In this document: positions 1 to 64,000 of the stretch, piece by piece
Layout of the letters: every line of letters begins with the position of its first letter
How positions within the stretch are numbered: position 1 is the stretch's first letter
NCBI RefSeq assembly: GCF_003324485.1
Contig: NZ_QODK01000001.1
Location: 1,054,001 to 1,118,000 of the forward strand
Reading direction: 5' to 3'
From: Cohaesibacter intestini
GTDB lineage: Bacteria > Pseudomonadota > Alphaproteobacteria > Rhizobiales > Cohaesibacteraceae
Length of the DNA: 64,000 bases
The notes under the pieces: model-generated
Databases searched by the model: none
Told to the model about the DNA's origin: nothing
Seen by the model: the letters and a program-made list of their open reading frames with translations, nothing else
Position numbers and translations under genes: made by a program

Positions 1-878
1 GTGCGCCTGACGCGATGCGCGCGCGGGTGCTCGGCTCTGTGTCCATTGCTCAGCATGTTCACTTGCTGGCTGAAGAATATGGCATCTGCGTTGTTCTGCA
101 TACCGACCACTGCAACCGCAAGCTTCTGCCTTGGGTCGACGGTCTGTTGGATCATGGCGAGAAGCATTTTGCCGCGACCGGTCGTCCGCTCTATACCTCG
201 CACATGATTGACCTGTCTGAAGAGTCCCTCGAGGACAATGTTGGCACCTGTGCAGACTATCTCAAGCGCATGGCTCCGATGGGTATGAGCCTTGAAATCG
301 AGCTGGGCGTCACTGGTGGCGAAGAAGATGGTATCGGCAAAGAGCTCGAAGAGGGGGATGCAGAAAATCCGAACCTCTACACCCAGCCGGAAGACGTGCT
401 GTATGCCTATGATGAACTGTCCAAGATCGGTCACTTCACCGTGGCTGCTTCCTTCGGCAACGTCCATGGTGTCTATGCGCCGGGCAACGTCAAGCTGCGC
501 CCTGAAATCCTGAAACATTCTCAGGCTCTGGTGTCCAAAGAGCGCGGCGGTGGCGAGAAGCCATTGAGCCTCGTCTTCCATGGTGGTTCCGGGTCTTCCA
601 AGGAACAGATTGCCGAAGCCGTCTCCTATGGCGTGTTCAAGATGAATCTGGATACCGACATTCAGTTCGCTTACGCAGAAGCCGTGGCTGCCAAGGTCGA
701 CGAGAAGCCGATTGCCTTCAAGCATCAGGTGGATCCGGAAGACGCGACCCCATACAAGAAGTATTACGATCCTCGCAAATGGCTGCGTGCCGGTGAGCTT
801 GGCATGGTTGCCCGTGTCGAGGAAGCCATGCAGGATCTAGGCTCTGCTGGCCGTTCGGTCGCATCCCTCGATGCCTGA
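1..878 (+). CDS. fbaA: Class II fructose-bisphosphate aldolase, 5' end missing
   Basis: Cytosolic glycolysis/gluconeogenesis enzyme that reversibly cleaves fructose 1,6-bisphosphate to DHAP and glyceraldehyde 3-phosphate using a divalent metal. About 290 C-terminal residues are present; the family is about 350-360 aa, so roughly the first 65 residues lie left of the window. Visible family signatures are HTDHC (catalytic Asp and a zinc-ligand His), the SHMIDLSEE segment, the ELGVTGGEEDG block with zinc-ligand Glu, ASFGNVHGVY, VFHGGSGS and the NxDTD phosphate loop, ending KYYDPRKWLRAGE. The close match to the E. coli FbaA pattern points to the class IIA type. The reading frame enters at base 3. 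A clear terminator follows. Confidence 0.95.
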   Translation, partial: APDAMRARVLGSVSIAQHVHLLAEEYGICVVLHTDHCNRKLLPWVDGLLDHGEKHFAATGRPLYTSHMIDLSEESLEDNVGTCADYLKRMAPMGMSLEIELGVTGGEEDGIGKELEEGDAENPNLYTQPEDVLYAYDELSKIGHFTVAASFGNVHGVYAPGNVKLRPEILKHSQALVSKERGGGEKPLSLVFHGGSGSSKEQIAEAVSYGVFKMNLDTDIQFAYAEAVAAKVDEKPIAFKHQVDPEDATPYKKYYDPRKWLRAGELGMVARVEEAMQDLGSAGRSVASLDA

Positions 879-927
879 TAACCCGCTTCTGCAGCAGGTG
901 TTGCAGGCGTTTGGATGATAGATTTTG

Positions 928-959
928 ACCTCCCGGATGATTTCATTCGGGAGGTTTTT
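928..959 (+). terminator. Rho-independent terminator of fbaA
   Basis: ACCTCCCGGA (928-937) pairs with TTCGGGAGGT (946-955) with one wobble. The loop is 8 nt and a run of T follows. It sits 50 bp after the aldolase stop. Confidence 0.85.
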
Positions 960-1162
960 CATGCCTGTCTCACCGTTGGAACTCTGAGATCTCCGCAGTG
1001 TCGTTTACGTAAAAAACCGCTTGGCCAAAAAAGATTTTGCGCTCCCCGGTCGGCCCTGTTATCAATTCAACCGTTGCGATTTGGATTTTTGGTCAGAAAG
1101 TGGCATAACAGGAAACAATTCCTCCGCTTCTGGCTGAGAATGGATGAAATCAGGATCGATCT

Positions 1163-1855
1163 GTGACGAAGTCTACGTCTCTTTTTGCATTGTTGATGTG
1201 CGTGGTTGCGCTTGGTGGGTGTGCTGTCTCTGGCGGTGCTGACCTCGACAAGTCGGGTGTGCAGGCTCGATCCACCATTCCGCTGGATGCTTCACAATTG
1301 CCGCCAATCGTCGATCCTTCCCAGAGCGGGCAGGCCGACACGGATTCGGTCGGGGCCAAATCTGATCGTGCGGCGCTGGTCAAGTCCGAGAAGTTCGACA
1401 AGGGTGATGATGCTATTCTTGCCATTGCCTCGGCTGATGCCGCCTTCGAGAACAAGTCAAGTGAGATTGAGCAAGCTTATGCCGAGGCTCTCGGTGAGCA
1501 GACACAGATCACCACCGAGCAGACAAGTCTCAAGCCGTTTGTTGGACGTTGGGTGCTGGTGCCCGGTGCACACAAGGCCAAGGCAAAGGTGCAGAAGATC
1601 GGTGCCTATCTCGGTTTGACCGAGCAGTGTGAGTTGGTGCTCGAAGAGGGCACGTCCGGTTCAGGGCACAAGGCCTATGGCAACTCATCATGCCCCACAA
1701 GTCTGTTCATGCTGGACAGCTGGCTGGCACTAGGAGATCAACTGGTGCTGCGGGATCATATGGGGGACGACATCGTCAAGTTGCGGTCGCGGGGTACCGA
1801 CAAATGGATCGGTGTCGATCAGCGTGGCGAAACACTTGTCCTCAGCAAAAGCTAG
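1163..1855 (+). CDS. Lipoprotein with C-terminal Inh/Omp19-type domain
   Basis: A 230-aa predicted lipoprotein. The N-terminus is a short hydrophobic signal ending in the lipobox LGGC (Cys at about 20), so it should be lipidated and exported. A polar low-complexity linker covers residues 25-120. The last 100 residues (from KPFVGRWVL) look like an AprI/Inh beta-barrel: a GRW start, two cysteines (EQCELVL and SSCPTS) spaced to form a disulfide, and alternating hydrophobic strands. Known members include metalloprotease inhibitors and Brucella Omp19, a protease-inhibiting lipoprotein. The start is GTG with only a weak AGGA upstream. It is followed by a second gene of the same type at 1951. Fold assignment is by eye, and a protease target is inferred only from the family. 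Confidence 0.7.
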   Translation: MTKSTSLFALLMCVVALGGCAVSGGADLDKSGVQARSTIPLDASQLPPIVDPSQSGQADTDSVGAKSDRAALVKSEKFDKGDDAILAIASADAAFENKSSEIEQAYAEALGEQTQITTEQTSLKPFVGRWVLVPGAHKAKAKVQKIGAYLGLTEQCELVLEEGTSGSGHKAYGNSSCPTSLFMLDSWLALGDQLVLRDHMGDDIVKLRSRGTDKWIGVDQRGETLVLSKS

Positions 1856-1950
1856 GCTTTGTGCGCCTATTTACTGACTCCTAACCTTATCTCCTTGATA
1901 ATACCATATTAAGATATGACTCTAGAGGCAGGTGTCTGAAGGAGAATGGT

Positions 1951-2562
1951 ATGATTCGCTATTGCGCACTCGGGTGTTTTGCGGTGCTGCTTGCGGGCTG
2001 CTCGACGGCCGGGTTTGATCGGTTTGGAAGAAACAATGCTGCGTCCTTGCCGCCAGCGCCGACGACTCCTGTCGAAAGTCAGGGGCTGAGCCCGCTGGTA
2101 CTTGGCAACGGCCAAGCCGATCCGAATGCGCTGCCACAGGGCAACCAGCCGATCAACAATGCCATGGGGGCCGAGGCTGAATTGCAGCCTCAGGCTGGCC
2201 AGGTTCCAGGTCAGGTTCCGGGTCAGGTTCCGGGGCAAGTGACAACGGCCATGGCAACGCCAGGGTCTGCGCGCGCTTTGAAACGGACCGATCTGCTTGG
2301 CGCATGGACGCTGGCTTCCGGTGCGGAGCAGTGTAAGCTGAATGTCAATCTGACCAACTGGAATGGCGGCTATCGCGCATCGACGCGGGGCTGTGCTTCG
2401 GCGGATCTACAGCGGATCAATGCCTGGCGCCTGAACGACAAGCAAGTGCTGCTGATTGCCGAAGATGGGGTGACGCCAATGGCGACCCTCTTCTCGTTGG
2501 CGCCGGGGCGCTTTGACGGGCAGGCCAGTCAGGACGGCCGCGCAGTTTCCCTTTTCCGATGA
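1951..2562 (+). CDS. Second lipoprotein with Inh/Omp19-type domain and PGQV repeats
   Basis: A 203-aa predicted lipoprotein with lipobox LAGC at about residue 18 and a strong GAAGGAGA ribosome site before the ATG. A Pro/Gln-rich linker contains four tandem PGQV units (about residues 84-99), then a C-terminal Inh-like domain from LLGAWTLASG with two Cys (EQCKLNV, TRGCASA) and a strand-rich tail. It shares architecture with the preceding gene (lipobox, linker, Inh-like barrel), so the two look like diverged tandem paralogues. Omp19 of Brucella has the same layout and size. The likely role is an outer-membrane-anchored inhibitor that protects envelope proteins from proteases. This is inference from the family. 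Confidence 0.7.
   Translation: MIRYCALGCFAVLLAGCSTAGFDRFGRNNAASLPPAPTTPVESQGLSPLVLGNGQADPNALPQGNQPINNAMGAEAELQPQAGQVPGQVPGQVPGQVTTAMATPGSARALKRTDLLGAWTLASGAEQCKLNVNLTNWNGGYRASTRGCASADLQRINAWRLNDKQVLLIAEDGVTPMATLFSLAPGRFDGQASQDGRAVSLFR
2200..2240 (+). repeat. 12-bp tandem coding repeat (PGQV units)
   Basis: About three and a half copies of a 12-bp unit CAGGTTCC(A/G)GG(T/G) encode the PGQV repeats of the lipoprotein linker. The unit is a multiple of three, so copy-number change would alter linker length without a frameshift. Confidence 0.8.
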
Positions 2563-2923
2563 TCTTGTATCCGGGCCGTCACAATCACGTGAGGCCCGGA
2601 ATTGTATTTACTGCTTTGATCGAATTTTCTTGTGCTGCCGCTTGCACTAATGTCGCGACCACTTACGTACCGTTCATATTTGTTGCAGATCGGATTAAGT
2701 GGATTTTTGGAATTTCATGGCATGTCCGGTCGGGACAGTTGGTTGAATGGATCTGCTGAGGTCAGCTTGCTGTCAGGGGCGTCTCCTATGGTCACGTTCC
2801 GACGGGGTCCGGACGCTGGCTGATCAAGCTGACAGTCAATGCTGTGCGTGCATGTCGGGGCGGTCTGGCAGAGATCGGGCTTCGTGACCTGCCCCAAGTT
2901 GCAGACAAGAAAAGGACAGCGCA
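2563..2923. other. Intergenic stretch with a terminator-like hairpin
   Basis: 361 bp with no credible gene. A hairpin at 2571-2599 (CCGGGCC and TCAC pairing with GTGA and GGCCCGG across one bulged G) lies 8 bp after the lipoprotein stop and may end its transcript, though the T-tract is weak. The rest presumably holds the zapE promoter, which I cannot place. Confidence 0.45.
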
Positions 2924-4069
2924 TTGAGTAGCGAACTGGGACTCTATTCGGTTTCGGACCTGTATGATAGCAAGGTTGAGCATGGAGAGATCGATCTCGA
3001 TGACGCGCAGCGCGCCCTTGCCCAGCGGTTCGATCAGTTGCTGGAATGCCTGACCCAGAAGCGCCTGTCTCGCAAAACCTCCTCTCTGGGCTGGCTGTTT
3101 GCCAAGCGGCAGGCGCCGGAAAGCGTTAAAGGTCTCTATATCTGGGGCGATGTCGGACGCGGCAAGACGATGGTGATGGATCTGTTCTATGAAGTGCTGC
3201 CAATGCGGCGCAAGGGACGGTTCCATTTTCATGAGTTCATGCGCGACATGCATGAGCGGATCAAGCAGGCGCGGGCAGACATTGCCAGTGGCAAGATCGA
3301 TGGCGATGACCCGATCCGCCCGGTGGCAGATGATCTGGCTGAAGAGGTGCAGCTCTTGTGCTTCGATGAATTTTCCGTCACCGACATTGCGGATGCGATG
3401 CTGCTCGGGCGCCTTTTCTCGCGTCTGTTCGAGAAAGGGGTGGTGATGGTGGCGACCTCGAATGTCGAGCCAAGCCAGCTTTACAAGGATGGCCTCAATC
3501 GCCAGCTCTTTCTGCCTTTCCTCGATCTTCTGATGCGCCAATGCGATGTCGAGCAGCTTCAATCCCGAACCGATTTTCGCATGGAGAAGCTTGGCGGTGA
3601 GGAGGTCTATTTGCATCCTCTCAATGCCGACACCGCGAAACGCTTTCAATGGATGTGGGCGCAACTGATCGGTGGGGCGAAGGCGCCCAGTGATGCGGTC
3701 GTCAATCAGGGGCGAACCATCCATGTGCCACAGGCTTATCACGGCATTGCCCGGTTCACTTTCAATGATCTTTGCGCAAATCCCTTAGGGGCTTCTGATT
3801 ACTTGCGGCTGTGTTCGCTCTATCACACGATATTTCTTGAGGATATCTCATACTTAAGTCGCACAAACAGAAATGAAGCAAAGCGGTTCATAACCCTCAT
3901 CGATACCTTGTATGACAATCAAATTCGGCTGATAGCAACTGCCGTTGCGTCACCATTTGATTTGTATCTTGATGATCATGGGACGGAGGCTTTCGAGTTC
4001 GCTCGTACCACATCGAGATTAGTTGAAATGCAGTCACGTGACTATTTGTCGCACGGCGGCACGCTGTAG
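2924..4069 (+). CDS. zapE: Cell division ATPase ZapE (AFG1-like)
   Basis: A 381-aa cytosolic P-loop ATPase. In bacteria ZapE associates with the Z-ring during constriction; eukaryotic AFG1/LACE1 homologues act in mitochondria. Walker A is GDVGRGKT at residues 75-82, Walker B LLCFDEF at 144-150, and a sensor-like ATSN segment follows at about 175. Family motifs FHEFM and LFSRLFEKGVV are visible. I chose a TTG start because AAAGGA lies 7 nt upstream and the N-terminus then has normal length. It is upstream of mdh in the same direction, a common alphaproteobacterial arrangement, but 150 bp separate them, so mdh probably has its own promoter. Confidence 0.93.
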   Translation: MSSELGLYSVSDLYDSKVEHGEIDLDDAQRALAQRFDQLLECLTQKRLSRKTSSLGWLFAKRQAPESVKGLYIWGDVGRGKTMVMDLFYEVLPMRRKGRFHFHEFMRDMHERIKQARADIASGKIDGDDPIRPVADDLAEEVQLLCFDEFSVTDIADAMLLGRLFSRLFEKGVVMVATSNVEPSQLYKDGLNRQLFLPFLDLLMRQCDVEQLQSRTDFRMEKLGGEEVYLHPLNADTAKRFQWMWAQLIGGAKAPSDAVVNQGRTIHVPQAYHGIARFTFNDLCANPLGASDYLRLCSLYHTIFLEDISYLSRTNRNEAKRFITLIDTLYDNQIRLIATAVASPFDLYLDDHGTEAFEFARTTSRLVEMQSRDYLSHGGTL

Positions 4070-4152
4070 TATCGCTTACGTAAACGTTAAGTGACGAAAA
4101 TCCATGGGCTTTTTTAGGGATTTAAAACTTTGTGCGACTTGAAAGAGCCTAG

Positions 4153-5187
<1,035 letters not shown>

Positions 5188-5204
5188 CAACAAGCAAATC
5201 CGTT

Positions 5205-5238
5205 CCTCTGTCAGACATTGTTGGCCGTCTGGCAGAGG
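5205..5238 (+). other. Long hairpin in the mdh-sucC spacer
   Basis: CCTCTGTCAGAC (5205-5216) pairs with GTCTGGCAGAGG (5227-5238): 12 bp, one G-T wobble, 10-nt loop. Only a weak T-rich sequence follows, so it may be a leaky terminator or an mRNA-stabilising or processing hairpin within the operon. Confidence 0.7.
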
Positions 5239-5327
5239 GGCGCGTTTTGCACTATCGAAGACGGCTTCTCGGCATCTAGCTGCTCACTCAAACGTGCCGG
5301 GTCGGTCGCAATTGAAGGGGAGATCCC

Positions 5328-6524
5328 ATGAATATTCATGAGTATCAGGCGAAGGCCATTCTGAAGGGATTTGGTGCGCCCGTTTCTAACGGTGTCGTGA
5401 TCTATTCCGCGGATGAAGCAGCTGCTGCCGTAGAGACGCTGCCTGGACCCGTCTGGGTGGTCAAGTCCCAGATTCATGCCGGTGGGCGTGGTAAGGGCAA
5501 GTTTGTCGAAGAGTCGGCTGGTGAAAAAGGCGGCGTTCGTGTCTGCTTCTCGAAAGAAGAAGCGATCGAAAATGCCCAGAAGATGCTAGGGGCGCATCTT
5601 GTTACCGAGCAGACCGGTCCTGAAGGCAAACAGGTTCATCGCATTTATATTGAAGATGGATCCGACATCGAAAAAGAGATGTATCTGTCGCTTCTGGTCG
5701 ATCGTGGCTGTGGTCAGGTCACCTTCATCGTATCCACCGAAGGTGGCATGGATATCGAGAAGGTTGCGGACGAAACCCCGGAAAAAATCCTCAATCTGCC
5801 CGTCAATCCGGATCATGGCGTGACCGTCGAAATGGCGCTCCAGATTTGTGACAAGCTGGGCCTTGAGGGCACCGCGCGTGAGGATGGCCTTGTGCTGTTC
5901 CCGATGTTGTATGCGGAATTCGTCGAAAAAGACATGGCCATGCTGGAGATCAATCCGCTGATCATCAATGGCAAGGGCCATTTGACGGTTCTGGATGCCA
6001 AGGTCTCGTTTGATGGCAACGCCCTGTTCCGTCATCCGCAGTTGCTTGAGCTGCGCGACATGACCGAAGAGGACGACAAGGAAATCGAAGCCTTCAATCA
6101 TGAGCTCGCCTATGTTGCCCTTGAAGGCAATATCGGCTGCATGGTGAATGGTGCCGGTCTTGCCATGGCGACCATGGACATCATCAAGCTGTATGGTGGC
6201 GAGCCTGCCAACTTCCTTGATGTTGGTGGTGGCGCAACGGCCCAGAAAGTGGCCGCTGCCTTCAAGATCATTACCTCCGATCCGAACGTGCAGGGCATTC
6301 TGGTGAATATTTTCGGCGGCATCATGCGCTGTGACACCATTGCCGAGGGCGTTCTGTCTGCTGTTCGCGAAGTGGGCCTGCAGGTGCCGCTTGTGGTGCG
6401 TCTGGAAGGCACCCGTGTGAATGAAGGCAAAAAGCTCATCAATGATAGCGATCTCAACGTGATCCCTGCCGATGATCTGAATGACGCAGCGCAGAAGATC
6501 GTTGCTGCTGTGAAGGGGGCGTAA
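5328..6524 (+). CDS. sucC: Succinyl-CoA synthetase beta subunit (ADP-forming)
   Basis: 398 aa, the normal family length. With SucD it converts succinyl-CoA to succinate with substrate-level phosphorylation. It begins with the conserved MNIHEYQAK, followed by the ATP-grasp fold: [14 protein letters not shown] nucleotide region, [10 protein letters not shown] metal-binding region, and the C-terminal [16 protein letters not shown] and [15 protein letters not shown] segments. GGGGAG lies 5 nt before the ATG. sucD begins 4 bp after its stop, so the subunits should be translated together. Confidence 0.98.
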
Positions 6525-6528
6525 TTCG

Positions 6529-7440
6529 ATGTCCATTCTCGTAGACAAGAATACCAAAATCATCGTTCAGGGCCTGACGGGCAAAACCGGTCGGTTCCAC
6601 ACCATTCAGGCGCTGCAATATGCGGGCACCCAGATGGTGGCTGGCGTGCATCCCAAAAAGGGTGGCAACAGCTGGATCAGCGAAGTCGAGGGTGTGCCGG
6701 ATCTGCCGATCTATGCCAGCGTCAAGGAAGCCAAGGACGCAACCGGTGCCAATGCATCGGTGGTCTATGTGCCGCCTGCAGGGGCTGCGAATGCGATTAT
6801 CGAAGCGATTGATGCGGACATTCCGTTTATCATCTGCATCACCGAGGGCATTCCGGTGCTCGACATGGTGCGGGTCAAAAGCCGCCTTGAGAAATCCAAC
6901 TCCCGCCTGCTCGGTCCAAACTGCCCGGGCATTCTGACCCCAGATGAGTGCAAGATCGGCATCATGCCGGGTGCTATCTTCAAGCGTGGGTCTGTGGGCA
7001 TCGTGTCGCGCTCCGGCACGCTGACCTATGAGGCGGTCTTCCAGACCACCAATGCCGGTCTTGGCCAGTCCACCGCTGTGGGTATAGGCGGTGATCCGGT
7101 CAAGGGCACCGAATTTATCGACGTGCTGGACATGTTCCTTGATGACCCCGAAACCGAGTCGATCATCATGATCGGCGAGATTGGCGGGTCTGCCGAGGAA
7201 GAAGCCGCTGCATGGTTGAAAGAACAGGCGGCCAAGGGTCGCAAGAAACCGATGGTCGGTTTCATCGCAGGTCGTACGGCTCCTCCGGGCCGCACGATGG
7301 GTCACGCTGGCGCCGTTATTTCTGGTGGCAAGGGTGGTGCCGAGAGCAAAATCGTAGCGATGGAAGACGCAGGGATCCGCGTTTCTCCGTCTCCTGCGAG
7401 CTTGGGTACCACTTTGGTTGACTTGCTCAACGGCAAGTAA
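6529..7440 (+). CDS. sucD: Succinyl-CoA synthetase alpha subunit
   Basis: 303 aa. It carries the CoA-binding Rossmann domain ([12 protein letters not shown] near residue 13; HPKKGG near 41) and the phosphohistidine loop [15 protein letters not shown] with His259 as the active-site residue that is transiently phosphorylated. GPNCPG at 129 is the usual CoA-ligase motif. It pairs with SucC immediately upstream. A hairpin follows in the spacer to sucA. Confidence 0.98.
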
Positions 7441-7470
7441 AAGCGCGACACTGCGACACTATGACACCGT

Positions 7471-7500
7471 CATGAGGCGGGATCCCCCTTCCGTCTCATG
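7471..7500 (+). other. Hairpin in the sucD-sucA spacer
   Basis: CATGAGGCGG (7471-7480) pairs with CCGTCTCATG (7491-7500): 10 bp including one G-T wobble, 10-nt loop. No T-tract follows, so it looks more like an intercistronic stabiliser or processing element than a strong terminator. Confidence 0.65.
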
Positions 7501-7566
7501 ATTTCCCCCTATCAGTCGGCAATGGTGCCGACATTGAGATGAAGAGTACCGGGCGAAGGTTCGGTT

Positions 7567-10557
7567 ATGGTGGCGATGGCACGTCAGGACGCAAATGAAG
7601 CGTTCGCGGGAACCTCCTTCCTTTATGGAGGCAACGCGAATTATATTGAAGATCTCTATGCCCGTTATCAGGAGAACCCCGCTTCTCTGGAACAGGAATG
7701 GCAGATATTCTTCAAGGACTTGGAAGATAACCGAAGCGATGTGATTGCGAATGCCAAGGGTGCATCCTGGCAACGCAAGGACTGGCCGCTTGCGGAATCG
7801 GGCGACATGGTTTCTGCCCTCGGCGATTATGGAATCGACGAGAAGGCGATCGGCGACAAGCTGAAGACCAAGGCGCAGAAGCAGGGCTTCGAGTTGACCG
7901 ATGAGGCGGTGTTGCAGGCAACGCGCGATTCCGTTCATGCGTTGATGATGATCCGTGCCTATCGCATGCGCGGTCACCTGCATGCGGATCTTGATCCATT
8001 GAAGTTGGCCGAGGCGAAGGATCACGAAGAATTGCATCCGTCGTCCTATGGCTTTACCGAAGCGGATTATGATCGCAAGATCTTCATCGACTTCGTGTTG
8101 GGTCTGGAATTCGCGACCATTCCGGAGATGCTTGAAATTCTGCGACGGACCTATTGCTCCACGCTGGGTGTGGAGTTCATGCATATTTCCGATCCGGCTG
8201 AAAAGTCGTGGATTCAGGAACGCATCGAGGGTCCGGACAAGCAGATTGCCTTCACCAAGGAAGGCAAGAAGGCCATTCTCTACAAGCTGGTCGAAGCAGA
8301 AGGCTTCGAGAAGTTTCTCGATCTGAAATATACCGGCACCAAGCGCTTCGGCCTTGATGGTGGTGAGGCGTTGATCCCGGCTCTGGAACAGATCATCAAG
8401 CGTGGTGGTGCGCTCGGTGTTCAGGAAATCGTGTTCGGTATGGCTCACCGCGGTCGCTTGAACGTGCTTAGCCAGGTGATGGGCAAACCCCATCGCGCCA
8501 TTTTCCACGAATTCAAGGGCGGTTCCTATGCGCCTGACGATGTGGAAGGCTCTGGCGATGTGAAATATCATCTGGGTGCGTCATCCGACCGTTCGTTCGA
8601 TGACAACAACGTCCATTTGTCTCTGACGGCCAACCCGTCCCACCTTGAGATCGTCAATCCTGTGGTTCTGGGCAAGGCCCGCGCCAAACAGGATCAGATC
8701 GCGGCCGGTGATGGTCCGTTCATCGAGACGACGGAAGTGGATCGCACGACCGTTCTGCCATTGCTTCTGCATGGCGATGCGGCCTTTGCCGGTCAGGGCG
8801 TCGTGGCGGAATGCCTCGGCCTGTCCGGCCTTAGAGGCCACAAGACCGGTGGTTCGATCCATTTCATCATCAACAACCAGATCGGCTTTACGACCAACCC
8901 GCGTTTCTCGCGGTCTTCGCCTTATCCGTCTGATCTGGCCAAGATGATTGAAGCGCCGATCCTGCATTGTAACGCGGATGATCCGGAATCGGTGGTGTTT
9001 GCGGCCAAGATCGCAACAGAGTTTCGCCAGAAATTCGGCAAGCCTGTCGTCATCGATATGTTCTGCTACCGTCGTTTCGGCCACAATGAGGGCGACGAGC
9101 CTGCCTTCACCCAGCCGATCATGTATAAGAAAATCCGCCAGCATCCGACCAGCCTGCGGCTCTATGCCGACAAGCTAATCGCCGAAGGCGTGATTTCCGA
9201 GGCGGACATCGAAGAAATGCGTGCGGATGTGCGCAAGATGCTGGATGAAGAATTCGAAGCGGGTCAAAGCTTCTCCCCTAACAAGGCTGACTGGTTCGAC
9301 GGCAAGTGGGCCGGTCTGACGACCGCCAGTGCCGAAGATGATCGTCGTTCCGGGGAAACCGGGGTTGATGTTGATGAATTGCGGGCCATTGGTGAAAAAC
9401 TGACCAGCATCCCGTCCGACTTCAATGTCCACCGGACCATCAAGCGCTTCCTCGACAATCGGGCGAAGATGATGGAAACCGGGGAAGGCATCGATTGGGC
9501 AACCGCTGAAGCCCTTGCTTTCGGTTCGCTGGTCAAAGAAGGCCACGCCGTGCGCCTGTCCGGTCAGGATTGTGAACGCGGAACCTTCTCCCAGCGTCAC
9601 ACCGTGCTCTATGACCAGCAGGATGAGAGCCGCTACATTCCGCTCAACCATATTGCGGACGGTCAGCAGCGCTATGAAGTGATCAATTCGATGCTGTCCG
9701 AAGAAGCCGTTCTCGGCTTCGAGTATGGCTATACACTTTCCGAACCGCAGAGCCTGACCATGTGGGAAGGCCAGTTTGGTGACTTTGCCAACGGGGCGCA
9801 GGTTGTGTTTGACCAGTTCCTGAGCTCGGGTGAGCGCAAATGGCTGCGGGCATCCGGTCTAACGCTTTTGTTGCCACATGGCTATGAGGGGCAGGGTCCG
9901 GAGCATAGCTCTGCGCGTCTGGAACGGTATCTGCAGGCCTGCGCCGAGGATAATATTCAGGTTGCCAACTGCACGACCCCGGCCAACTATTTCCACATCC
10001 TGCGTCGTCAGGTGAAACGGACCTTCCGCAAGCCTTTGGTGCTGATGACGCCAAAGAGCCTTCTGCGTCACAAGCGTTGCGTCTCCAACCTTGCGGAGCT
10101 TGGTGCCAACAGCACCTTCCACCGCGTGCTGTGGGATGACGCGGAAATCCGCCCGAATCAGGAAATCAAGCTGGTAACCGACGACAAGATCCGTCGCGTC
10201 ATCATGTGCACGGGCAAGGTCTACTACGATCTGTATGAAGAGCGTGAGAAACGAGGCATCAATGATGTCTATTTGCTGCGCGTCGAACAGCTCTATCCGT
10301 TCCCGGCAAAGGCTCTGATGAAAGAGCTGGCGCGGTTCACGCAGGCCGACATGGTCTGGTGTCAGGAAGAGCCGAAGAATCAGGGCTCCTGGTCCTTCGT
10401 CGAGCCTTATATCGAGTGGGTCCTCAATCAGGTTGAAGCAAATTGCAAACGGCCTCGTTATGTGGGTCGTGCAGCTTCTGCTGCGACGGCAACTGGTCTG
10501 ATGAGCAAGCATCTGGCCCAGCTGCAGGCCTTCCTCGACGACGCCTATGCTGACTGA
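7567..10557 (+). CDS. sucA: 2-oxoglutarate dehydrogenase E1 component
   Basis: 996 aa, thiamine-diphosphate-dependent decarboxylase of the oxoglutarate dehydrogenase complex. The N-terminus SFLYGGNANYIEDLY is the conserved E2/E3-interacting segment. The ThDP-binding region includes GMAHRGRLN and the metal-binding GD-A...NNQIGFTTNP stretch (about residues 400-450). The catalytic-loop sequence YRRFGHNEGDEPAFTQP follows, and the pyrimidine-domain segments FGYEYGYTLSEP-like and LLPHGYEGQGPEHSS are present. GAAGG lies 7 nt before the chosen ATG; a second in-frame ATG is three codons later. It is followed by sucB after a strong hairpin. Confidence 0.98.
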   Translation: MVAMARQDANEAFAGTSFLYGGNANYIEDLYARYQENPASLEQEWQIFFKDLEDNRSDVIANAKGASWQRKDWPLAESGDMVSALGDYGIDEKAIGDKLKTKAQKQGFELTDEAVLQATRDSVHALMMIRAYRMRGHLHADLDPLKLAEAKDHEELHPSSYGFTEADYDRKIFIDFVLGLEFATIPEMLEILRRTYCSTLGVEFMHISDPAEKSWIQERIEGPDKQIAFTKEGKKAILYKLVEAEGFEKFLDLKYTGTKRFGLDGGEALIPALEQIIKRGGALGVQEIVFGMAHRGRLNVLSQVMGKPHRAIFHEFKGGSYAPDDVEGSGDVKYHLGASSDRSFDDNNVHLSLTANPSHLEIVNPVVLGKARAKQDQIAAGDGPFIETTEVDRTTVLPLLLHGDAAFAGQGVVAECLGLSGLRGHKTGGSIHFIINNQIGFTTNPRFSRSSPYPSDLAKMIEAPILHCNADDPESVVFAAKIATEFRQKFGKPVVIDMFCYRRFGHNEGDEPAFTQPIMYKKIRQHPTSLRLYADKLIAEGVISEADIEEMRADVRKMLDEEFEAGQSFSPNKADWFDGKWAGLTTASAEDDRRSGETGVDVDELRAIGEKLTSIPSDFNVHRTIKRFLDNRAKMMETGEGIDWATAEALAFGSLVKEGHAVRLSGQDCERGTFSQRHTVLYDQQDESRYIPLNHIADGQQRYEVINSMLSEEAVLGFEYGYTLSEPQSLTMWEGQFGDFANGAQVVFDQFLSSGERKWLRASGLTLLLPHGYEGQGPEHSSARLERYLQACAEDNIQVANCTTPANYFHILRRQVKRTFRKPLVLMTPKSLLRHKRCVSNLAELGANSTFHRVLWDDAEIRPNQEIKLVTDDKIRRVIMCTGKVYYDLYEEREKRGINDVYLLRVEQLYPFPAKALMKELARFTQADMVWCQEEPKNQGSWSFVEPYIEWVLNQVEANCKRPRYVGRAASAATATGLMSKHLAQLQAFLDDAYAD

Positions 10558-10563
10558 CAAACA

Positions 10564-10609
10564 GGAAGTGATCGTCTTCCCCGCCTGATCGAGGGGAGAC
10601 GATCCTTCC
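10564..10609 (+). other. Long imperfect hairpin in the sucA-sucB spacer
   Basis: The left arm 10564-10582 (GGAAG, GATCGTCT, CCCC blocks) pairs with 10593-10609 (GGGG, AGACGATC, CTTCC) with two single-base bulges, giving about 17 base pairs and a 10-nt loop. It lies directly after the sucA stop, and there is no T-tract after it. Confidence 0.7.
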
Positions 10610-10704
10610 GGAAATAGACGCAGACATCGATGCCAAATGGACTACAGATCCTTGTTTAGGACTCGGCCTTTGGCTCAAAGCGAAATTGGAATGTGAGATA
10701 ACAA

Positions 10705-11931
10705 ATGGCTACGGAAATCAAAGTCCCGACTCTGGGCGAATCTGTGACCGAAGCGACCATCGGTCAGTGGTTCAAGGCAACCGGTGATGCGGTACAGGCA
10801 GACGAGCCGCTGGTGGAACTGGAAACAGACAAAGTGACCATTGAGGTGCCTGCTCCTGTTGCTGGCACCCTTGGTGATATTGTTGCCCCTGAAGGCGAAA
10901 CGGTTGAAGTGGGTGCGCTGCTCGCCATGCTCATTGAAGGTTCTGGTGCGGGGGCCGCTGCCCCGGCCCCTGCCGCCTCTGCACCTGCTGCGGCGCCCGC
11001 AGCTCCGGCTCCTGCGCCAGCTGCGACAGGCACTTCGATGCCGCCGGCGCCATCGGCTGGCAAGATGATGGCCGAACAGAAAATCGATCCGGCTTCGGTT
11101 GCTGGCTCCGGTGTGCGCGGTCAGGTCCTGAAGGGTGATGTGATCAACGCCATCGCCTCTGGTGCCACGGCACCTAGCGGTGCATCTGCTTCAGCGCCTG
11201 CAGCCCGTCCGTCTTCGAAAGCTGAAGATGCCGTGCGTGAAGAACGCGTCCGGATGACCAAGCTGCGCCAGACCATCGCACGTCGCCTGAAAGATGCTCA
11301 GAATACCGCAGCCATGTTGACGACCTTCAACGACATCGACATGTCCGCTGTGATGAATCTGCGCAAGGAATACAAGGATCTGTTCGAGAAGAAACATGGC
11401 GTCCGGCTGGGCTTCATGGGCTTCTTTGCCAAAGCGGTCTGTCAGGCTCTGCAGGAAATTCCGGCAGTCAATGCCGAGATTGATGGTACCGACATCATCT
11501 ACAAGCATTTTGTCCATCTTGGTGTCGCCGTTGGCTCTCCGCGTGGCCTCGTTGTGCCGGTGGTGCGTGATGCGGACCAGATGTCGATTGCCGAAATGGA
11601 AAAGGCCATCGGCGATTATGGTCGTGCTGCCCGTGACGGCAAGCTGACGATCGAGCAAATGCAGGGCGGCACCTTCACCATCTCCAACGGTGGTGTTTAC
11701 GGTTCGATGATGTCCACCCCGATCCTCAATGCGCCGCAGTCCGGTATTTTGGGCATGCACCGCATTGAAGAGCGTCCGGTTGTGCGCAACGGCGAAATCG
11801 TCATCCGTCCGATGATGTATCTGGCTCTGTCCTACGATCACCGCATCGTGGACGGCAAGGAAGCCGTGACCTTCTTGGTGCGCATCAAGGAAGCTCTGGA
11901 AGATCCGCAGCGTCTGGTGTTGGATCTCTAA
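10705..11931 (+). CDS. sucB: Dihydrolipoamide succinyltransferase (E2 of OGDH)
   Basis: 408 aa. The N-terminal lipoyl domain has the swinging-arm lysine K43 in [10 protein letters not shown] very Ala/Pro-rich flexible linker covers about residues 82-115, followed by a peripheral-subunit-binding domain ([26 protein letters not shown]) and a C-terminal acyltransferase domain whose active site is SYDHRIVDG (H379, D383). A single lipoyl domain and the order sucA-sucB-lpd identify the oxoglutarate rather than pyruvate complex. A perfect 11-bp hairpin follows the stop. Confidence 0.98.
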
Positions 11932-11944
11932 GATTCTGTTATGG

Positions 11945-11970
11945 GAAACGGGGCAGCCATGCCCCGTTTC
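11945..11970 (+). terminator. Perfect hairpin after sucB, possible leaky terminator
   Basis: GAAACGGGGCA (11945-11955) and TGCCCCGTTTC (11960-11970) form an 11-bp perfect stem with a GCCA loop, 13 bp after the sucB stop. The 3' side is only partly T-rich, so read-through into the downstream membrane protein and lpd is likely. Confidence 0.6.
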
Positions 11971-12111
11971 TGTATCCAATTTTGTCCGAAGCCACCCAAC
12001 TTCGGACGCCTTGTTTCGGACAGTCCCGGTGCGGGATCTCACCGAGGATGGCAACAAAGGGATCCGGATTGCCAAGCCAAAGCGGGCTTGTCTGGTTGGA
12101 GTGGCATTGAA

Positions 12112-12540
12112 TTGGCCTTCGCATTGAAAATAGGTAGCTGGCTTTGTGCCGTCTTTATCATTTTCTCAGCCCTTGTCTGGCTGGTGGGAGGCTTTCTGGT
12201 GACCAGTGCGATATCCAACAATGCGGCCCTGCCTGCCGGGTTTGACCTGATCCCGTCAAGTTTCTGGCCTGTGCGTGCTGTCGTATCCGCTCTTGGTGTG
12301 GTGGGTGCGGTTATTCTGGTCTTGTCTCGCCCGTCTTTCTTTCGGGTGGTTTCCATTTGGTTTGCAAGCGAGCTGGTGCTGATTGGCTGGCTCTATGCGG
12401 CCGGTTTTCTTGTCTCGCAATTCGATAGTTTCGAGGCCGTGCGCAGTTTGGTAATTTTGCAGATGTGCGGTCTTTGCGTGGTGCTGTTTGCCTGGGTGAA
12501 ACAGACCTCGCTCTATCGATCCAGACTTCCTCAGGAGTGA
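12112..12540 (+). CDS. Small four-helix inner-membrane protein between sucB and lpd
   Basis: About 142 aa, not recognised. Four hydrophobic segments are apparent: residues about 8-30 (starting LCAVFIIF), 50-66 (AVVSALGVVGAVIL), 76-97 (VVSIWFASELVLIGWLY) and 112-128 (LVILQMCGLCVVLFAW). I chose the TTG at 12112 because TTGGAG lies 8-9 nt before it and the protein then starts just ahead of the first helix; an open frame extends further up to 11941, but that part looks non-coding and contains the sucB hairpin. The end carries the ribosome site for lpd, so the two are probably co-translated. It could be a membrane component tied to redox metabolism, but the sequence itself shows only that it is a membrane protein. 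Confidence 0.6.
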   Translation: MAFALKIGSWLCAVFIIFSALVWLVGGFLVTSAISNNAALPAGFDLIPSSFWPVRAVVSALGVVGAVILVLSRPSFFRVVSIWFASELVLIGWLYAAGFLVSQFDSFEAVRSLVILQMCGLCVVLFAWVKQTSLYRSRLPQE

Positions 12541-12545
12541 ATGAA

Positions 12546-13946
12546 ATGTCGTATGATCTTGTTGTGATTGGTACGGGTCCGGGCGGCTATGTCTGTGCCA
12601 TCCGCGCAGCCCAGCTTGGTATGAAGGTTGCTGTCGTCGAAAAACGCAAAACCCACGGCGGGACCTGTCTGAATGTTGGCTGCATTCCGTCAAAAGCCCT
12701 GCTGCATGCGTCCGAGCTGTATGAGGAAGCCGAGCATGACTTTGCCAATATGGGCATCAAGGTCGGCAAGTTGCAGCTCGATCTCAAAGCCATGTTGGGC
12801 CACAAGGACGAAGTCGTTGAGAGCAACGTCAAGGGCATCGACTTCCTGTTCAAGAAGAACAAGATCGATGTCTTCCAGGGGCTTGGCAAGATCGTTGCTG
12901 CCGGTAAGGTCGAAGTGACCCCGGACGAAGGCGATGCGCAGGTTGTTGAAGCCAAGAATATCGTGATTGCCACAGGTTCCGATGTTGCCAATCTGCCCGG
13001 TATCGAGATTGACGAGAAGCAGGTGGTGTCCTCCACCGGTGCGCTCGATCTCGACAAGGTGCCAGAGAAGCTGATCGTCGTCGGCGCTGGTGTGATCGGT
13101 CTGGAGCTTGGTTCCGTTTGGCGTCGTCTGGGCTCAGACGTCACCGTGGTTGAATTTCTTGATCGCATTTTGCCGGGTATGGATGGTGAAATCGTCAAGA
13201 ATGCCCAGCGGATGTTTAAGAAGCAGGGCTTCGACTTCAAGCTTGGCTCCAAGGTGACCGGCATTGAAAAAGCCAAGAAGGGCTTGAAAGTCTCCATCGA
13301 ACCTGCAGCAGGTGGCGATGCCAGCGAGCTGGAAGCCGATGTCGTGCTGGTGGCCATTGGCCGTCGTCCCTATACTGACGGTCTGGGTCTGGATGGGGTT
13401 GGCGTGCAGCTTGATGAGCGTGGCCGTGTCGCGACTGACGCGCATTTCAAGACCAATGTGGACGGCATCTATGCGATTGGTGACGTGATTGCCGGTCCGA
13501 TGCTGGCGCACAAGGCAGAAGATGACGGTGTTGCTCTGGCCGAAATGCTGGCCGGGCAGGCGGGCCACGTCGATTACAATCTGGTGCCGGGCGTTGTTTA
13601 CACCATGCCGGAAATTGCCGTACTGGGCAAAACCGAGGAACAGCTAAAAGAAGCGGGCGTTGCCTATAATGTCGGCAAGTTCCCCTTCATGGCCAATGGC
13701 CGCGCCAAGGCAAACCGCCATAGCGACGGCTTCGTCAAGATCCTTGCGGACAAGACCACCGACAAGGTGCTTGGCGTGCATATGATTGGTGCAGGTGTTG
13801 GTGAGTTGATCCACGAGACATCTGTCTTGATGGCATTCTCCGGCTCTGCTGAAGATCTGGCGCGCACCATCCATGCCCATCCGACCCTGTCGGAAGCGGT
13901 CAAGGAAGCCGCGCTTGCCGTCGACAAGCGGCCGATCCATATATAA
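12546..13946 (+). CDS. lpdA: Dihydrolipoamide dehydrogenase (E3)
   Basis: 466 aa FAD/NAD disulfide oxidoreductase that reoxidises the lipoyl arm of E2. FAD-binding GTGPGG starts at residue 9 and the redox-active disulfide is GGTCLNVGC (C41, C46). The NAD-binding GAGVIGLELG is present, as are the second FAD motif AIGDVI near residue 315 and the C-terminal HAHPTLSE with the catalytic His. The open frame runs 27 codons further upstream, but AGGAG lies 8 nt before the ATG at 12546, and MSYDLVVIGTGPGG is the family's normal N-terminus. It is the last gene of the TCA block, with a terminator after it. Confidence 0.97.
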   Translation: MSYDLVVIGTGPGGYVCAIRAAQLGMKVAVVEKRKTHGGTCLNVGCIPSKALLHASELYEEAEHDFANMGIKVGKLQLDLKAMLGHKDEVVESNVKGIDFLFKKNKIDVFQGLGKIVAAGKVEVTPDEGDAQVVEAKNIVIATGSDVANLPGIEIDEKQVVSSTGALDLDKVPEKLIVVGAGVIGLELGSVWRRLGSDVTVVEFLDRILPGMDGEIVKNAQRMFKKQGFDFKLGSKVTGIEKAKKGLKVSIEPAAGGDASELEADVVLVAIGRRPYTDGLGLDGVGVQLDERGRVATDAHFKTNVDGIYAIGDVIAGPMLAHKAEDDGVALAEMLAGQAGHVDYNLVPGVVYTMPEIAVLGKTEEQLKEAGVAYNVGKFPFMANGRAKANRHSDGFVKILADKTTDKVLGVHMIGAGVGELIHETSVLMAFSGSAEDLARTIHAHPTLSEAVKEAALAVDKRPIHI

Positions 13947-13970
13947 GAATCGAGCATAGCCGTGCTTGAA

Positions 13971-13996
13971 AAGGCCGCCTTCGGGTGGCCTTTTTG
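13971..13996 (+). terminator. Terminator of the TCA operon
   Basis: AAGGCCGCC (13971-13979), a TTCG loop, GGTGGCCTT (13984-13992), then T residues. The A-rich 5' flank may let it work for both strands. Confidence 0.85.
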
Positions 13997-14037
13997 TTAT
14001 GAGTGGGTGAGATCCTTGCCTGCCCGGGCGTCAGAGC

Positions 14038-14448
14038 CTATTGCTTCCAGAGTACGAAGGCGCGCTTTTCGGTTGCCTTTCTTGGATCGTGGTAGTCATC
14101 AAAGATCGTGGCTTCCATGCGACGCCCATTGATCGAGACTTTTACCGTGCGCTTGGCAAAAAAGGTGCGGAACATCACGGACAGCCCGAAATCGCCTTTC
14201 TTTTCGGCAATGGCACGGCCCCATGTACAATCGCGCGGTGCGCAGGCCGTATAGGCTTTGACCTGAATGTGGGGGACGGTGTCGTCGGTGCAGATGGCGC
14301 GGATTTCCAGTTTGGTCAAATCCGAGCGGTTGCCGGCAAAGGGATTTGTCCAGGTACCAAGCGTTTGCGACTTGATGCAATTGCCCGCGAGCGACGGACC
14401 AGCCATCGCCAGCAAGGCGACGATGAGGAATATTGCCCGATATACCAT
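14038..14448 (-). CDS. Secreted protein of unknown function
   Basis: 136 aa with a clear signal peptide (hydrophobic stretch LIVALLAMAGPSLAG, cleavage probably after SLA). The mature part contains four cysteines (NCIKSQ, RAICTDD, YTACAPRDC), which suggests a disulfide-stabilised periplasmic protein, and ends in VLWKQ. I do not recognise the family with certainty. It stands alone, convergent to the TCA operon terminator and downstream of xerC in the same direction. Confidence 0.75.
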   Translation of the reverse strand: MVYRAIFLIVALLAMAGPSLAGNCIKSQTLGTWTNPFAGNRSDLTKLEIRAICTDDTVPHIQVKAYTACAPRDCTWGRAIAEKKGDFGLSVMFRTFFAKRTVKVSINGRRMEATIFDDYHDPRKATEKRAFVLWKQ

Positions 14449-14517
14449 GCGGTCTCCTCCGCTAAATCTTGAGTCGACAACGCAATACTATCAATAAATG
14501 GTTACAGGTCTCTTAAA

Positions 14518-14558
14518 ACACAATTTCGTAGAAATTGCGAGACCGTCAATTTTGACGG
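14518..14558 (-). terminator. Two tandem hairpins downstream of xerC
   Basis: CCGTCAA/TTGACGG (14543-14558) and CAATTTC/GAAATTG (14521-14537) form consecutive stems. Read on the minus strand after xerC, the second is followed by TGTTTTAAG, so the pair probably terminates the xerC transcript. Confidence 0.55.
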
Positions 14559-14598
14559 GCGTATGAATAGATTATTCCCAGTATTTATATTGCCCTTT

Positions 14599-15561
14599 TC
14601 AAGATCTTGGATGCGCTTTTTTGTAGATATCCATTAGCTCGGTCATTTCTACTTCCGTGTAAGCTTGGGTGGTGGAGAGCGACGCGTGACCGAGCAATTC
14701 CTGAATGGTTCTGAGGTCTCCCCCATTGGCCAGCAGGTGGGTGGCAAAGGAATGACGCAGGCCGTGCGGTGTGGCGCTGTCGGGCAGGCCCAGCGATCCG
14801 CGCATGCGCTGGATGACCAACTGAATGATCCGCGGGCTCAGGGGGCCACCGCGCACGCCGCGGAAGATCGGCTCATTTTCCTTTAGCTCAAATGGGCATA
14901 GGGAAAGATACTGGTCAATGGCTTGCTGGACGATTGGCAGCACGGGCAGGCGGCGTTGCTTGCCGCCCTTGCCAAGCACGGTCATGGCGTCTTGCCCCGG
15001 TAAAGGGGCGGTTTTCAGCGTCAGGGCGAGGGCTTCGGAAATACGCAAGCCCACCGCATAGAGCAGCAGCAATACCGCGCTGTCGCGGGCGACGACCCAT
15101 GGCTCTTCAGCGAGGGAATTTTGTGGGTCGACCAGAGCGCGGGCCTTGTCGATGGTCAGGGGCTTGGGCAGGGAGCGGGAATATTTCGGTGTCTGGATGG
15201 CATTGAAAGGGGCGGTGGAGGCCTTGCCCTTCTCTTCGAGAAACTGGGCGAAGGACCGGACCCCGGCCATTGAGCGGGCCAGAGACCGCGAGGACAGGCC
15301 CGTGGCGCGGCGCCGGGCCATGAAGGCGCGAATGTCGGCAGGGCGCAGGGCCGGGAAATGATCAAGCGACGCCACTTCCCCCATATGCTCGGTGAGGAAG
15401 GAGAGGAACATATCCAGATCCTTGTCATAGGCCTTCAGGGTGGCATCAGACAGGCCGCGCTCCTTGCCAAGGCGCGTCAACCAGCCTTGCTGCTCCTTGC
15501 GCAGGGCAGGGGTGGCGATGATCAGCGGGCTGGTGTCGGTTTTTGTCTTTCCCTTGGGCAT
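14599..15561 (-). CDS. xerC: Tyrosine recombinase XerC
   Basis: 320 aa chromosome-dimer resolvase that acts with XerD at dif. It has an N-terminal SAM-like core-binding domain (about 25-110) and a catalytic domain with R173 (GLRISEAL), H266 and R269 in HGLRHSFATHLL, H292 in LLGHASLST and the nucleophile Y301 in TQAYTEV, the complete tyrosine-recombinase set. Its length and lack of a mobile-element context argue for the housekeeping XerC rather than a phage integrase. XerC and XerD are hard to separate by eye; the alphaproteobacterial position next to priA supports XerC. Confidence 0.88.
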   Translation of the reverse strand: MPKGKTKTDTSPLIIATPALRKEQQGWLTRLGKERGLSDATLKAYDKDLDMFLSFLTEHMGEVASLDHFPALRPADIRAFMARRRATGLSSRSLARSMAGVRSFAQFLEEKGKASTAPFNAIQTPKYSRSLPKPLTIDKARALVDPQNSLAEEPWVVARDSAVLLLLYAVGLRISEALALTLKTAPLPGQDAMTVLGKGGKQRRLPVLPIVQQAIDQYLSLCPFELKENEPIFRGVRGGPLSPRIIQLVIQRMRGSLGLPDSATPHGLRHSFATHLLANGGDLRTIQELLGHASLSTTQAYTEVEMTELMDIYKKAHPRS

Positions 15562-15616
15562 CTGGGGCTCCCGGCTGGTTCGCTTGTCCTTTGGTCGTCT
15601 TTAAACAGGTCGATTC

Positions 15617-15648
15617 AAAATCCCCGACACTGGTGACAGCATCGGGGA
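15617..15648 (-). terminator. Terminator of the transaldolase gene
   Basis: On the minus strand TCCCCGA pairs with TCGGGGA (arms at 15642-15648 and 15621-15627), followed by TTTTG. It lies about 70 bp after the tal stop. Confidence 0.7.
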
Positions 15649-15717
15649 CAAACTTTACGCAGATTTTAAGGCTGCTTCCAGAGCTGACCCGGACAGGTCA
15701 CTGGATGCCGAATGCCC

Positions 15718-16371
15718 TTAGATGATGGACTGGCCGGTTTTCGCCCAATCAGCGAGGAAGGATTCCAGACCCTTGTCGGTGAGGACGTGGTTGGCAAGGC
15801 CCTTGATCACGGATGGTGGGATGGTGGCAACATCGGCACCGGCCATGGCAGACAGTTTGACATGGTTTGGTGTGCGGATGGAGGCAGCCAGAATTTCGGT
15901 CTGGAAGTCGTAATTGTCATAGATGACGCGGATGTCTTCGATCAGTTCCATGCCATCGATGTTGAGGTCGTCCAGACGGCCGATGAACGGGGAAATGAAG
16001 GTGGCACCGGCCTTGGCAGCCAGCAGGGCCTGATTGGCCGAGAAGCACAGGGTCACGTTGACCATGTGGCCCTGATCGGTCAGCGCCTTACAGGTTTTCA
16101 GGCCGTCGATGGTCAGAGGCACCTTGATGCACACATTGTTGGCGATTTTCAGAAGCTCTTTGGCTTCAGCCAGCATAGCGTCGGTTTCCAGCGCGGTGAC
16201 TTCAGCGGAAACAGGACCATCGGTCAATTCGCAGATTTCGGCGATGACTTCTTTGAAGTCGCGGCCGGATTTGACGATCAGGGAAGGGTTGGTGGTGACG
16301 CCATCAATCAGGCCGGTGGCAGCCAGTTCGCGGATCTCGTTGGTGTCTGCAGTATCGACGAAGAATTTCAT
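15718..16371 (-). CDS. tal: Transaldolase-like protein / fructose-6-phosphate aldolase family
   Basis: 217 aa, the short transaldolase (TalC/FSA) form. It starts [13 protein letters not shown], contains GVTTNPSLI at about 24-32 and the Schiff-base lysine K83 in CIKVPLT, with [11 protein letters not shown] and the C-terminal FLADW typical of the group. It may act as a pentose-phosphate transaldolase or as fructose-6-phosphate aldolase; sequence alone does not decide, although most alphaproteobacterial members are annotated transaldolase. The open frame extends 29 codons upstream, but the conserved N-terminus and a GGAG element support the start at 16371. It diverges from priA. Confidence 0.92.
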
Positions 16372-16646
16372 TGCTTCAGTGCTCCGTATCGGTTCGATCA
16401 AGCGGTTCACACCTGCTTTGCTCCTCGATAGACACAAGGCGAAAAGCTTGATCAGCAATATTGGCAGAATGCAGCCCCTGTGCCATGGCTGGCCGTCAGG
16501 GCTCGGGCATCAATCTGTGCCAAATCAGATGATGGATTTCCAAGACAGATTTGCCTATGTTCCTTAAACCAAAGTTCGGTGACAGTCAGCCCTCAACCAC
16601 CGAAATGCTGAAACTTTTCCCGCCGCCAAAGCCAAAAGAGGTCATC

Positions 16647-18848
16647 TTGTCACCGTCTGAGCAAATCGTATCAGTCCTCGTGCCAGTCTATGTGGACAAT
16701 AGCTACAGCTATCGGGTGCCTTCGAGCCTTGTTGGCGGAAGGGATGCTGGCGATGGGCGTTTGCAGCCCGGTCAGATCGTCCGGGTGCCGCTGGGGCCGC
16801 GTTCGGTGTTGGGGGTGGTTTGGGATGACGACTGTAACTTTTCCGATGCTGCCCGACTGAAAGATGTGGAGCATGTCTTCCCGGATGTGGCTTTCTCGAA
16901 CAGTTTCCGACGGTTTGTCGACTGGATTGCCAGCTATACGCTGGCCCAGCGGGGTATGGTTTTAAGGATGGTGCTGCGCGGTGAAGAGGCCTTGTTGCCC
17001 GCCAAACCGGTCAAGGCGCTGCGTCTGACAGGTGCGCCGCCTCCGCGCATGACCAAGGCAAGGGAGCAGTTGCTCGATGCGATGCAAGGCGGTCTGGCGG
17101 AAACCAAGGCCGATCTCATTGAGCGGGTCGGTGTGTCTGGGTCGGTGATCGATGGTCTGTTGAAAAGTGGCACTCTGTCGCCCTGTCTTCTGCCGCCACC
17201 ACCGATGGTGGAGCAGCCGGACGCGGATTTCGCGCCACCAAAGCTCAATGACTTGCAGGAAGAGGCGGCCAAAGGGATCCGGGATGCGGTGCGCAAGCGG
17301 GCGTTTGCCGCCCAGTTGCTGGACGGGGTAACCGGGTCTGGCAAGACGGAGGTCTATTTCGAAGGGGTGGCAGAGGCGATTCGCGCGGGGCGGCAGGTGC
17401 TTGTTCTGGTGCCGGAAATCGCGCTGACGTCGGCTTTTCTCGACCGGTTTGCCGCGCGCTTCGGGGTTCTGCCGGGTGAATGGCATTCCGGCCAATCACA
17501 GCGTTATCGCAATCAAATCTGGCGGGCGGTGGCAACCGGCGAGGTGCAGGTGATTGTCGGCGCGCGGTCCGCCCTGATGCTGCCCTTCCGCGATCTCGGT
17601 CTGATCGTGGTCGATGAGGAGCATGACGGCGCTTACAAGCAGGAAGACCGGGTGATCTACAATGCCCGGGACATGGCGGTGGTGCGGGCGCATCAGTCCG
17701 GTTTTGCCGTGGTGCTGGCCAGCGCGACCCCCTCGGTGGAAAGCCGCAACAATGCGGATCTTGGGCGCTATGAGCATATTCGCCTGCCGGATCGGTTTGG
17801 CGGTCAATCGATGCCAGACATTGCGCTGGTGGACATGCGGGCCGATCCACCGGAAAAGGGCAACTGGCTGTCACCGCGTCTGGTCGAGGCGGTCAATCAG
17901 ACCTTGGAGGCCGGAGAGCAGAGCCTGTTGTTTCTCAATCGCAGGGGCTATGCGCCGCTGACGCTCTGTCGGACCTGTGGGCATCGGTTCCAATGCCCAT
18001 CCTGCTCCACATGGCTGGTGGAGCATCGCTTCCGGCAGCAGCTTGTTTGCCATCATTGCGGCCATTGCGAACCGGTGCCGCCATCCTGCCCATCCTGCGG
18101 GGCGGATGACAGTCTGGTGGCCTGCGGGCCGGGGGTGGAGCGCATCGCCGAAGAGGCGGCCGCCCTTTGGCCAGACAGGCATATTGTTATTCTGTCGAGC
18201 GATCTCATCCCCGGAGTGCAGCAGCTGCGGGCCGAGTTGGAGCTGATTGCATCAGGCAAGGCGGACATCGTCATCGGTACGCAGTTGGTGGCCAAGGGGC
18301 ACAATTTCCCGGCCATGACGCTGGTCGGGGTGATTGATGCGGATCTGGGGCTGGCGCATGGGGATTTGCGGGCCGGTGAGAAGGTTTTTCAGACGCTGGC
18401 GCAAGTAACAGGCCGTGCCGGGCGTCATCGCGGACAGGGGCGGGGGCTGTTGCAGACTTATGCGCCGGACCATCCGGTGATCAGGGCATTGGCAGAAGCC
18501 GACCGCGAAGGCTTCTATACCTATGAGCTCGAACAGCGCAACCGGGCCGGGATGCCACCTTTCGGGCGGCTTGGGGCGGTGATCGTCTCGGCAGAGGATC
18601 GCGGTGCTGCCTTGGCCTATGGACGGGTGATGGCACAAATGGCCCCGCGGGAAGAATCAGTGCGGGTGCTGGGGCCAGCCGAAGCACCTCTGGCGGTGTT
18701 GCGCGGGCGCTATCGCTTTCGCCTGCTGGTCGCGACCCCGCGCGCCTTTGCGCTTTCTCCATGGCTCAGGCACTGGTTGTCCCTTTGTCCCAAGCCGTCG
18801 GGGTCGGTTCGTGTACAAATCGACGTCGATCCTGTGTCTTTCGTGTAA
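16647..18848 (+). CDS. priA: Primosomal protein N' (replication restart helicase PriA)
   Basis: About 733 aa. It reloads the replisome at stalled forks. The N-terminal 3'-DNA-binding domain begins SVLVPVYVDNSYSYRVP. Helicase motif I is GVTGSGKTEVY and motif II VVDEEHD. The zinc-binding insert has eight cysteines between CRTCGH and CPSCGAD (roughly residues 440-495), followed by the C-terminal helicase lobe (GTQLVAKGHNFP, GRAGR). Start choice is uncertain. The frame is open from 16551 with an ATG at 16605 and no good ribosome site. The TTG at 16647 has AAGAGG 5-6 nt upstream and gives the usual length, so I prefer it. Confidence 0.92.
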   Translation: MSPSEQIVSVLVPVYVDNSYSYRVPSSLVGGRDAGDGRLQPGQIVRVPLGPRSVLGVVWDDDCNFSDAARLKDVEHVFPDVAFSNSFRRFVDWIASYTLAQRGMVLRMVLRGEEALLPAKPVKALRLTGAPPPRMTKAREQLLDAMQGGLAETKADLIERVGVSGSVIDGLLKSGTLSPCLLPPPPMVEQPDADFAPPKLNDLQEEAAKGIRDAVRKRAFAAQLLDGVTGSGKTEVYFEGVAEAIRAGRQVLVLVPEIALTSAFLDRFAARFGVLPGEWHSGQSQRYRNQIWRAVATGEVQVIVGARSALMLPFRDLGLIVVDEEHDGAYKQEDRVIYNARDMAVVRAHQSGFAVVLASATPSVESRNNADLGRYEHIRLPDRFGGQSMPDIALVDMRADPPEKGNWLSPRLVEAVNQTLEAGEQSLLFLNRRGYAPLTLCRTCGHRFQCPSCSTWLVEHRFRQQLVCHHCGHCEPVPPSCPSCGADDSLVACGPGVERIAEEAAALWPDRHIVILSSDLIPGVQQLRAELELIASGKADIVIGTQLVAKGHNFPAMTLVGVIDADLGLAHGDLRAGEKVFQTLAQVTGRAGRHRGQGRGLLQTYAPDHPVIRALAEADREGFYTYELEQRNRAGMPPFGRLGAVIVSAEDRGAALAYGRVMAQMAPREESVRVLGPAEAPLAVLRGRYRFRLLVATPRAFALSPWLRHWLSLCPKPSGSVRVQIDVDPVSFV

Positions 18849-19070
18849 AAGCATGAGTAACATAATTAGTCTTTTGCATTATAAGACCGATTTACGACTT
18901 ATGGCTTGCAAGGTAGTGTTGCGCAGGCACAAGGCATGTGCTAGACGAGCAACGGTTTTAGGGGTCATGTGGCCCCGGACAGATGAGACAAAACTTCTGT
19001 CGTGATCAATTTTCGAGGGGAAATTGGTCATGGGTGCAGAATTAATCTCCAAATGTCAGAGAGCGACCAG

Positions 19071-21160
<2,090 letters not shown>

Positions 21161-21193
21161 GGTCTGTAGACTGACGGGGAACGGAGGCTAAGA

Positions 21194-23540
<2,347 letters not shown>

Positions 23541-23568
23541 TCACTCCTCGGGAAAGTAGGTATATATC

Positions 23569-23973
23569 ATGGCCGAACCTTTCAGCTTTGAATTGGTTTC
23601 CCCGGAACGACTGGTTCTTTCTGAAGCCTGTCTGTCCGTCGTGGTGCCTGGCATGGACGGTTTCTTCACCGTCCTGAAAGACCATTCGCCCGTGATCGCT
23701 TCTATTGCCCCTGGTGTTCTGGAAGCTGAAATGGAAGATGGCAGCAAGCGTGACATTTATGTCCGCGGTGGCTTTGCCGACGTTGCCGCTTCCGGTTTGA
23801 AAGTGCTGGTGGAACAAGCGCTTCCCATCGAAGATCTGGACCATGACAAAGTGGCCAAACTGATCACCGATGCGGAAGAAGATGTTGCCGATGCGCAGAG
23901 TGATGACATCAGGAACGAAGCCGAGTTGCGGCTCGCTCGTCTGCAAAAGCTGCAGTCAGCGGTTTCCAAGTAA
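23569..23973 (+). CDS. atpC: ATP synthase F1 epsilon subunit
   Basis: 134 aa. N-terminal beta-sandwich (FELVSPERLVLSEAC, VVPGMDGFFTVLKDHSPVI) and a C-terminal helical hairpin rich in Ala, Glu and Asp. It inhibits ATP hydrolysis and joins the rotor to the c-ring. It is last in the operon, and a strong terminator follows 27 bp after the stop. Confidence 0.96.
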   Translation: MAEPFSFELVSPERLVLSEACLSVVVPGMDGFFTVLKDHSPVIASIAPGVLEAEMEDGSKRDIYVRGGFADVAASGLKVLVEQALPIEDLDHDKVAKLITDAEEDVADAQSDDIRNEAELRLARLQKLQSAVSK

Positions 23974-24000
23974 GACCGTCAACGAGCGATGGAAATCACA

Positions 24001-24034
24001 AAGCCGCGGACCCAAGGGTGCCGCGGCTTTTTTG
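24001..24034 (+). terminator. Terminator of the atp operon
   Basis: AAGCCGCGG (24001-24009) pairs perfectly with CCGCGGCTT (24021-24029) across an 11-nt loop, followed by TTTTT. Confidence 0.92.
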
Positions 24035-24059
24035 TATCTTGCTTCTTTGTTTGTCTGCT

Positions 24060-24563
24060 CTATTTAATCAGTGGCAGAAAGGCCTTGACCAGCTGATCAT
24101 ACACATCGCGCTTGAAGGGGACGATCAGGCTTGGCACCTTTTCAAGGTCTTCCCATCGCCAGCCTTGAAATTCTTGCTCATGTTTGCCGCCGCCTGGCTT
24201 GAGCACATCAATTTCGCTGTCATGGCCCTCAAAACGAAAGGCGAACCAGCGCTGCCTTTGGCCGCGGAACTTGCCTTTCAAGCCAATGCCGAGCAAGTTG
24301 TCTGGTAGATCATAATAGAGCCAGTCTTCCGCTTCCTTCAAAAGAGAGATGGATCTGATCGAGGTTTCCTCGAACAATTCGCGCTCGGCAGCCACAAGCG
24401 GATCTTCTCCCTTGTCGATGCCACCTTGGGGCATCTGCCATGTATGGGCGCTTTTCAGCAACTCAGGTGAGTTGACGCGGTCCCCGATCCAGACCTTGTT
24501 GTCCTTGTTGAATACACAAACGCCGACGCAGTCACGGTAGGGATAGTCTTCACGGGATTTCAT
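24060..24563 (-). CDS. rppH: RNA pyrophosphohydrolase (Nudix)
   Basis: 167 aa. It removes pyrophosphate from triphosphorylated mRNA 5' ends to start decay; alphaproteobacterial homologues include Bartonella IalA. The Nudix box runs from G47 to I69 (GGIDKGEDP then RELFEETSI), with catalytic glutamates E62, E65 and E66 kept, but the usual Gly of the final EEXG is Ser68. The N-terminal YRDCVGVCVFN and WQMPQGGID are typical of RppH. It lies 12 bp after the yibQ-like gene, probably in the same operon with ctpA and envC. Confidence 0.92.
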   Translation of the reverse strand: MKSREDYPYRDCVGVCVFNKDNKVWIGDRVNSPELLKSAHTWQMPQGGIDKGEDPLVAAERELFEETSIRSISLLKEAEDWLYYDLPDNLLGIGLKGKFRGQRQRWFAFRFEGHDSEIDVLKPGGGKHEQEFQGWRWEDLEKVPSLIVPFKRDVYDQLVKAFLPLIK

Positions 24564-24575
24564 GTCACACGTGCC

Positions 24576-25715
24576 TTATTGCTGCAATAAAGTGGTCAGG
24601 GGGACGAGTGCAAAGCCGCGCTGGCGCAAACTTTGTGTCCATTCGGAAATGGTCCGTACACTGGTTGGGAAGGCGGAGGCAATGCCCAATGCGAAGCCAT
24701 TTTCCTGTGCGATGGTTTCCAGCTGAATCAGCCGGGTCTCGATGTCCGCTGCACGGCCCTGAAAGTCGACCACCAGATCGGCCTTGAGATTGGGGACATT
24801 CATATTGCTGGCGATGGCATTCAGGCGACTGCGGCCCGATCCGCCGCTTTCCAGATACAGTAAGCCATTGGCTTGAATTTCGCGCATGAAGTCCGACCCC
24901 GCCAGTTCATCGGCGGAAAAGCGCGCACCCATGTAGTTCATCACGCCAACATAGGAATCAAACCGACCCAGTACCCAGTTCAGGTTGGCCTTGTTGGCTT
25001 CCGTTTTGGCCGTGGTCAACAGGGTGTGGGGGCCGGGATCATTGTTGGGATAGTCAAACGGCTCCATCGGTACCTGTACCAGCAACTCGTGACCCTGACT
25101 GCGGGCCTTTTGTGTCCACCGCGCCAGCGAATTGCCATAAGGGGCGAAGGCCAAAGTGACATCGGGGGGCAGCAGACTGAGCGCTTCCTGTGTCGTGGTT
25201 TGTGACAGGCCAAGGCCATCGACAACGATGGCAATCTTAGGCAAGCCGGCAATGGCGTCGCTGTTGACGGGGCGTGCAAAGAGCTTGTATGGCCGCTGGT
25301 TCGAGCCAGCATTGCCTGCGTCATTCAATTGTGGCGAAGAGGGATCGAGCACCCGAATACCATCGCCATTGTTGGCGGTGGGTTGATTGCTCTGATTGGG
25401 ATTGGCCTGATTGGGGAATAATTCCGGCATGGACCGGGGATCTGGGCTGTTGAGATTGGTCTCCGGAATGCCGGGCTTAATTCCCGGTCGCATGCCCTCG
25501 ACGCCAATCTTGGCGGTTTGGCGCAACGTGGCTACCAAATCGACCCTTTCGGTTGGGTAACCGCCAGTGGGGTCGTCCACCATAACGATCCAGCCAATCA
25601 GACCGGCCAACACCAATGTCAGTGCGCCGAGCGAACCAAGCATGAAAATGTGGGACAGACCGTTGGATTGTTGTTTGTTTTGGCCGAGGGGTTTTTTCAG
25701 ATCATTCGCCGCCAT
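24576..25715 (-). CDS. Divergent polysaccharide deacetylase (YibQ-like)
   Basis: 379 aa. One membrane anchor near residues 24-46 (FMLGSLGALTLVLAGLIGWIVM), then a Pro/Asn/Gln-rich linker to about 165, then a periplasmic domain starting IAIVVDGLGLSQTTTQEAL that matches the divergent polysaccharide deacetylase family: VTLAFAPYGNSL, ELLVQVPMEPFDYPNNDPGPHTLLT and GLLYLESGGSGRS are recognisable. The family is predicted to act on envelope polysaccharide or peptidoglycan, but activity is not well established. The context with envC and ctpA, both peptidoglycan-linked, supports an envelope role. Confidence 0.85.
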   Translation of the reverse strand: MAANDLKKPLGQNKQQSNGLSHIFMLGSLGALTLVLAGLIGWIVMVDDPTGGYPTERVDLVATLRQTAKIGVEGMRPGIKPGIPETNLNSPDPRSMPELFPNQANPNQSNQPTANNGDGIRVLDPSSPQLNDAGNAGSNQRPYKLFARPVNSDAIAGLPKIAIVVDGLGLSQTTTQEALSLLPPDVTLAFAPYGNSLARWTQKARSQGHELLVQVPMEPFDYPNNDPGPHTLLTTAKTEANKANLNWVLGRFDSYVGVMNYMGARFSADELAGSDFMREIQANGLLYLESGGSGRSRLNAIASNMNVPNLKADLVVDFQGRAADIETRLIQLETIAQENGFALGIASAFPTSVRTISEWTQSLRQRGFALVPLTTLLQQ

Positions 25716-25781
25716 GGTCCATCTTTCGACAAGAGGACGGGGAGAAGGCAGCCCCGGGCGGGACTGCCTTCGATTGCTTCA

Positions 25782-27143
25782 CTATTCGACCTTGGCCGGG
25801 AAAGCGACATCCTGCTCTTCGCCATTCATCAGCTTGAGAGCGAATTGCAGCTGGGTGTCTTTGTCGACTTCTGTTGGCACGTAAGAAGGGGAATAGGCTT
25901 CCTTGGCCTTTTCCTTGTCCTCCGCGCTCTCGTCAGCCGTCTTTTCTGCTTCCCCTTCGGCTTCCAGATGGCCTTTGAGTTTGGCCTCGGTGGTTGCCGT
26001 GGTTGGGAAGCGTTCCTTCAGTTCGTCAGGCAGTTCCTGCTTGACGAAAATGTCAGGAACGATGCCCTTGGCCTGAATGGACGTACCCGATGGGGTGTAA
26101 TAGCGTGCTGTGGTCAGGCGGATGGCGCCATTGTTGCCCAGTGGAATGATCGTCTGAACCGACCCTTTGCCAAAGCTTTTTGAGCCGATAATGGTTGCCC
26201 GTTTGTGATCCAGCAGGGCACCGGCGACAATCTCGGACGCCGAAGCCGAGCCACCATTGATCAGCACGATCAGTGGACGCCCCTTGGTCAGATCGCCTGC
26301 ACGGGCATAGAAGCGCTTGACTTCATCCTTGTTGCGGCCACGGGTGGAGACAATTTCACCCTGATCAAGGAAGGTGTCGGAAATGGCGATGGACTGGTCG
26401 AGCTGGCCACCGGGGTTGGATCGCAGATCGAGGATGAAGCCCTTGACCTTGTCGCTACCAATTTCTTTTTCCAGTTCGGCAATGGCTTCTTTCAGGCCAT
26501 TGAAAGCCTGACCGTTAAACTGGGTGATGCGCACATAGCCGATATCGCCATGGGCCTTGGAGCGCACCGAAGAAATTTTGATGATTTCACGGGTGATCGA
26601 TACCTTGATTGGCTTTTCGACATCCTTGCGCACGATGGTCAGTTCGATTGCTGTGCCGACCCTGCCGCGCATCTTGTCGACCGCTTCGCTGAGTGACAGG
26701 CCGCGAACCGGCTCATCATCGAGATGGGTGATCAGGTCGTCCGCCAGAATGCCTGCACGGTGGGCCGGGGTGTCATCGATTGGAGAAATCACCTTGACCA
26801 GCCCGTCTTCCAGGGTGACCTGAATTCCGAGACCGCCAAATTCACCGGAGGTTTCAACCGTCATGTCCTCAAAGCTCTCTGGGGAGAGATAGCTTGAATG
26901 AGGGTCGAGCGAGGTCAACATGCCATTCAGAGCGGCAGCGATGAGCTTCTTGTCTTCCGGTTCCTCGACATATTCGCGGCGCACGCGCTCGAACACATCG
27001 CCGAATAGGTTGAGGTGACGATAGGTGTCGGAGCCTGCTGCATTGGCTGTGCCCGTCGCATCCCACGGTGACACTGCAAGGGTGACAACAAGGCCAGCAC
27101 CCATGAGAGCACCGATAAGCAAGAGTGAGAGTTTACGGATCAT
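25782..27143 (-). CDS. ctpA: C-terminal processing protease CtpA (S41 family)
   Basis: 453 aa. Signal anchor at the N-terminus (MIRKLSLLLIGALMGAGLVV), S41 N-terminal helices, a PDZ domain at about 80-160 (GGLGIQVTLEDGLVKVISPIDDTPAHRAGI), and the Ser-Lys catalytic site in GGSASASEIVAGAL and KSFGKGSVQT. It cleaves C-termini of periplasmic or envelope proteins; homologues tune peptidoglycan hydrolases. The frame is open 12 codons upstream, but the ATG at 27143 overlaps the envC-like stop (ATGA) and has AAGG 7 nt before it. This implies coupled translation with the peptidoglycan-hydrolase activator upstream. Confidence 0.93.
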   Translation of the reverse strand: MIRKLSLLLIGALMGAGLVVTLAVSPWDATGTANAAGSDTYRHLNLFGDVFERVRREYVEEPEDKKLIAAALNGMLTSLDPHSSYLSPESFEDMTVETSGEFGGLGIQVTLEDGLVKVISPIDDTPAHRAGILADDLITHLDDEPVRGLSLSEAVDKMRGRVGTAIELTIVRKDVEKPIKVSITREIIKISSVRSKAHGDIGYVRITQFNGQAFNGLKEAIAELEKEIGSDKVKGFILDLRSNPGGQLDQSIAISDTFLDQGEIVSTRGRNKDEVKRFYARAGDLTKGRPLIVLINGGSASASEIVAGALLDHKRATIIGSKSFGKGSVQTIIPLGNNGAIRLTTARYYTPSGTSIQAKGIVPDIFVKQELPDELKERFPTTATTEAKLKGHLEAEGEAEKTADESAEDKEKAKEAYSPSYVPTEVDKDTQLQFALKLMNGEEQDVAFPAKVE

Positions 27144-28600
27144 CCGTCTGCCTTTTCTTTCAAAGCTACTGTCCACCATGGCGCGGGATCAATCGCCGTG
27201 CCATCTTTTCTCAATTCCAAATATAACACCGGGCGAGATGCACCTGAGTCAAGTACATCCGTTGCCGCCAGTCGTGTTTTTTGCATTGTACCAACCGGTT
27301 CGTTGGCCAATACAAAGGATCCAACATCCGCGATGAGGTCATCCATCCCGGCAAGGACTATATGGTAGCCGTCTCCGGCATTTATGATCAAGAGTTTACC
27401 GAAGGATCTGAACGGTCCTGCGTAAACAATCCAGCCATCTGCCGGGCTGGTGACCTGTGCGCCGATGCGCGTGGCGATCGACAAACCCTGTGTTTGGCCG
27501 CCGAAACCGTCATTGGTCCCATAACCTTTGAGGATGGCGCCCCGTGCAGGCAGCTGCAACAGGCCCTTCATTTTACCAAAAGGTATGGCAGGAGAAAGGC
27601 GCGCAGCGTCTTTTAAGGCGGCAATTTTCTGTTTCTTTGTTTCCAGTTTCTTCTCAAGCAGGCGTTTTTCTGCTTCTTTGGCTTCATCCACTGCCAAACG
27701 CGCCGCCTTGATTTCCTGTTCCATGCCATCAATCAGCTCTTGCAAGCTGCGGGCGCGGGAGGCCAATTCGCTGATCCGTTGCTCTTCGGAGCGGGCGGCT
27801 TCAAGGCTGGAGGCTTCCTGTTGCTTTTTCTTGGCGACCAGCAAGTCAAGGCGTTGCTGCTCTTCGTGTAACTTTCCCAAGCCGCCTTGCAGGGCGGTTT
27901 TCTCCTGCTCGATCTTGGCTTGTACGCTGATCAGGGCTTCGAGCTGGGCGGCCAGAGCCTGAGCCTCAAGGCGCACTTCTGGCACCAGAGTACTAAGCAG
28001 AATGGCGGAGCGAACGGCGCTCAGGGCTTCGTTGGGCCGGATGAACAGGGCCGGGGGAGGGTTGCGACCAATGCGCTGAAGGGCTGCGAGGATTTCGGAG
28101 AGGGCATCACGCTGCTCGGCCAGCGACACACGCAGATTGGTCTGGTCGGCAAACAGGGTGCGCAGGCGGGTTTCGCGATCCGACAGGGAGCTCTCCAGAT
28201 TCTTGATCCGCTCTGCCGTCGCCAGCAGATCTTGCTGGATGATTTCCCGGTCTGAGCGCAATTGCGCGATCTCATCTTTGAGTTCCTGTTGCCGTTCGTT
28301 GGACAGGGCAATCGATGCTTCGATCTCTGTCAGGGCGGCTTCCTGCTGCTTGCGAGCGGTGAGGCGGGCTTCCAGCGCCCGGGCCGCGCGCTGTTCCGCT
28401 TCGGTTTTTTCCGGGTCCGACTGGGGGGTGTCCGGCGCACTGGCTTCGTTGCTGGCGGGTTGGTCGCTATTCTGGGCTTGCAAAGGCATGATCGACAGGC
28501 TGAGCAGGAGGGTGACGATCGCCGCCAGTGTTTGCACACCGCGTTTTGTCCGGTTTCCGGAGCCCGCCTTCCTGCCTTGTTGGTTGTGCAACCGAATCAT
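27140..28600 (-). CDS. envC: EnvC-like murein hydrolase activator
   Basis: About 486 aa. Signal peptide (TLAAIVTLLLSLSIMPLQAQ), then a long coiled coil rich in Glu, Gln, Arg and Ala (about residues 60-320), and a C-terminal LytM/M23 domain (GAILKGYGTNDGFGGQTQGLSIATRIGAQVTSPADG). The metal-binding HxxxD and HxH residues of active M23 peptidases are absent, as in EnvC and NlpD. It should therefore activate amidases for septal peptidoglycan splitting rather than cut by itself. The frame opens at 28633, but the ATG at 28600 follows GAGG and fits the signal peptide better. Its stop overlaps the ctpA start. Confidence 0.88.
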   Translation of the reverse strand: MIRLHNQQGRKAGSGNRTKRGVQTLAAIVTLLLSLSIMPLQAQNSDQPASNEASAPDTPQSDPEKTEAEQRAARALEARLTARKQQEAALTEIEASIALSNERQQELKDEIAQLRSDREIIQQDLLATAERIKNLESSLSDRETRLRTLFADQTNLRVSLAEQRDALSEILAALQRIGRNPPPALFIRPNEALSAVRSAILLSTLVPEVRLEAQALAAQLEALISVQAKIEQEKTALQGGLGKLHEEQQRLDLLVAKKKQQEASSLEAARSEEQRISELASRARSLQELIDGMEQEIKAARLAVDEAKEAEKRLLEKKLETKKQKIAALKDAARLSPAIPFGKMKGLLQLPARGAILKGYGTNDGFGGQTQGLSIATRIGAQVTSPADGWIVYAGPFRSFGKLLIINAGDGYHIVLAGMDDLIADVGSFVLANEPVGTMQKTRLAATDVLDSGASRPVLYLELRKDGTAIDPAPWWTVALKEKADG

Positions 28601-28737
28601 CTGTCCTGCCTCTTTGAGCGCAATGTAAATCAAGCGATGCAGTGGTGGAATCGTCTGACAGAAAATTCAGGACCGCGTCCCCGCCTTTGCGGGCAAAGAC
28701 GCAGGGTGCGTGTGATCAATCCATGCGATCATCGGGG

Positions 28738-29220
28738 TCAAACGCGATGATAAGGATGGCCAGTGAGAATGGTGATGGCGCGATAGACCTGCTCGCTCAG
28801 CAGCATGCGCGCCAGTTGGTGCGGCCATGTCATGGCCCCCAGTGCCAGTTTGGCGTCGGCACGCGCAAGCAGTTCATCTCCGTGACCATCGGGCCCGCCA
28901 ATAACGAAAGCAACCGCAGGTGCGCCGGCATTGCGCTGCTTGTCGATCAGCTTGGCAAAGGCTTCGCTGGAGATATTCTTGCCATGCTCGTCAAGGGCGA
29001 CAATATAGGCACCAGACGGCAAGCTTTTTAGCAGCTGGTCGGCTTCCTGACTTTTGCGTTCAGGGGTTGAGCGCGCGCGGCTTTCGGCAAACTCGATAAT
29101 GTCCGGGCCGGACAGTCCCAGAGAGCGCCCAGCCTTTTTCGCCCTGTCTCGATAACGCGCGACAAGATCAGTCTCCGGGCCGGCTTTTTGCCGTCCGATA
29201 GCTGCTATGACTAGCTTCAT
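28738..29220 (-). CDS. rlmH: 23S rRNA pseudouridine-1915 N3-methyltransferase
   Basis: 160 aa SPOUT-class methyltransferase. The conserved start MKLVIAAIGR, a LDEHGKNISSEAFA stretch, the SAM-binding loop GGPDGHG (108-114) and the C-terminal LALGAMTWPHQLARMLLSEQVYRAITILTGHPYHR are diagnostic. It follows rsfS in the same direction, a widespread pairing of ribosome-related genes. Confidence 0.96.
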   Translation of the reverse strand: MKLVIAAIGRQKAGPETDLVARYRDRAKKAGRSLGLSGPDIIEFAESRARSTPERKSQEADQLLKSLPSGAYIVALDEHGKNISSEAFAKLIDKQRNAGAPAVAFVIGGPDGHGDELLARADAKLALGAMTWPHQLARMLLSEQVYRAITILTGHPYHRV

Positions 29221-29294
29221 CTGCCTTACCCGTGGACCAAGCGAGGGACATTGCGGCTGGTGCCGATCTCGCTCGTTTGATCATTGTCAGCCGC

Positions 29295-29729
29295 TCAGTC
29301 TTCGTCCTGAGCTTCGGCTGCCCACATTTTCTCGATATTGTAGAATTCGCGGACTTCCGGGCGGAAGATGTGAACAATATGGTCGCCGGTATCGATCAGG
29401 ACCCAATCGCAATTGGGCAGACCTTCCACATGCGCATTGCCAAAGCCATTGTCCTTGAGATCTCGCAAGAGACGATCAGAGACGGCACCGACATGACGAT
29501 GGGAACGACCGGAGGTGATGACCATGAAGTCGGCAAGGGCTGATTTGCCGCGCAGGTCAATGGACAAGATGTCCTCTGCCTTGGAATCATCCAAGCTTGC
29601 GAGGATCAACTCGAGAGCCTGCTCAGGATCCTTGCGATCCGTCACGAGGCTTGCGGGAGAGAGGCCTTCTGGCATGATCTCCATTTGGGTTGCGGTAGAC
29701 AGGAATGTACCTCTTATATCAAACTGCAT
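29295..29729 (-). CDS. rsfS: Ribosome silencing factor RsfS
   Basis: Up to 144 aa. It binds L14 and blocks subunit joining in starvation. The family core starts at about residue 34 (ALELILASLDDSKAEDILSIDLRGKSALADFMVITSGRSHRHVGAVSD) and ends with DWVLIDTGDHIVHIFRPEVREFYNIEKMW, as in most bacteria. The start is unsure: the first ATG at 29729 has no clear ribosome site, and internal ATGs at 29684 or 29675 would give a protein closer to the usual 105-130 aa. Confidence 0.92.
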   Translation of the reverse strand: MQFDIRGTFLSTATQMEIMPEGLSPASLVTDRKDPEQALELILASLDDSKAEDILSIDLRGKSALADFMVITSGRSHRHVGAVSDRLLRDLKDNGFGNAHVEGLPNCDWVLIDTGDHIVHIFRPEVREFYNIEKMWAAEAQDED

Positions 29730-29849
29730 GGCAGCTTCTGCCGTTCATCGATCCGTCTTTCATGATGGTGAACGGAAATGGAAAGGCGAAAATCTGACCC
29801 GAAAACCAAATCGTCGCATAAATAGGATATGTCACGCCGTATGACAATT

Positions 29850-30506
29850 TCAAGGCTGTTGCTTTTGCGACAGCGATTGCTGCTGCGAATGTCGCCTCAG
29901 CGCCGTCGAAGACAGATGTGAGCGGGGCCCATACAAAAATGTCCAGACGGGGCAGGGCGCGCCCACGAGCGCTCTTGCCCGATTGTCTTGAATACGAGCG
30001 TGAGCAAACGCTTTTGCGGCTGTCGCCTTCAGCGGTGCGCGACTGTATCCGGGTCTGTCCACAATTGCAACCGGCATTGAGGCCATTATCGACCGCCATT
30101 GTTGCCAATGGTGAAATTGGATTAAATTGTCTGCTCCCATGATCCAGACCAGATCAACGCCGCGGGTGCGCTGTTGCAGCCATTTGAGGGTCATGGCGGT
30201 GTAGCTGGTGCCTGCTTTGGCCTCGACGCCGGTGACGTCAATGCGCGGGTGATCCATCATCGCGGCGGTGCGTGTGATGCGGGTTTCAAGCTTGGGTAAG
30301 TCCCTGATATCCTTGAGTGGGTTGCCCGGTGTGACGAGGCACCAAATGCGATCAAGTTGCAGGCGACGCAGGGCCGTCAGAGCGACATGGCGGTGACCTT
30401 CATGCGCAGGGTTGAAGCTGCCGCCATAAAGGCCGATGCGCATGCCCGGTTGAAAGGGCGGAAGCCCAATGCCATGGGTGCGGGACCGGGTCATGTCAGC
30501 GGTCAT
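29850..30506 (-). CDS. nadD: Nicotinate-nucleotide adenylyltransferase
   Basis: About 218 aa. It joins ATP and nicotinate mononucleotide in NAD synthesis. The nucleotidyltransferase motif GLYGGSFNPAHEGHRH lies near the N-terminus and the second motif ISSTALRR-like (LSSTALRR) near the C-terminus. The frame opens at 30554, but AAGGAAGGGA lies before the ATG at 30506. It stands between proA and rsfS, the usual Rhizobiales order. A 120-bp spacer separates it from rsfS. Confidence 0.93.
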   Translation of the reverse strand: MTADMTRSRTHGIGLPPFQPGMRIGLYGGSFNPAHEGHRHVALTALRRLQLDRIWCLVTPGNPLKDIRDLPKLETRITRTAAMMDHPRIDVTGVEAKAGTSYTAMTLKWLQQRTRGVDLVWIMGADNLIQFHHWQQWRSIMASMPVAIVDRPGYSRAPLKATAAKAFAHARIQDNRARALVGAPCPVWTFLYGPRSHLSSTALRRHSQQQSLSQKQQP

Positions 30507-30572
30507 GCTGGGGTCCCTTCCTTGTGGTTCCGGGTCATGTGCATCAAAAACCATTGAATCAGATCCCGGTCC

Positions 30573-31847
30573 TTATGGTCGGGTCTGGCCTGTGCCATGC
30601 ACACGATATTTGAAGCTGGTCAGCTGTTCCAGACCCACCGGGCCACGGGCATGCATGCGACCGGTGGCAATGCCGATTTCGGCGCCCATGCCAAACTCGC
30701 CGCCATCGGCAAACTGGGTCGATGCATTGTGCATAACAATGGCGCTGTCAACTTCATTGAGGAAACGTTCCGCCGCTGCAGCATCCTCGGTGAGGATGCT
30801 TTCGGTGTGGCTGGAGCTGTAGGTGGCGATGTGATCGATGGCCTCACCAACCCCATCCACCAGCTTGGCGGAGATGATGGCGTCGAGATATTCGGTCGAC
30901 CAATCCTCTTCCCGAGCTTCCTTGGCGGCGGGAAAAAGGGCCCGAATGTCAGCGGTGCCACGGATTTCGCAGCCCGCTGCAGCGAGTGCTTCCAGCACGG
31001 GCTTGCCGATTGTCTCGGCCACGTCGCGGTCAATCAGCAAGGTTTCTGCCGACCCGCAAATGCCGGTACGGCGCATCTTGGCATTGACCGTGATGTCAAC
31101 GGCTTTGGCTGCATCGGCTGCCTTGTCGATATAGAGGTGGCAAATGCCTTCCAGATGGGAGAAGACCGGCACGCGGGCCTCTTCCTGCACGCGGCCAACC
31201 AGACCCTTGCCGCCGCGCGGCACGATGACATCGACATTGCCGCCAAGGCCCCGCAACATTTCGCCAACGGCGGCCCGATCGGTGGTTGGGACAATCTGGA
31301 TGGCGTCGGCTGGCAAGCCAGCTGCCTCAAGGCCAGCGGTCAGGCAGGCATGAATGGCACGCGAAGAATGATGGCTGTCCGAACCGCCACGCAGGATTGC
31401 CGCATTGCCGGCCTTCAGGCACAAAGCCCCAGCATCTGCGGTTACATTGGGGCGGCTTTCATAAATCACGCCGATGACGCCAAGCGGCGTGCGGACGCGC
31501 TCGATTTTCAGACCGTTGGGGCGATCCCAGCCCGCCATGATATCGCCGACGGGATCGGGCAGGGTGACAATCGCATCCAAACCGGCGGCAATGGCTTCAA
31601 TCCGGCTTTCATCAAGGGTCAGGCGATCGAGAAAGGCCTTGGTCATGCCGTCTTCCTCACCTTTGGCCACATCCTTGGCATTGGCTTCGAGAATGGCGGG
31701 AATGCTGGCTCGAATGGTTGTGGCGGCTTCTGTGAGGGCCTTGTCTTTCTGGGCACTCGGGGCATTGGCCAAGGTCCGGGCGGCGCTGCGCGCGCGGCGA
31801 CCGAGCTCGCTCATCATGTCGGCGACGGTGCTGGTCATGTCATTCAT
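30573..31847 (-). CDS. proA: Glutamate-5-semialdehyde dehydrogenase
   Basis: 424 aa. It reduces gamma-glutamyl phosphate to glutamate semialdehyde in proline synthesis. The aldehyde-dehydrogenase fold shows [29 protein letters not shown] and the catalytic Cys264 in [40 protein letters not shown] is the family C-terminal signature. It follows proB with a 102-bp spacer on the same strand. Confidence 0.97.
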
Positions 31848-31949
31848 ACTGCATTCCCCCAGTTGGGCGTCAGCCCTTTTGTCTGTTCGATATAGGATTG
31901 AAGCTTTCGACAGGTCAAGTCGTGATTGCGTGAACGTGCACGGCGTGGT

Positions 31950-33104
31950 TCAAATCGGGGTGACCGGTTCATGGTCACGCAGAACCATGTCGTCCCTGTG
32001 GATCAGCTCCGGTCGCCCGTCATAGCCCAGCAGAGCGGGTATGTCGGACGATTTGTGGCCAATGATCTGGTCGGCTTCGGTGCGGTCGTAACCAATCAGG
32101 CCACGGGCAATTTCCTGCCCGTCAAGCCGCCGGATGATCACCGCGTCGCCTTTGGCAAAGTTACCGTCGAGGGCCTTGACGCCTGCGGGCAGCAGGCTCT
32201 TGCCGGACAACAGGGCCCGAACCGCACCGTCATCAAGAGTCAAAATGCCTTGCGGCTCCAGATGGCCATTGATCCAGCGTTTGCGTTGGGTGATCGGGTT
32301 GGCAACCGCGGTGAACCAGCTGCATTTGCCGCCCTCCATCAAGGCTTTGAGCGGATTATAGTCCCCGCCATTGGCGATGATCATGTTGGCCCCTGCATTG
32401 ACCGCGATCTTGGCTGCAGCAATCTTGGTGGTCATGCCGCCTTTGGCCAGCGATGATCCTGCACTGCCTGCCATGGCTTCAATGGCCGGGGTGATATGCT
32501 CGATGATAGGAATATGTTCCGCGTCGGGGTTGGTGGCGGGTGGCGCAGTGTATAGGCCGTCAATGTCGGAGAGCAGGATCAGGCAATCTGCGCTGATCAT
32601 CGTGGCGACGCGGGCGGCCAGCCGGTCATTGTCGCCGAATTTGATTTCACTGGTCGCGACCGTGTCATTTTCGTTGATGATCGGCACCGCGTCCAGTTCG
32701 AGCAGTTTGGTCAAGGTGGCGCGGGCATTGAGATAGCGGCGGCGTTCTTCTGTGTCTTCAAAGGTCAGCAGGATCTGGCCTGCGGTCAGGTCGACCTTGT
32801 GCAGGGCGTCAGCATAGGCTTCGCCCAAGGCGATCTGACCGATGGCAGCGGCGGCCTGGCTTTCCTCAAGCTTCAGCTTGCCTGCTGGCAGATGGGTGCG
32901 CCGTCGACCCAGTGCAATGGCACCGGACGAGACGATCAGCACTTCCTTGCCCTGTGCCTTGAGCATGGCGATGTCGTCGATCAGGGTCTGCAGCCATGCG
33001 GCCCGCAGGCGTCCCGTTTTTTCGTCAACGAGGGTGGCAGAGCCGATCTTGATGACGATGCGTTTCTGGTCCTGAAGTCTCACGAGTGCATCCAATTCTG
33101 CCAA
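31950..33104 (-). CDS. proB: Glutamate 5-kinase with PUA domain
   Basis: 384 aa. First step of proline synthesis, normally feedback-inhibited by proline. The amino-acid-kinase domain begins [13 protein letters not shown] and includes [29 protein letters not shown] and [26 protein letters not shown]-terminal PUA domain starts at about residue 285 ([13 protein letters not shown]-like segment, [17 protein letters not shown]). Its start is 43 bp from the obgE stop, so the run obgE-proB-proA-nadD may be one transcript. Confidence 0.96.
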
Positions 33105-33147
33105 ACGCGTCTTATAAAATAAGCTTAAGGGAGGCGGGGGACGATCC

Positions 33148-34729
<1,582 letters not shown>

Positions 34730-34730
<1 letters not shown>

Positions 34731-35398
34731 TATGCTGCTCCTTTGATATCCAGAGTTTCAACGGGCTTCTCGGCGGGGGTGAAGGCGGATGCTCCGGCCC
34801 AGTGACGCAAGGCGTACCAGATGCCGCGATCCAACCGGTAGCGGTCGATCGGGATCTTGCCGTCATAGTGTCTCGAATGGGCCATGCCGGTGCCGCAATA
34901 TTGAAATCCGCATTTTTCAACGACGCGACGGGACGCTCCGCAGGTGACGCGACAACGGGCTGTCACGGTACGCAGGGAGGGCTGGTTTTTGTCCGGGTTT
35001 GAGAAAGCAAAGTCCGCAATCGCCTGAATGGCCTGGGTCGCATAATTCTTGTCCCAGTGGCCTTCACGGATCATCACGCTGATTTCTGCTTCGGAGCCTG
35101 CCTTGTTGATCAGGAGGCCGATGGCGCCAACAAATGCACCTTTGTTGTCGGTCATGACAAAGGGCACTGTGTCCTGTTTGGCATTTGCCTCAATCTCGGC
35201 GAGCCATTGTTCGGCGTCTGCGCGAGAGGTTGGCAGCCAGTTGCAGCAAATGTTCTTGGCCAACACTGGTTTGGTGGCCAGTGCGACAAGCATGTCGATA
35301 TCAGCGCGCCGAGGCTGGCGCAGGATGATGGAGCTGTTTCCCAAACCCCGGATACTGTCGGGTTCGGTCTGTAACAAGCTTTCGTCTATTTCCAACAT
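34730..35398 (-). CDS. Second GNAT acetyltransferase
   Basis: 222 aa. N-terminal IILRQPRRADIDMLVALATKPVLAKN, central FVGAIGLLINKAGSEAEISVMIREGHWDKNYATQAIQAI (acetyl-CoA site) and a Cys-containing VTARCRVTCGASRRVVEKCGFQ in place of the more usual N-x-x-S motif. It resembles the RimJ/RimL-type gene downstream only loosely. The stop is shared with the start of that gene (TAATG). Pairs of such acetyltransferases beside obgE and rpmA are common in Rhizobiales; function is not established. Confidence 0.83.
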
Positions 35399-35437
35399 GG
35401 TGTCCTCCTGGTTGGCGATAGGTTAGGGATCAAAAGC

Positions 35438-35467
35438 GAAAGGGGAGACGGTGTCCCATCTCCCCTT
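35438..35467 (-). terminator. Terminator of rplU-rpmA
   Basis: AAGGGGAGA (35459-35467 read on the minus strand) and TCTCCCCTT (35440-35448) form a 9-bp perfect stem with a 10-nt loop, followed on the minus strand by a TTTCGCTTTT tract. It lies between rpmA and the acetyltransferases. Confidence 0.75.
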
Positions 35468-35550
35468 CTAATCTTTTGATCCTGCCAGGAGGATCTTTGT
35501 CGATTTGTCGGGGTCAGGGACACCGGCAAATCGTATATCTCATGCCAGTG

Positions 35551-35820
35551 TTATTCTGCGGCTTCCGCCACCGGGTTCACGGATACGTAAGTTCGGCCAT
35601 TGGACTTGGTGCGAAACTCTACGTTGCCGTCGGTGGTTGCAAATAGGGTGTGGTCCTTGCCCATGCCTACGTTGCTGCCCGGATGCCACTTGGTTCCGCG
35701 CTGACGAATAATGATGTTGCCGGCGATGACCACTTCACCACCGAACTTTTTCACGCCCAGACGACGGCCAGCTGTATCGCGACCGTTACGGGATGAACCA
35801 CCTGCCTTTTTATGTGCCAT
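35551..35820 (-). CDS. rpmA: Ribosomal protein L27
   Basis: 89 aa. It starts [29 protein letters not shown], the highly conserved N-terminus that reaches the peptidyl-transferase centre, with [13 protein letters not shown] following. No N-terminal cleavage extension of the Firmicutes type is present. It is 24 bp after rplU. Confidence 0.98.
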
Positions 35821-35844
35821 TTTGGTGTCTCCTCGTCTCTAAAC

Positions 35845-36471
35845 TTATTTCTCAGCGGCGAAAGCAGCAGCCTGCTCAAGCCAGTTGTCACGATCGATGC
35901 GACCCTTGAAGTTCAGGGCGTCATCAACTTTGGCGATGTCTTCTGCGGTGAAGGCCGCGATCTGTGCGAACGAGGTGATACCCAGTGCGTTCAGCTTGCC
36001 TTCGAGAACCGGGCCAACGCCGGAGATTTTTTTCAGGTCGTCTTTTTCCGCAGGAGCGGTGAAGAGTGCTTCGCCTTCGGCTGCCGCGGCAGGAGCAGCT
36101 TTTTCTGCTTCTTTCTTGGCAGGGGTCGCTTTCTTGGCAGCTTTCGCTGGCGCCTTGCCGCCGGTCAGGATCTCGGTGATCTTGACGGAGGTGAAGTGCT
36201 GGCGATGGCCATTGCGGCGACGGGAATTCTGACGACGACGCTTTTTGAAGATGATGATCTTGCGGCCACGGCCCTGATCAACAATCTCAGCAGCAACGCT
36301 TGCGCCTTCAACAACCGGCGCACCAACAGTGGTTTCGCCTTCGCTGCCAACCAGCAGCACGCTGTCAAAGGTTACAGTGTCGCCAGCTTCGCCTTCGAGC
36401 TTTTCGACCTGAATGATATCTTCGGGGGAAACAGTATACTGCTTACCGCCGGTTTTGATGACTGCGAACAT
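35845..36471 (-). CDS. rplU: Ribosomal protein L21 with C-terminal helix-hairpin-helix extension
   Basis: 208 aa, twice the usual ~103. Residues 1-102 are a normal L21 ([44 protein letters not shown]). Residues 103-140 are an Ala/Lys-rich linker. The rest ([36 protein letters not shown]) is a helix-hairpin-helix module like those in nucleic-acid-binding proteins. Such extensions are known in Rhizobiales L21; their role is not clear. A good promoter lies about 170 bp upstream. Confidence 0.95.
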
Positions 36472-36965
36472 TTTTTTCTCCGTTCAGTCCAGACTTCACC
36501 CCAATGAGGCGTGGGTCTGTCTTTTTTCAGTCAGTTTTCGGGAATGCCTGAATTGCAGTTATCTATCAATGCGTTGACAGAAAAAGAAACGCAAGCAAGT
36601 AGGCGCAGGATTCTCTCCCACGCCCGGCTTTCCCGCGCACTATAGTCAGAAGTGGTTGTGAGTCAAGGAAAAGCTTGCCTTCCTCGCCATTCGGTTCGGG
36701 CAGGTCGGTGGCGAAAAGCCGGGCGTTTCCAGTGGATTGATTTGGGAGGCTGGTCGTCATTAATCCGGGCGAGAAGCCTCGTGCTTTTGCGAATTGGCAA
36801 GGGGGCAATCGGTTTCGGTGTGGGGATGGGGAAGGCATGGTGCACCAATTGCATCATTCGCGGGGGATTTCTTGGTTGCCCATCTTGAGCTTGATGAAGT
36901 GTGTGTGTATGGTCCGCCCACCATTTTGAGCACGAAGCCTGCCACTGGCTGCTCAAACGGGTTGC
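36472..36965. other. Intergenic region between rplU and tRNA-Ser
   Basis: 494 bp without a credible gene. It holds the minus-strand rplU promoter (36639-36666) and leader and, on the plus strand, whatever drives the tRNA. Short open frames here lack ribosome sites and family features. Confidence 0.5.
36639..36666 (-). promoter_or_regulatory. Sigma-70-type promoter for rplU-rpmA
   Basis: On the minus strand TTGACT (36661-36666) and TATAGT (36639-36644) are separated by 16 bp. They point at rplU, leaving an untranslated leader of about 160 nt. Confidence 0.65.
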
Positions 36966-37055
36966 GGAGAGGTGCCGGAGTGGTCGAACGGGGCGGTCTC
37001 GAAAACCGTTGAGCGCGCAAGTGTTCCGAGGGTTCGAATCCCTCTCTCTCCGCCA
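36966..37055 (+). tRNA. tRNA-Ser (anticodon CGA)
   Basis: A 90-nt class II tRNA with encoded CCA. The acceptor GGAGAGG pairs with TCTCTCC (one wobble), the D arm has the serine-type GCCGGAGTGG, the anticodon loop is CTCGAAA (anticodon CGA), the variable arm is long as serine tRNAs need, and the T arm GAGGG-TTCGAAT-CCCTC ends at discriminator G37052 and CCA 37053-37055. Its 3' end is the left attachment site of an integrated element. Confidence 0.95.
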
Positions 37056-37058
37056 TTC
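37041..37058 (+). repeat. attL core (tRNA-Ser 3' end)
   Basis: CCTCTCTCTCCGCCATTC, identical to 43125-43142. It covers part of the T-arm 3' strand, the acceptor, CCA and three bases beyond, so the tRNA stays intact after integration. Confidence 0.85.
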
Positions 37059-37430
37059 GTTTTAATAACATATTGAAATTGTTTCGTTTTTCAGAGTAAT
37101 GAAAATAACTTCCCCCAATTGTTCCCCCAATGAAACTGCGCTTGGTGCTTTCATTTTGCCCTTATTTACCTTTTGTATTTGGCTGCTCTCTTGCTTCTAG
37201 ATTCTTGAAATGGAATGTGTTGGGCTACTTGCGGCACCTGTCCGAATCTCCGTATTTTGTCAGGTTTCCTGAATTTTATTTGACAGGCGCCGTTTTCAGT
37301 CCTAAATCTTTTATTAACGTTCGACGCCTATCGTTGAGCTTATAGATACACATGGCCCTGACGTGGGGCCGCTATAAAGCGCCCTGGCATATATCATAGA
37401 GCCGGGGCGCACTCATATCTAAGGTTTCTC
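37059..37430 (+). other. Left-end region with arm site and two GC-rich hairpins
   Basis: 372 bp without a gene. It includes the 20-bp arm-like repeat, then GGCCC/GGGCC (37354-37370), then GCGCCCTGGC (37379-37388) pairing with GCCGGGGCGC (37401-37410) with one wobble and an AT-rich 12-nt loop. The second hairpin ends 20 bp before the nuclease start codon. The hairpins stand out in otherwise AT-rich DNA and suggest a structured leader or small RNA. Confidence 0.5.
37110..37129 (+). repeat. Candidate integrase arm site, left
   Basis: TTCCCCCAATTGTTCCCCCA, itself two TTCCCCCA half-units around AATTG. An identical 20-bp copy lies at 42985-43004. It is 51 bp inside attL and in the same orientation as the other copy. 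Confidence 0.65.
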
Positions 37431-38057
37431 ATGTATACCGCTTTATTAATTGATGGCGGGCATTTGCGCGCATGTTTCAAAAAGGCCCGACAGCCTTACA
37501 CTGTTGATGCTATATCTGACTTTGCATCAAGGTGTTTTGTAGAAAATGAAACAGTTTATCGAATTTTCTATTATGATGCGCCCAAGTACGTTGGAGAGAA
37601 GAATACTCCTATCTCAGGAGAACCCCGCACTTTCCGCGATGACGAAACGCTGTTAACCGACATTGCGAAGGTCAAGAATTTTGCGCTTAGAAAAGGTCGG
37701 TTAAAATTTGGCGGCTGGAGATTGAAGCCTAACGTTATACGCCAAATCGGAGAAGGAACTTTTAGCGGGGAATTTCGCGACAGCCATTTTCAACCGAATT
37801 TCAGCCAGAAGGGCGTTGACATGGCGCTCGGCCTCGATGTAGCCGCTATTGCGGAAACCAAGAAGGTCGATCAATTCATGCTGGTAACCGCCGACACTGA
37901 TATGGCTCCAGCTCTCAAACATGGCAGAATTCGAGGAATGAGAGCAGTGGTAATCAAACCAAATTATGAGCGCTGTTTTAACTTGCATGACTCGCTATAC
38001 CAACACGCTGACATTGTTCGAGAAGTGAACGTGAGAAATAACCCTCCTGAAGAATAA
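37431..38057 (+). CDS. NYN-domain (PIN-like, DUF88/LabA-type) protein
   Basis: 208 aa, no signal peptide. MYTALLIDGGHLR is the NYN first strand with acidic D8. Further acidic residues sit where the family keeps them: D130 in QKGVDMALGLD (with D136), and D155/D157 in LVTADTDMAPAL, so the metal-binding site looks intact. The family is predicted or shown to cut RNA in several members. AAGG lies 8 nt before the ATG. It is the outermost cargo gene, next to attL, transcribed opposite to the rest of the element, behind two strong hairpins. Possible roles are RNA cleavage in host defence, competition with other phages, or RNA processing for the element; none is shown by the sequence. Confidence 0.85.
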   Translation: MYTALLIDGGHLRACFKKARQPYTVDAISDFASRCFVENETVYRIFYYDAPKYVGEKNTPISGEPRTFRDDETLLTDIAKVKNFALRKGRLKFGGWRLKPNVIRQIGEGTFSGEFRDSHFQPNFSQKGVDMALGLDVAAIAETKKVDQFMLVTADTDMAPALKHGRIRGMRAVVIKPNYERCFNLHDSLYQHADIVREVNVRNNPPEE

Positions 38058-38112
38058 GTTGAGCGTGCTTGCTTCTCGACTCTTGGGAGGCGGGGGGTGC
38101 GCTTAGCTTAGT

Positions 38113-38976
38113 TCATGGGAAGGCTTTAAAAAGGCCTGTGTCTTTTTCCTCAGAAGCTCTTATTCTGGAAACCCCGTTGTATTTCGAGGCTAGTTTCTCG
38201 CAAGCTGGAAGATAACCTCCTGATGGAGAGAGGACGCCAGAAGAATTAGGCCGAACCTTTCTAAACGATGGTAGTAAGGTTTTAAACTCAGCGCGGCTAA
38301 GATGCCCGGCGTGGCGCAACTGATGGAGCAACACCTCTCCGAGGTAAGACGCTTCCATGATTTCCCATTCAAGCCTCTTTGCTAAATTGTACAAAGCAAT
38401 AGCTTTGTGTATGCTTATTTTTTCGACCCAAATCCTGTTTCGTTCGGGTCCGACGAAATTTTTGACCGCAAGCTTCGCTTGGTCCTCGTTCAACTTATTC
38501 TCTACACAAATGAACAGTGACCTTAAACTGTGGCCCTCGACTTTGGCAATTATCTCGCTCTCGGTCCTTGGCCGCACCCTTTCTTTTTCTTCATCGGCGA
38601 AATTTTCTATCTTTTTTGAAGATTCCAAAAGCTTACTAAGACGCTCTTTGCAACTTGTTGACCGGCTATAGTCGTGGTGAATTGAGCTGCACGCATTGAA
38701 AGCGTTAGCAATAAGTGAACTATTGTACTTACCAAAATTTGCGTAAATTGTTGAAATTACGATCAATTCTCGTTTGTGAATTTTCTTCAATTCATCTTTG
38801 CAATACTCAATGTCCCTTTCATTAACGCACGCCGAATAAGTCCTCGCGACTTGACGCTCCCTTTGATCAATTGCGGCTTGCATAATTCGATCAATCGAAA
38901 TCTCTTCTGCCATTGAGGGAGAGATTGACAAGAATAGCCAAGTCAAGAAAATTGAAATTTGACCTAGTTTCAGCAT
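38113..38976 (-). CDS. Secreted hypothetical protein carried by the element
   Basis: 287 aa, not recognised. An N-terminal signal peptide is clear (ISIFLTWLFLSISPSMA, cleavage before EEISID). The mature protein is charged and mostly helical in appearance, with seven or more cysteines (SACVNER, EYCKDEL, NACSSIHH, TSCKERL, FICVEN, PACEKLA), several spaced to form disulfides. Codon use is AT-rich, unlike chromosomal neighbours. It is convergent with the NYN gene (55 bp between stops). An envelope role such as surface modification, immunity or superinfection exclusion would fit a mobile element, but nothing in the sequence shows it. Confidence 0.7.
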   Translation of the reverse strand: MLKLGQISIFLTWLFLSISPSMAEEISIDRIMQAAIDQRERQVARTYSACVNERDIEYCKDELKKIHKRELIVISTIYANFGKYNSSLIANAFNACSSIHHDYSRSTSCKERLSKLLESSKKIENFADEEKERVRPRTESEIIAKVEGHSLRSLFICVENKLNEDQAKLAVKNFVGPERNRIWVEKISIHKAIALYNLAKRLEWEIMEASYLGEVLLHQLRHAGHLSRAEFKTLLPSFRKVRPNSSGVLSPSGGYLPACEKLASKYNGVSRIRASEEKDTGLFKAFP

Positions 38977-39866
38977 CCCCTTTACCCCACTGCATCATTC
39001 ACCATCGGCTTAACAAAGCCATGTATCCCTACCCTAAACCCTCGGTAGAAAACTGTTCGGAATTTGACGCATGATTGCATCGGCCCCGGATTTCTTCAAC
39101 TCGTCTTTTGAATTGTGGGAGTGAAAATTTAAGTCCCCTTGCCGATCCATGCATTTAACCCTCTAGAGATTGGAATACCCCCTAGGGCTGCTTTGGAGGA
39201 GAACAAAGCCCTTGCTTGACGTCAGCCCTGCGCGAGCATGGTGCCGAAACTTGATTTATCTTTGATATTTTTTCAAAGCGATTGGCAATAACAGGTTTTC
39301 AGAGGCCCTAAAAAAGAGGGAAGGCCGTAAACGAAGTGAGGTTTTGTTAGGTTCCCCACCGTTCCTATTTCGGCCTATTTTACGCTCTGGCAGGACGTGG
39401 CTTTTCCGCTTCATTATGGTGTCTACTTTGCCCTATTTCAGAAAGCCCGATAAACCCCGTTAGAAATCGGATTTTAAAGCGGCCAAATATGCGGCCAAGA
39501 AAGCACCCTGAAAGCAACACTCCCCAACCCCCGCATACTTGAGGGGGAGTACCCCCTAGCCTCCTTAAAGGGGGGATGGCGCTGGCGCTTGGTTGTCTCT
39601 TTGATTGTGGTTTGGCTGGCTTTCATCGGGCCGCTCAAAAGGGCCAAATATGCCGAAAAGACCTCTTTCAAAAAATGCACCCTTTTGGACGTGGTTTTGG
39701 GCTGGAAACACCCTTGAAACTGGAGTGCTTGGCAAGGTCGGTGGCAGGGATATCTATATATAGGTCCGACGAGGCATGTTTTCAGGTCTTTGAGGGATTG
39801 GCCGCAAAGTGGCTGGTTTCTGCGACCAATCGTGTCTTGATAGCCTGTTTTTTAGCATTTCCAAAA
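38977..39866. other. Non-coding, repeat-rich stretch, probable origin region
   Basis: About 890 bp with no credible gene. It contains short repeats: TACCCCCTAG at 39178-39187 and 39550-39559, GGCCAAATATGC at 39481-39492 and 39642-39653, a hairpin at 39186-39214 (AGGGC, TTTG with CAAA, GCCCT), and GGGGG-AGTA-CCCCC near 39543-39557. Together with the adjoining iterons this looks like a replication origin or control region. Confidence 0.45.
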
Positions 39867-39932
39867 TGTCGAAATATCGACCGTTGGATGTCGAAAAATC
39901 GACCGTTGAGTGTCGAAATATCGACCGTTGGA
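39867..39932 (+). repeat. Three tandem 22-bp iterons
   Basis: Copies start at 39867, 39889 and 39911 with exactly 22-bp spacing; copies 1 and 3 are identical and copy 2 differs at three positions. Each begins TGTCGAAATATCGACCGTTG, and GTCGA-N4-TCGAC inside it is a dyad. There are no spacers. A 22-bp phase (two helical turns) right beside a tandem winged-helix protein is the pattern of iteron-type replication origins. Confidence 0.85.
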
Positions 39933-39940
39933 AACTAAAT

Positions 39941-40645
39941 TCAGGCCGCTATTTCTGGCTTCCATTCCTTGAAGGAATTTGCTGCCGCCTTTTCCCCTTC
40001 TTGGGGCATATCGGTAAAGCTAAAAGCCTTCTGCCCGTGCAGGGAACCAGCCCGCCGCAAGAAGCCCTTTTCGACTAGTTCCGCAACGACGCTTTTTGCC
40101 TTTCTGTTCCGGCAACCAAGTAGTGCCTCAACCATGCGAGAATCGACAGGGAACCGATTGATAGCCCGATATGGGTGCTTGGCTTTCATGGTGATAAAGA
40201 GCTTGCGGCCCTCATTTGACAAGTGTTGCCATGCTGGTATCGAGCGCCATTGTCGGAGCAAAGGGAAATGCTTCTGGCGTTCATGTGGTGGCGGTATGAG
40301 CTGATAGATGCTTACCCTATGGGCGACCGGGCCTTTCAAGGTGCCATCTTGCCGCTTATCGAGCCATCCATAGCGAACAAGCTCTTTAAGTGCGGCTATA
40401 GCAACATCCCGGCTGGCTCGCGTTTTCTCCATTGCTTCGGCAATGCTTATCGGGATTGGGTCATAGTCCCCATTTCTGCAATCGAGAAATAGCTCTGTAA
40501 TGAGTGCGGCTGCCGCTGGTGAAAGCCTCACCCATATGACCATATCAGCCCAATCTTGGAAAAACTGCCAATGGCTTGGCAGGTGCCTTCGCCGCGCCTC
40601 CCTTACTCCGTGGGAGCGGCTTCCTATTTCCTTTCTTCTGTCCAT
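39941..40645 (-). CDS. Tandem winged-helix protein, candidate replication initiator
   Basis: 234 aa. Two winged-helix-like segments are visible: about residues 62-115 (PISIAEAMEKTRASRDVAIAALKELVRYGWLDKR) and about 170-215 (FPVDSRMVEALLGCRNRKAKSVVAELVEKGFLRRAG). Two such domains in one protein and three iterons 8 bp beyond its stop codon resemble iteron-plasmid Rep proteins, which use tandem winged helices. I see no clear sequence match to a named Rep family, so it could instead be a transcriptional regulator. Its start overlaps the upstream stop (TAATG). Confidence 0.65.
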   Translation of the reverse strand: MDRRKEIGSRSHGVREARRRHLPSHWQFFQDWADMVIWVRLSPAAAALITELFLDCRNGDYDPIPISIAEAMEKTRASRDVAIAALKELVRYGWLDKRQDGTLKGPVAHRVSIYQLIPPPHERQKHFPLLRQWRSIPAWQHLSNEGRKLFITMKAKHPYRAINRFPVDSRMVEALLGCRNRKAKSVVAELVEKGFLRRAGSLHGQKAFSFTDMPQEGEKAAANSFKEWKPEIAA

Positions 40646-40956
40646 TATGCCACCTGTCCTTTCGGGCCAAATGGTCTTGTGACGTCGAGTTGGCTTTTCA
40701 GGACGTATCGCCCATGGGTGCCGCTATAGGGTCCGCTGTGTGGTTCATAGATGGTTTCAATCGTTATGCCTGCATCCCGAAGGTTTTTGACATAAGCGCT
40801 CCACCTTGGGGCGGGATTATCTATCGGGGTACATCCCTTTTTGCCAGCTTCAATAAGTGCAGAAAGTGCCCATGCGTCACGGCCAGTGAATGAAAGGTTT
40901 TGTTCAGTGCCACCGACAGGCAAGCAAACTGAAATCGTCATCGTCTGCTTTCTCAT
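40645..40956 (-). CDS. Small winged-helix-like protein
   Basis: 103 aa. The segment from LSFTGRDAWALSALIEAGKKG to NLRDAGITIETIYEPHSG looks like the short winged-helix domain found in alphaproteobacterial prophages and islands, where a Thr-Pro-containing turn is followed by a helix and LRxAG. It is probably a DNA-binding accessory protein. Both ends overlap neighbours by TAATG, so its level should be tied to them. Confidence 0.6.
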   Translation of the reverse strand: MRKQTMTISVCLPVGGTEQNLSFTGRDAWALSALIEAGKKGCTPIDNPAPRWSAYVKNLRDAGITIETIYEPHSGPYSGTHGRYVLKSQLDVTRPFGPKGQVA

Positions 40957-41156
40957 TATGCCGCCCTCGGTGTATTTGGGCAGTTTAGGGCGATATGGGC
41001 TTCAATCACCGATGCAGGCAAACCGGTTTTTGCTTGTATCCTAAGCCCGAACCGAGTGCGCGAGGCGGTGATTTGCTGGACTGAGTGCGCCCAATCGAAC
41101 AATGTTGGCTGTTTGTTCTTATTGTCATTTGTGGTATTGGATGTTACGTTTTGCAT
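40956..41156 (-). CDS. Small hypothetical protein in the coupled operon
   Basis: 66 aa. Polar N-terminus (Asn/Thr/Lys-rich) followed by a helical stretch (LFDWAHSVQQITASRTRFGLRIQAKTGLPASVIEAHIALNCPN-type). Not recognised. TAATG overlap with the next gene supports that it is translated. Confidence 0.5.
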   Translation of the reverse strand: MQNVTSNTTNDNKNKQPTLFDWAHSVQQITASRTRFGLRIQAKTGLPASVIEAHIALNCPNTPRAA

Positions 41157-41268
41157 GTTTGAAATCCATTTTTTGGATTGGTGAAATCCTCAAATGCAAG
41201 CAGACCGTCGGCAAACAAGTTGCTTGCATTGTCGGATTATTATTAGAGGGGTTAGGACCAATCAGGTC

Positions 41269-41454
41269 TTAGCCCCTTTTTGACATTTGTTCGCTCTGCC
41301 AGTCGTCAATCTCGCTTTCTGACCAAGCAACCGCCCTTAATCCGATTTTGAATGGTTTAGGGAATGTGCCTTGTTTTGCTGCTGAGTAGATTGTGCTGCG
41401 AGCAAGGCCGGTGCGTTCCTGCACCTGTGGAAGTCTCAAAACGTGGTCTGCCAT
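41269..41454 (-). CDS. AlpA-family DNA-binding regulator
   Basis: 61 aa with the AlpA/MerR-like helix-turn-helix: LRLPQVQERTGLARSTIYSAAKQGTFPKPFKIGLRAVAWSESEIDDW contains the typical RSTIY recognition helix and the FPKPxKxGxRAxxW wing. In P4-like satellites and PICI-type elements AlpA proteins switch on excision and early genes. It is upstream of the coupled operon and downstream of the integrase, all on the minus strand. Confidence 0.88.
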   Translation of the reverse strand: MADHVLRLPQVQERTGLARSTIYSAAKQGTFPKPFKIGLRAVAWSESEIDDWQSEQMSKRG

Positions 41455-41708
41455 TTTAGCTCCTATAAAGCGTTACTAGACGGTAAGAATTTTAGCTGCC
41501 AGCAGTGCATAGAACCAGAATGAAACGGACAGATTCCACAAGATACGATTCCTGTGCCCTGTGTTCAGGTGGATATTTGCAATTAATTCAATTTTTTCAG
41601 ATATTTGGCTTGTGGATTTATGTTTATAACATTGTGTGTATCGTGTGATTAACCTGTGCATAACAGGGGTTGTCCGTAGGCGTTTGGCGTGATTGTTTAG
41701 GTTGCTGA

Positions 41709-42980
41709 TCAAGGGCGGTGCTCTGACTTTGAAGTAAAGGGCACTATATTTTCTGAATTGGATTCGCCCCAAATAAAACCCGCCCATTCTTCCAGAATAG
41801 CTCGCCGCCTTTGCAGCATGTCTGACCGTCTATAGGCGCGTTCAACGTCGCTGCCGACTTTGTGCGCAAGGCTGATTTCGGCAAGGTCGCGTTCAATCCC
41901 TCTTTCCGCTGCCCAATCCCTGAAACTGGACCGTAAGCCATGGGGCACGGCTGGCCGCTTGCTGCGCGGGTCTAACCATCCTTGATTGCCTGCTTTGATT
42001 TCGGCCTCATTCATCCGACGCATAACAGCACTGATTGCCATGTCTGACAGTGCGCCACCTCTTACAGCGAAAAAGACATAGGGCGAATCTTCCATGCGGG
42101 GCAGGGCTTCCAATAGCTCCTTTGCGGCCACAGGGAGCGGCACGCGATGCTCTTTGCCCATCTTCATACGCTCTTTGGGAATGGTCCATATCGGCCCCTT
42201 GGTGGCTTTCAGGTCGACTTCATCCCAAACCATGCCTCTAACTTCACCGGAGCGACAAGCGGTCAAGGTAAGGAACATGAGCGCTTTTGCGGCTATGCCT
42301 TCGCGTTCCTGCAATGCGTTCCACCACTGGGGTAAATCTGGCAAGGCAAGCGCGGGTTGATTGTCGCCCTTCTTTAGCTTGTTTGGCTTTGGCAGGATTT
42401 CAGACAAGTTGCCTTTCCATCGAGCGGGATTGTCGCCTTCTCGATATCCGGCAACGGTGGCCCATGACAAAACGGCTTCAATGCGCCCCCGTAATCTGGT
42501 CGCGGTTTCGGTCTTTGCCTGCCAGATTGGTTCTAGCGTTCGAAGGATATCGGGCAAGGCAATCGCATTGACGGGCATGTTGCCCAAAACAGGCATGGCG
42601 TAGGTTTCGAGGGTGCTTTGCCATTGCTTGATATGTTTGGGGTTCGAAAATTCTTTGGTCTTGTTTTTAAGAAAGCGCTCGGTGGCTTTGCGAAAAGTCA
42701 GGATAGATTTTTTTGTCTGCTTTTCGCGCAATGGGTTTTCGCCCTGTCTGGCCTTGCGCTTGTTATCGGTTGCCATTTCGCGGGCTTCACCCAATGACAC
42801 AAGAGGGAATGAGCCAAGGCCAATTTCACGTCGCTTGCCCTCAATGGTGACACGCTGGACCCAAAACTTGCCGCCACCGACTTTGACCCAAAGAAAAAGG
42901 CCAATGCCGCCGCCATCGTGGTATTTGCCGGGTTGCTTGGTGTTGCGAACAAAGACCGCTGTCAATTTTCCTTGCGCCAT
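41709..42980 (-). CDS. int: P4-type tyrosine integrase
   Basis: 423 aa. An N-terminal DUF4102-type arm-binding domain (residues 1-90, KYHDGGGIGLFLWV, REIGLGSFPLVSLGEAREMA), a core-binding domain to about 200, and a catalytic domain with R243 (TACRSGEVRG), H347 and R350 (HGLRSSFRDW), H373 (LAHKVG) and nucleophile Y383 (RAYRRSD). The set is complete, so it should be active. Integrases of this family typically use tRNA 3' ends, which fits the tRNA-Ser site. It sits 145 bp from attR and starts 5 bp from a 20-bp repeat also found at the other end. Confidence 0.95.
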   Translation of the reverse strand: MAQGKLTAVFVRNTKQPGKYHDGGGIGLFLWVKVGGGKFWVQRVTIEGKRREIGLGSFPLVSLGEAREMATDNKRKARQGENPLREKQTKKSILTFRKATERFLKNKTKEFSNPKHIKQWQSTLETYAMPVLGNMPVNAIALPDILRTLEPIWQAKTETATRLRGRIEAVLSWATVAGYREGDNPARWKGNLSEILPKPNKLKKGDNQPALALPDLPQWWNALQEREGIAAKALMFLTLTACRSGEVRGMVWDEVDLKATKGPIWTIPKERMKMGKEHRVPLPVAAKELLEALPRMEDSPYVFFAVRGGALSDMAISAVMRRMNEAEIKAGNQGWLDPRSKRPAVPHGLRSSFRDWAAERGIERDLAEISLAHKVGSDVERAYRRSDMLQRRRAILEEWAGFIWGESNSENIVPFTSKSEHRP

Positions 42981-42984
42981 TCAG

Positions 42985-43004
42985 TTCCCCCAATTGTTCC
43001 CCCA
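42985..43004 (+). repeat. Candidate integrase arm site, right, at the integrase start
   Basis: Same 20-bp sequence as 37110-37129, placed 5 bp upstream of the integrase start codon. It could serve both as arm site for recombination and as an operator that limits integrase expression. Confidence 0.65.
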
Positions 43005-43124
43005 GAAAAACGAGTCTGCAGCAGTATATCACTGGACACTATTGGATGTAACTGGATAATTATATTGCTGTAAAACAATGGCTTAGGGATTTTTCTTGGA
43101 TGGCCTTGGATATCATGATGGCGG

Positions 43125-43142
43125 CCTCTCTCTCCGCCATTC
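43125..43142 (+). repeat. attR core
   Basis: Second copy of the 18-bp repeat, 145 bp beyond the integrase start codon. It marks the chromosomal end of the element; upstream of it the bases no longer match the tRNA. Confidence 0.85.
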
Positions 43143-43634
43143 AGTTTCATTTCCTTCGGATATTATGTGATCGCTGGTGTTGTCAGGATGCTGCCGTTCG
43201 GTCTCGGCTGATCGGGACAAGACCGCCATGGCAAAGGGCTTGGGACCGGCTCGACCTGCAGGGAAGTGGCTGGCCTTTTCGGCTGGGGCTCTTTGTCGGC
43301 TGGGATTCATCGTCGGTAAAATGTCCCAATGTGTTTTCCCAGAAGCCTCTCAGGCAACTGCGTCGCAGCGTCTGTGCAAGACAATCAGGATGCTCATAAT
43401 TCAGAAATGTAGCGAATGATGGTTTTGATTGCAGAAGAATGGTCGCGAGCTTCAGTGATTTGATGCTCTTATTATGCTCGATCTGATGCTCTTTGTTGCG
43501 ATTACAGTCTTTGCGCAGCAACCATGACCTATATTTTGGGGATGGTATATTTACCTATATTCCTTTACGTTCGTTAACCAATTATTGGCCGCCTTATTGT
43601 GGCATTTTTTATAGATTTTTTGGAAGGATCACCC
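43143..43634 (+). other. Flank between attR and the RTX gene
   Basis: About 490 bp with no credible gene; short frames lack ribosome sites. It becomes AT-rich from about 43540 and probably holds the promoter of the RTX gene. Confidence 0.45.
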
Positions 43635-45830
43635 ATGTCAGTTCAGCTCTGGGGCGGACCAATAAATGTTAGCTCCATCACCGATGCATATCAAAATAGT
43701 GCGGATATCGCCGTGCTTGCCGATGGTCGCTTTGTCGTCGTCTGGGTAGACAGCTCCACCAGTGACACTCGTATTCTTCAGCGTGTTTTCAATGCGGACG
43801 GTTCGCCAGCAACGGCAGAATTTGTCGCCATCGAAAATCCATCTGTCGATCTCGTCAATCCTGTGGTCACGGTGCTGCCTGCAGGCGGATGGGCTGTTAC
43901 GGCCGCCGACGTGGAAGGTGGGCAAGGGAGTGTCCTATTCTTTGATGGCGATGGCTCCGTTGCAGAATCAATTTTGGTCTATTTCGCTGGCACGGCAGTG
44001 AATACCCATTTGGATGGATTTTTGGTTGGCGCAAATTACTGGATCATGGAATCCGACGCTGCCGCTGACAACCAGATCGACGTTTTCATCAATAGCCTGG
44101 ATGGCAATACCCACGCCTCCAATACCATTTTCACCGCCCAGACAGACACCTCTGGCACACAGGTCGATCCAGCAGGTGCCCAGATCAATAATGGGAATGT
44201 GGTGCTTGCATGGCGGGAGAGTGATACCATCGAATTTACTATTGTCGATGATACTGGCGTGGCTGTGAGTGGCAGTGATACAGTGGTGACTGTACCGGGT
44301 CGTGATGCCGCTTTGAGCAGCTACGGCAAACCTGACATACTGGCGCTTGAAAATGGTGGATTTCTGATCACTTGGGCGTCGGACTCTTCAGACTTTCCGG
44401 GTGCGGGTTTTGACGTATGGGGCCGCATCTATGGCCCGGACGGTAGCGCCTTCAGCGCCGAGCCTTTTCTCGTCAATAGCAATGTGTCCGAGAACCAGTT
44501 CTCTGCCAAAGCCGTGCCTCTCAAATCCGGTGGGTTCGCCGTATTTTTTAACACCAACACCCTTTTGGGCACAGGGATCAAAGGCCAGCTTTTCGACAGT
44601 CTCGGTAGCAAGCTTGGTCAAGAGTTTCAGGTCTCCAGCAACGGTCCACTCGACGATATTTCCATTGATGAGGTGAGTGCCGCTATGCTGCAGGATGGCC
44701 GTATTGCTGTGACCTACACAGTCATCGATTCGGACGCCGGTGGCTCAAATCTGCGCCTGCAGATCGTCGACCCGCGAGATGGCAATATTTCCGGCGGTGT
44801 TGATGGCGACAGCCTTTATGGCAATCGTGGCAACGACGACATGTTCGGCGGGGATGGTGCTGATGTGCTCAATGGCATGGAAGGGCAGGACCTGCTTTTT
44901 GGTGGTCACGGAGACGACATTCTGATCGGGGGCGACGGCAATGATCGTCTGGTTGGCGATGCCGGTGCTGATCATATGGTCGGCGGCGTGGGGAATGACG
45001 TCTATTATGTCGATGATGCAGGGGACACCATTGCCGAAGATGCCGACAGTGGCAATGACCTCGTTTTCAGCTTTGTTTCCTTTGCCTTGCGGGATCATTC
45101 CGCCAATCTGGAGCATCTCAAGCTCTATGGCAGCGAAAATATCAATGGGACAGGCAACGCACTGGCCAACACTATCACCGGCAACTCCGGCAACAATGTT
45201 CTCAATGGCGGCGGAGGCAATGACACACTCATCGGTGGCCTTGGCAACGACATCTTCCTCGACAATATTGGCGCGGAGCGGATGGTTGGGGGCGGTGGCA
45301 ATGACGTCTATTATGTAGATGATGCAGGAGATAGCATCGAGGAAGTCGGCAACAACGGTACCGACCACGTATTCAGCTACATCTCCTTTGCCTTGCGGGA
45401 TCATTCTGCCCATCTGGAAAATCTCAACTTGCTGGGCACCGGCAATAGCAGTGGTGTTGGCAACGGTCTGGCCAACTCCATTGTTGGCAATTCGGGCAAC
45501 AACAACCTGAATGGCGGTGGGGGAAGCGACACGCTCAGTGGTGGCTTGGGGAACGATTTCTTCGCCGACAATGCCGGCAATGATCGCTTCACTGGCGGTG
45601 GTGGAGCGGATACTTTTTTCTTCTTCGGTGTGAATGAGAGTGACATCATCACCGACTTCGAAGACGGTATCGACACAATCCGGATTGCCATTGGCGTCGG
45701 CTCCTTTGACAATGTCATCGTCACCGATCAGGGGGCTGATACCCTCCTCTCTTTCGCAACCAACACCGTTCTGCTGCAGAACTTCACCGACCACACCCTC
45801 ATCGAAGCGTCGGATTTCGAGTTTGTTTGA
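43635..45830 (+). CDS. RTX-type calcium-binding repeat protein
   Basis: About 731 aa, no N-terminal signal peptide, as expected for type I secretion. The first ~390 residues contain repeated beta-rich units of the pattern LADGRFVVVWVD...RVFNADGS, LENGGFLITWAS...RIYGPDGS and LKSGGFAVFFN...QLFDSLGS. The rest has RTX nonapeptides (GGxGxDxLxG) in three clusters with DVYYVDDAGD segments, and an ending (ADTFFFFGVNESDIITDFEDGIDTI) typical of the C-terminal secretion region. The ATG at 43635 has GGAAGGA 6 nt before it; the frame is open 12 codons earlier. No protease or lipase motif was seen, so an adhesin or surface-layer role is more likely than an enzyme. No type I secretion genes are nearby. Confidence 0.85.
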   Translation: MSVQLWGGPINVSSITDAYQNSADIAVLADGRFVVVWVDSSTSDTRILQRVFNADGSPATAEFVAIENPSVDLVNPVVTVLPAGGWAVTAADVEGGQGSVLFFDGDGSVAESILVYFAGTAVNTHLDGFLVGANYWIMESDAAADNQIDVFINSLDGNTHASNTIFTAQTDTSGTQVDPAGAQINNGNVVLAWRESDTIEFTIVDDTGVAVSGSDTVVTVPGRDAALSSYGKPDILALENGGFLITWASDSSDFPGAGFDVWGRIYGPDGSAFSAEPFLVNSNVSENQFSAKAVPLKSGGFAVFFNTNTLLGTGIKGQLFDSLGSKLGQEFQVSSNGPLDDISIDEVSAAMLQDGRIAVTYTVIDSDAGGSNLRLQIVDPRDGNISGGVDGDSLYGNRGNDDMFGGDGADVLNGMEGQDLLFGGHGDDILIGGDGNDRLVGDAGADHMVGGVGNDVYYVDDAGDTIAEDADSGNDLVFSFVSFALRDHSANLEHLKLYGSENINGTGNALANTITGNSGNNVLNGGGGNDTLIGGLGNDIFLDNIGAERMVGGGGNDVYYVDDAGDSIEEVGNNGTDHVFSYISFALRDHSAHLENLNLLGTGNSSGVGNGLANSIVGNSGNNNLNGGGGSDTLSGGLGNDFFADNAGNDRFTGGGGADTFFFFGVNESDIITDFEDGIDTIRIAIGVGSFDNVIVTDQGADTLLSFATNTVLLQNFTDHTLIEASDFEFV
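45000..45600 (+). repeat. 306-bp tandem duplication inside the RTX gene
   Basis: The unit starting GACGTCTATTATGT at 44998 recurs at 45304, 306 bp (102 codons) later, and both include the DVYYVDDAGD, FALRDHSA and LANxIxGNSGNN segments followed by an RTX block. This shows growth of the protein by internal duplication. Confidence 0.7.
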
Positions 45831-45984
45831 GGATCCCTTGCTTTATCAGGATAAGTCACAAGGCAAGAAGGTCAGCGATTTGACTGGCGGTATCTCACCG
45901 CCATTTTTCGATCCAAGCTCGCTATCTCCATCCCGTAGACAATGCGGACTGGGGGGCTGTGGAATCTGGACGCGGTCTTGACGC

Positions 45985-47040
45985 TCAAGCCTTGGTCTGC
46001 ACGCTGTCGCGCACGATGAGTTCGCCGGAGAGTAGCAGTTTGATTGCAGGCTCAGCCTTGCCGTTGGTGATCAGGTCATCGAGGATACGCAACGCCATCG
46101 CGCCGATTTTCTGCTTGGGCACGTCAACGGAGGTGAGGGGTGGTTCGAACATTGCGGCTGTCGGCAGGTTGTCGATGCCGATAACGGACACATCCTTCGG
46201 GACCGAAAGCCCCCGCTGCCGCAAGGCGCGGATGAAGCCAAATGCAATGATGTCGTTTGCGCACAAATAGGCATCTGCCAATTCGTCAATTTCGTCCAGC
46301 TGCTTGGCGGCTTCCTTGAATGCCCCTTCAAGGGTTGATGCAACGGATAGAATCTGCGTCGGGTCAACCTCCAGATCCAGCCGGTTCATGCTGCGCAAGA
46401 ATGCATCATGGCGCAGCTGAAAGTTGGCGACCGAGGAATGGCTGCTGACCATGCCGATCTTCTCGAGCTTTTGACTCTTGAAATATTCGAGCGCGCGATA
46501 GACCAGCTGGTCATTGTCCATGTTGACGAAATTGCCATTCATGAATGGCTTGTGGGTGTCAATGATCACGCAGGGCAGATTGTGGGAGAGAATCGATTCG
46601 ATATCCTCGTCAGTCAATTCTGTTCCCAGAGCAATGAAGCCGCTCAGTTCCGCACCGGCCAACCCTTCAAGCACGTCATTGATGCTGGAATTCTCATAGG
46701 AGACGACCTGCAGGAAATAGTCGCGGCGCGTCGCCTCGAAGGACATGCCGTCAATATAGTCGGAAATGAACACATTATGATCGCGGTTCACCGTCTGGCC
46801 GTGGCGGGCAATCTTGAGAAACCGAACCGTGTTCAGTGTTTCCTGCACGGCAACGTCGCCGCGTTGGCGGTCACGCTTGGGCACATACCTCAATGTCTCC
46901 ATTGCCTGAAGAACCCGATTGCGCGTCTCGAAGGAGATCTCGCCTTTGCGATTGACGACAAGGGATGCGGTGGCCATGGAAACATCGGCCAGTTCGGCCA
47001 CTTGTCTCAGGGTGGCTGGCTTTTTTGTTTTTGTTTGCAT
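45985..47040 (-). CDS. LacI-family transcriptional regulator
   Basis: 351 aa. The N-terminal LacI helix-turn-helix is at about 8-30 (TLRQVAELADVSMATASLVVN), the hinge region is KGEISFETRNRVLQAMETLRYVP, and a periplasmic-binding-protein-like sensor domain follows (GFIALGTELTDEDIES, ANDIIAFGFIRALRQRGLSVPKDVSVIGIDNLP). The start at 47040 has GAGGGA upstream; the frame opens 16 codons earlier. It is divergent from the sugar ABC transporter and dha genes and should control them, with operators probably in the AT-rich 47120-47225 stretch. Confidence 0.93.
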   Translation of the reverse strand: MQTKTKKPATLRQVAELADVSMATASLVVNRKGEISFETRNRVLQAMETLRYVPKRDRQRGDVAVQETLNTVRFLKIARHGQTVNRDHNVFISDYIDGMSFEATRRDYFLQVVSYENSSINDVLEGLAGAELSGFIALGTELTDEDIESILSHNLPCVIIDTHKPFMNGNFVNMDNDQLVYRALEYFKSQKLEKIGMVSSHSSVANFQLRHDAFLRSMNRLDLEVDPTQILSVASTLEGAFKEAAKQLDEIDELADAYLCANDIIAFGFIRALRQRGLSVPKDVSVIGIDNLPTAAMFEPPLTSVDVPKQKIGAMALRILDDLITNGKAEPAIKLLLSGELIVRDSVQTKA

Positions 47041-47129
47041 TGGTCCCTCGATCCCTCTCTGCAGAGTAGAACTCCTACATCGATACACGCCGTTTTATCA
47101 AGTGTGCTTTTGCTTGTGTTGTGAACTTT

Positions 47130-47222
47130 ACTAAATTATTTGGTGAAATGCACTAAATTATTTCCACTAAACGACAAAAATTTATTGAAATAAGTTTGGA
47201 AATGTGAGAGGGTTTTACTAAA
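47130..47222. promoter_or_regulatory. Repeat cluster in the LacI-transporter divergent promoter
   Basis: ACTAAATTATTT occurs at 47130-47141 and 47152-47163, 22 bp apart (two turns), with further ACTAAA at 47166-47171 and ACTAAAT at 47217-47223. They are candidate binding sites for the LacI-type protein, although the units are direct rather than the usual palindromes. Confidence 0.5.
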
Positions 47223-47253
47223 TTCGGTGGTGGGCTTACTGAAGGAGGAAGGT

Positions 47254-48273
47254 ATGCGGAAGCTGGATCGAAGTTTCTCCCTGCTGATTGTGCTGATTGC
47301 AGTGTTGCTGACTTTTGGCGGGATCATGTCTGGCGGGGGGTATCTTTCCCTGTTCAACTTGCAGTCCATGACCAATCAGGTGCCTGAAATCGGCTTGCTG
47401 GCCATCGGAGTTATGCTTGCCATGTGCGCAGGCGAGGGTGGTATCGACTTGTCCGGTATCGCCATGGCCAATCTGGCTGGTGTCGCCTCTGGGCTGTTTG
47501 CCCTGAGCCTGTTCCCCGTTAACGAAATGCCGGCGGCTTTCACGATCACGTTCGTGGTCGGATGCCTGGTTGTCGGAACGGCAGGCGGCATTCTTAATGG
47601 GTTCATTATCTCAAAGATGGGCATCACGCCGATTCTCTGCACGCTCGGCACGCAGATGTTCTTTACCGGCATTACCGTTGTCCTGTCCGATGGACGCGCG
47701 GTGCGGATCGGGGCGCCGGGGCCACTCTATGAAATGGGCAACGGGTTTTTGCTCGGTGTTCCTTGGAGCTTCGTACTGTTCATTCTTGTCGCCGTCGTGC
47801 TGGGTGTTGTGCTGCGGTTTACCCGCTATGGCGTCAAGTTGATGATGACAGGGTCCAATCAGAAGGCGGCTGCTTTCAGTGGCTTCGCCCATGGCCGGAT
47901 CATCATCACCACATATGGCATTTCCGGCCTGTTGGCCGGTTTGTCCGGCGCCATTATCGCGGCCCGCAATGTCAATGTGAAATGGGACTATGGCACGACC
48001 TATCTGCTGGTCGCCATCCTGATTGCCGTCATGGCCGGGGTGAAGCCTGAAGGCGGGTATGGCCGTGTGGTCAATGTCGTCTTGAGTGCGATCGTCCTAC
48101 AGCTGATGACCAGCCTTCTGAACTTTATCGGTCTTTCCAATTTCGTCCGCGATTTGGCGTGGGGAGCAATGCTTATCTTCTTCCTGTTCGTCAACCGTTT
48201 GGCTCTCGTCGAGCATTTCGCGGTGCTGTTCGCTTCGGTGCAATCCCCTCGTGCCTCGAAGTCTCAAAGTTGA
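47254..48273 (+). CDS. Sugar ABC transporter permease (RbsC/LsrC type)
   Basis: 339 aa with 8-10 hydrophobic segments. Family landmarks are the early GGYLSLFNLQSMTNQVPEIGLLAIG, then AGEGGIDLSGIAMANLAG and GGILNGFIISKMGITPILCTLGTQMFFTGI, and the loop VTGSNQKAAAFSG (here MTGSNQKAAAFSGF). AGGAGG precedes the ATG at 47254. It pairs with a second, different permease at 51012, so the channel is probably a heterodimer as in LsrC/LsrD and RhaP/RhaQ. Confidence 0.92.
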   Translation: MRKLDRSFSLLIVLIAVLLTFGGIMSGGGYLSLFNLQSMTNQVPEIGLLAIGVMLAMCAGEGGIDLSGIAMANLAGVASGLFALSLFPVNEMPAAFTITFVVGCLVVGTAGGILNGFIISKMGITPILCTLGTQMFFTGITVVLSDGRAVRIGAPGPLYEMGNGFLLGVPWSFVLFILVAVVLGVVLRFTRYGVKLMMTGSNQKAAAFSGFAHGRIIITTYGISGLLAGLSGAIIAARNVNVKWDYGTTYLLVAILIAVMAGVKPEGGYGRVVNVVLSAIVLQLMTSLLNFIGLSNFVRDLAWGAMLIFFLFVNRLALVEHFAVLFASVQSPRASKSQS

Positions 48274-48313
48274 GGGACACTTCACATACCTGGATATTTC
48301 TCGGGAGGAAATC

Positions 48314-49324
48314 ATGAAACAGGGTCTTAAGAAATCATGCGTTCTCGCCGCAGCACTGCTGTCTGCCGTTGCAATGACCTCGGTACAGGCAAATGCGGCG
48401 GATGCCAAGTCAATCACAACAGTCGTAAAAATCAGCGGTATTCCCTGGTTTGACCGCATGGAAACGGGCGTCAAGAAATTCGCTGAAGCCAATCCAGACA
48501 TGAAAATCGAGCAGTTCGGTCCGTCCACTGCCGACTCCGCCCAACAGCTTCAGATCATCAACGATCTGATCGCCAAAGGCACGGATGCCCTGGCCGTTGT
48601 GCCGATGGATCCTTCCATCATCGAAGGGATCCTGAAACGCGCCATGGATCGCGGTGTCGTTGTTGTCACCCACGAAGCCGACAACCAGAAAAACACCATG
48701 GTCGATGTCGAGGCTTTCGACAATTCCGATTATGGTGCAGCCATGAACGAACGGCTGGCCGAATGCATGGGCGGTAAAGGCAAATGGACCACCTTTGTTG
48801 GCGGCCTTGGTTCTCGCACGCACATCCAGTGGGTGACCGCGGGTGAGGAAAATGCCAAAAAGTATCCTGACATGGAACTAGTCGATGCCAACAATGAGAG
48901 CTTTGACGATGCCAACCTCGTCTACAACAAGGTCAAGGAACTGCTGCGCAAGCATCCGGATCTGAAGGGCATCCAATCCTCCGCTGGCAATGACGTGCTG
49001 GGCGCTGGCCGTGCCATCGAAGAAGCCGGTCTGGCTGGCAAGGTTTGCCTGGTTGGTACCGGTCTGCCAAATCCAGCTGCTGCCTATCTTGATTCCGGTG
49101 CGATTACCGCGATCGGTTTCTGGGATCCACAAAAAGCCGGCATGGCAATGAATGCTGTTGCCAAGATCCTGCTGGAAGGTGGCAAGATCACCGATGGCAT
49201 GGATCTCGGTGTGGAAGGCTATGAAAAAGTCACCGTCAAGCCGGGCGCTGGCGATGGTCTTCTCGTCTTCGGCAACGGCATGGTCCTGGCCGACAAGGAC
49301 ACCTACAAAGACTATCTCTTCTGA
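48314..49324 (+). CDS. Sugar ABC transporter substrate-binding protein
   Basis: 336 aa with signal peptide (SCVLAAALLSAVAMTSVQANA). The mature protein is a type I periplasmic-binding fold of the RbsB/LsrB/RhaS group: VVKISGIPWFDRMETGVKKFAEAN, QQLQIINDLIAKGTDALAVVPMDP, VVVVTHEAD and a hinge-region GFWDPQKAGMAMN. The substrate is not readable from sequence; the adjoining dhaK/dhaL favour a small ketose or polyol. GGGAGG precedes the ATG. Confidence 0.92.
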   Translation: MKQGLKKSCVLAAALLSAVAMTSVQANAADAKSITTVVKISGIPWFDRMETGVKKFAEANPDMKIEQFGPSTADSAQQLQIINDLIAKGTDALAVVPMDPSIIEGILKRAMDRGVVVVTHEADNQKNTMVDVEAFDNSDYGAAMNERLAECMGGKGKWTTFVGGLGSRTHIQWVTAGEENAKKYPDMELVDANNESFDDANLVYNKVKELLRKHPDLKGIQSSAGNDVLGAGRAIEEAGLAGKVCLVGTGLPNPAAAYLDSGAITAIGFWDPQKAGMAMNAVAKILLEGGKITDGMDLGVEGYEKVTVKPGAGDGLLVFGNGMVLADKDTYKDYLF

Positions 49325-49467
49325 TTGAATTGAAACTTTGCTTTCCGGTCCCGCACGCTGTGTGGGGCCGGACCATGACGCGCGGTTTGACGTGATCCCG
49401 CAAGCCCGCCCGTGCGCGCCTAGTTGAGTCTACGTCTTTCACAATTCTCGAGACGGAAGTGCCATCC

Positions 49468-51015
49468 ATGTCCCAAATTCCCGAAAACGCTCCCCCATTT
49501 TTGGAACTTCAAGGCATCCACAAACGCTTCGGAGGTGTGCATGCCCTGCGCGGTGTCAGTATGACAATTCGCGAAGGCGAAGCCTATCACCTGCTTGGTG
49601 AGAATGGATGTGGCAAAAGCACAGTGATCAAAGTGATCTCGGGTGCGTATCTTCCCACCGAAGGAGAAATCATCCTTGATGGGCGAAGTCTTACGCGTCT
49701 GACCCCTATCCAGTCGCTCGAAGCGGGCATTGAAACGGTCTATCAGGACCTGTCCCTGCTGCCAAATCTGACGGTTGAAGAAAATATCGCATTGGGGCAG
49801 CAGCTCGTGCAAGGGCGCGGCCGGTTGTTGAGGGGCCTTGACAAAAAGACTCTCACCAAGACGGCAGAAGAAGCCATTCGCAATGTTGGTCTTGAGCCAA
49901 CACGGCAATTGTTAAAGTCCCCCACCGCCACCTTGCCACTGGCCATTCGGCAGCGGATTGCCATTGCCCGTGCCATCGCATCCAAGGCCCGGTTGGTCAT
50001 CATGGACGAACCCACAACGTCCCTGACTCGCAAGGAAGTGGATGTGCTGATCGAACTGGTGTCCAAGTTGCGGGCTCAGAATGTTGCGGTTCTGTTTGTC
50101 ACCCACAAGCTGGAAGAAAGCTACCGTATTGGCGGACAGGTGATCGTGTTCCGCGATGGTTTGTGTGTCGAACAGGGCAAGATCGCCGATTATTCGCGCG
50201 CGGATCTGGCCAGATTGATGACGGGACGTGAAATCGAGATCTCGCGCTATCGTGAAGGCAAGCCATTTGAGGAAGAGATTTTCCGGGTGAAGCGCGCAAG
50301 CGCTGGAGACGCCTTTCACGATATTAGCTTTTCTCTCAATCGAGGCGAAATTCTGGGCATTACAGGCCTGTCCGACTCCGGCAGAAACGAGCTTGCCCTG
50401 GCGATGACAGGGCATATGCATCTCGATAAGGGTGCGTTTGAGATTGAAGGCGAGAAAGTCGAGATTTCTTCCCCCAAGCGGGCAATTGATCTGGGCATCG
50501 GTTATGTCCCGGAAGACCGCTTGTCGGAAGGGCTGTTCATTGAAAAGTCGATCTTTGAAAATGAAGTGACCTTGCTGTTCGACAAGTTGATCAACAAGCT
50601 TGGTTTGATCAACCAACGCAAGGGCCGCGTGGAAGCCAGCCGCATCTCAAAACTGATGACGGTCAACACGTCCGATATCGACCTGCCAGTCGGCGCTCTG
50701 TCCGGCGGAAACCAGCAAAAGGTCCTTATCGGACGCTGGCTCAGTATTGAGCCGCGCATTCTGGTGCTGCATGGCCCAACGGTCGGCGTGGATGTCGGCT
50801 CAAAGGATGCAATCTATCGTGCGATCCAAGCAATGGCGGAACGTGGCATCAGCTTGATCATCGTGTCCGATGACCTGCCTGAACTTTTCCAGAATTGCGA
50901 TCGCATCCTGGTCATGAACCGGGGCGAGATGGTCGATGAACTCGACGCAGCAACAAGCGATGAGGAGCGTGTCTATCGTTCCATGCTTGCCAGCACACGG
51001 GAGGCCGCCGAATGA
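49468..51015 (+). CDS. Sugar ABC transporter double ATPase (RbsA type)
   Basis: 515 aa with two ABC domains. Domain 1 has Walker A GENGCGKST and Walker B RLVIMDEPTT, with a signature region around ATLPLAIRQRIAIARAI. Domain 2 has the degenerate P-loop GLSDSGRNELA usual in RbsA-type proteins and an intact signature LSGGNQQKVLIGRW. ATG 49468 is preferred over GTG 49459 because GGAAG is 8 nt upstream. The ATG of the next permease overlaps its stop (ATGA). Confidence 0.94.
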   Translation: MSQIPENAPPFLELQGIHKRFGGVHALRGVSMTIREGEAYHLLGENGCGKSTVIKVISGAYLPTEGEIILDGRSLTRLTPIQSLEAGIETVYQDLSLLPNLTVEENIALGQQLVQGRGRLLRGLDKKTLTKTAEEAIRNVGLEPTRQLLKSPTATLPLAIRQRIAIARAIASKARLVIMDEPTTSLTRKEVDVLIELVSKLRAQNVAVLFVTHKLEESYRIGGQVIVFRDGLCVEQGKIADYSRADLARLMTGREIEISRYREGKPFEEEIFRVKRASAGDAFHDISFSLNRGEILGITGLSDSGRNELALAMTGHMHLDKGAFEIEGEKVEISSPKRAIDLGIGYVPEDRLSEGLFIEKSIFENEVTLLFDKLINKLGLINQRKGRVEASRISKLMTVNTSDIDLPVGALSGGNQQKVLIGRWLSIEPRILVLHGPTVGVDVGSKDAIYRAIQAMAERGISLIIVSDDLPELFQNCDRILVMNRGEMVDELDAATSDEERVYRSMLASTREAAE

Positions 51016-52046
51016 CAATCGTTCAGAATATAGAAAACACAGCTGTTTCTTCAGGGAAACAGGGCAGGCTGCTGCAGGTTGGTAAAGTCTTCAAGCAGCG
51101 TCCCGAACTGATCAGCCTTGCGATTCTCATCGTGATCTGTTGTCTGGTGTCGGTGCTCAACCCTGCTTTCCTGCAACCTTCGTCGCTGATTGACATGGGG
51201 CGCTCGAGTGTTGTTACAGGGCTGTTCGCGCTTGGGGTCTTCTCCATTCTCGCTGTGGGCGGGATCGACGTGTCCTTCACGGCGATTGCTGCGCTGACCA
51301 TGTATTCCGCGACCCTGTTCGTGATTAATATTTGGCCTGATGCGCCAATGTCCTTCGTCATTACCGCAGCGGTTCTGGGTGGCGCCTTGCTTGGTGCGGT
51401 GAATGGCTGGATGGTTCACAAGCTCAGTGTGCCATCCCTGATTGTTACGATCGGCACGCAATATCTGTTCCGCGGCATCCTGTTGGCCTTCATCGGGACG
51501 GTCTGGTTGATGGAACTGCCGCCGCAGATGATCGCCTTTGGCAGGGCTCCTTTGTTCGAATTCCAGAGTGCTGCGGACACCACGGTCACTTTGCCGATGT
51601 ATTTCCTGATCTTTCCGGGTGCTGCGATCCTGACCTGGTTCCTGTTCAACCGAACCCTGATGGGGCGCGCCATTTTTGCCACCGGCGGCAATGCCAGCAT
51701 TGCCGAGCGACTTGGCTATGACCAGCGTGTGGTTCATGTGTTTGTCTTTGCCTTCACAGGGGCGCTTGCTGCCATGGCCGGTATCATCCACGTCTGCTCG
51801 AACCGGATGGCCAACCCGTTCGATCTGGTCGGCTCGGAGATTGAAGTGATTGCAGCTGTGGTTTTGGGCGGTGCCCGGATCACAGGCGGCACCGGTACCG
51901 TTTTTGGGACCGTGACCGGCGTTCTTCTGATCACAGTTGTGAACAATTCCCTGGTGCTGGTCGGTATCCCGTCGACCTGGCAACGCGTGGTGGTTGGTGC
52001 GTTCATCCTTCTGGCCGCAGCCTTCTTCGTTCGGCGCCAGAAATAA
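51012..52046 (+). CDS. Sugar ABC transporter permease, second subunit
   Basis: 344 aa with about 9 membrane segments. The conserved GIDVSFTAIAALTMYSATL, GAVNGWMVHKLSVPSLIVTIGTQYLFRGI, FATGGNASIAERLGYD and VLGGARITGGTGTVFGTVTGVLLI are typical. It is clearly different from the permease at 47254. Translationally coupled to the ATPase gene. Confidence 0.93.
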   Translation: MTIVQNIENTAVSSGKQGRLLQVGKVFKQRPELISLAILIVICCLVSVLNPAFLQPSSLIDMGRSSVVTGLFALGVFSILAVGGIDVSFTAIAALTMYSATLFVINIWPDAPMSFVITAAVLGGALLGAVNGWMVHKLSVPSLIVTIGTQYLFRGILLAFIGTVWLMELPPQMIAFGRAPLFEFQSAADTTVTLPMYFLIFPGAAILTWFLFNRTLMGRAIFATGGNASIAERLGYDQRVVHVFVFAFTGALAAMAGIIHVCSNRMANPFDLVGSEIEVIAAVVLGGARITGGTGTVFGTVTGVLLITVVNNSLVLVGIPSTWQRVVVGAFILLAAAFFVRRQK

Positions 52047-52088
52047 CAAAGTCCAGTTTTTGAACATCCCGAAAAGAAAGGGAACGAG

Positions 52089-53090
52089 ATGAAGAAGTTT
52101 CTCAATAAACCTGAAAGTTTTGTCGACGAAATGCTCGAAGGCATCTATCGCGCCCATCCGGACGTGACCTATACTGCCGATGATCTTCGGTGCTATGTGA
52201 CCGCAAAGCCGGTTGAAGGCAAAGTGGGCATCGTGACCGGTGGCGGGTCAGGGCATTTGCCAACCTTCCTTGGTTTTGTCGGCAAGAACATGCTTGATGG
52301 CTGCGGCGTTGGCGGTGTCTTCCAGTCGCCAAGTGCAGACCAGCTGGCAGAGGTCACCCGTTATGTTGATCAGGGTGCGGGCGTTCTGTTCCTGTATGGC
52401 AATTATACCGGTGACATCATGAATTTCGACATGGCCGGCGAGCTGGTCGAACTGGATGACATCGAAACCGCAACGGTGGTGGGCAATGATGATGTGGCCT
52501 CGTCAGTGGTTGGTGAGGAACATAAGCGTCGCGGTGTTGCAGGGATCTTCTTCCTGTACAAGGCTGCCGGAGCTGCCGCCGCCCAGATGAAGCCGCTGGC
52601 TGAAGTGGCGCGGATTGCCGAGAAGGCAAAGACCAGAACCCGCACCATGGGCGTAGCCCTTTCGCCCTGCATCGTGCCTGAAGTTGGAAAACCGGGTTTT
52701 GAGATCGGTGAAAATGAGATGGAAATCGGCATGGGTATCCATGGCGAACCGGGTATTTCGCGCAAGGCTCTGGCTCCGGCTGATGCGGTCGTTGATGAAA
52801 TGATGGAACGCATCTTTGCCGAGACCGATTATGCCAAGGGCGATGAAGTGGCGATCCTTGTCAATGGCCTTGGTGGTACCCCCAAGGAAGAGCTCTATAT
52901 CATCTATCGCCGCCTTGGGCAGCTGATGGACGAGAAAGGCGTCAAGATCCGTCACGTCTGGCTTGGTGAATTCGCTACCTCCATGGAAATGGCCGGTTTC
53001 TCGATCTCCGTGCTGCATCTGGATGACGAATTGGAGCCATTGATCGCTGCGGAAGCCGATACCCCCTTCTTTCAGCATTTTGCACGCTAA
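52089..53090 (+). CDS. dhaK: Dihydroxyacetone kinase subunit DhaK
   Basis: 333 aa. The K subunit binds dihydroxyacetone or a related ketose as a hemiaminal. The residues known from E. coli are at the same numbers here: H56 in GGGSGHLPTF, D109 in NYTGDIMNFD and the covalent His218 in MGIHGEPG. AAGGGAA precedes the ATG. The gene directly follows the ABC transporter and is followed by dhaL. No DhaM phosphotransfer protein is in the window, so the kinase probably uses ATP, and the true substrate may be a C3-C4 ketose brought in by the transporter. Confidence 0.93.
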   Translation: MKKFLNKPESFVDEMLEGIYRAHPDVTYTADDLRCYVTAKPVEGKVGIVTGGGSGHLPTFLGFVGKNMLDGCGVGGVFQSPSADQLAEVTRYVDQGAGVLFLYGNYTGDIMNFDMAGELVELDDIETATVVGNDDVASSVVGEEHKRRGVAGIFFLYKAAGAAAAQMKPLAEVARIAEKAKTRTRTMGVALSPCIVPEVGKPGFEIGENEMEIGMGIHGEPGISRKALAPADAVVDEMMERIFAETDYAKGDEVAILVNGLGGTPKEELYIIYRRLGQLMDEKGVKIRHVWLGEFATSMEMAGFSISVLHLDDELEPLIAAEADTPFFQHFAR

Positions 53091-53100
53091 GGAGCCGGTG

Positions 53101-53748
53101 ATGAAATCCATCGAACCTGCATTGGTGATCGGTCTGTTTGACCGGTTTGCCAGCCGCTTTGAAGCCGAACGGGATGCGTTGATCGCTCTGGATGGCAAGG
53201 TTGGTGACAGTGATCTGGGGCTGACGATGTCCAAGGCCTTTGTCGCCGCTCGCGACAGGGTGCATGAACTGGAGCAGCCCAGCCTGGGTGATTTGATGAA
53301 GCATGCTGGCGCTGCCATCTCGAAGGCAGCACCGTCTACCATGGGTACGCTGATGGCGACCGGCTTCATGCGCGGTGGCAAGGCTCTGTCGGAGGCGTCG
53401 GTTCTCGATATCTCCGGTCTGGCTGCCTTCTGGCGGGCCTATGCTGATGGTGTGGCGCAGCGCGGCAAGGCGCAATTGGGTGACAAGACCGTTCTGGACG
53501 TTCTGGATCCCATAGCGCAGGCCTATGAGGCGCAAAACACAGATGGTGCGGATCTGGCAATTGCCGGACAGGTTGCCGCCCGTGCCGCCGCCGAGGCTCT
53601 TGAAGCAACCAAGCAGATGGTTGCGCAACATGGCAAGGCCGCCGCCTTTCAGGAGAAAACGGTGGGCTTGCAGGATGCGGGCGGCACAGTCGCCTGCATG
53701 CTGGCAGAAGAGTTGGGACTATTCCTCAATGAGCAGGCCTTGAGCTAG
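53101..53748 (+). CDS. dhaL: Dihydroxyacetone kinase subunit DhaL (nucleotide-binding)
   Basis: 215 aa. The three metal/nucleotide-binding aspartates are kept as D31, D36 and D38 in ALDGKVGDSDLGLTM; the usual GDGDHG reads GDSDLG here. Further family marks are GAAISKAAPSTMGTLMATGFMRG and the final GLQDAGGTVACMLAEELG. AAGGAG lies 6 nt before the ATG at 53101 (the open frame starts at 53080, overlapping dhaK). A strong bidirectional terminator follows. Confidence 0.9.
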   Translation: MKSIEPALVIGLFDRFASRFEAERDALIALDGKVGDSDLGLTMSKAFVAARDRVHELEQPSLGDLMKHAGAAISKAAPSTMGTLMATGFMRGGKALSEASVLDISGLAAFWRAYADGVAQRGKAQLGDKTVLDVLDPIAQAYEAQNTDGADLAIAGQVAARAAAEALEATKQMVAQHGKAAAFQEKTVGLQDAGGTVACMLAEELGLFLNEQALS

Positions 53749-53771
53749 TCTATCGCTCTGACGCACCATGA

Positions 53772-53812
53772 AAGCCGCCCTCTCAGGTCAGGATCCGAGG
53801 AGGGCGGTTTGC
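53772..53812 (+). terminator. Terminator after dhaL
   Basis: CCGCCCTC (53775-53782) pairs with GAGGGCGG (53800-53807); A residues precede and T residues follow, so it may act in both directions between convergent dhaL and the SMP-30 gene. Confidence 0.8.
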
Positions 53813-53835
53813 TTTTGGAGCGCAAGATCCTCTTT

Positions 53836-54771
53836 CTAGGCGGGTTGTGCCAGATCGATTGCCAGCAAGCTGGTCGTTGCGGTGATATAAAGCTTGTCCC
53901 GTCGTGGGCCGCCAAAGCAAAGATTGGACACGGTTTGAGGTGTTGCAATGCGACCCATCACATCGCCGAGCGCGGACAGGACATAGACGCCATCGCGCGC
54001 GCTGGCCCATAGGCGGCCAGATCGATCCACACGGAAGCCATCGAACACACCGTTGGGGCAGTGTGCGAAAATCTTACCCCCCGAAAGCTGTCCGTCGCTG
54101 TCAAGATCGAAGACGCGAATGTGACGTTGGTTTCCCGGACTGCGGCTGCCACCGGAATCCGCGACATAAAGATGAGTTCCATCCGGTGAGAAGGCGAGGC
54201 CATTGGGGTAGGCGCAGTCTCGGATTACGGCCGAAAGCCTGGTGGTTTTCGGATCATAGCGATAGACGAAGCTGCCCTCCTGTTCCTGCTCGCCGGGATT
54301 GCCCTGATCTGGAAATTCAATGCCATAGGTGGGATCGGTGAACCAGATCGAGCCATCCCTATGCTCGACGACATCATTCGGGCTGTTGAGGCGTCGGCCT
54401 TCAAAGCGATCCGCCAATATCTGTCGTTTGCCGTCCGGGGAAAGACGGGTCAGCGACCGTGTGCCATGCTCGCACAGCAACACTCCACCAGCTGCATCGG
54501 GCACCGTGCCATTGACAAAGTGCCTCTGTCCGCCGCGCCAGACATGCACGGCGCCGGACGGTTCGGAATAGAGCATCTGGCGGTCATTGGGGATGTCGCT
54601 GAAGATGAGCGATTGGGTCAGGGGAAGATAGGACGGGCCTTCGGTCCATTTCCCCTGCTGCCAAAGTGCTTGCAAAGACGCGCCTTCAGGAAACAGACGC
54701 AGGAAAGCTGGCTCGAATGCGGTCAGCACTGAGCCAGCGTCACCGATTGCGGCTTTTCTGCTGTCAGTCAT
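53836..54771 (-). CDS. SMP-30/gluconolactonase-family hydrolase
   Basis: 311 aa cytosolic six-bladed beta-propeller. Recognisable are WTEGPSYLPLTQSLIFSDIPNDRQMLY (metal-ligand Glu), LNSPNDVVEHRDGSIWFTDPTYG (metal-ligand Asn) and CAYPNGLAFSPDGTHLYVADSG (ligands Asn and Asp). The family opens sugar lactones. It overlaps the preceding SDR gene by 8 bp, so the pair likely acts in sequence: oxidation of a sugar or polyol to a lactone, then hydrolysis. Confidence 0.9.
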   Translation of the reverse strand: MTDSRKAAIGDAGSVLTAFEPAFLRLFPEGASLQALWQQGKWTEGPSYLPLTQSLIFSDIPNDRQMLYSEPSGAVHVWRGGQRHFVNGTVPDAAGGVLLCEHGTRSLTRLSPDGKRQILADRFEGRRLNSPNDVVEHRDGSIWFTDPTYGIEFPDQGNPGEQEQEGSFVYRYDPKTTRLSAVIRDCAYPNGLAFSPDGTHLYVADSGGSRSPGNQRHIRVFDLDSDGQLSGGKIFAHCPNGVFDGFRVDRSGRLWASARDGVYVLSALGDVMGRIATPQTVSNLCFGGPRRDKLYITATTSLLAIDLAQPA

Positions 54772-55606
54772 CGGATTTCATATAGGCATCAAAGACCTCT
54801 GCATAATCGGGGTGCCAGCGGGACAGGGCCGGGCGGTTCTCGATGATGTCGCCAATCCCCCAACGCATCCGCTTCTCATCGGTTGCCCGGTCGACATCGT
54901 TGTCCGGACACAGGATGTAGAAGTCACCCCGATCCAGCCCTTGCATCATGAAGTCGGCCACCTGTTCGGCGCTCCATGCACCGGCCGGTTTTTCGGTAAC
55001 GCCATTGGCCCGGGTAAAGCCAGTGAAGGTGAAGCCGGGGATGAGCAGATGCGCTGTGACACGCCCGTCGGTCGATTTCACAAGGTCATGGGAGACGGAT
55101 TCCGACAAGGCCCGCAGGGCAGCTTTCGAGACATTGTAGGCGGTGTCTCCGGGTGGCAGGGTGATCCCCTGTTTGGAGCCGGTGAAAATGATGGCGGCAG
55201 GATCTTGCCCGGCGATCAGATCGGGGAGGAATAATTGAGAGATATGAATGGCCCCCCAAAGATTGGTCTCCAGTGTGCGGCGCCAGACATCCTCTCCTGC
55301 AAGAAGGCTGCCTCCTCCTTCGCGTCCCGCATTCGACATGACGATGGATACTGGACCCAGTTGCCCGGCTTTTTCCCTGGCGCGGGCAATCTGGTCCCGA
55401 TCCGTGACATCCACCGCAAGCGCTGTTGCATCGATGCCGGCAGCCTTGAGAGTCTGGGCGGCTTTCTCGAGTGCATCTCCCGGCAAGTCGGTGACCAGCA
55501 CCTTCATCCCGGCGGCACCGAAACGGTGGGCTGCTGCCAGCCCGATACCGCTGGCGCCTCCTGTCACGATTGCCACTTTGCCTTTTTCGATTGCTCCATG
55601 CGACAT
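54764..55606 (-). CDS. Short-chain dehydrogenase/reductase
   Basis: 280 aa. Cofactor motif TGGASGIGLAAAHRFG at about 15-30, NAG in VMSNAGREGGG, and catalytic YNVSK with the upstream Ser in FTGSKQG. The Asp after the second strand (TDLPGD) suggests NAD rather than NADP. Substrate unknown; the overlap with the lactonase gene points to a sugar or sugar alcohol. Divergent from the LysR gene, with a palindromic operator between them. Confidence 0.9.
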   Translation of the reverse strand: MSHGAIEKGKVAIVTGGASGIGLAAAHRFGAAGMKVLVTDLPGDALEKAAQTLKAAGIDATALAVDVTDRDQIARAREKAGQLGPVSIVMSNAGREGGGSLLAGEDVWRRTLETNLWGAIHISQLFLPDLIAGQDPAAIIFTGSKQGITLPPGDTAYNVSKAALRALSESVSHDLVKSTDGRVTAHLLIPGFTFTGFTRANGVTEKPAGAWSAEQVADFMMQGLDRGDFYILCPDNDVDRATDEKRMRWGIGDIIENRPALSRWHPDYAEVFDAYMKSDD

Positions 55607-55794
55607 GCTCTTGTTCCTTCTTCACGCGTATCACAGACGGCAAGCCGTTCTGGATCTGGCGTGCCAAGCTGATTGGTTTGCCGCAAGGCCGGGCCTTCCG
55701 CCTGCGACTGTCTGATCGATTGCGATCCTATCTGAATGCAATCTTTATACGAACCATCCTGCGCCCTTCATTCTTGTGCTGCAACCTGATATCT

Positions 55795-55811
55795 GTTGAG
55801 TGTCACTCAAC
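55795..55811. promoter_or_regulatory. 17-bp palindrome upstream of lysR (candidate LysR operator)
   Basis: GTTGAGTGTCACTCAAC is a perfect dyad and contains the LysR-type T-N11-A pattern. It lies between the divergent SDR and LysR genes, and its GTTGA-N7-TCAAC plan recurs at 56845-56861. Confidence 0.7.
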
Positions 55812-55826
55812 GAAAGGCAGAGCATC

Positions 55827-56759
55827 GTGCGCACATTTGACCGGGCCTTACTGGCCGATCTCAATGTCTTTGTTACCATCGTGCGGCGGCAGAGCATGCG
55901 ACAGGCGGCAATCGAGCTGGGCGTGACGACGTCTGCCCTCAGTCATCGCTTGCGCAAGCTTGAAACCGAGCTTGATGTCAAGCTTCTCAACCGGACCAGC
56001 CGCTCGCTCAGGCCCACCGAGGCTGGTGCTCTGCTCGCATCCCAGCTCGAGGTTGGTCTGCAAGCCATCGATGATGCGCTTGGCACCCTGTTGCACCAAC
56101 GTGACCATCCTGCAGGCCGATTGCGTCTCAATGCCCTGCGCGATGCCGCGTCGCTGATCTTGCGACCGATTGTGCCCCTCTATTTCGAGCGCTTTCCCGA
56201 CATGCATATCGACCTGGCGGTTGATGACCATCTGGTCGATATCGTCGAAGAAGGGTTCGATGCCGGCATCCGCTATGGCGACCGGGTGCCGCAGGACATG
56301 ATCGGTGTGGCCTTGAGTCCCCCGCTCAACTGGGTGGTTATCGGCTCTCCCGCACTGATTGCTCGCGCAGGTCGGCCGCAGCAGCCACAGGATTTGCTCG
56401 ATCTTCCCTGCATCGAAATGCGCGTCGGCGACAATAGTCGCTATCAGTGGGAGCTGGGCAATGGACCGACGCTGGTGCGCGTTGATGTGCGCGGGCCGCT
56501 ATGCGCCAATGCAACGGATCAGGCCATCGAAGCGGCGCTGCAGGGGCTTGGCTTTGCCTATTGTCTGGAACACCGGGTTCGACAGGACGTTGCCGTCGGA
56601 AGCCTTGAAATCGTCATGCCGGAATGGAGCTCTGAAGGCCCCCCTTTTACCATCTACTATCCGAGCCGACGACAGGTGCCACCCGGCTTGCATGAATTGA
56701 TCGACTTGATCCGGGAGGATCAGGGGCTGGCGCGGCTTGCAACGCGGGCCAACAAATAG
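55827..56759 (+). CDS. LysR-family transcriptional regulator
   Basis: 310 aa from GTG 55827. The N-terminal winged helix is at about 8-65 (DLNVFVTIVRRQSMRQAAIELGVTTSALSHRLRKLETELDVKLLNRTSRSLRPTEAG), followed by the LysR substrate-binding domain. AAAGG lies 8 nt before this GTG; the earlier GTG at 55800 would fall inside the palindromic operator, which argues against it. It probably controls the divergent SDR/SMP-30 pair and the downstream aldo/keto reductase. Confidence 0.93.
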   Translation: MRTFDRALLADLNVFVTIVRRQSMRQAAIELGVTTSALSHRLRKLETELDVKLLNRTSRSLRPTEAGALLASQLEVGLQAIDDALGTLLHQRDHPAGRLRLNALRDAASLILRPIVPLYFERFPDMHIDLAVDDHLVDIVEEGFDAGIRYGDRVPQDMIGVALSPPLNWVVIGSPALIARAGRPQQPQDLLDLPCIEMRVGDNSRYQWELGNGPTLVRVDVRGPLCANATDQAIEAALQGLGFAYCLEHRVRQDVAVGSLEIVMPEWSSEGPPFTIYYPSRRQVPPGLHELIDLIREDQGLARLATRANK

Positions 56760-56837
56760 CTGCTTTTTCGTTTTCATCTCCCTGATTGCAAATGATACCG
56801 AGTGCTTTCTGGTCCCTTTGTAACACAGCTTATATGG

Positions 56838-56868
56838 ATGCATTGTTGAATTCTGTTCAACGATGCAT
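56838..56868. promoter_or_regulatory. 31-bp inverted repeat upstream of the aldo/keto reductase
   Basis: ATGCATTGTTGAA (56838-56850) and TTCAACGATGCAT (56856-56868) form 13-bp arms with one mismatch around 5 nt. The centre, GTTGAATTCTGTTCAAC at 56845-56861, has the same GTTGA-N7-TCAAC plan and T-N11-A core as the palindrome before the LysR gene. Confidence 0.7.
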
Positions 56869-56998
56869 TGACTGACCTTTGTCGCCTTTTCCATTGTCGC
56901 GACAGCGTCAGTGCATATGATTGCGCTGACGGACATCACGGGGCGATCCGCGCCCTTGTGAGGGATGTACCGGATCCGAAATTGAGGAGGCTTCCACC

Positions 56999-58030
56999 AT
57001 GCCCTACCAAGCAGCCGCTGACCGCTATCAAACCAACATGCTCTATCGCCGCTGTGGCCGAAGCGGTATCGATCTGCCAGCCATTTCTCTTGGCCTTTGG
57101 CAGAATTTCGGAGGCGAGGATGTTTATGAAACCGGGCGTGCCATCCTGCGCCATGCCTTTGACCGGGGGGTGACGCATTTTGATCTGGCCAACAATTATG
57201 GCCCTCCCTATGGCTCGGCAGAAGAGAATTTCGGGCGCATGATGGCCAGCGACTTCGCGCCCTATCGTGATGAGATGATCATTTCCACCAAGGCGGGCTG
57301 GGACATGTGGCCCGGACCTTATGGCGATATCGGCGGCAGCCGCAAATATCTGATTGCCAGTCTCGACCAGTCGCTCAAGCGGATGGGACTTGATTATGTC
57401 GATATCTTCTATTCGCACCGGGTTGATCCAACCACGCCGCTTGAGGAAACCATGGGCGCGCTGGCGCATTTGCACCGGCAGGGCAAGGCGCTTTATGTGG
57501 GCATTTCGAGCTATTCGCCAGAATTGACCCGCAAGGCGGCCGCCATTCTGGCCGAGGAGCGTGTTCCGCTCTTCATTCATCAGCCGAACTATTCGATGTT
57601 CAATCGTTGGATCGAGGATGGTCTGCTCGACACGCTCGAGGATCTGGGTACCGGCTGTATCGCCTTCTCGCCGTTGGCGCAGGGGATGCTGACCTCGAAA
57701 TATCTTGGCGGCATCCCAGAGGAAACCCGGGCAACCCGTGGCGGCTCGTTCGACCCCAATAGCTTGACCGAAGATGTGTTGAGCCGCATCCGTGCGCTCA
57801 ATGCCATTGCTAAGAGGCGCGGGCAAACGCTGGCGCAGATGGCGATTGCCTGGACCTTGCGCGACCCACGGGTAACCTCGTCCTTGATCGGTGCCCGCAA
57901 TGTGGAGCAATTGTCCAATTCGCTCGACGCTCTTGATGGTTTGGACTTCACAGCGGAAGAGCTGGCAGAGATCGATCAATATGCCCATGATGGCAATACT
58001 GATCTGTGGAAGGCATCGACCGCGCTTTAA
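56999..58030 (+). CDS. Aldo/keto reductase, YghZ (L-glyceraldehyde 3-phosphate reductase)-like
   Basis: 343 aa NADPH-dependent TIM barrel. Catalytic tetrad candidates: Asp in HFDLANNYG, Tyr in NNYGPPYGSAE, Lys in ISTKAGWDMWPGPYG and His in FYSHRVDPTTPLEET. The long NNYGPPYGSAEENFG and GWDMWPGPYGD loops are typical of the YghZ/Gpr group, which reduces glyceraldehyde 3-phosphate and related aldehydes. GAGGAGG precedes the ATG. A LysR-type operator lies 130 bp upstream. Confidence 0.92.
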   Translation: MPYQAAADRYQTNMLYRRCGRSGIDLPAISLGLWQNFGGEDVYETGRAILRHAFDRGVTHFDLANNYGPPYGSAEENFGRMMASDFAPYRDEMIISTKAGWDMWPGPYGDIGGSRKYLIASLDQSLKRMGLDYVDIFYSHRVDPTTPLEETMGALAHLHRQGKALYVGISSYSPELTRKAAAILAEERVPLFIHQPNYSMFNRWIEDGLLDTLEDLGTGCIAFSPLAQGMLTSKYLGGIPEETRATRGGSFDPNSLTEDVLSRIRALNAIAKRRGQTLAQMAIAWTLRDPRVTSSLIGARNVEQLSNSLDALDGLDFTAEELAEIDQYAHDGNTDLWKASTAL

Positions 58031-58109
58031 AAGGCGGTCTGTCGCCTGTTTTGCCAATCGTTATGGGCCAAATCCGCTTTCTGTCGGGTTTGGCCCCTAT
58101 TGGCTGGAA

Positions 58110-58739
58110 TCACTTGTTCCAGTTGCGCTGGGCGTGGGCGGTTTGCCATAGGCTTTGGGAATAGCCCCAGAGTGGTTTGGTGCGTTTGGGCTTGTCGTTC
58201 GGACCACCCATGTCGTGCAGCAGAAAATCGCTGAGCGGCATCACGTCCTGACCTTCAAATTCAAACGTCTCGGTGACATGACATAGTGGGCAGCCTTGAG
58301 CGTCAAAACGGCCGCGCTCTCCTTCGGTGGCAAAGGGGCTCGTCGGGCTGGGGGACCGGGCGGCAAAGGCCTCTTTTACGGTCTTGATTATCGCATCACT
58401 TTCCAGTGGCACTGCATGGGCGGCCGAGGCGATCAGGGCAAAGTCTTCAAAGCGGGCGGCGGCAAGATTACTGCCCCATTTGGCAATCAGGGGCTGGCCG
58501 TGGCCGCTGACAAACTGCAGGCGTCCGGCAATGCCGTCGCTGTCCATGTCAAACGCATCCTCAAAGCGCATTTGCCAGTCTGGTGGCAGGGCATCGAGGG
58601 CCTTGATCCCGACAATGTCGAGCTTTCCCGCTTCGTCGATATGGCAGGACAGACAGGCCCTGATGGTCTGATCTTTGCTAGCGGCATTTGCCAGAGCGTG
58701 CGTGGCGAGCAGACAGGCTGCGAGAATGAGACGCTGCAT
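58110..58739 (-). CDS. Short di-heme c-type cytochrome (DUF1111-like)
   Basis: 209 aa with signal peptide (LILAACLLATHALANA). Two heme c sites: CLSCH at about 29-33 and CPLCH at about 151-155. The segments DMDSDGIAGRLQFVSGHGQPLIAKWG and MPLSDFLLHDMGGPNDKPKRTKPLWGYSQ resemble the C-terminal half of the larger di-heme oxidoreductase (DUF1111, about 450 aa) family, so this may be a shortened member. Likely periplasmic electron transfer or oxidation. Its ATG is 3 bp beyond the stop of the gene at 58743, so the two form an operon. Confidence 0.75.
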   Translation of the reverse strand: MQRLILAACLLATHALANAASKDQTIRACLSCHIDEAGKLDIVGIKALDALPPDWQMRFEDAFDMDSDGIAGRLQFVSGHGQPLIAKWGSNLAAARFEDFALIASAAHAVPLESDAIIKTVKEAFAARSPSPTSPFATEGERGRFDAQGCPLCHVTETFEFEGQDVMPLSDFLLHDMGGPNDKPKRTKPLWGYSQSLWQTAHAQRNWNK

Positions 58740-58742
58740 GCG

Positions 58743-59654
58743 CTAGTCCTTGAACAGGCCTGCGGCTTGGCTGAACTCGTTGGCCAATCTATTGGCCGAG
58801 ATTTGCACAGCAATCAGGTCCTTGCTGTCTGCGGTGAGGACAGCCTTGCCGCGAATGTGGCTTTTCACTCCAGTCAGCAGCTGATCAATGGTCGCTTCGA
58901 TCCGGTTATCAAGCGGCTTGTCCATCATGCCGATATAGGGCGCGAGTGTGTTCCAGACGGCGAGTGTGCCGACAATCCGGCCTGCAATTTCGTCACCGTC
59001 CTTGCCCAGCTCTGTCAGGGTCAGGTTGCTATGCCATGCAGCGCTGCCCAGATAATCGGCCATGGCGGTGAAAATTTCAGCCATCAATTGCCGTTCGGGC
59101 TTGGCTTGCTGGCTGATGGCTGCCCGTTCCACGGCATCGGCTGTGGCATCAAAGGCTTGAGAGGCGTTGAGGAAGGCGGCAAGGAGCGCTGCACGCTTTG
59201 TCTCGCAGGCTTCACCCTTGTTCTCGCATGTCTGCGTTGCGGCCTTGGCGACCGCGAGAACGACCGACGGATCGATCGGCGCTACGCTGTGGTCGGTGGC
59301 GAACAGCCAGTTGGCAGCACTATAGCGGGTGATCATGGTCTTGAGCGCAAAGCGCGCCTGGGGGGCAAGACGGGAAAAAGGCGTGTCCTTCTTGCCTGCC
59401 CGCAATATGTGATCGCTGACCACGTGACCGGCACGGATACCGGAAACCGCCAATGCCCATGTGGTCAGGGCCGCTTCCTTGGCGCTCAGCTGCGGGTCAT
59501 AGCTGTTGGGATCCACCGGCGGCATCGGTACGGCCTTTTCGTCTTTTGCTGCTTTGGCTGTTTGCGCAAAGGATGCAGACACCCCAACATTCAGGGCTTG
59601 CACGGTGAGGAACAGGCTGACAGCGCAGAGAAGGAATGCTGACCGGATAGACAT
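58743..59654 (-). CDS. Secreted alanine-rich protein upstream of the cytochrome
   Basis: 303 aa, not securely recognised. Signal peptide MSIRSAFLLCAVSLFLTVQALNVGVSASFAQ. The mature part is helical and Ala-rich with one Cys pair (QTCENKGEACETK, CX6C). GGAG lies 6 nt before the ATG at 59654; the open frame extends 43 codons further but lacks signals. It shares an operon with the di-heme cytochrome, so it may be its periplasmic partner. An imelysin-like fold was considered, but the motif was not found. Confidence 0.65.
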   Translation of the reverse strand: MSIRSAFLLCAVSLFLTVQALNVGVSASFAQTAKAAKDEKAVPMPPVDPNSYDPQLSAKEAALTTWALAVSGIRAGHVVSDHILRAGKKDTPFSRLAPQARFALKTMITRYSAANWLFATDHSVAPIDPSVVLAVAKAATQTCENKGEACETKRAALLAAFLNASQAFDATADAVERAAISQQAKPERQLMAEIFTAMADYLGSAAWHSNLTLTELGKDGDEIAGRIVGTLAVWNTLAPYIGMMDKPLDNRIEATIDQLLTGVKSHIRGKAVLTADSKDLIAVQISANRLANEFSQAAGLFKD

Positions 59655-59781
59655 GTGGATCTCCATGAACTGATATCGGAGCAGCGATATTGGATTTGCT
59701 TGACGCTTTCGTGACACTGGCACAGGAGCACCGTGCGCGGGGCGGTTCTGCTGGACCATGATCACGAAGGGATGGAGATGC

Positions 59782-59815
59782 AAAAAGGCCCGCCTCTCGG
59801 GTGAGGGCGGGCCTT
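59782..59815 (-). terminator. Terminator of cbiX
   Basis: AAGGCCCGCC (59806-59815 on the minus strand) and GGCGGGCCTT (59785-59794) form a 10-bp stem with 11-nt loop followed by TTTTTG on the minus strand. Confidence 0.88.
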
Positions 59816-59855
59816 GATTGGATCAGGGCTTGTGTCGCTCGCGAAGAGGAGCGGC

Positions 59856-61004
59856 TCAGTCTTCTTGGCGTTTTGCATGCTCGTCGTCGATGACCTCCTG
59901 CGGGAACTGGCTCATGAAGCAACAGCAGACGCCTTCATCGATCATGGTGCGTGGCCCGTGGGGATGGGCAATATGCTTGTAGATGCCATGGCTGTGCCCG
60001 TGGGAATGGTCATGGCCGTGACCATGAGAGTGCCCGTGATGATCATGATGATCGTGGGAGTGGCCGTGATCATGGTGCCCGTGGTCATGAGAGTGATCAT
60101 GTGAGTGATCGTGATCATGATTGCCCTTGGCTTCGTCATCATCCGGATCGGTGAATTCGGCATGATGGTGATGGATTTCCACTTCGCCGCGGGCCAAGCG
60201 TTCCTTGAAGGACCCCATCAAATCAAAAGTCTCGGTCAGCTTGCCGCTGCGGGCCTCTTCGATCCGTTCGACAAAGGTGTCGATAACGTGATCCTGATCC
60301 TTCAGATAATGGGCCTTGTAGAAGCTCACATCCGGATTGTCGCCAGCGACCTTGTCGACATAATTATAGATGCGGTCAATCAGACGGCCGGTAAACAGGA
60401 AATATGGGGCCACAACAACCTTTTTGAAGCCAAGCTTGAGGGCCATTTCCAGACCACGGCCGACGGACGGGTAGGTGACGCCGGAATAGACAGTTTCCGA
60501 CCAGCCAAAGCCCATATCTTCCGAGACGATGCGGGTCAGGCGGGCGGCTTCGGCATTGGCCATGGTGTCGGAGGTGCCGCGACCGACCACCACCAGCATG
60601 GTGTCATAGAGATCGCCATCATGGACGTGATCCTTGCCGAGTGCTTCAAGAATGCGGACCTTGAAGGCTTCGATCATTTGCGGATGCAGGGCCAGTTCGC
60701 GGCCATATTGGATCGTAACGCCGGGATGCTTGTCCTGATAGGTGGTCAGGACGGACGGGATGTCGTTTTTCGCGTGAGTGGCGGCGAACAACATGCCGGG
60801 AACGGCGGTAATCTCGGTCACACCTGCCTTGATCAGTGCATCGAGCCCCATGTGAATGTTGGGGGCTGAATATTCCAGAAAGCCATATTCGACGGGGAGA
60901 TCCGGGTAACGTGTGCGGATGCCTTTGGCAAGGAGACTGAATTCTTCTTCTGCTGATTTGGCGCGGCTGCCGTGGCCGCAAATCATGATACCATGTTTTG
61001 GCAT
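59856..61004 (-). CDS. cbiX: Sirohydrochlorin cobaltochelatase CbiX, long form
   Basis: 382 aa. It inserts cobalt into sirohydrochlorin in B12 synthesis. Two CbiX-type halves: residues 1-125 with HGIMICGHGSRAKSAEEEF (metal-binding His) and 130-270 with VVVGRGTSDTMANAE and YFLFTGRLIDRI. A tail from about 290 has more than 25 His, largely in HDH/HSH/HGH repeats, then EGVCCCFMSQFPQEVIDDE, a Cys cluster that in long CbiX proteins can hold an Fe-S centre. The start at 61004 gives MPKHG; the frame opens 18 codons earlier. It stands alone, without other cobalamin genes in the window. Confidence 0.88.
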   Translation of the reverse strand: MPKHGIMICGHGSRAKSAEEEFSLLAKGIRTRYPDLPVEYGFLEYSAPNIHMGLDALIKAGVTEITAVPGMLFAATHAKNDIPSVLTTYQDKHPGVTIQYGRELALHPQMIEAFKVRILEALGKDHVHDGDLYDTMLVVVGRGTSDTMANAEAARLTRIVSEDMGFGWSETVYSGVTYPSVGRGLEMALKLGFKKVVVAPYFLFTGRLIDRIYNYVDKVAGDNPDVSFYKAHYLKDQDHVIDTFVERIEEARSGKLTETFDLMGSFKERLARGEVEIHHHHAEFTDPDDDEAKGNHDHDHSHDHSHDHGHHDHGHSHDHHDHHGHSHGHGHDHSHGHSHGIYKHIAHPHGPRTMIDEGVCCCFMSQFPQEVIDDEHAKRQED

Positions 61005-61349
61005 TGTCCTGCCTTTTTTGGATGGGCGTTCTACTGAGCTATGGGAGACGCATGGCACAGCATTCTGACGGGATGCTGACGAACCGCCATCGGTTCTGGC
61101 GATATGCGGATAACAAGTCAGACAGATCTTGTCCTATGTCTATAGGCGTTGGGAAGGGGCAATTGCAAGCGGTCAAATGGCGGAGCTTGCCTGATCGCTG
61201 GCCGGCTTGATTGGGATTGTGCAAGTCCTTTCCAACGCTTGCACTGATCGCGCGTCATGCTAGTGTTCCTGCCAGACTGATTTGATCCACAAAGGGGCTT
61301 GATCGCGCGCGCTGATCATTCCCTCTGGGCGAAGAAAGGGGCCGTTGGC
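61005..61349. other. Divergent intergenic region between cbiX and moeA
   Basis: 345 bp without a gene. I looked for a cobalamin riboswitch B12 box on the minus strand and did not find one. Promoters for both genes should be here, but none is convincing. Confidence 0.4.
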
Positions 61350-62594
61350 ATGGCTGAGGAAAAGACCGCACCGATGGGCAAGGGCTTGATGGCGCTGGAA
61401 GAGGCGCAGAGCAAGATTTTGGCCTCGGTCTCGCCCTTGTCGGAGCATGAAGCGGTCGCGCTCGGCGATGGGCTGGACCGGGTTTTGGCCGAAGCGGTGT
61501 CGGCGGCTGTTGACATGCCGCCATGGGACAATAGCGCCATGGATGGTTATGCGGTGCGCAGCGAGATGCTGTCGCAAGTTGGCCCAATCCGTCTGCCGGT
61601 TCTTCAGCGTATTCCGGCGGGATATGTCGGCGAGGCGATGGAGGCGGAAACGGCGGCGCGCATTTTTACCGGCGCAGCAGTGCCTGATGGTGTCGATGCG
61701 GTGGTGATGCAGGAAAACTGCACTTTGGAAGATGGCTTTGTGTGCTTTGACGGGCCAGTAAAGGCGGGCAACAATATCCGCCGGACGGGGGAAAGCGTCG
61801 CCAAGGGGGGGCGGATCCTTGAGGCGGGTGTGAAGCTTGGCCCGGCCCATATCGGGCTGGCGGCATCCGTCGGGGTCGGCTCTTTGTCGGTGGTCCGTCG
61901 GCTGAAAGTGGCTGTGCTGTCGACCGGGGATGAGTTGCGTGATCCTGGTGAGCCGCTGGGGCCGGGGCAGATCTACAATTCCAACCATGCGGCCCTGATT
62001 GCCTTGTTGACCCGGATGCAATGCGACATTGTTGATCTGGGCTGTGTGGCTGATGAACCGAATAGCACGCGCCGTGCTTTGGAGCAGGCGGCAAAGGCAG
62101 CCGATCTGGTGGTGACGTCGGGCGGTGTGTCGGTTGGCGAGGAAGATCACGTCAAGGATGCGGTCCTTGCTCTGGGGTCGCTCGATTTGTGGAAGTTGAA
62201 CATCAAGCCGGGCAAGCCGCTGGCCTTTGGCTGGCTGGGGGCGGTGCCCTTTGTCGGGCTGCCGGGCAATCCGGTCTCGGCCTATGTCACATTTCTTCTG
62301 ATCTGTGCGCCCTTGATCCGCAAGATGCAGGGCCGGTCGGACAGTTTGCCTGCTGCTTCCAAGATTGCTTTGGGCTTTGATCAGGGCAAGGTCAGCATGC
62401 GGCGGGACTTTGTCCGCGTGCGGGTGGCGGACAATGGAAAGGGCGCGCAGGAACTGGTGCCTTTTCCCCATCAGGGGTCAGCGGTGATGGTCAGTGTCTT
62501 CTGGGCTGACGGGTTGGCGGCTTTGCCGGACGGTGTCCTGTCACGAAAAGGGGATCTGGTTGACTATTTCTCCTTTGATCGCTTGCTCGGCTGA
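61350..62594 (+). CDS. moeA: Molybdopterin molybdenumtransferase MoeA
   Basis: 414 aa. It inserts molybdate into adenylyl-molybdopterin. It shows WDNSAMDGYAVR, RIFTGAAVPDGVDAVVMQE, the MoCF-binding TSGGVSVGEEDHVKD and GLPGNPVSAYVTF. AAAGGGG lies 8 nt before ATG 61350 (open frame from 61299). It is convergent with the next gene, the stops being adjacent. Confidence 0.93.
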   Translation: MAEEKTAPMGKGLMALEEAQSKILASVSPLSEHEAVALGDGLDRVLAEAVSAAVDMPPWDNSAMDGYAVRSEMLSQVGPIRLPVLQRIPAGYVGEAMEAETAARIFTGAAVPDGVDAVVMQENCTLEDGFVCFDGPVKAGNNIRRTGESVAKGGRILEAGVKLGPAHIGLAASVGVGSLSVVRRLKVAVLSTGDELRDPGEPLGPGQIYNSNHAALIALLTRMQCDIVDLGCVADEPNSTRRALEQAAKAADLVVTSGGVSVGEEDHVKDAVLALGSLDLWKLNIKPGKPLAFGWLGAVPFVGLPGNPVSAYVTFLLICAPLIRKMQGRSDSLPAASKIALGFDQGKVSMRRDFVRVRVADNGKGAQELVPFPHQGSAVMVSVFWADGLAALPDGVLSRKGDLVDYFSFDRLLG

Positions 62595-63053
62595 TCAGAG
62601 GCTATCGGCTTGGCGCAGGCCAGTGAAGCAAAGCCGGATCTGACGCTGATGACGGTGAGCGCGATGCTCGATGAGATAGATGCCCTGCCATTGGCCAAGC
62701 AGCATCTGCCCGTGATCAACGGGGATGGTTTCACTGACTGATGTGAGCGCGGTTTTCAGATGGGCAGGCATATCGTCCGGTCCTTCATAGGAATGGACAT
62801 AATGGCGCCCCTGTGGTGCCAGATCTTCGAGATAGCTTAGCAAATCGTCCTGCACGGTCGGATCGGCATTTTCCTGAATGGTGAGGGACGCTGATGTGTG
62901 CTGGATGAATAGGGTCACCGTGCCGGAGATGGCCCCTATGGATTGCAGCCAGTCTGCCACTGGACGGGTGATGATCTGGATGCTCTTGGCACCGGTCTGA
63001 AAGGACAGGCTGTCATGAATCACATCAAAGTGGGTGTTGGGGGCGGCTGGCAT
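62595..63053 (-). CDS. YjbQ/UPF0047 family protein
   Basis: About 152 aa. Family marks are GTVTLFIQHTSASLTIQENADPTVQDDLLSYLEDLAP and the C-terminal GQWQGIYLIEHRAHRHQRQI. E. coli YjbQ has weak thiamine-phosphate synthase activity, but the true role is not settled. I chose ATG 63053, which has GAGGAAA upstream; ATGs at 63068 and 63113 are alternatives. Confidence 0.88.
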   Translation of the reverse strand: MPAAPNTHFDVIHDSLSFQTGAKSIQIITRPVADWLQSIGAISGTVTLFIQHTSASLTIQENADPTVQDDLLSYLEDLAPQGRHYVHSYEGPDDMPAHLKTALTSVSETIPVDHGQMLLGQWQGIYLIEHRAHRHQRQIRLCFTGLRQADSL

Positions 63054-63137
63054 CGGCTGTTTCCTCATTCCTTTAACAGAATGAGCGCACTCTAGGCCCG
63101 TTTGCTGCCCCAAGACAAGGAGGGTGACAAGGTGGGC

Positions 63138-64000
63138 CTAGAGGATGATGCCATCCCGAAAGGGGTCGGACGGATCAAAGATCAGCTTCGTCTCGGCCAT
63201 GATATAGGCCTGTCCGGTGATCTGCGGGATGATCCCTCCCGCTTGGCCGGGCTGATAGGAGAGCTGATAATGAGAGCCGATGATGCTTTCCTGCTGGATC
63301 TCTTCCCCCGGTGCCAATCGGTCATCGGCTGCCAGGCAGGCAAGCCGGGCCGAGCTGCCCGTGCCGCAAGGGGAGCGATCGTAAGTGTCGTCCGGGCATA
63401 GGACAAAATTCCTGCTGTGTATGTCCGGTTTGGGCGATGGGCCCTGGAAGATCACATGATCGACCTCTATCCCGGTTTGATCGGCTTGCTGGCGTTCATT
63501 GATCGCTGTGCGGATTGAAATCGCTGTGTCTGTCAGTGCGCGCAGGTTGGATGGCTCCACGGCAACAGGGCTGGGATCGATGATGTAGAACCAGTTGCCG
63601 CCATAGGCAATGTCGCCTGTGATGGTGCCCAAATCATCAAGCGTTATGCTGACATCCTTGGCCACGCGGCGGCTTTCAATGTTGCGCACGGTGACGGTGT
63701 TGCGGTCTGTCAGGGTGACTTCGACGATGCCTGCCGGAGTTTCGATCCGGTGGGTGCCGATGTCGATCCGACCCAAATGGGCCAAGGTGACGGCCAGACC
63801 GATGGTGCCGTGACCGCACATGCCAAGCACTGCACCAGCGTCAAAATAGATCACACCAGTGACGCAGCTTTCGTCGGTTGGCTCAACCAACAAGGCCCCG
63901 ACCATGGCCGGTTGTCCGCGTGGTTCCATCATGATCGCGCGATAAAGCGCCTGATGGTCGGTGGCCAGACGCTGAGCGCGATCTGAAAGCGACCCGGATC
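63138..64000 (-). CDS. Proline racemase / 4-hydroxyproline epimerase family, N-terminus missing
   Basis: About 287 residues are visible; the frame remains open to the window end (family ~330-340 aa). Both catalytic cysteines are present: MCGHGTIG and DRSPCGTGSSAR. This argues for an epimerase or racemase rather than trans-3-hydroxyproline dehydratase, where the first Cys is replaced by Ser or Thr. YDRSPCGTG, GGNWFYII and GTHRIETPAGIV are family features. No hydroxyproline catabolic genes are visible on this side. Confidence 0.9.
   Translation of the reverse strand, partial: SGSLSDRAQRLATDHQALYRAIMMEPRGQPAMVGALLVEPTDESCVTGVIYFDAGAVLGMCGHGTIGLAVTLAHLGRIDIGTHRIETPAGIVEVTLTDRNTVTVRNIESRRVAKDVSITLDDLGTITGDIAYGGNWFYIIDPSPVAVEPSNLRALTDTAISIRTAINERQQADQTGIEVDHVIFQGPSPKPDIHSRNFVLCPDDTYDRSPCGTGSSARLACLAADDRLAPGEEIQQESIIGSHYQLSYQPGQAGGIIPQITGQAYIMAETKLIFDPSDPFRDGIIL

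Follow-up and report, generated by a model that had tools for sequence, protein, structure and literature searches.

The 64,000-nucleotide stretch of Cohaesibacter intestini DNA analysed here (the window) carries a 6.1-kb integrative element of seven genes at tRNA-Ser(CGA), consisting of an integrase, an AlpA-family gene, a coupled three-gene operon, three iterons and two AT-richer cargo genes (Table 1). Within a wider int-xis-(HTH_91)-WH class it represents a branch with a tandem winged-helix (WH) protein and iterons. Comparison with a relative that is flanked by att repeats at another tRNA supports a replication module of its own, and transfer by a helper is its rather probable way of life.

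Table 1. Features of the element (positions in the window) and of its relative in Pseudovibrio sp. Ad37 (positions in locus L008)
Feature	Position	Strand	Evidence or remark
tRNA-Ser(CGA), integration target	36966..37055	+	ARAGORN
attL, 18-bp core	37041..37058	+	CCTCTCTCTCCGCCATTC; 3' end of tRNA-Ser + 3 bp
Left arm-type repeat pair	37110..37129	.	TTCCCCCA x2, 12-bp spacing; likely integrase arm sites
NYN-domain nuclease-like protein, 208 aa	37431..38057	+	PF01936 33.2 bits (cut-off 24.2); phrog_5783 2.4e-31
Orphan cargo, 287 aa	38113..38976	-	signal-peptide-like N-terminus (by eye)
Putative origin region	39680..39940	-	homologous to same place in Pseudovibrio Ad37 (local alignment)
Conserved 17-mer CGTCGGACCTATATATA	39755..39771	-	Pseudovibrio counterpart CGTCGGATCTATATATA
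Three 22-bp iterons, CAACGGT-N8-CGACA	39867..39932	-	just past rep stop
rep, putative replication initiator, tandem WH, 234 aa	39941..40645	-	phrog_186 DnaD-like helicase loader 6.7e-7; 57% identical relative in L008
HTH_91 WH protein, 103 aa	40645..40956	-	PF22324 1.8e-35; phrog_25676 5.5e-23
Orphan, 66 aa, first operon gene	40956..41156	-	
AlpA-family regulator / excisionase	41269..41454	-	PF05930 2e-20; phrog_66 and phrog_2790 excisionase
DnaA-box-like TTATGCACA	41655..41663	-	between alpA and int, away from iterons
Tyrosine integrase, 423 aa	41709..42980	-	Arm-DNA-bind_3 + Phage_int_M + Phage_integrase; adjoins attR
Right arm-type repeat pair	42985..43004	.	directly upstream of int start codon
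attR, 18-bp core	43125..43142	+	exact copy of CCTCTCTCTCCGCCATTC
L008 tRNA-Arg(CCT)	7074-7150		
L008 15-bp repeat of tRNA-Arg(CCT), bounding element	7136 / 15634		
L008 integrase	7305		
L008 xis-like gene	8811		weak HTH_17
L008 Rep	9962-10708		57% identity

Boundaries and gene content

The two att cores are identical, and the 64 kb contain one other match with up to three mismatches, which has three (chance mean 0.07; three matches in 0 of 100 shuffles). The exact 18-bp duplication of the tRNA-Ser(CGA) 3' end around 6.1 kb, proposed in the first-pass annotation, is thereby confirmed. A repeat of the tRNA 3' end and an adjoining tyrosine integrase are found together, as in tRNA site-specific integrative elements. 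The domain architecture and the AlpA match bear out the complete integrase, which we take to be P4-type from its domain order, and the AlpA-like gene named in the same annotation. The paired repeat TTCCCCCAATTGTTCCCCCA occurs near both element ends (37110 and 42985), and these pairs are probably integrase arm sites. The integrase gene was not found in the viral contigs searched. A frameshifted integrase relative lies elsewhere in the same genome (L002).

Comparison with relatives showed that tRNA-Ser(CGA) is kept in all 12 same-genus genomes examined (17 listed), and the element's proteins are not encoded in the stretch taken downstream of it in these 12. Rep was found in one of 20 family genomes by a single-sequence search, the element's own. 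These results do not refute the integrative-element reading, for which the first-pass annotation named as refuting findings the same genes outside att repeats or an uninterrupted tRNA-Ser locus with the genes kept elsewhere as core genes. The right flank lacks conservation in the relatives, so that an exact empty site cannot be drawn. In one same-genus genome (G015), tRNA-Ser(CGA) is followed by other DNA and an incomplete second core.

The two cargo genes are AT-richer, as had been noted, with GC contents of 0.453 and 0.431 against 0.578 and 0.546 for the left and right flanks; int and rep have 0.534 and 0.53. The proposed nuclease cargo corresponds to one of them, the NYN gene, which scores above the family cut-off and has relatives in 15 phage records. 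One NYN relative, in phage ev099, is flanked by a LexA-type repressor and N. For the 287-aa orphan, no family, phage or plasmid gave a significant match. In searches of the seven main ORFs against four libraries, no terminase, capsid, relaxase or other structural or transfer gene was recognised, in agreement with the original description. Genes for partition or toxin-antitoxin systems were likewise not recognised in these ORFs.

The replication module and its relative in Pseudovibrio

The three genes of the operon overlap by 1 nt (TAA/ATG) at both junctions, each of which reads ATAATG, which confirms the coupling claimed for them. HTH_91 was not found in the viral contigs or phages searched, though the PHROG family phrog_25676 matches. 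Rep has weak matches to phrog_186, phrog_270 and phrog_345, of which the best is that in Table 1, and WH genes match families of phage replication proteins (phrog_186 and O-like). Rep reaches the cut-off of no Pfam or NCBIfam Rep family, and neither phages nor plasmids nor viral contigs (the last searched by exact peptide patterns) yielded a match to it. The N and C halves of Rep are alike, with a score reached by two of 1000 shuffles for this element and by none of 1000 for the Pseudovibrio protein. The structural model used (m5a7356a40e25) has a mean pLDDT of 66, with most of the second half low; a first model with a mean pLDDT of 45 was set aside. Its matches in the PDB are generic winged helices, MarR-like regulators being the best, none at E 0.001 or better, and by sequence the sole PDB match was to a ribosomal protein, at chance level (E 0.17). 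Half-length Rep matches, such as that in L009 (28% identity over half of Rep), were rejected as full relatives and kept as single-WH relatives only.

The iterons reported in the first-pass annotation were confirmed, with a best three-copy tandem identity of 0.89 against at most 0.61 in eight mononucleotide shuffles. The iteron core is near-palindromic by eye (TCGA-N4-TCGA). The tandem-WH relative in Pseudovibrio sp. Ad37 is bounded by repeats of a different tRNA and likewise has three iterons of period 22 past the Rep stop, so that tandem iterons lie directly downstream of rep in both elements. The motif ACGGT is in register in six of six copies, followed by CGAC in all three copies of this element and in two of three in the relative. 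Beyond the iterons, the non-coding stretch aligns locally with that of Pseudovibrio with a score of 36.5 (maximum of 20 in 500 dinucleotide shuffles). Within it, the 17-mer lies 113 and 114 bp past the last ACGGT in the two elements, with one base different. As a genome-wide marker the 17-mer was rejected: exact copies occur in two of 397 genomes of the order (its own and G357), the three one-mismatch matches lie in unrelated contexts, and a reversed control pattern gave 10 matches. It was not found in the viral contigs searched.

No DnaA box lies beside the iterons; within the stretch scanned, the sole exact box lies between alpA and int, and we take it to fit the DnaA box consensus. SGI1, as far as described in the part of the source consulted (PMC7433901), has a proven oriV with iterons directly downstream of rep inside an int/xis island, a likeness to the present element, and differs in having a DnaA box and AT-rich blocks at its oriV. 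A further difference is that the Rep described here matches none of the Pfam and NCBIfam Rep families at cut-off. Taken together, Rep, the iterons and the conserved stretch are likely to form a rep/ori module laid out as in SGI1, and the earlier proposal of an own rep/ori is well supported by the homologous Rep, the same-place iterons and the conserved stretch of the Pseudovibrio element. This rep/iteron branch is known from the two elements. HTH_91 was absent from the L008 genes scanned, which indicates that a replicon of this type can do without it; the idea that all members of the iteron branch carry HTH_91 was rejected. The Pseudovibrio element also carries a Rha/antirepressor-type gene.

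Mode of transfer

The gene content is best read as that of a minimal integrative element relying on a helper for transfer, a reading in which we place moderate confidence. In such an element, the integrase would recombine the att core with the tRNA-Ser 3' end, and AlpA, by its family, may serve as the excision factor or switch. After excision, Rep would bind the three iterons just past its own stop codon, as their position and conservation suggest, and replication might fire from the adjoining conserved stretch, with HTH_91 a presumed operon partner or regulator in this branch. The NYN gene would be cargo, probably guarding the host against competing phages. Movement from cell to cell, the least secure step, would most likely take place inside the particle of a helper phage, as with PICMIs.

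The host genome (99.37% complete) has no match to the coupling protein T4SS-DNA_transf (PF02534) and contains two Phage_portal matches, which mark two phage-gene clusters. Phage transfer therefore seems likelier than conjugation for this putative transfer. The longest stretch common to the element and the two resident clusters is 14 nt, which is chance level (shuffled maxima of 13-17), and a packaging stretch common to them was rejected. The original suggestion of a satellite or integrative plasmid stands as regards an integrative element with rep/ori; no packaging gene, common packaging stretch or excised form was found that would decide between satellite and plasmid.

It is unlikely that the element is instead an integrative mobilizable element, SGI1-like or oriT-only, which would excise, use its own oriV and be acted on by a conjugative helper at an oriT that escaped recognition and might lie, for instance, in the large non-coding stretch 38977-39866. 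In SGI1, int, xis and rep occur together with iterons directly after rep, and the island is moved by IncC plasmids, according to the part of the source consulted (PMC7433901), and oriT-only elements are described, in the portions available, as existing and hard to see (PMC11389934, PMC5704250). However, no relaxase was recognised among the seven ORFs, and the lack of a PF02534 match in the host weighs in the same direction, with a lost or unassembled plasmid as a possible explanation.

A decayed prophage remnant or immobile island, in which int and alpA would be residues, HTH_91 and the WH protein ordinary regulators and the repeats operator sites instead of an origin, is improbable. The MarR-like matches of the WH domains, the near-palindrome of the iteron core, common in operators, and the frameshifted integrase relative would suit it. 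However, all seven genes are open, the att cores and arm repeats are intact, and the Pseudovibrio element at another tRNA keeps Rep and iterons in the same place; three tandem copies past the 3' end of a gene with a conserved tail would also be unusual for an operator. A functional integrative plasmid spread by transformation or gene transfer agents with no dedicated helper is very improbable: the element has its own replicon, and the host has a terminase/portal cluster (G000:C3, about 627.8-642.5 kb) that presumably resembles a gene transfer agent, but the RcGTA head holds about 4 kb, less than 6.1 kb, and partition and toxin-antitoxin genes were not recognised among the seven ORFs.

Comparison with known elements

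SGI1 is much larger than the 6.1-kb element. It also differs in being mobilised by IncC plasmids (PMC7433901, in the part consulted). PICMIs are closer in size, PICMI115 having 6,110 bp and six genes, and share with the element int, AlpA, a replication gene, cargo and a direct repeat, with no capsid-remodelling gene in either, as far as the available part of the report goes (PMC10803314). Co-location of int and AlpA, a trait of PICMIs, is also found. However, prim, mandatory in the PICMI model (same part of PMC10803314), is lacking here (no DUF3987 or DUF5906 Pfam match in the seven ORFs), PICMIs insert downstream of fis instead of at tRNA-Ser, and the tandem-WH Rep with downstream iterons is a further difference. 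Another PICMI trait is packaging by a helper phage in the form of a concatemer. P4-like satellites share the P4-type integrase, AlpA and accessory cargo, whereas sid, psu, delta, epsilon and alpha were not found among the seven ORFs (PMC8628076, in part), and P4 elements average 10 kb, more than the element here (PMC10803314, in part). The element would work like a PICMI-sized satellite, but lacks traits that would place it among the PICMIs or the P4-like satellites.

Islands at tRNA or tmRNA sites, such as I55, which is moved by a jumbo phage, share direct repeats, a tyrosine integrase, AlpA and the lack of a recognised transfer gene (PMC12595487, in the part consulted). Three of them have ~18 kb of similar sequence in common and are larger than the element here, and the same part of that source, unlike our analysis, reports no iteron replicon. 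According to the consulted parts of two sources (PMC12595487, PMC11389934), small islands that encode integrase and AlpA and lack transfer genes are widely reported and largely unexplained. The present element is a compact, testable case in Alphaproteobacteria: it has seven genes, and its replicon can be put forward on the strength of two copies, which occupy different tRNAs and come from different families.

The wider class

No description of the element was found in the literature searched, and the earlier view of an undescribed alphaproteobacterial family holds as far as searched, with the change that the element is here a branch of the wider class. Among 14 HTH_91 (PF22324) loci, a co-directional integrase lies upstream in 12 and a WH gene downstream in eight, and five have tRNA repeats at their ends (4.9-6.3 kb). 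Gene order and direction are the same in the other alphaproteobacterial int-xis-HTH_91-WH elements, four of which are so bounded, whereas their last gene is single-WH. No iteron array above shuffle level was detected in four single-WH elements tested, and iterons were rejected as a feature of the whole class.

Tentatively, and with considerable doubt, the int-xis-(HTH_91)-WH elements may be minimal alphaproteobacterial satellites of about 5-8.5 kb that form a widespread class without a name. They would parallel the Vibrio PICMIs but have arisen independently, with WH proteins in place of the usual primase as replication module; in the branch of this element and Pseudovibrio, duplication of the WH gene would have produced an initiator that binds iterons and has an origin of its own downstream. 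The absence of HTH_91 from the Pseudovibrio element makes this reading less probable. Should the class prove to be a satellite family, minimal satellites would extend beyond Vibrionaceae with a different replication module. HTH_91 between xis and the WH gene offers a marker for finding more such elements. In keeping with the replication reading, HTH_91 adjoins a toprim-domain gene in Microvirga terrae and lies one gene from such a gene in M. lotononidis, the toprim-domain gene being followed by an AAA ATPase.

Boundaries and gene content of the element

The element is bounded by an exact 18-bp duplication, the first copy of which consists of the tRNA-Ser(CGA) 3′ end and three further base pairs. 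With up to three mismatches allowed, the chance expectation for this core in the window is 0.07 matches, and three matches were attained in 0 of 100 shuffles. The duplication claimed in the first-pass annotation was recovered, as were the claimed features: an integrase, AlpA, a coupled three-gene operon, iterons and two AT-richer genes. The integrase has arm-binding, central and catalytic domains, and the operon genes overlap by 1 nt at both junctions. Family scans, made on the seven main ORFs, identified the middle gene of the operon as HTH_91 (PF22324), absent from that annotation, as was a paired repeat, TTCCCCCAATTGTTCCCCCA, located close to each end of the element with one copy directly upstream of int. 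The placement of these repeats is that expected of integrase arm sites, which they probably represent. The GC content is 0.48, compared with 0.556 in the window. The region is a real minimal integrative element that looks intact and likely has its own replicon; its integrative nature is close to certain, and a rep/ori of its own is quite probable. Directly after attR lies a large ORF with glycine/aspartate-rich RTX-like repeats (judged by eye), and similar repeats also occur elsewhere in the genome.

Positions of the features in the window and in related loci
Feature	Locus	Coordinates
Element	Window	37041-43142
18-bp tRNA 3′-end duplication	Window	37041-37058 / 43125-43142
Iterons	Window	39867-39932
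Rep gene (minus strand)	Window	39941-40645
ORF with RTX-like repeats	Window	43599-45830
tRNA-Arg(CCT)	L008 (Pseudovibrio sp. Ad37)	7074-7150
Exact 15-bp repeat	L008	7136-7150 / 15634-15648
Portal and Terminase_6 cluster (L138)	G000:C3 (own genome)	~627801-642495
Small portal cluster (L140, L141)	G000:C4 (own genome)	~113664-123410
Related int-AlpA-WH element with frameshifted integrase (L002 / L006, overlapping)	G000:C6 (own genome)	~219.5-221.6 kb
Other DNA at tRNA-Ser (~7.6 kb)	L080 (G015, same genus)	1316-8945
Partial second core	L080	8933

The Rep protein and its Pseudovibrio relative

A scan of one genome per species (84,980 species, exact peptide patterns only) returned two loci with Rep relatives, L008 in Pseudovibrio sp. 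Ad37 (57% identity over residues 3-231) and L009 (28% identity, a half-length match). Profile searches gave matches in 16 of the 397 genomes of the order and in 10 of the 385 of the class. Full-length matches are confined to the own genome and G357, which agrees with the Pseudovibrio contig in contig number and position; the remainder cover about half of Rep or less, including those in the same-genus genomes G013, G014 and G016. A single-sequence search of 20 family genomes matched one, the own genome. L008 is a complete-looking element with paired arm-like repeats close to each end. It carries an integrase, a xis-like gene (weak HTH_17 match, E 0.0096, below the cut-off), two further genes, one of which resembles the DnaD-like helicase loader phrog_2514 (6.9e-5), Rep, and cargo including a Rha/antirepressor-type gene. 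HTH_91 was not found among the genes scanned there.

Rep looks like a tandem winged-helix (WH) protein. Alignment of its two halves scored 49 for the window protein and 62 for L008, values attained in 2 and 0 of 1000 shuffles, respectively, and single-WH genes from other islands align with one half or the other. The best family matches of Rep are weak (DnaD-like helicase loader phrog_186, 6.7e-7; replication initiation, 4.9e-4), and phrog_186 is also matched by the single-WH relatives in L028 (5.5e-8) and L031 (3.5e-6). In a structure model built from a 17-row alignment, the first WH is confident (block pLDDT 79-96, residues 41-120) and the second half mostly poor; the mean pLDDT of the whole model is 66. 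Comparison of the model with the PDB showed generic matches, mostly MarR-type winged helices and none at E 0.001 or better; among them are 4pt7 (title 'initiator') and 5kbj ('Rep-DNA complex'). Thus, Rep is a putative replication initiator because of its position and the iterons more than its sequence.

The putative origin

The iterons start ~10 bp past the Rep stop with a period of 22 in both the window element and L008. ACGGT, preceded by A or G, is in register in all six copies of the two elements, and CGAC follows 8-9 bp later in 3/3 window copies and 2/3 L008 copies. The tandem-array score is 0.89 vs. 0.61 in shuffles for the window and slightly above shuffles for L008 (0.70 vs. 0.63; 8 shuffles each). 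The distance from the last ACGGT to a conserved 17-mer, CGTCGGAYCTATATATA, is 113 bp in the window and 114 bp in L008. Over the 260 bases next to the Rep stop, the two elements align with a score of 36.5, compared with a mean of 11.4 and a maximum of 20 for 500 pairs of dinucleotide shuffles. Since non-coding DNA is conserved here beside a protein at 57% identity, this comparison of two sequences points to a functional stretch beyond Rep. In SGI1, the proven oriV sits in the same position relative to rep (PMC7433901). No DnaA box was found by the iterons, which counts against the origin reading. The 17-mer was rejected as a marker by itself: with at most one mismatch it has five matches in 397 genomes, three of them in unrelated contexts, and the reversed 17-mer control has ten.

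The wider HTH_91 class

Of 347 genomes of the order, 14 contain PF22324; none of 14 control genomes does. A same-strand integrase lies upstream at 12 of these 14 loci (window included), an AlpA/xis gene ~500-620 bp upstream at 10 (tblastn) and a WH gene downstream at 8, counts that include some self-matches because the query proteins were partly drawn from the same loci. Another AlpA/xis gene was seen by blastp at L029. By the same gene test, L132 lacks a same-strand integrase, an AlpA/xis gene and a WH gene, and the sole feature of L133 is an integrase match on the opposite strand.

The att scan covered 21 loci, including 12 PF22324 loci (L132 and L133 left out). A tRNA is present at nine, and a repeat of at least 13 bp of its 3′ part at eight of these (window 18, L008 15, L125 40, L126 36 and L128 17 bp; weaker ones at L035, 14, L036, 13, and L080, 13 bp); L029 has a tRNA and no such repeat. 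Five of the 12 PF22324 loci are bounded in this way, with spans of 6.1 (window), 6.3, 5.0, 4.9 and 5.3 kb. No tandem iteron array above shuffle level was found in the four bounded elements other than the window's.

HTH_91 was also found in seven plasmid records, with an integrase upstream in four of the five loci given the same gene test (L144-L148). The annotated order on Sinorhizobium meliloti pSymB is integrase, hypothetical, AlpA, (unannotated HTH_91), hypothetical; the pSymB island of strain Ak57 (L148) has HNH, RecQ and DUF3427 genes beyond int-AlpA-HTH_91, possibly a defence set. In two circular Microvirga plasmids, one of which, by this test, has no integrase upstream, HTH_91 adjoins or lies one gene away from a gene with a toprim domain, after which comes an AAA ATPase gene; this arrangement fits a replication role for HTH_91. 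These two plasmids, L144 and L149, are ~40 kb and typed non-mobilizable, with repB and repC annotated in L144; they are possible phage-plasmids.

Neither the element nor a class of the same plan in Alphaproteobacteria is described among the matches listed from the open-licence PMC literature; the papers used for comparison were PMC10803314, PMC12595487, PMC8628076, PMC11389934, PMC7433901 and PMC5704250.

Cargo and transfer

The NYN cargo protein scores above the Pfam cut-off (33.2 vs. 24.2) and also matches phrog_5783. Fifteen phage records contain relatives, which are 26-32% identical to it. That of coliphage ev099 is flanked by a LexA-type repressor and N, the place of lysogen-expressed accessory genes; that of Moraxella phage Mcat4 comes after terminase. 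PADLOC gave only weak matches (NYN 2e-4, HEC-09 0.0096), and action of the NYN gene against phage is our guess. The 287-aa orphan has no significant match in family, phage and plasmid searches.

We give about even chances to the element being a phage satellite with a putative helper. No PF02534 coupling protein was found in the own genome, which has two portal matches. The portal on C3 lies beside Terminase_6; long tail-like genes come next, the surrounding chromosome is ordinary, and we take the cluster to be GTA-like (gene transfer agent). The small C4 cluster comprises integrase, portal, HNH, TerL, AAA_25 and Prim-Pol genes with no obvious tail genes, and is presumably a capsid-forming PICI-type satellite. 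The longest stretch common to the element and either cluster is 14 nt, at chance level (shuffled maxima 13-17). Missing packaging signals are nonetheless compatible with a satellite, since PICMI115, almost equal in size to the element, lacks packaging genes of its own and is packaged as a concatemer, and the authors of that work were unable to recognise cos or pac sites in the genome of the helper (PMC10803314).

The tRNA-Ser site in the genus

All 12 genomes of the genus that were examined, out of 17 listed, retain tRNA-Ser(CGA), and none of the element's proteins was found in the 9-19 kb taken downstream of it (52 kb in G015); no exact empty site was recovered. G015, the closest by left flank, has other genes at tRNA-Ser with a partial second core, and there the counterpart of the window's right flank is 42 kb distant; the first gene of this other DNA encodes 518 aa. 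Relatives occur in the genus: G014 and G016 have integrase (~68%) and AlpA (~60%) relatives with a single WH, G013 has AlpA and WH matches with no integrase match, and the own genome has a frameshifted integrase relative with AlpA and a single WH. Judged by eye, one neighbour of the G014 island (L031) is an 803-aa protein that has a P-loop-like stretch, and type I restriction-like genes are among the neighbours of the G013 island (L033).
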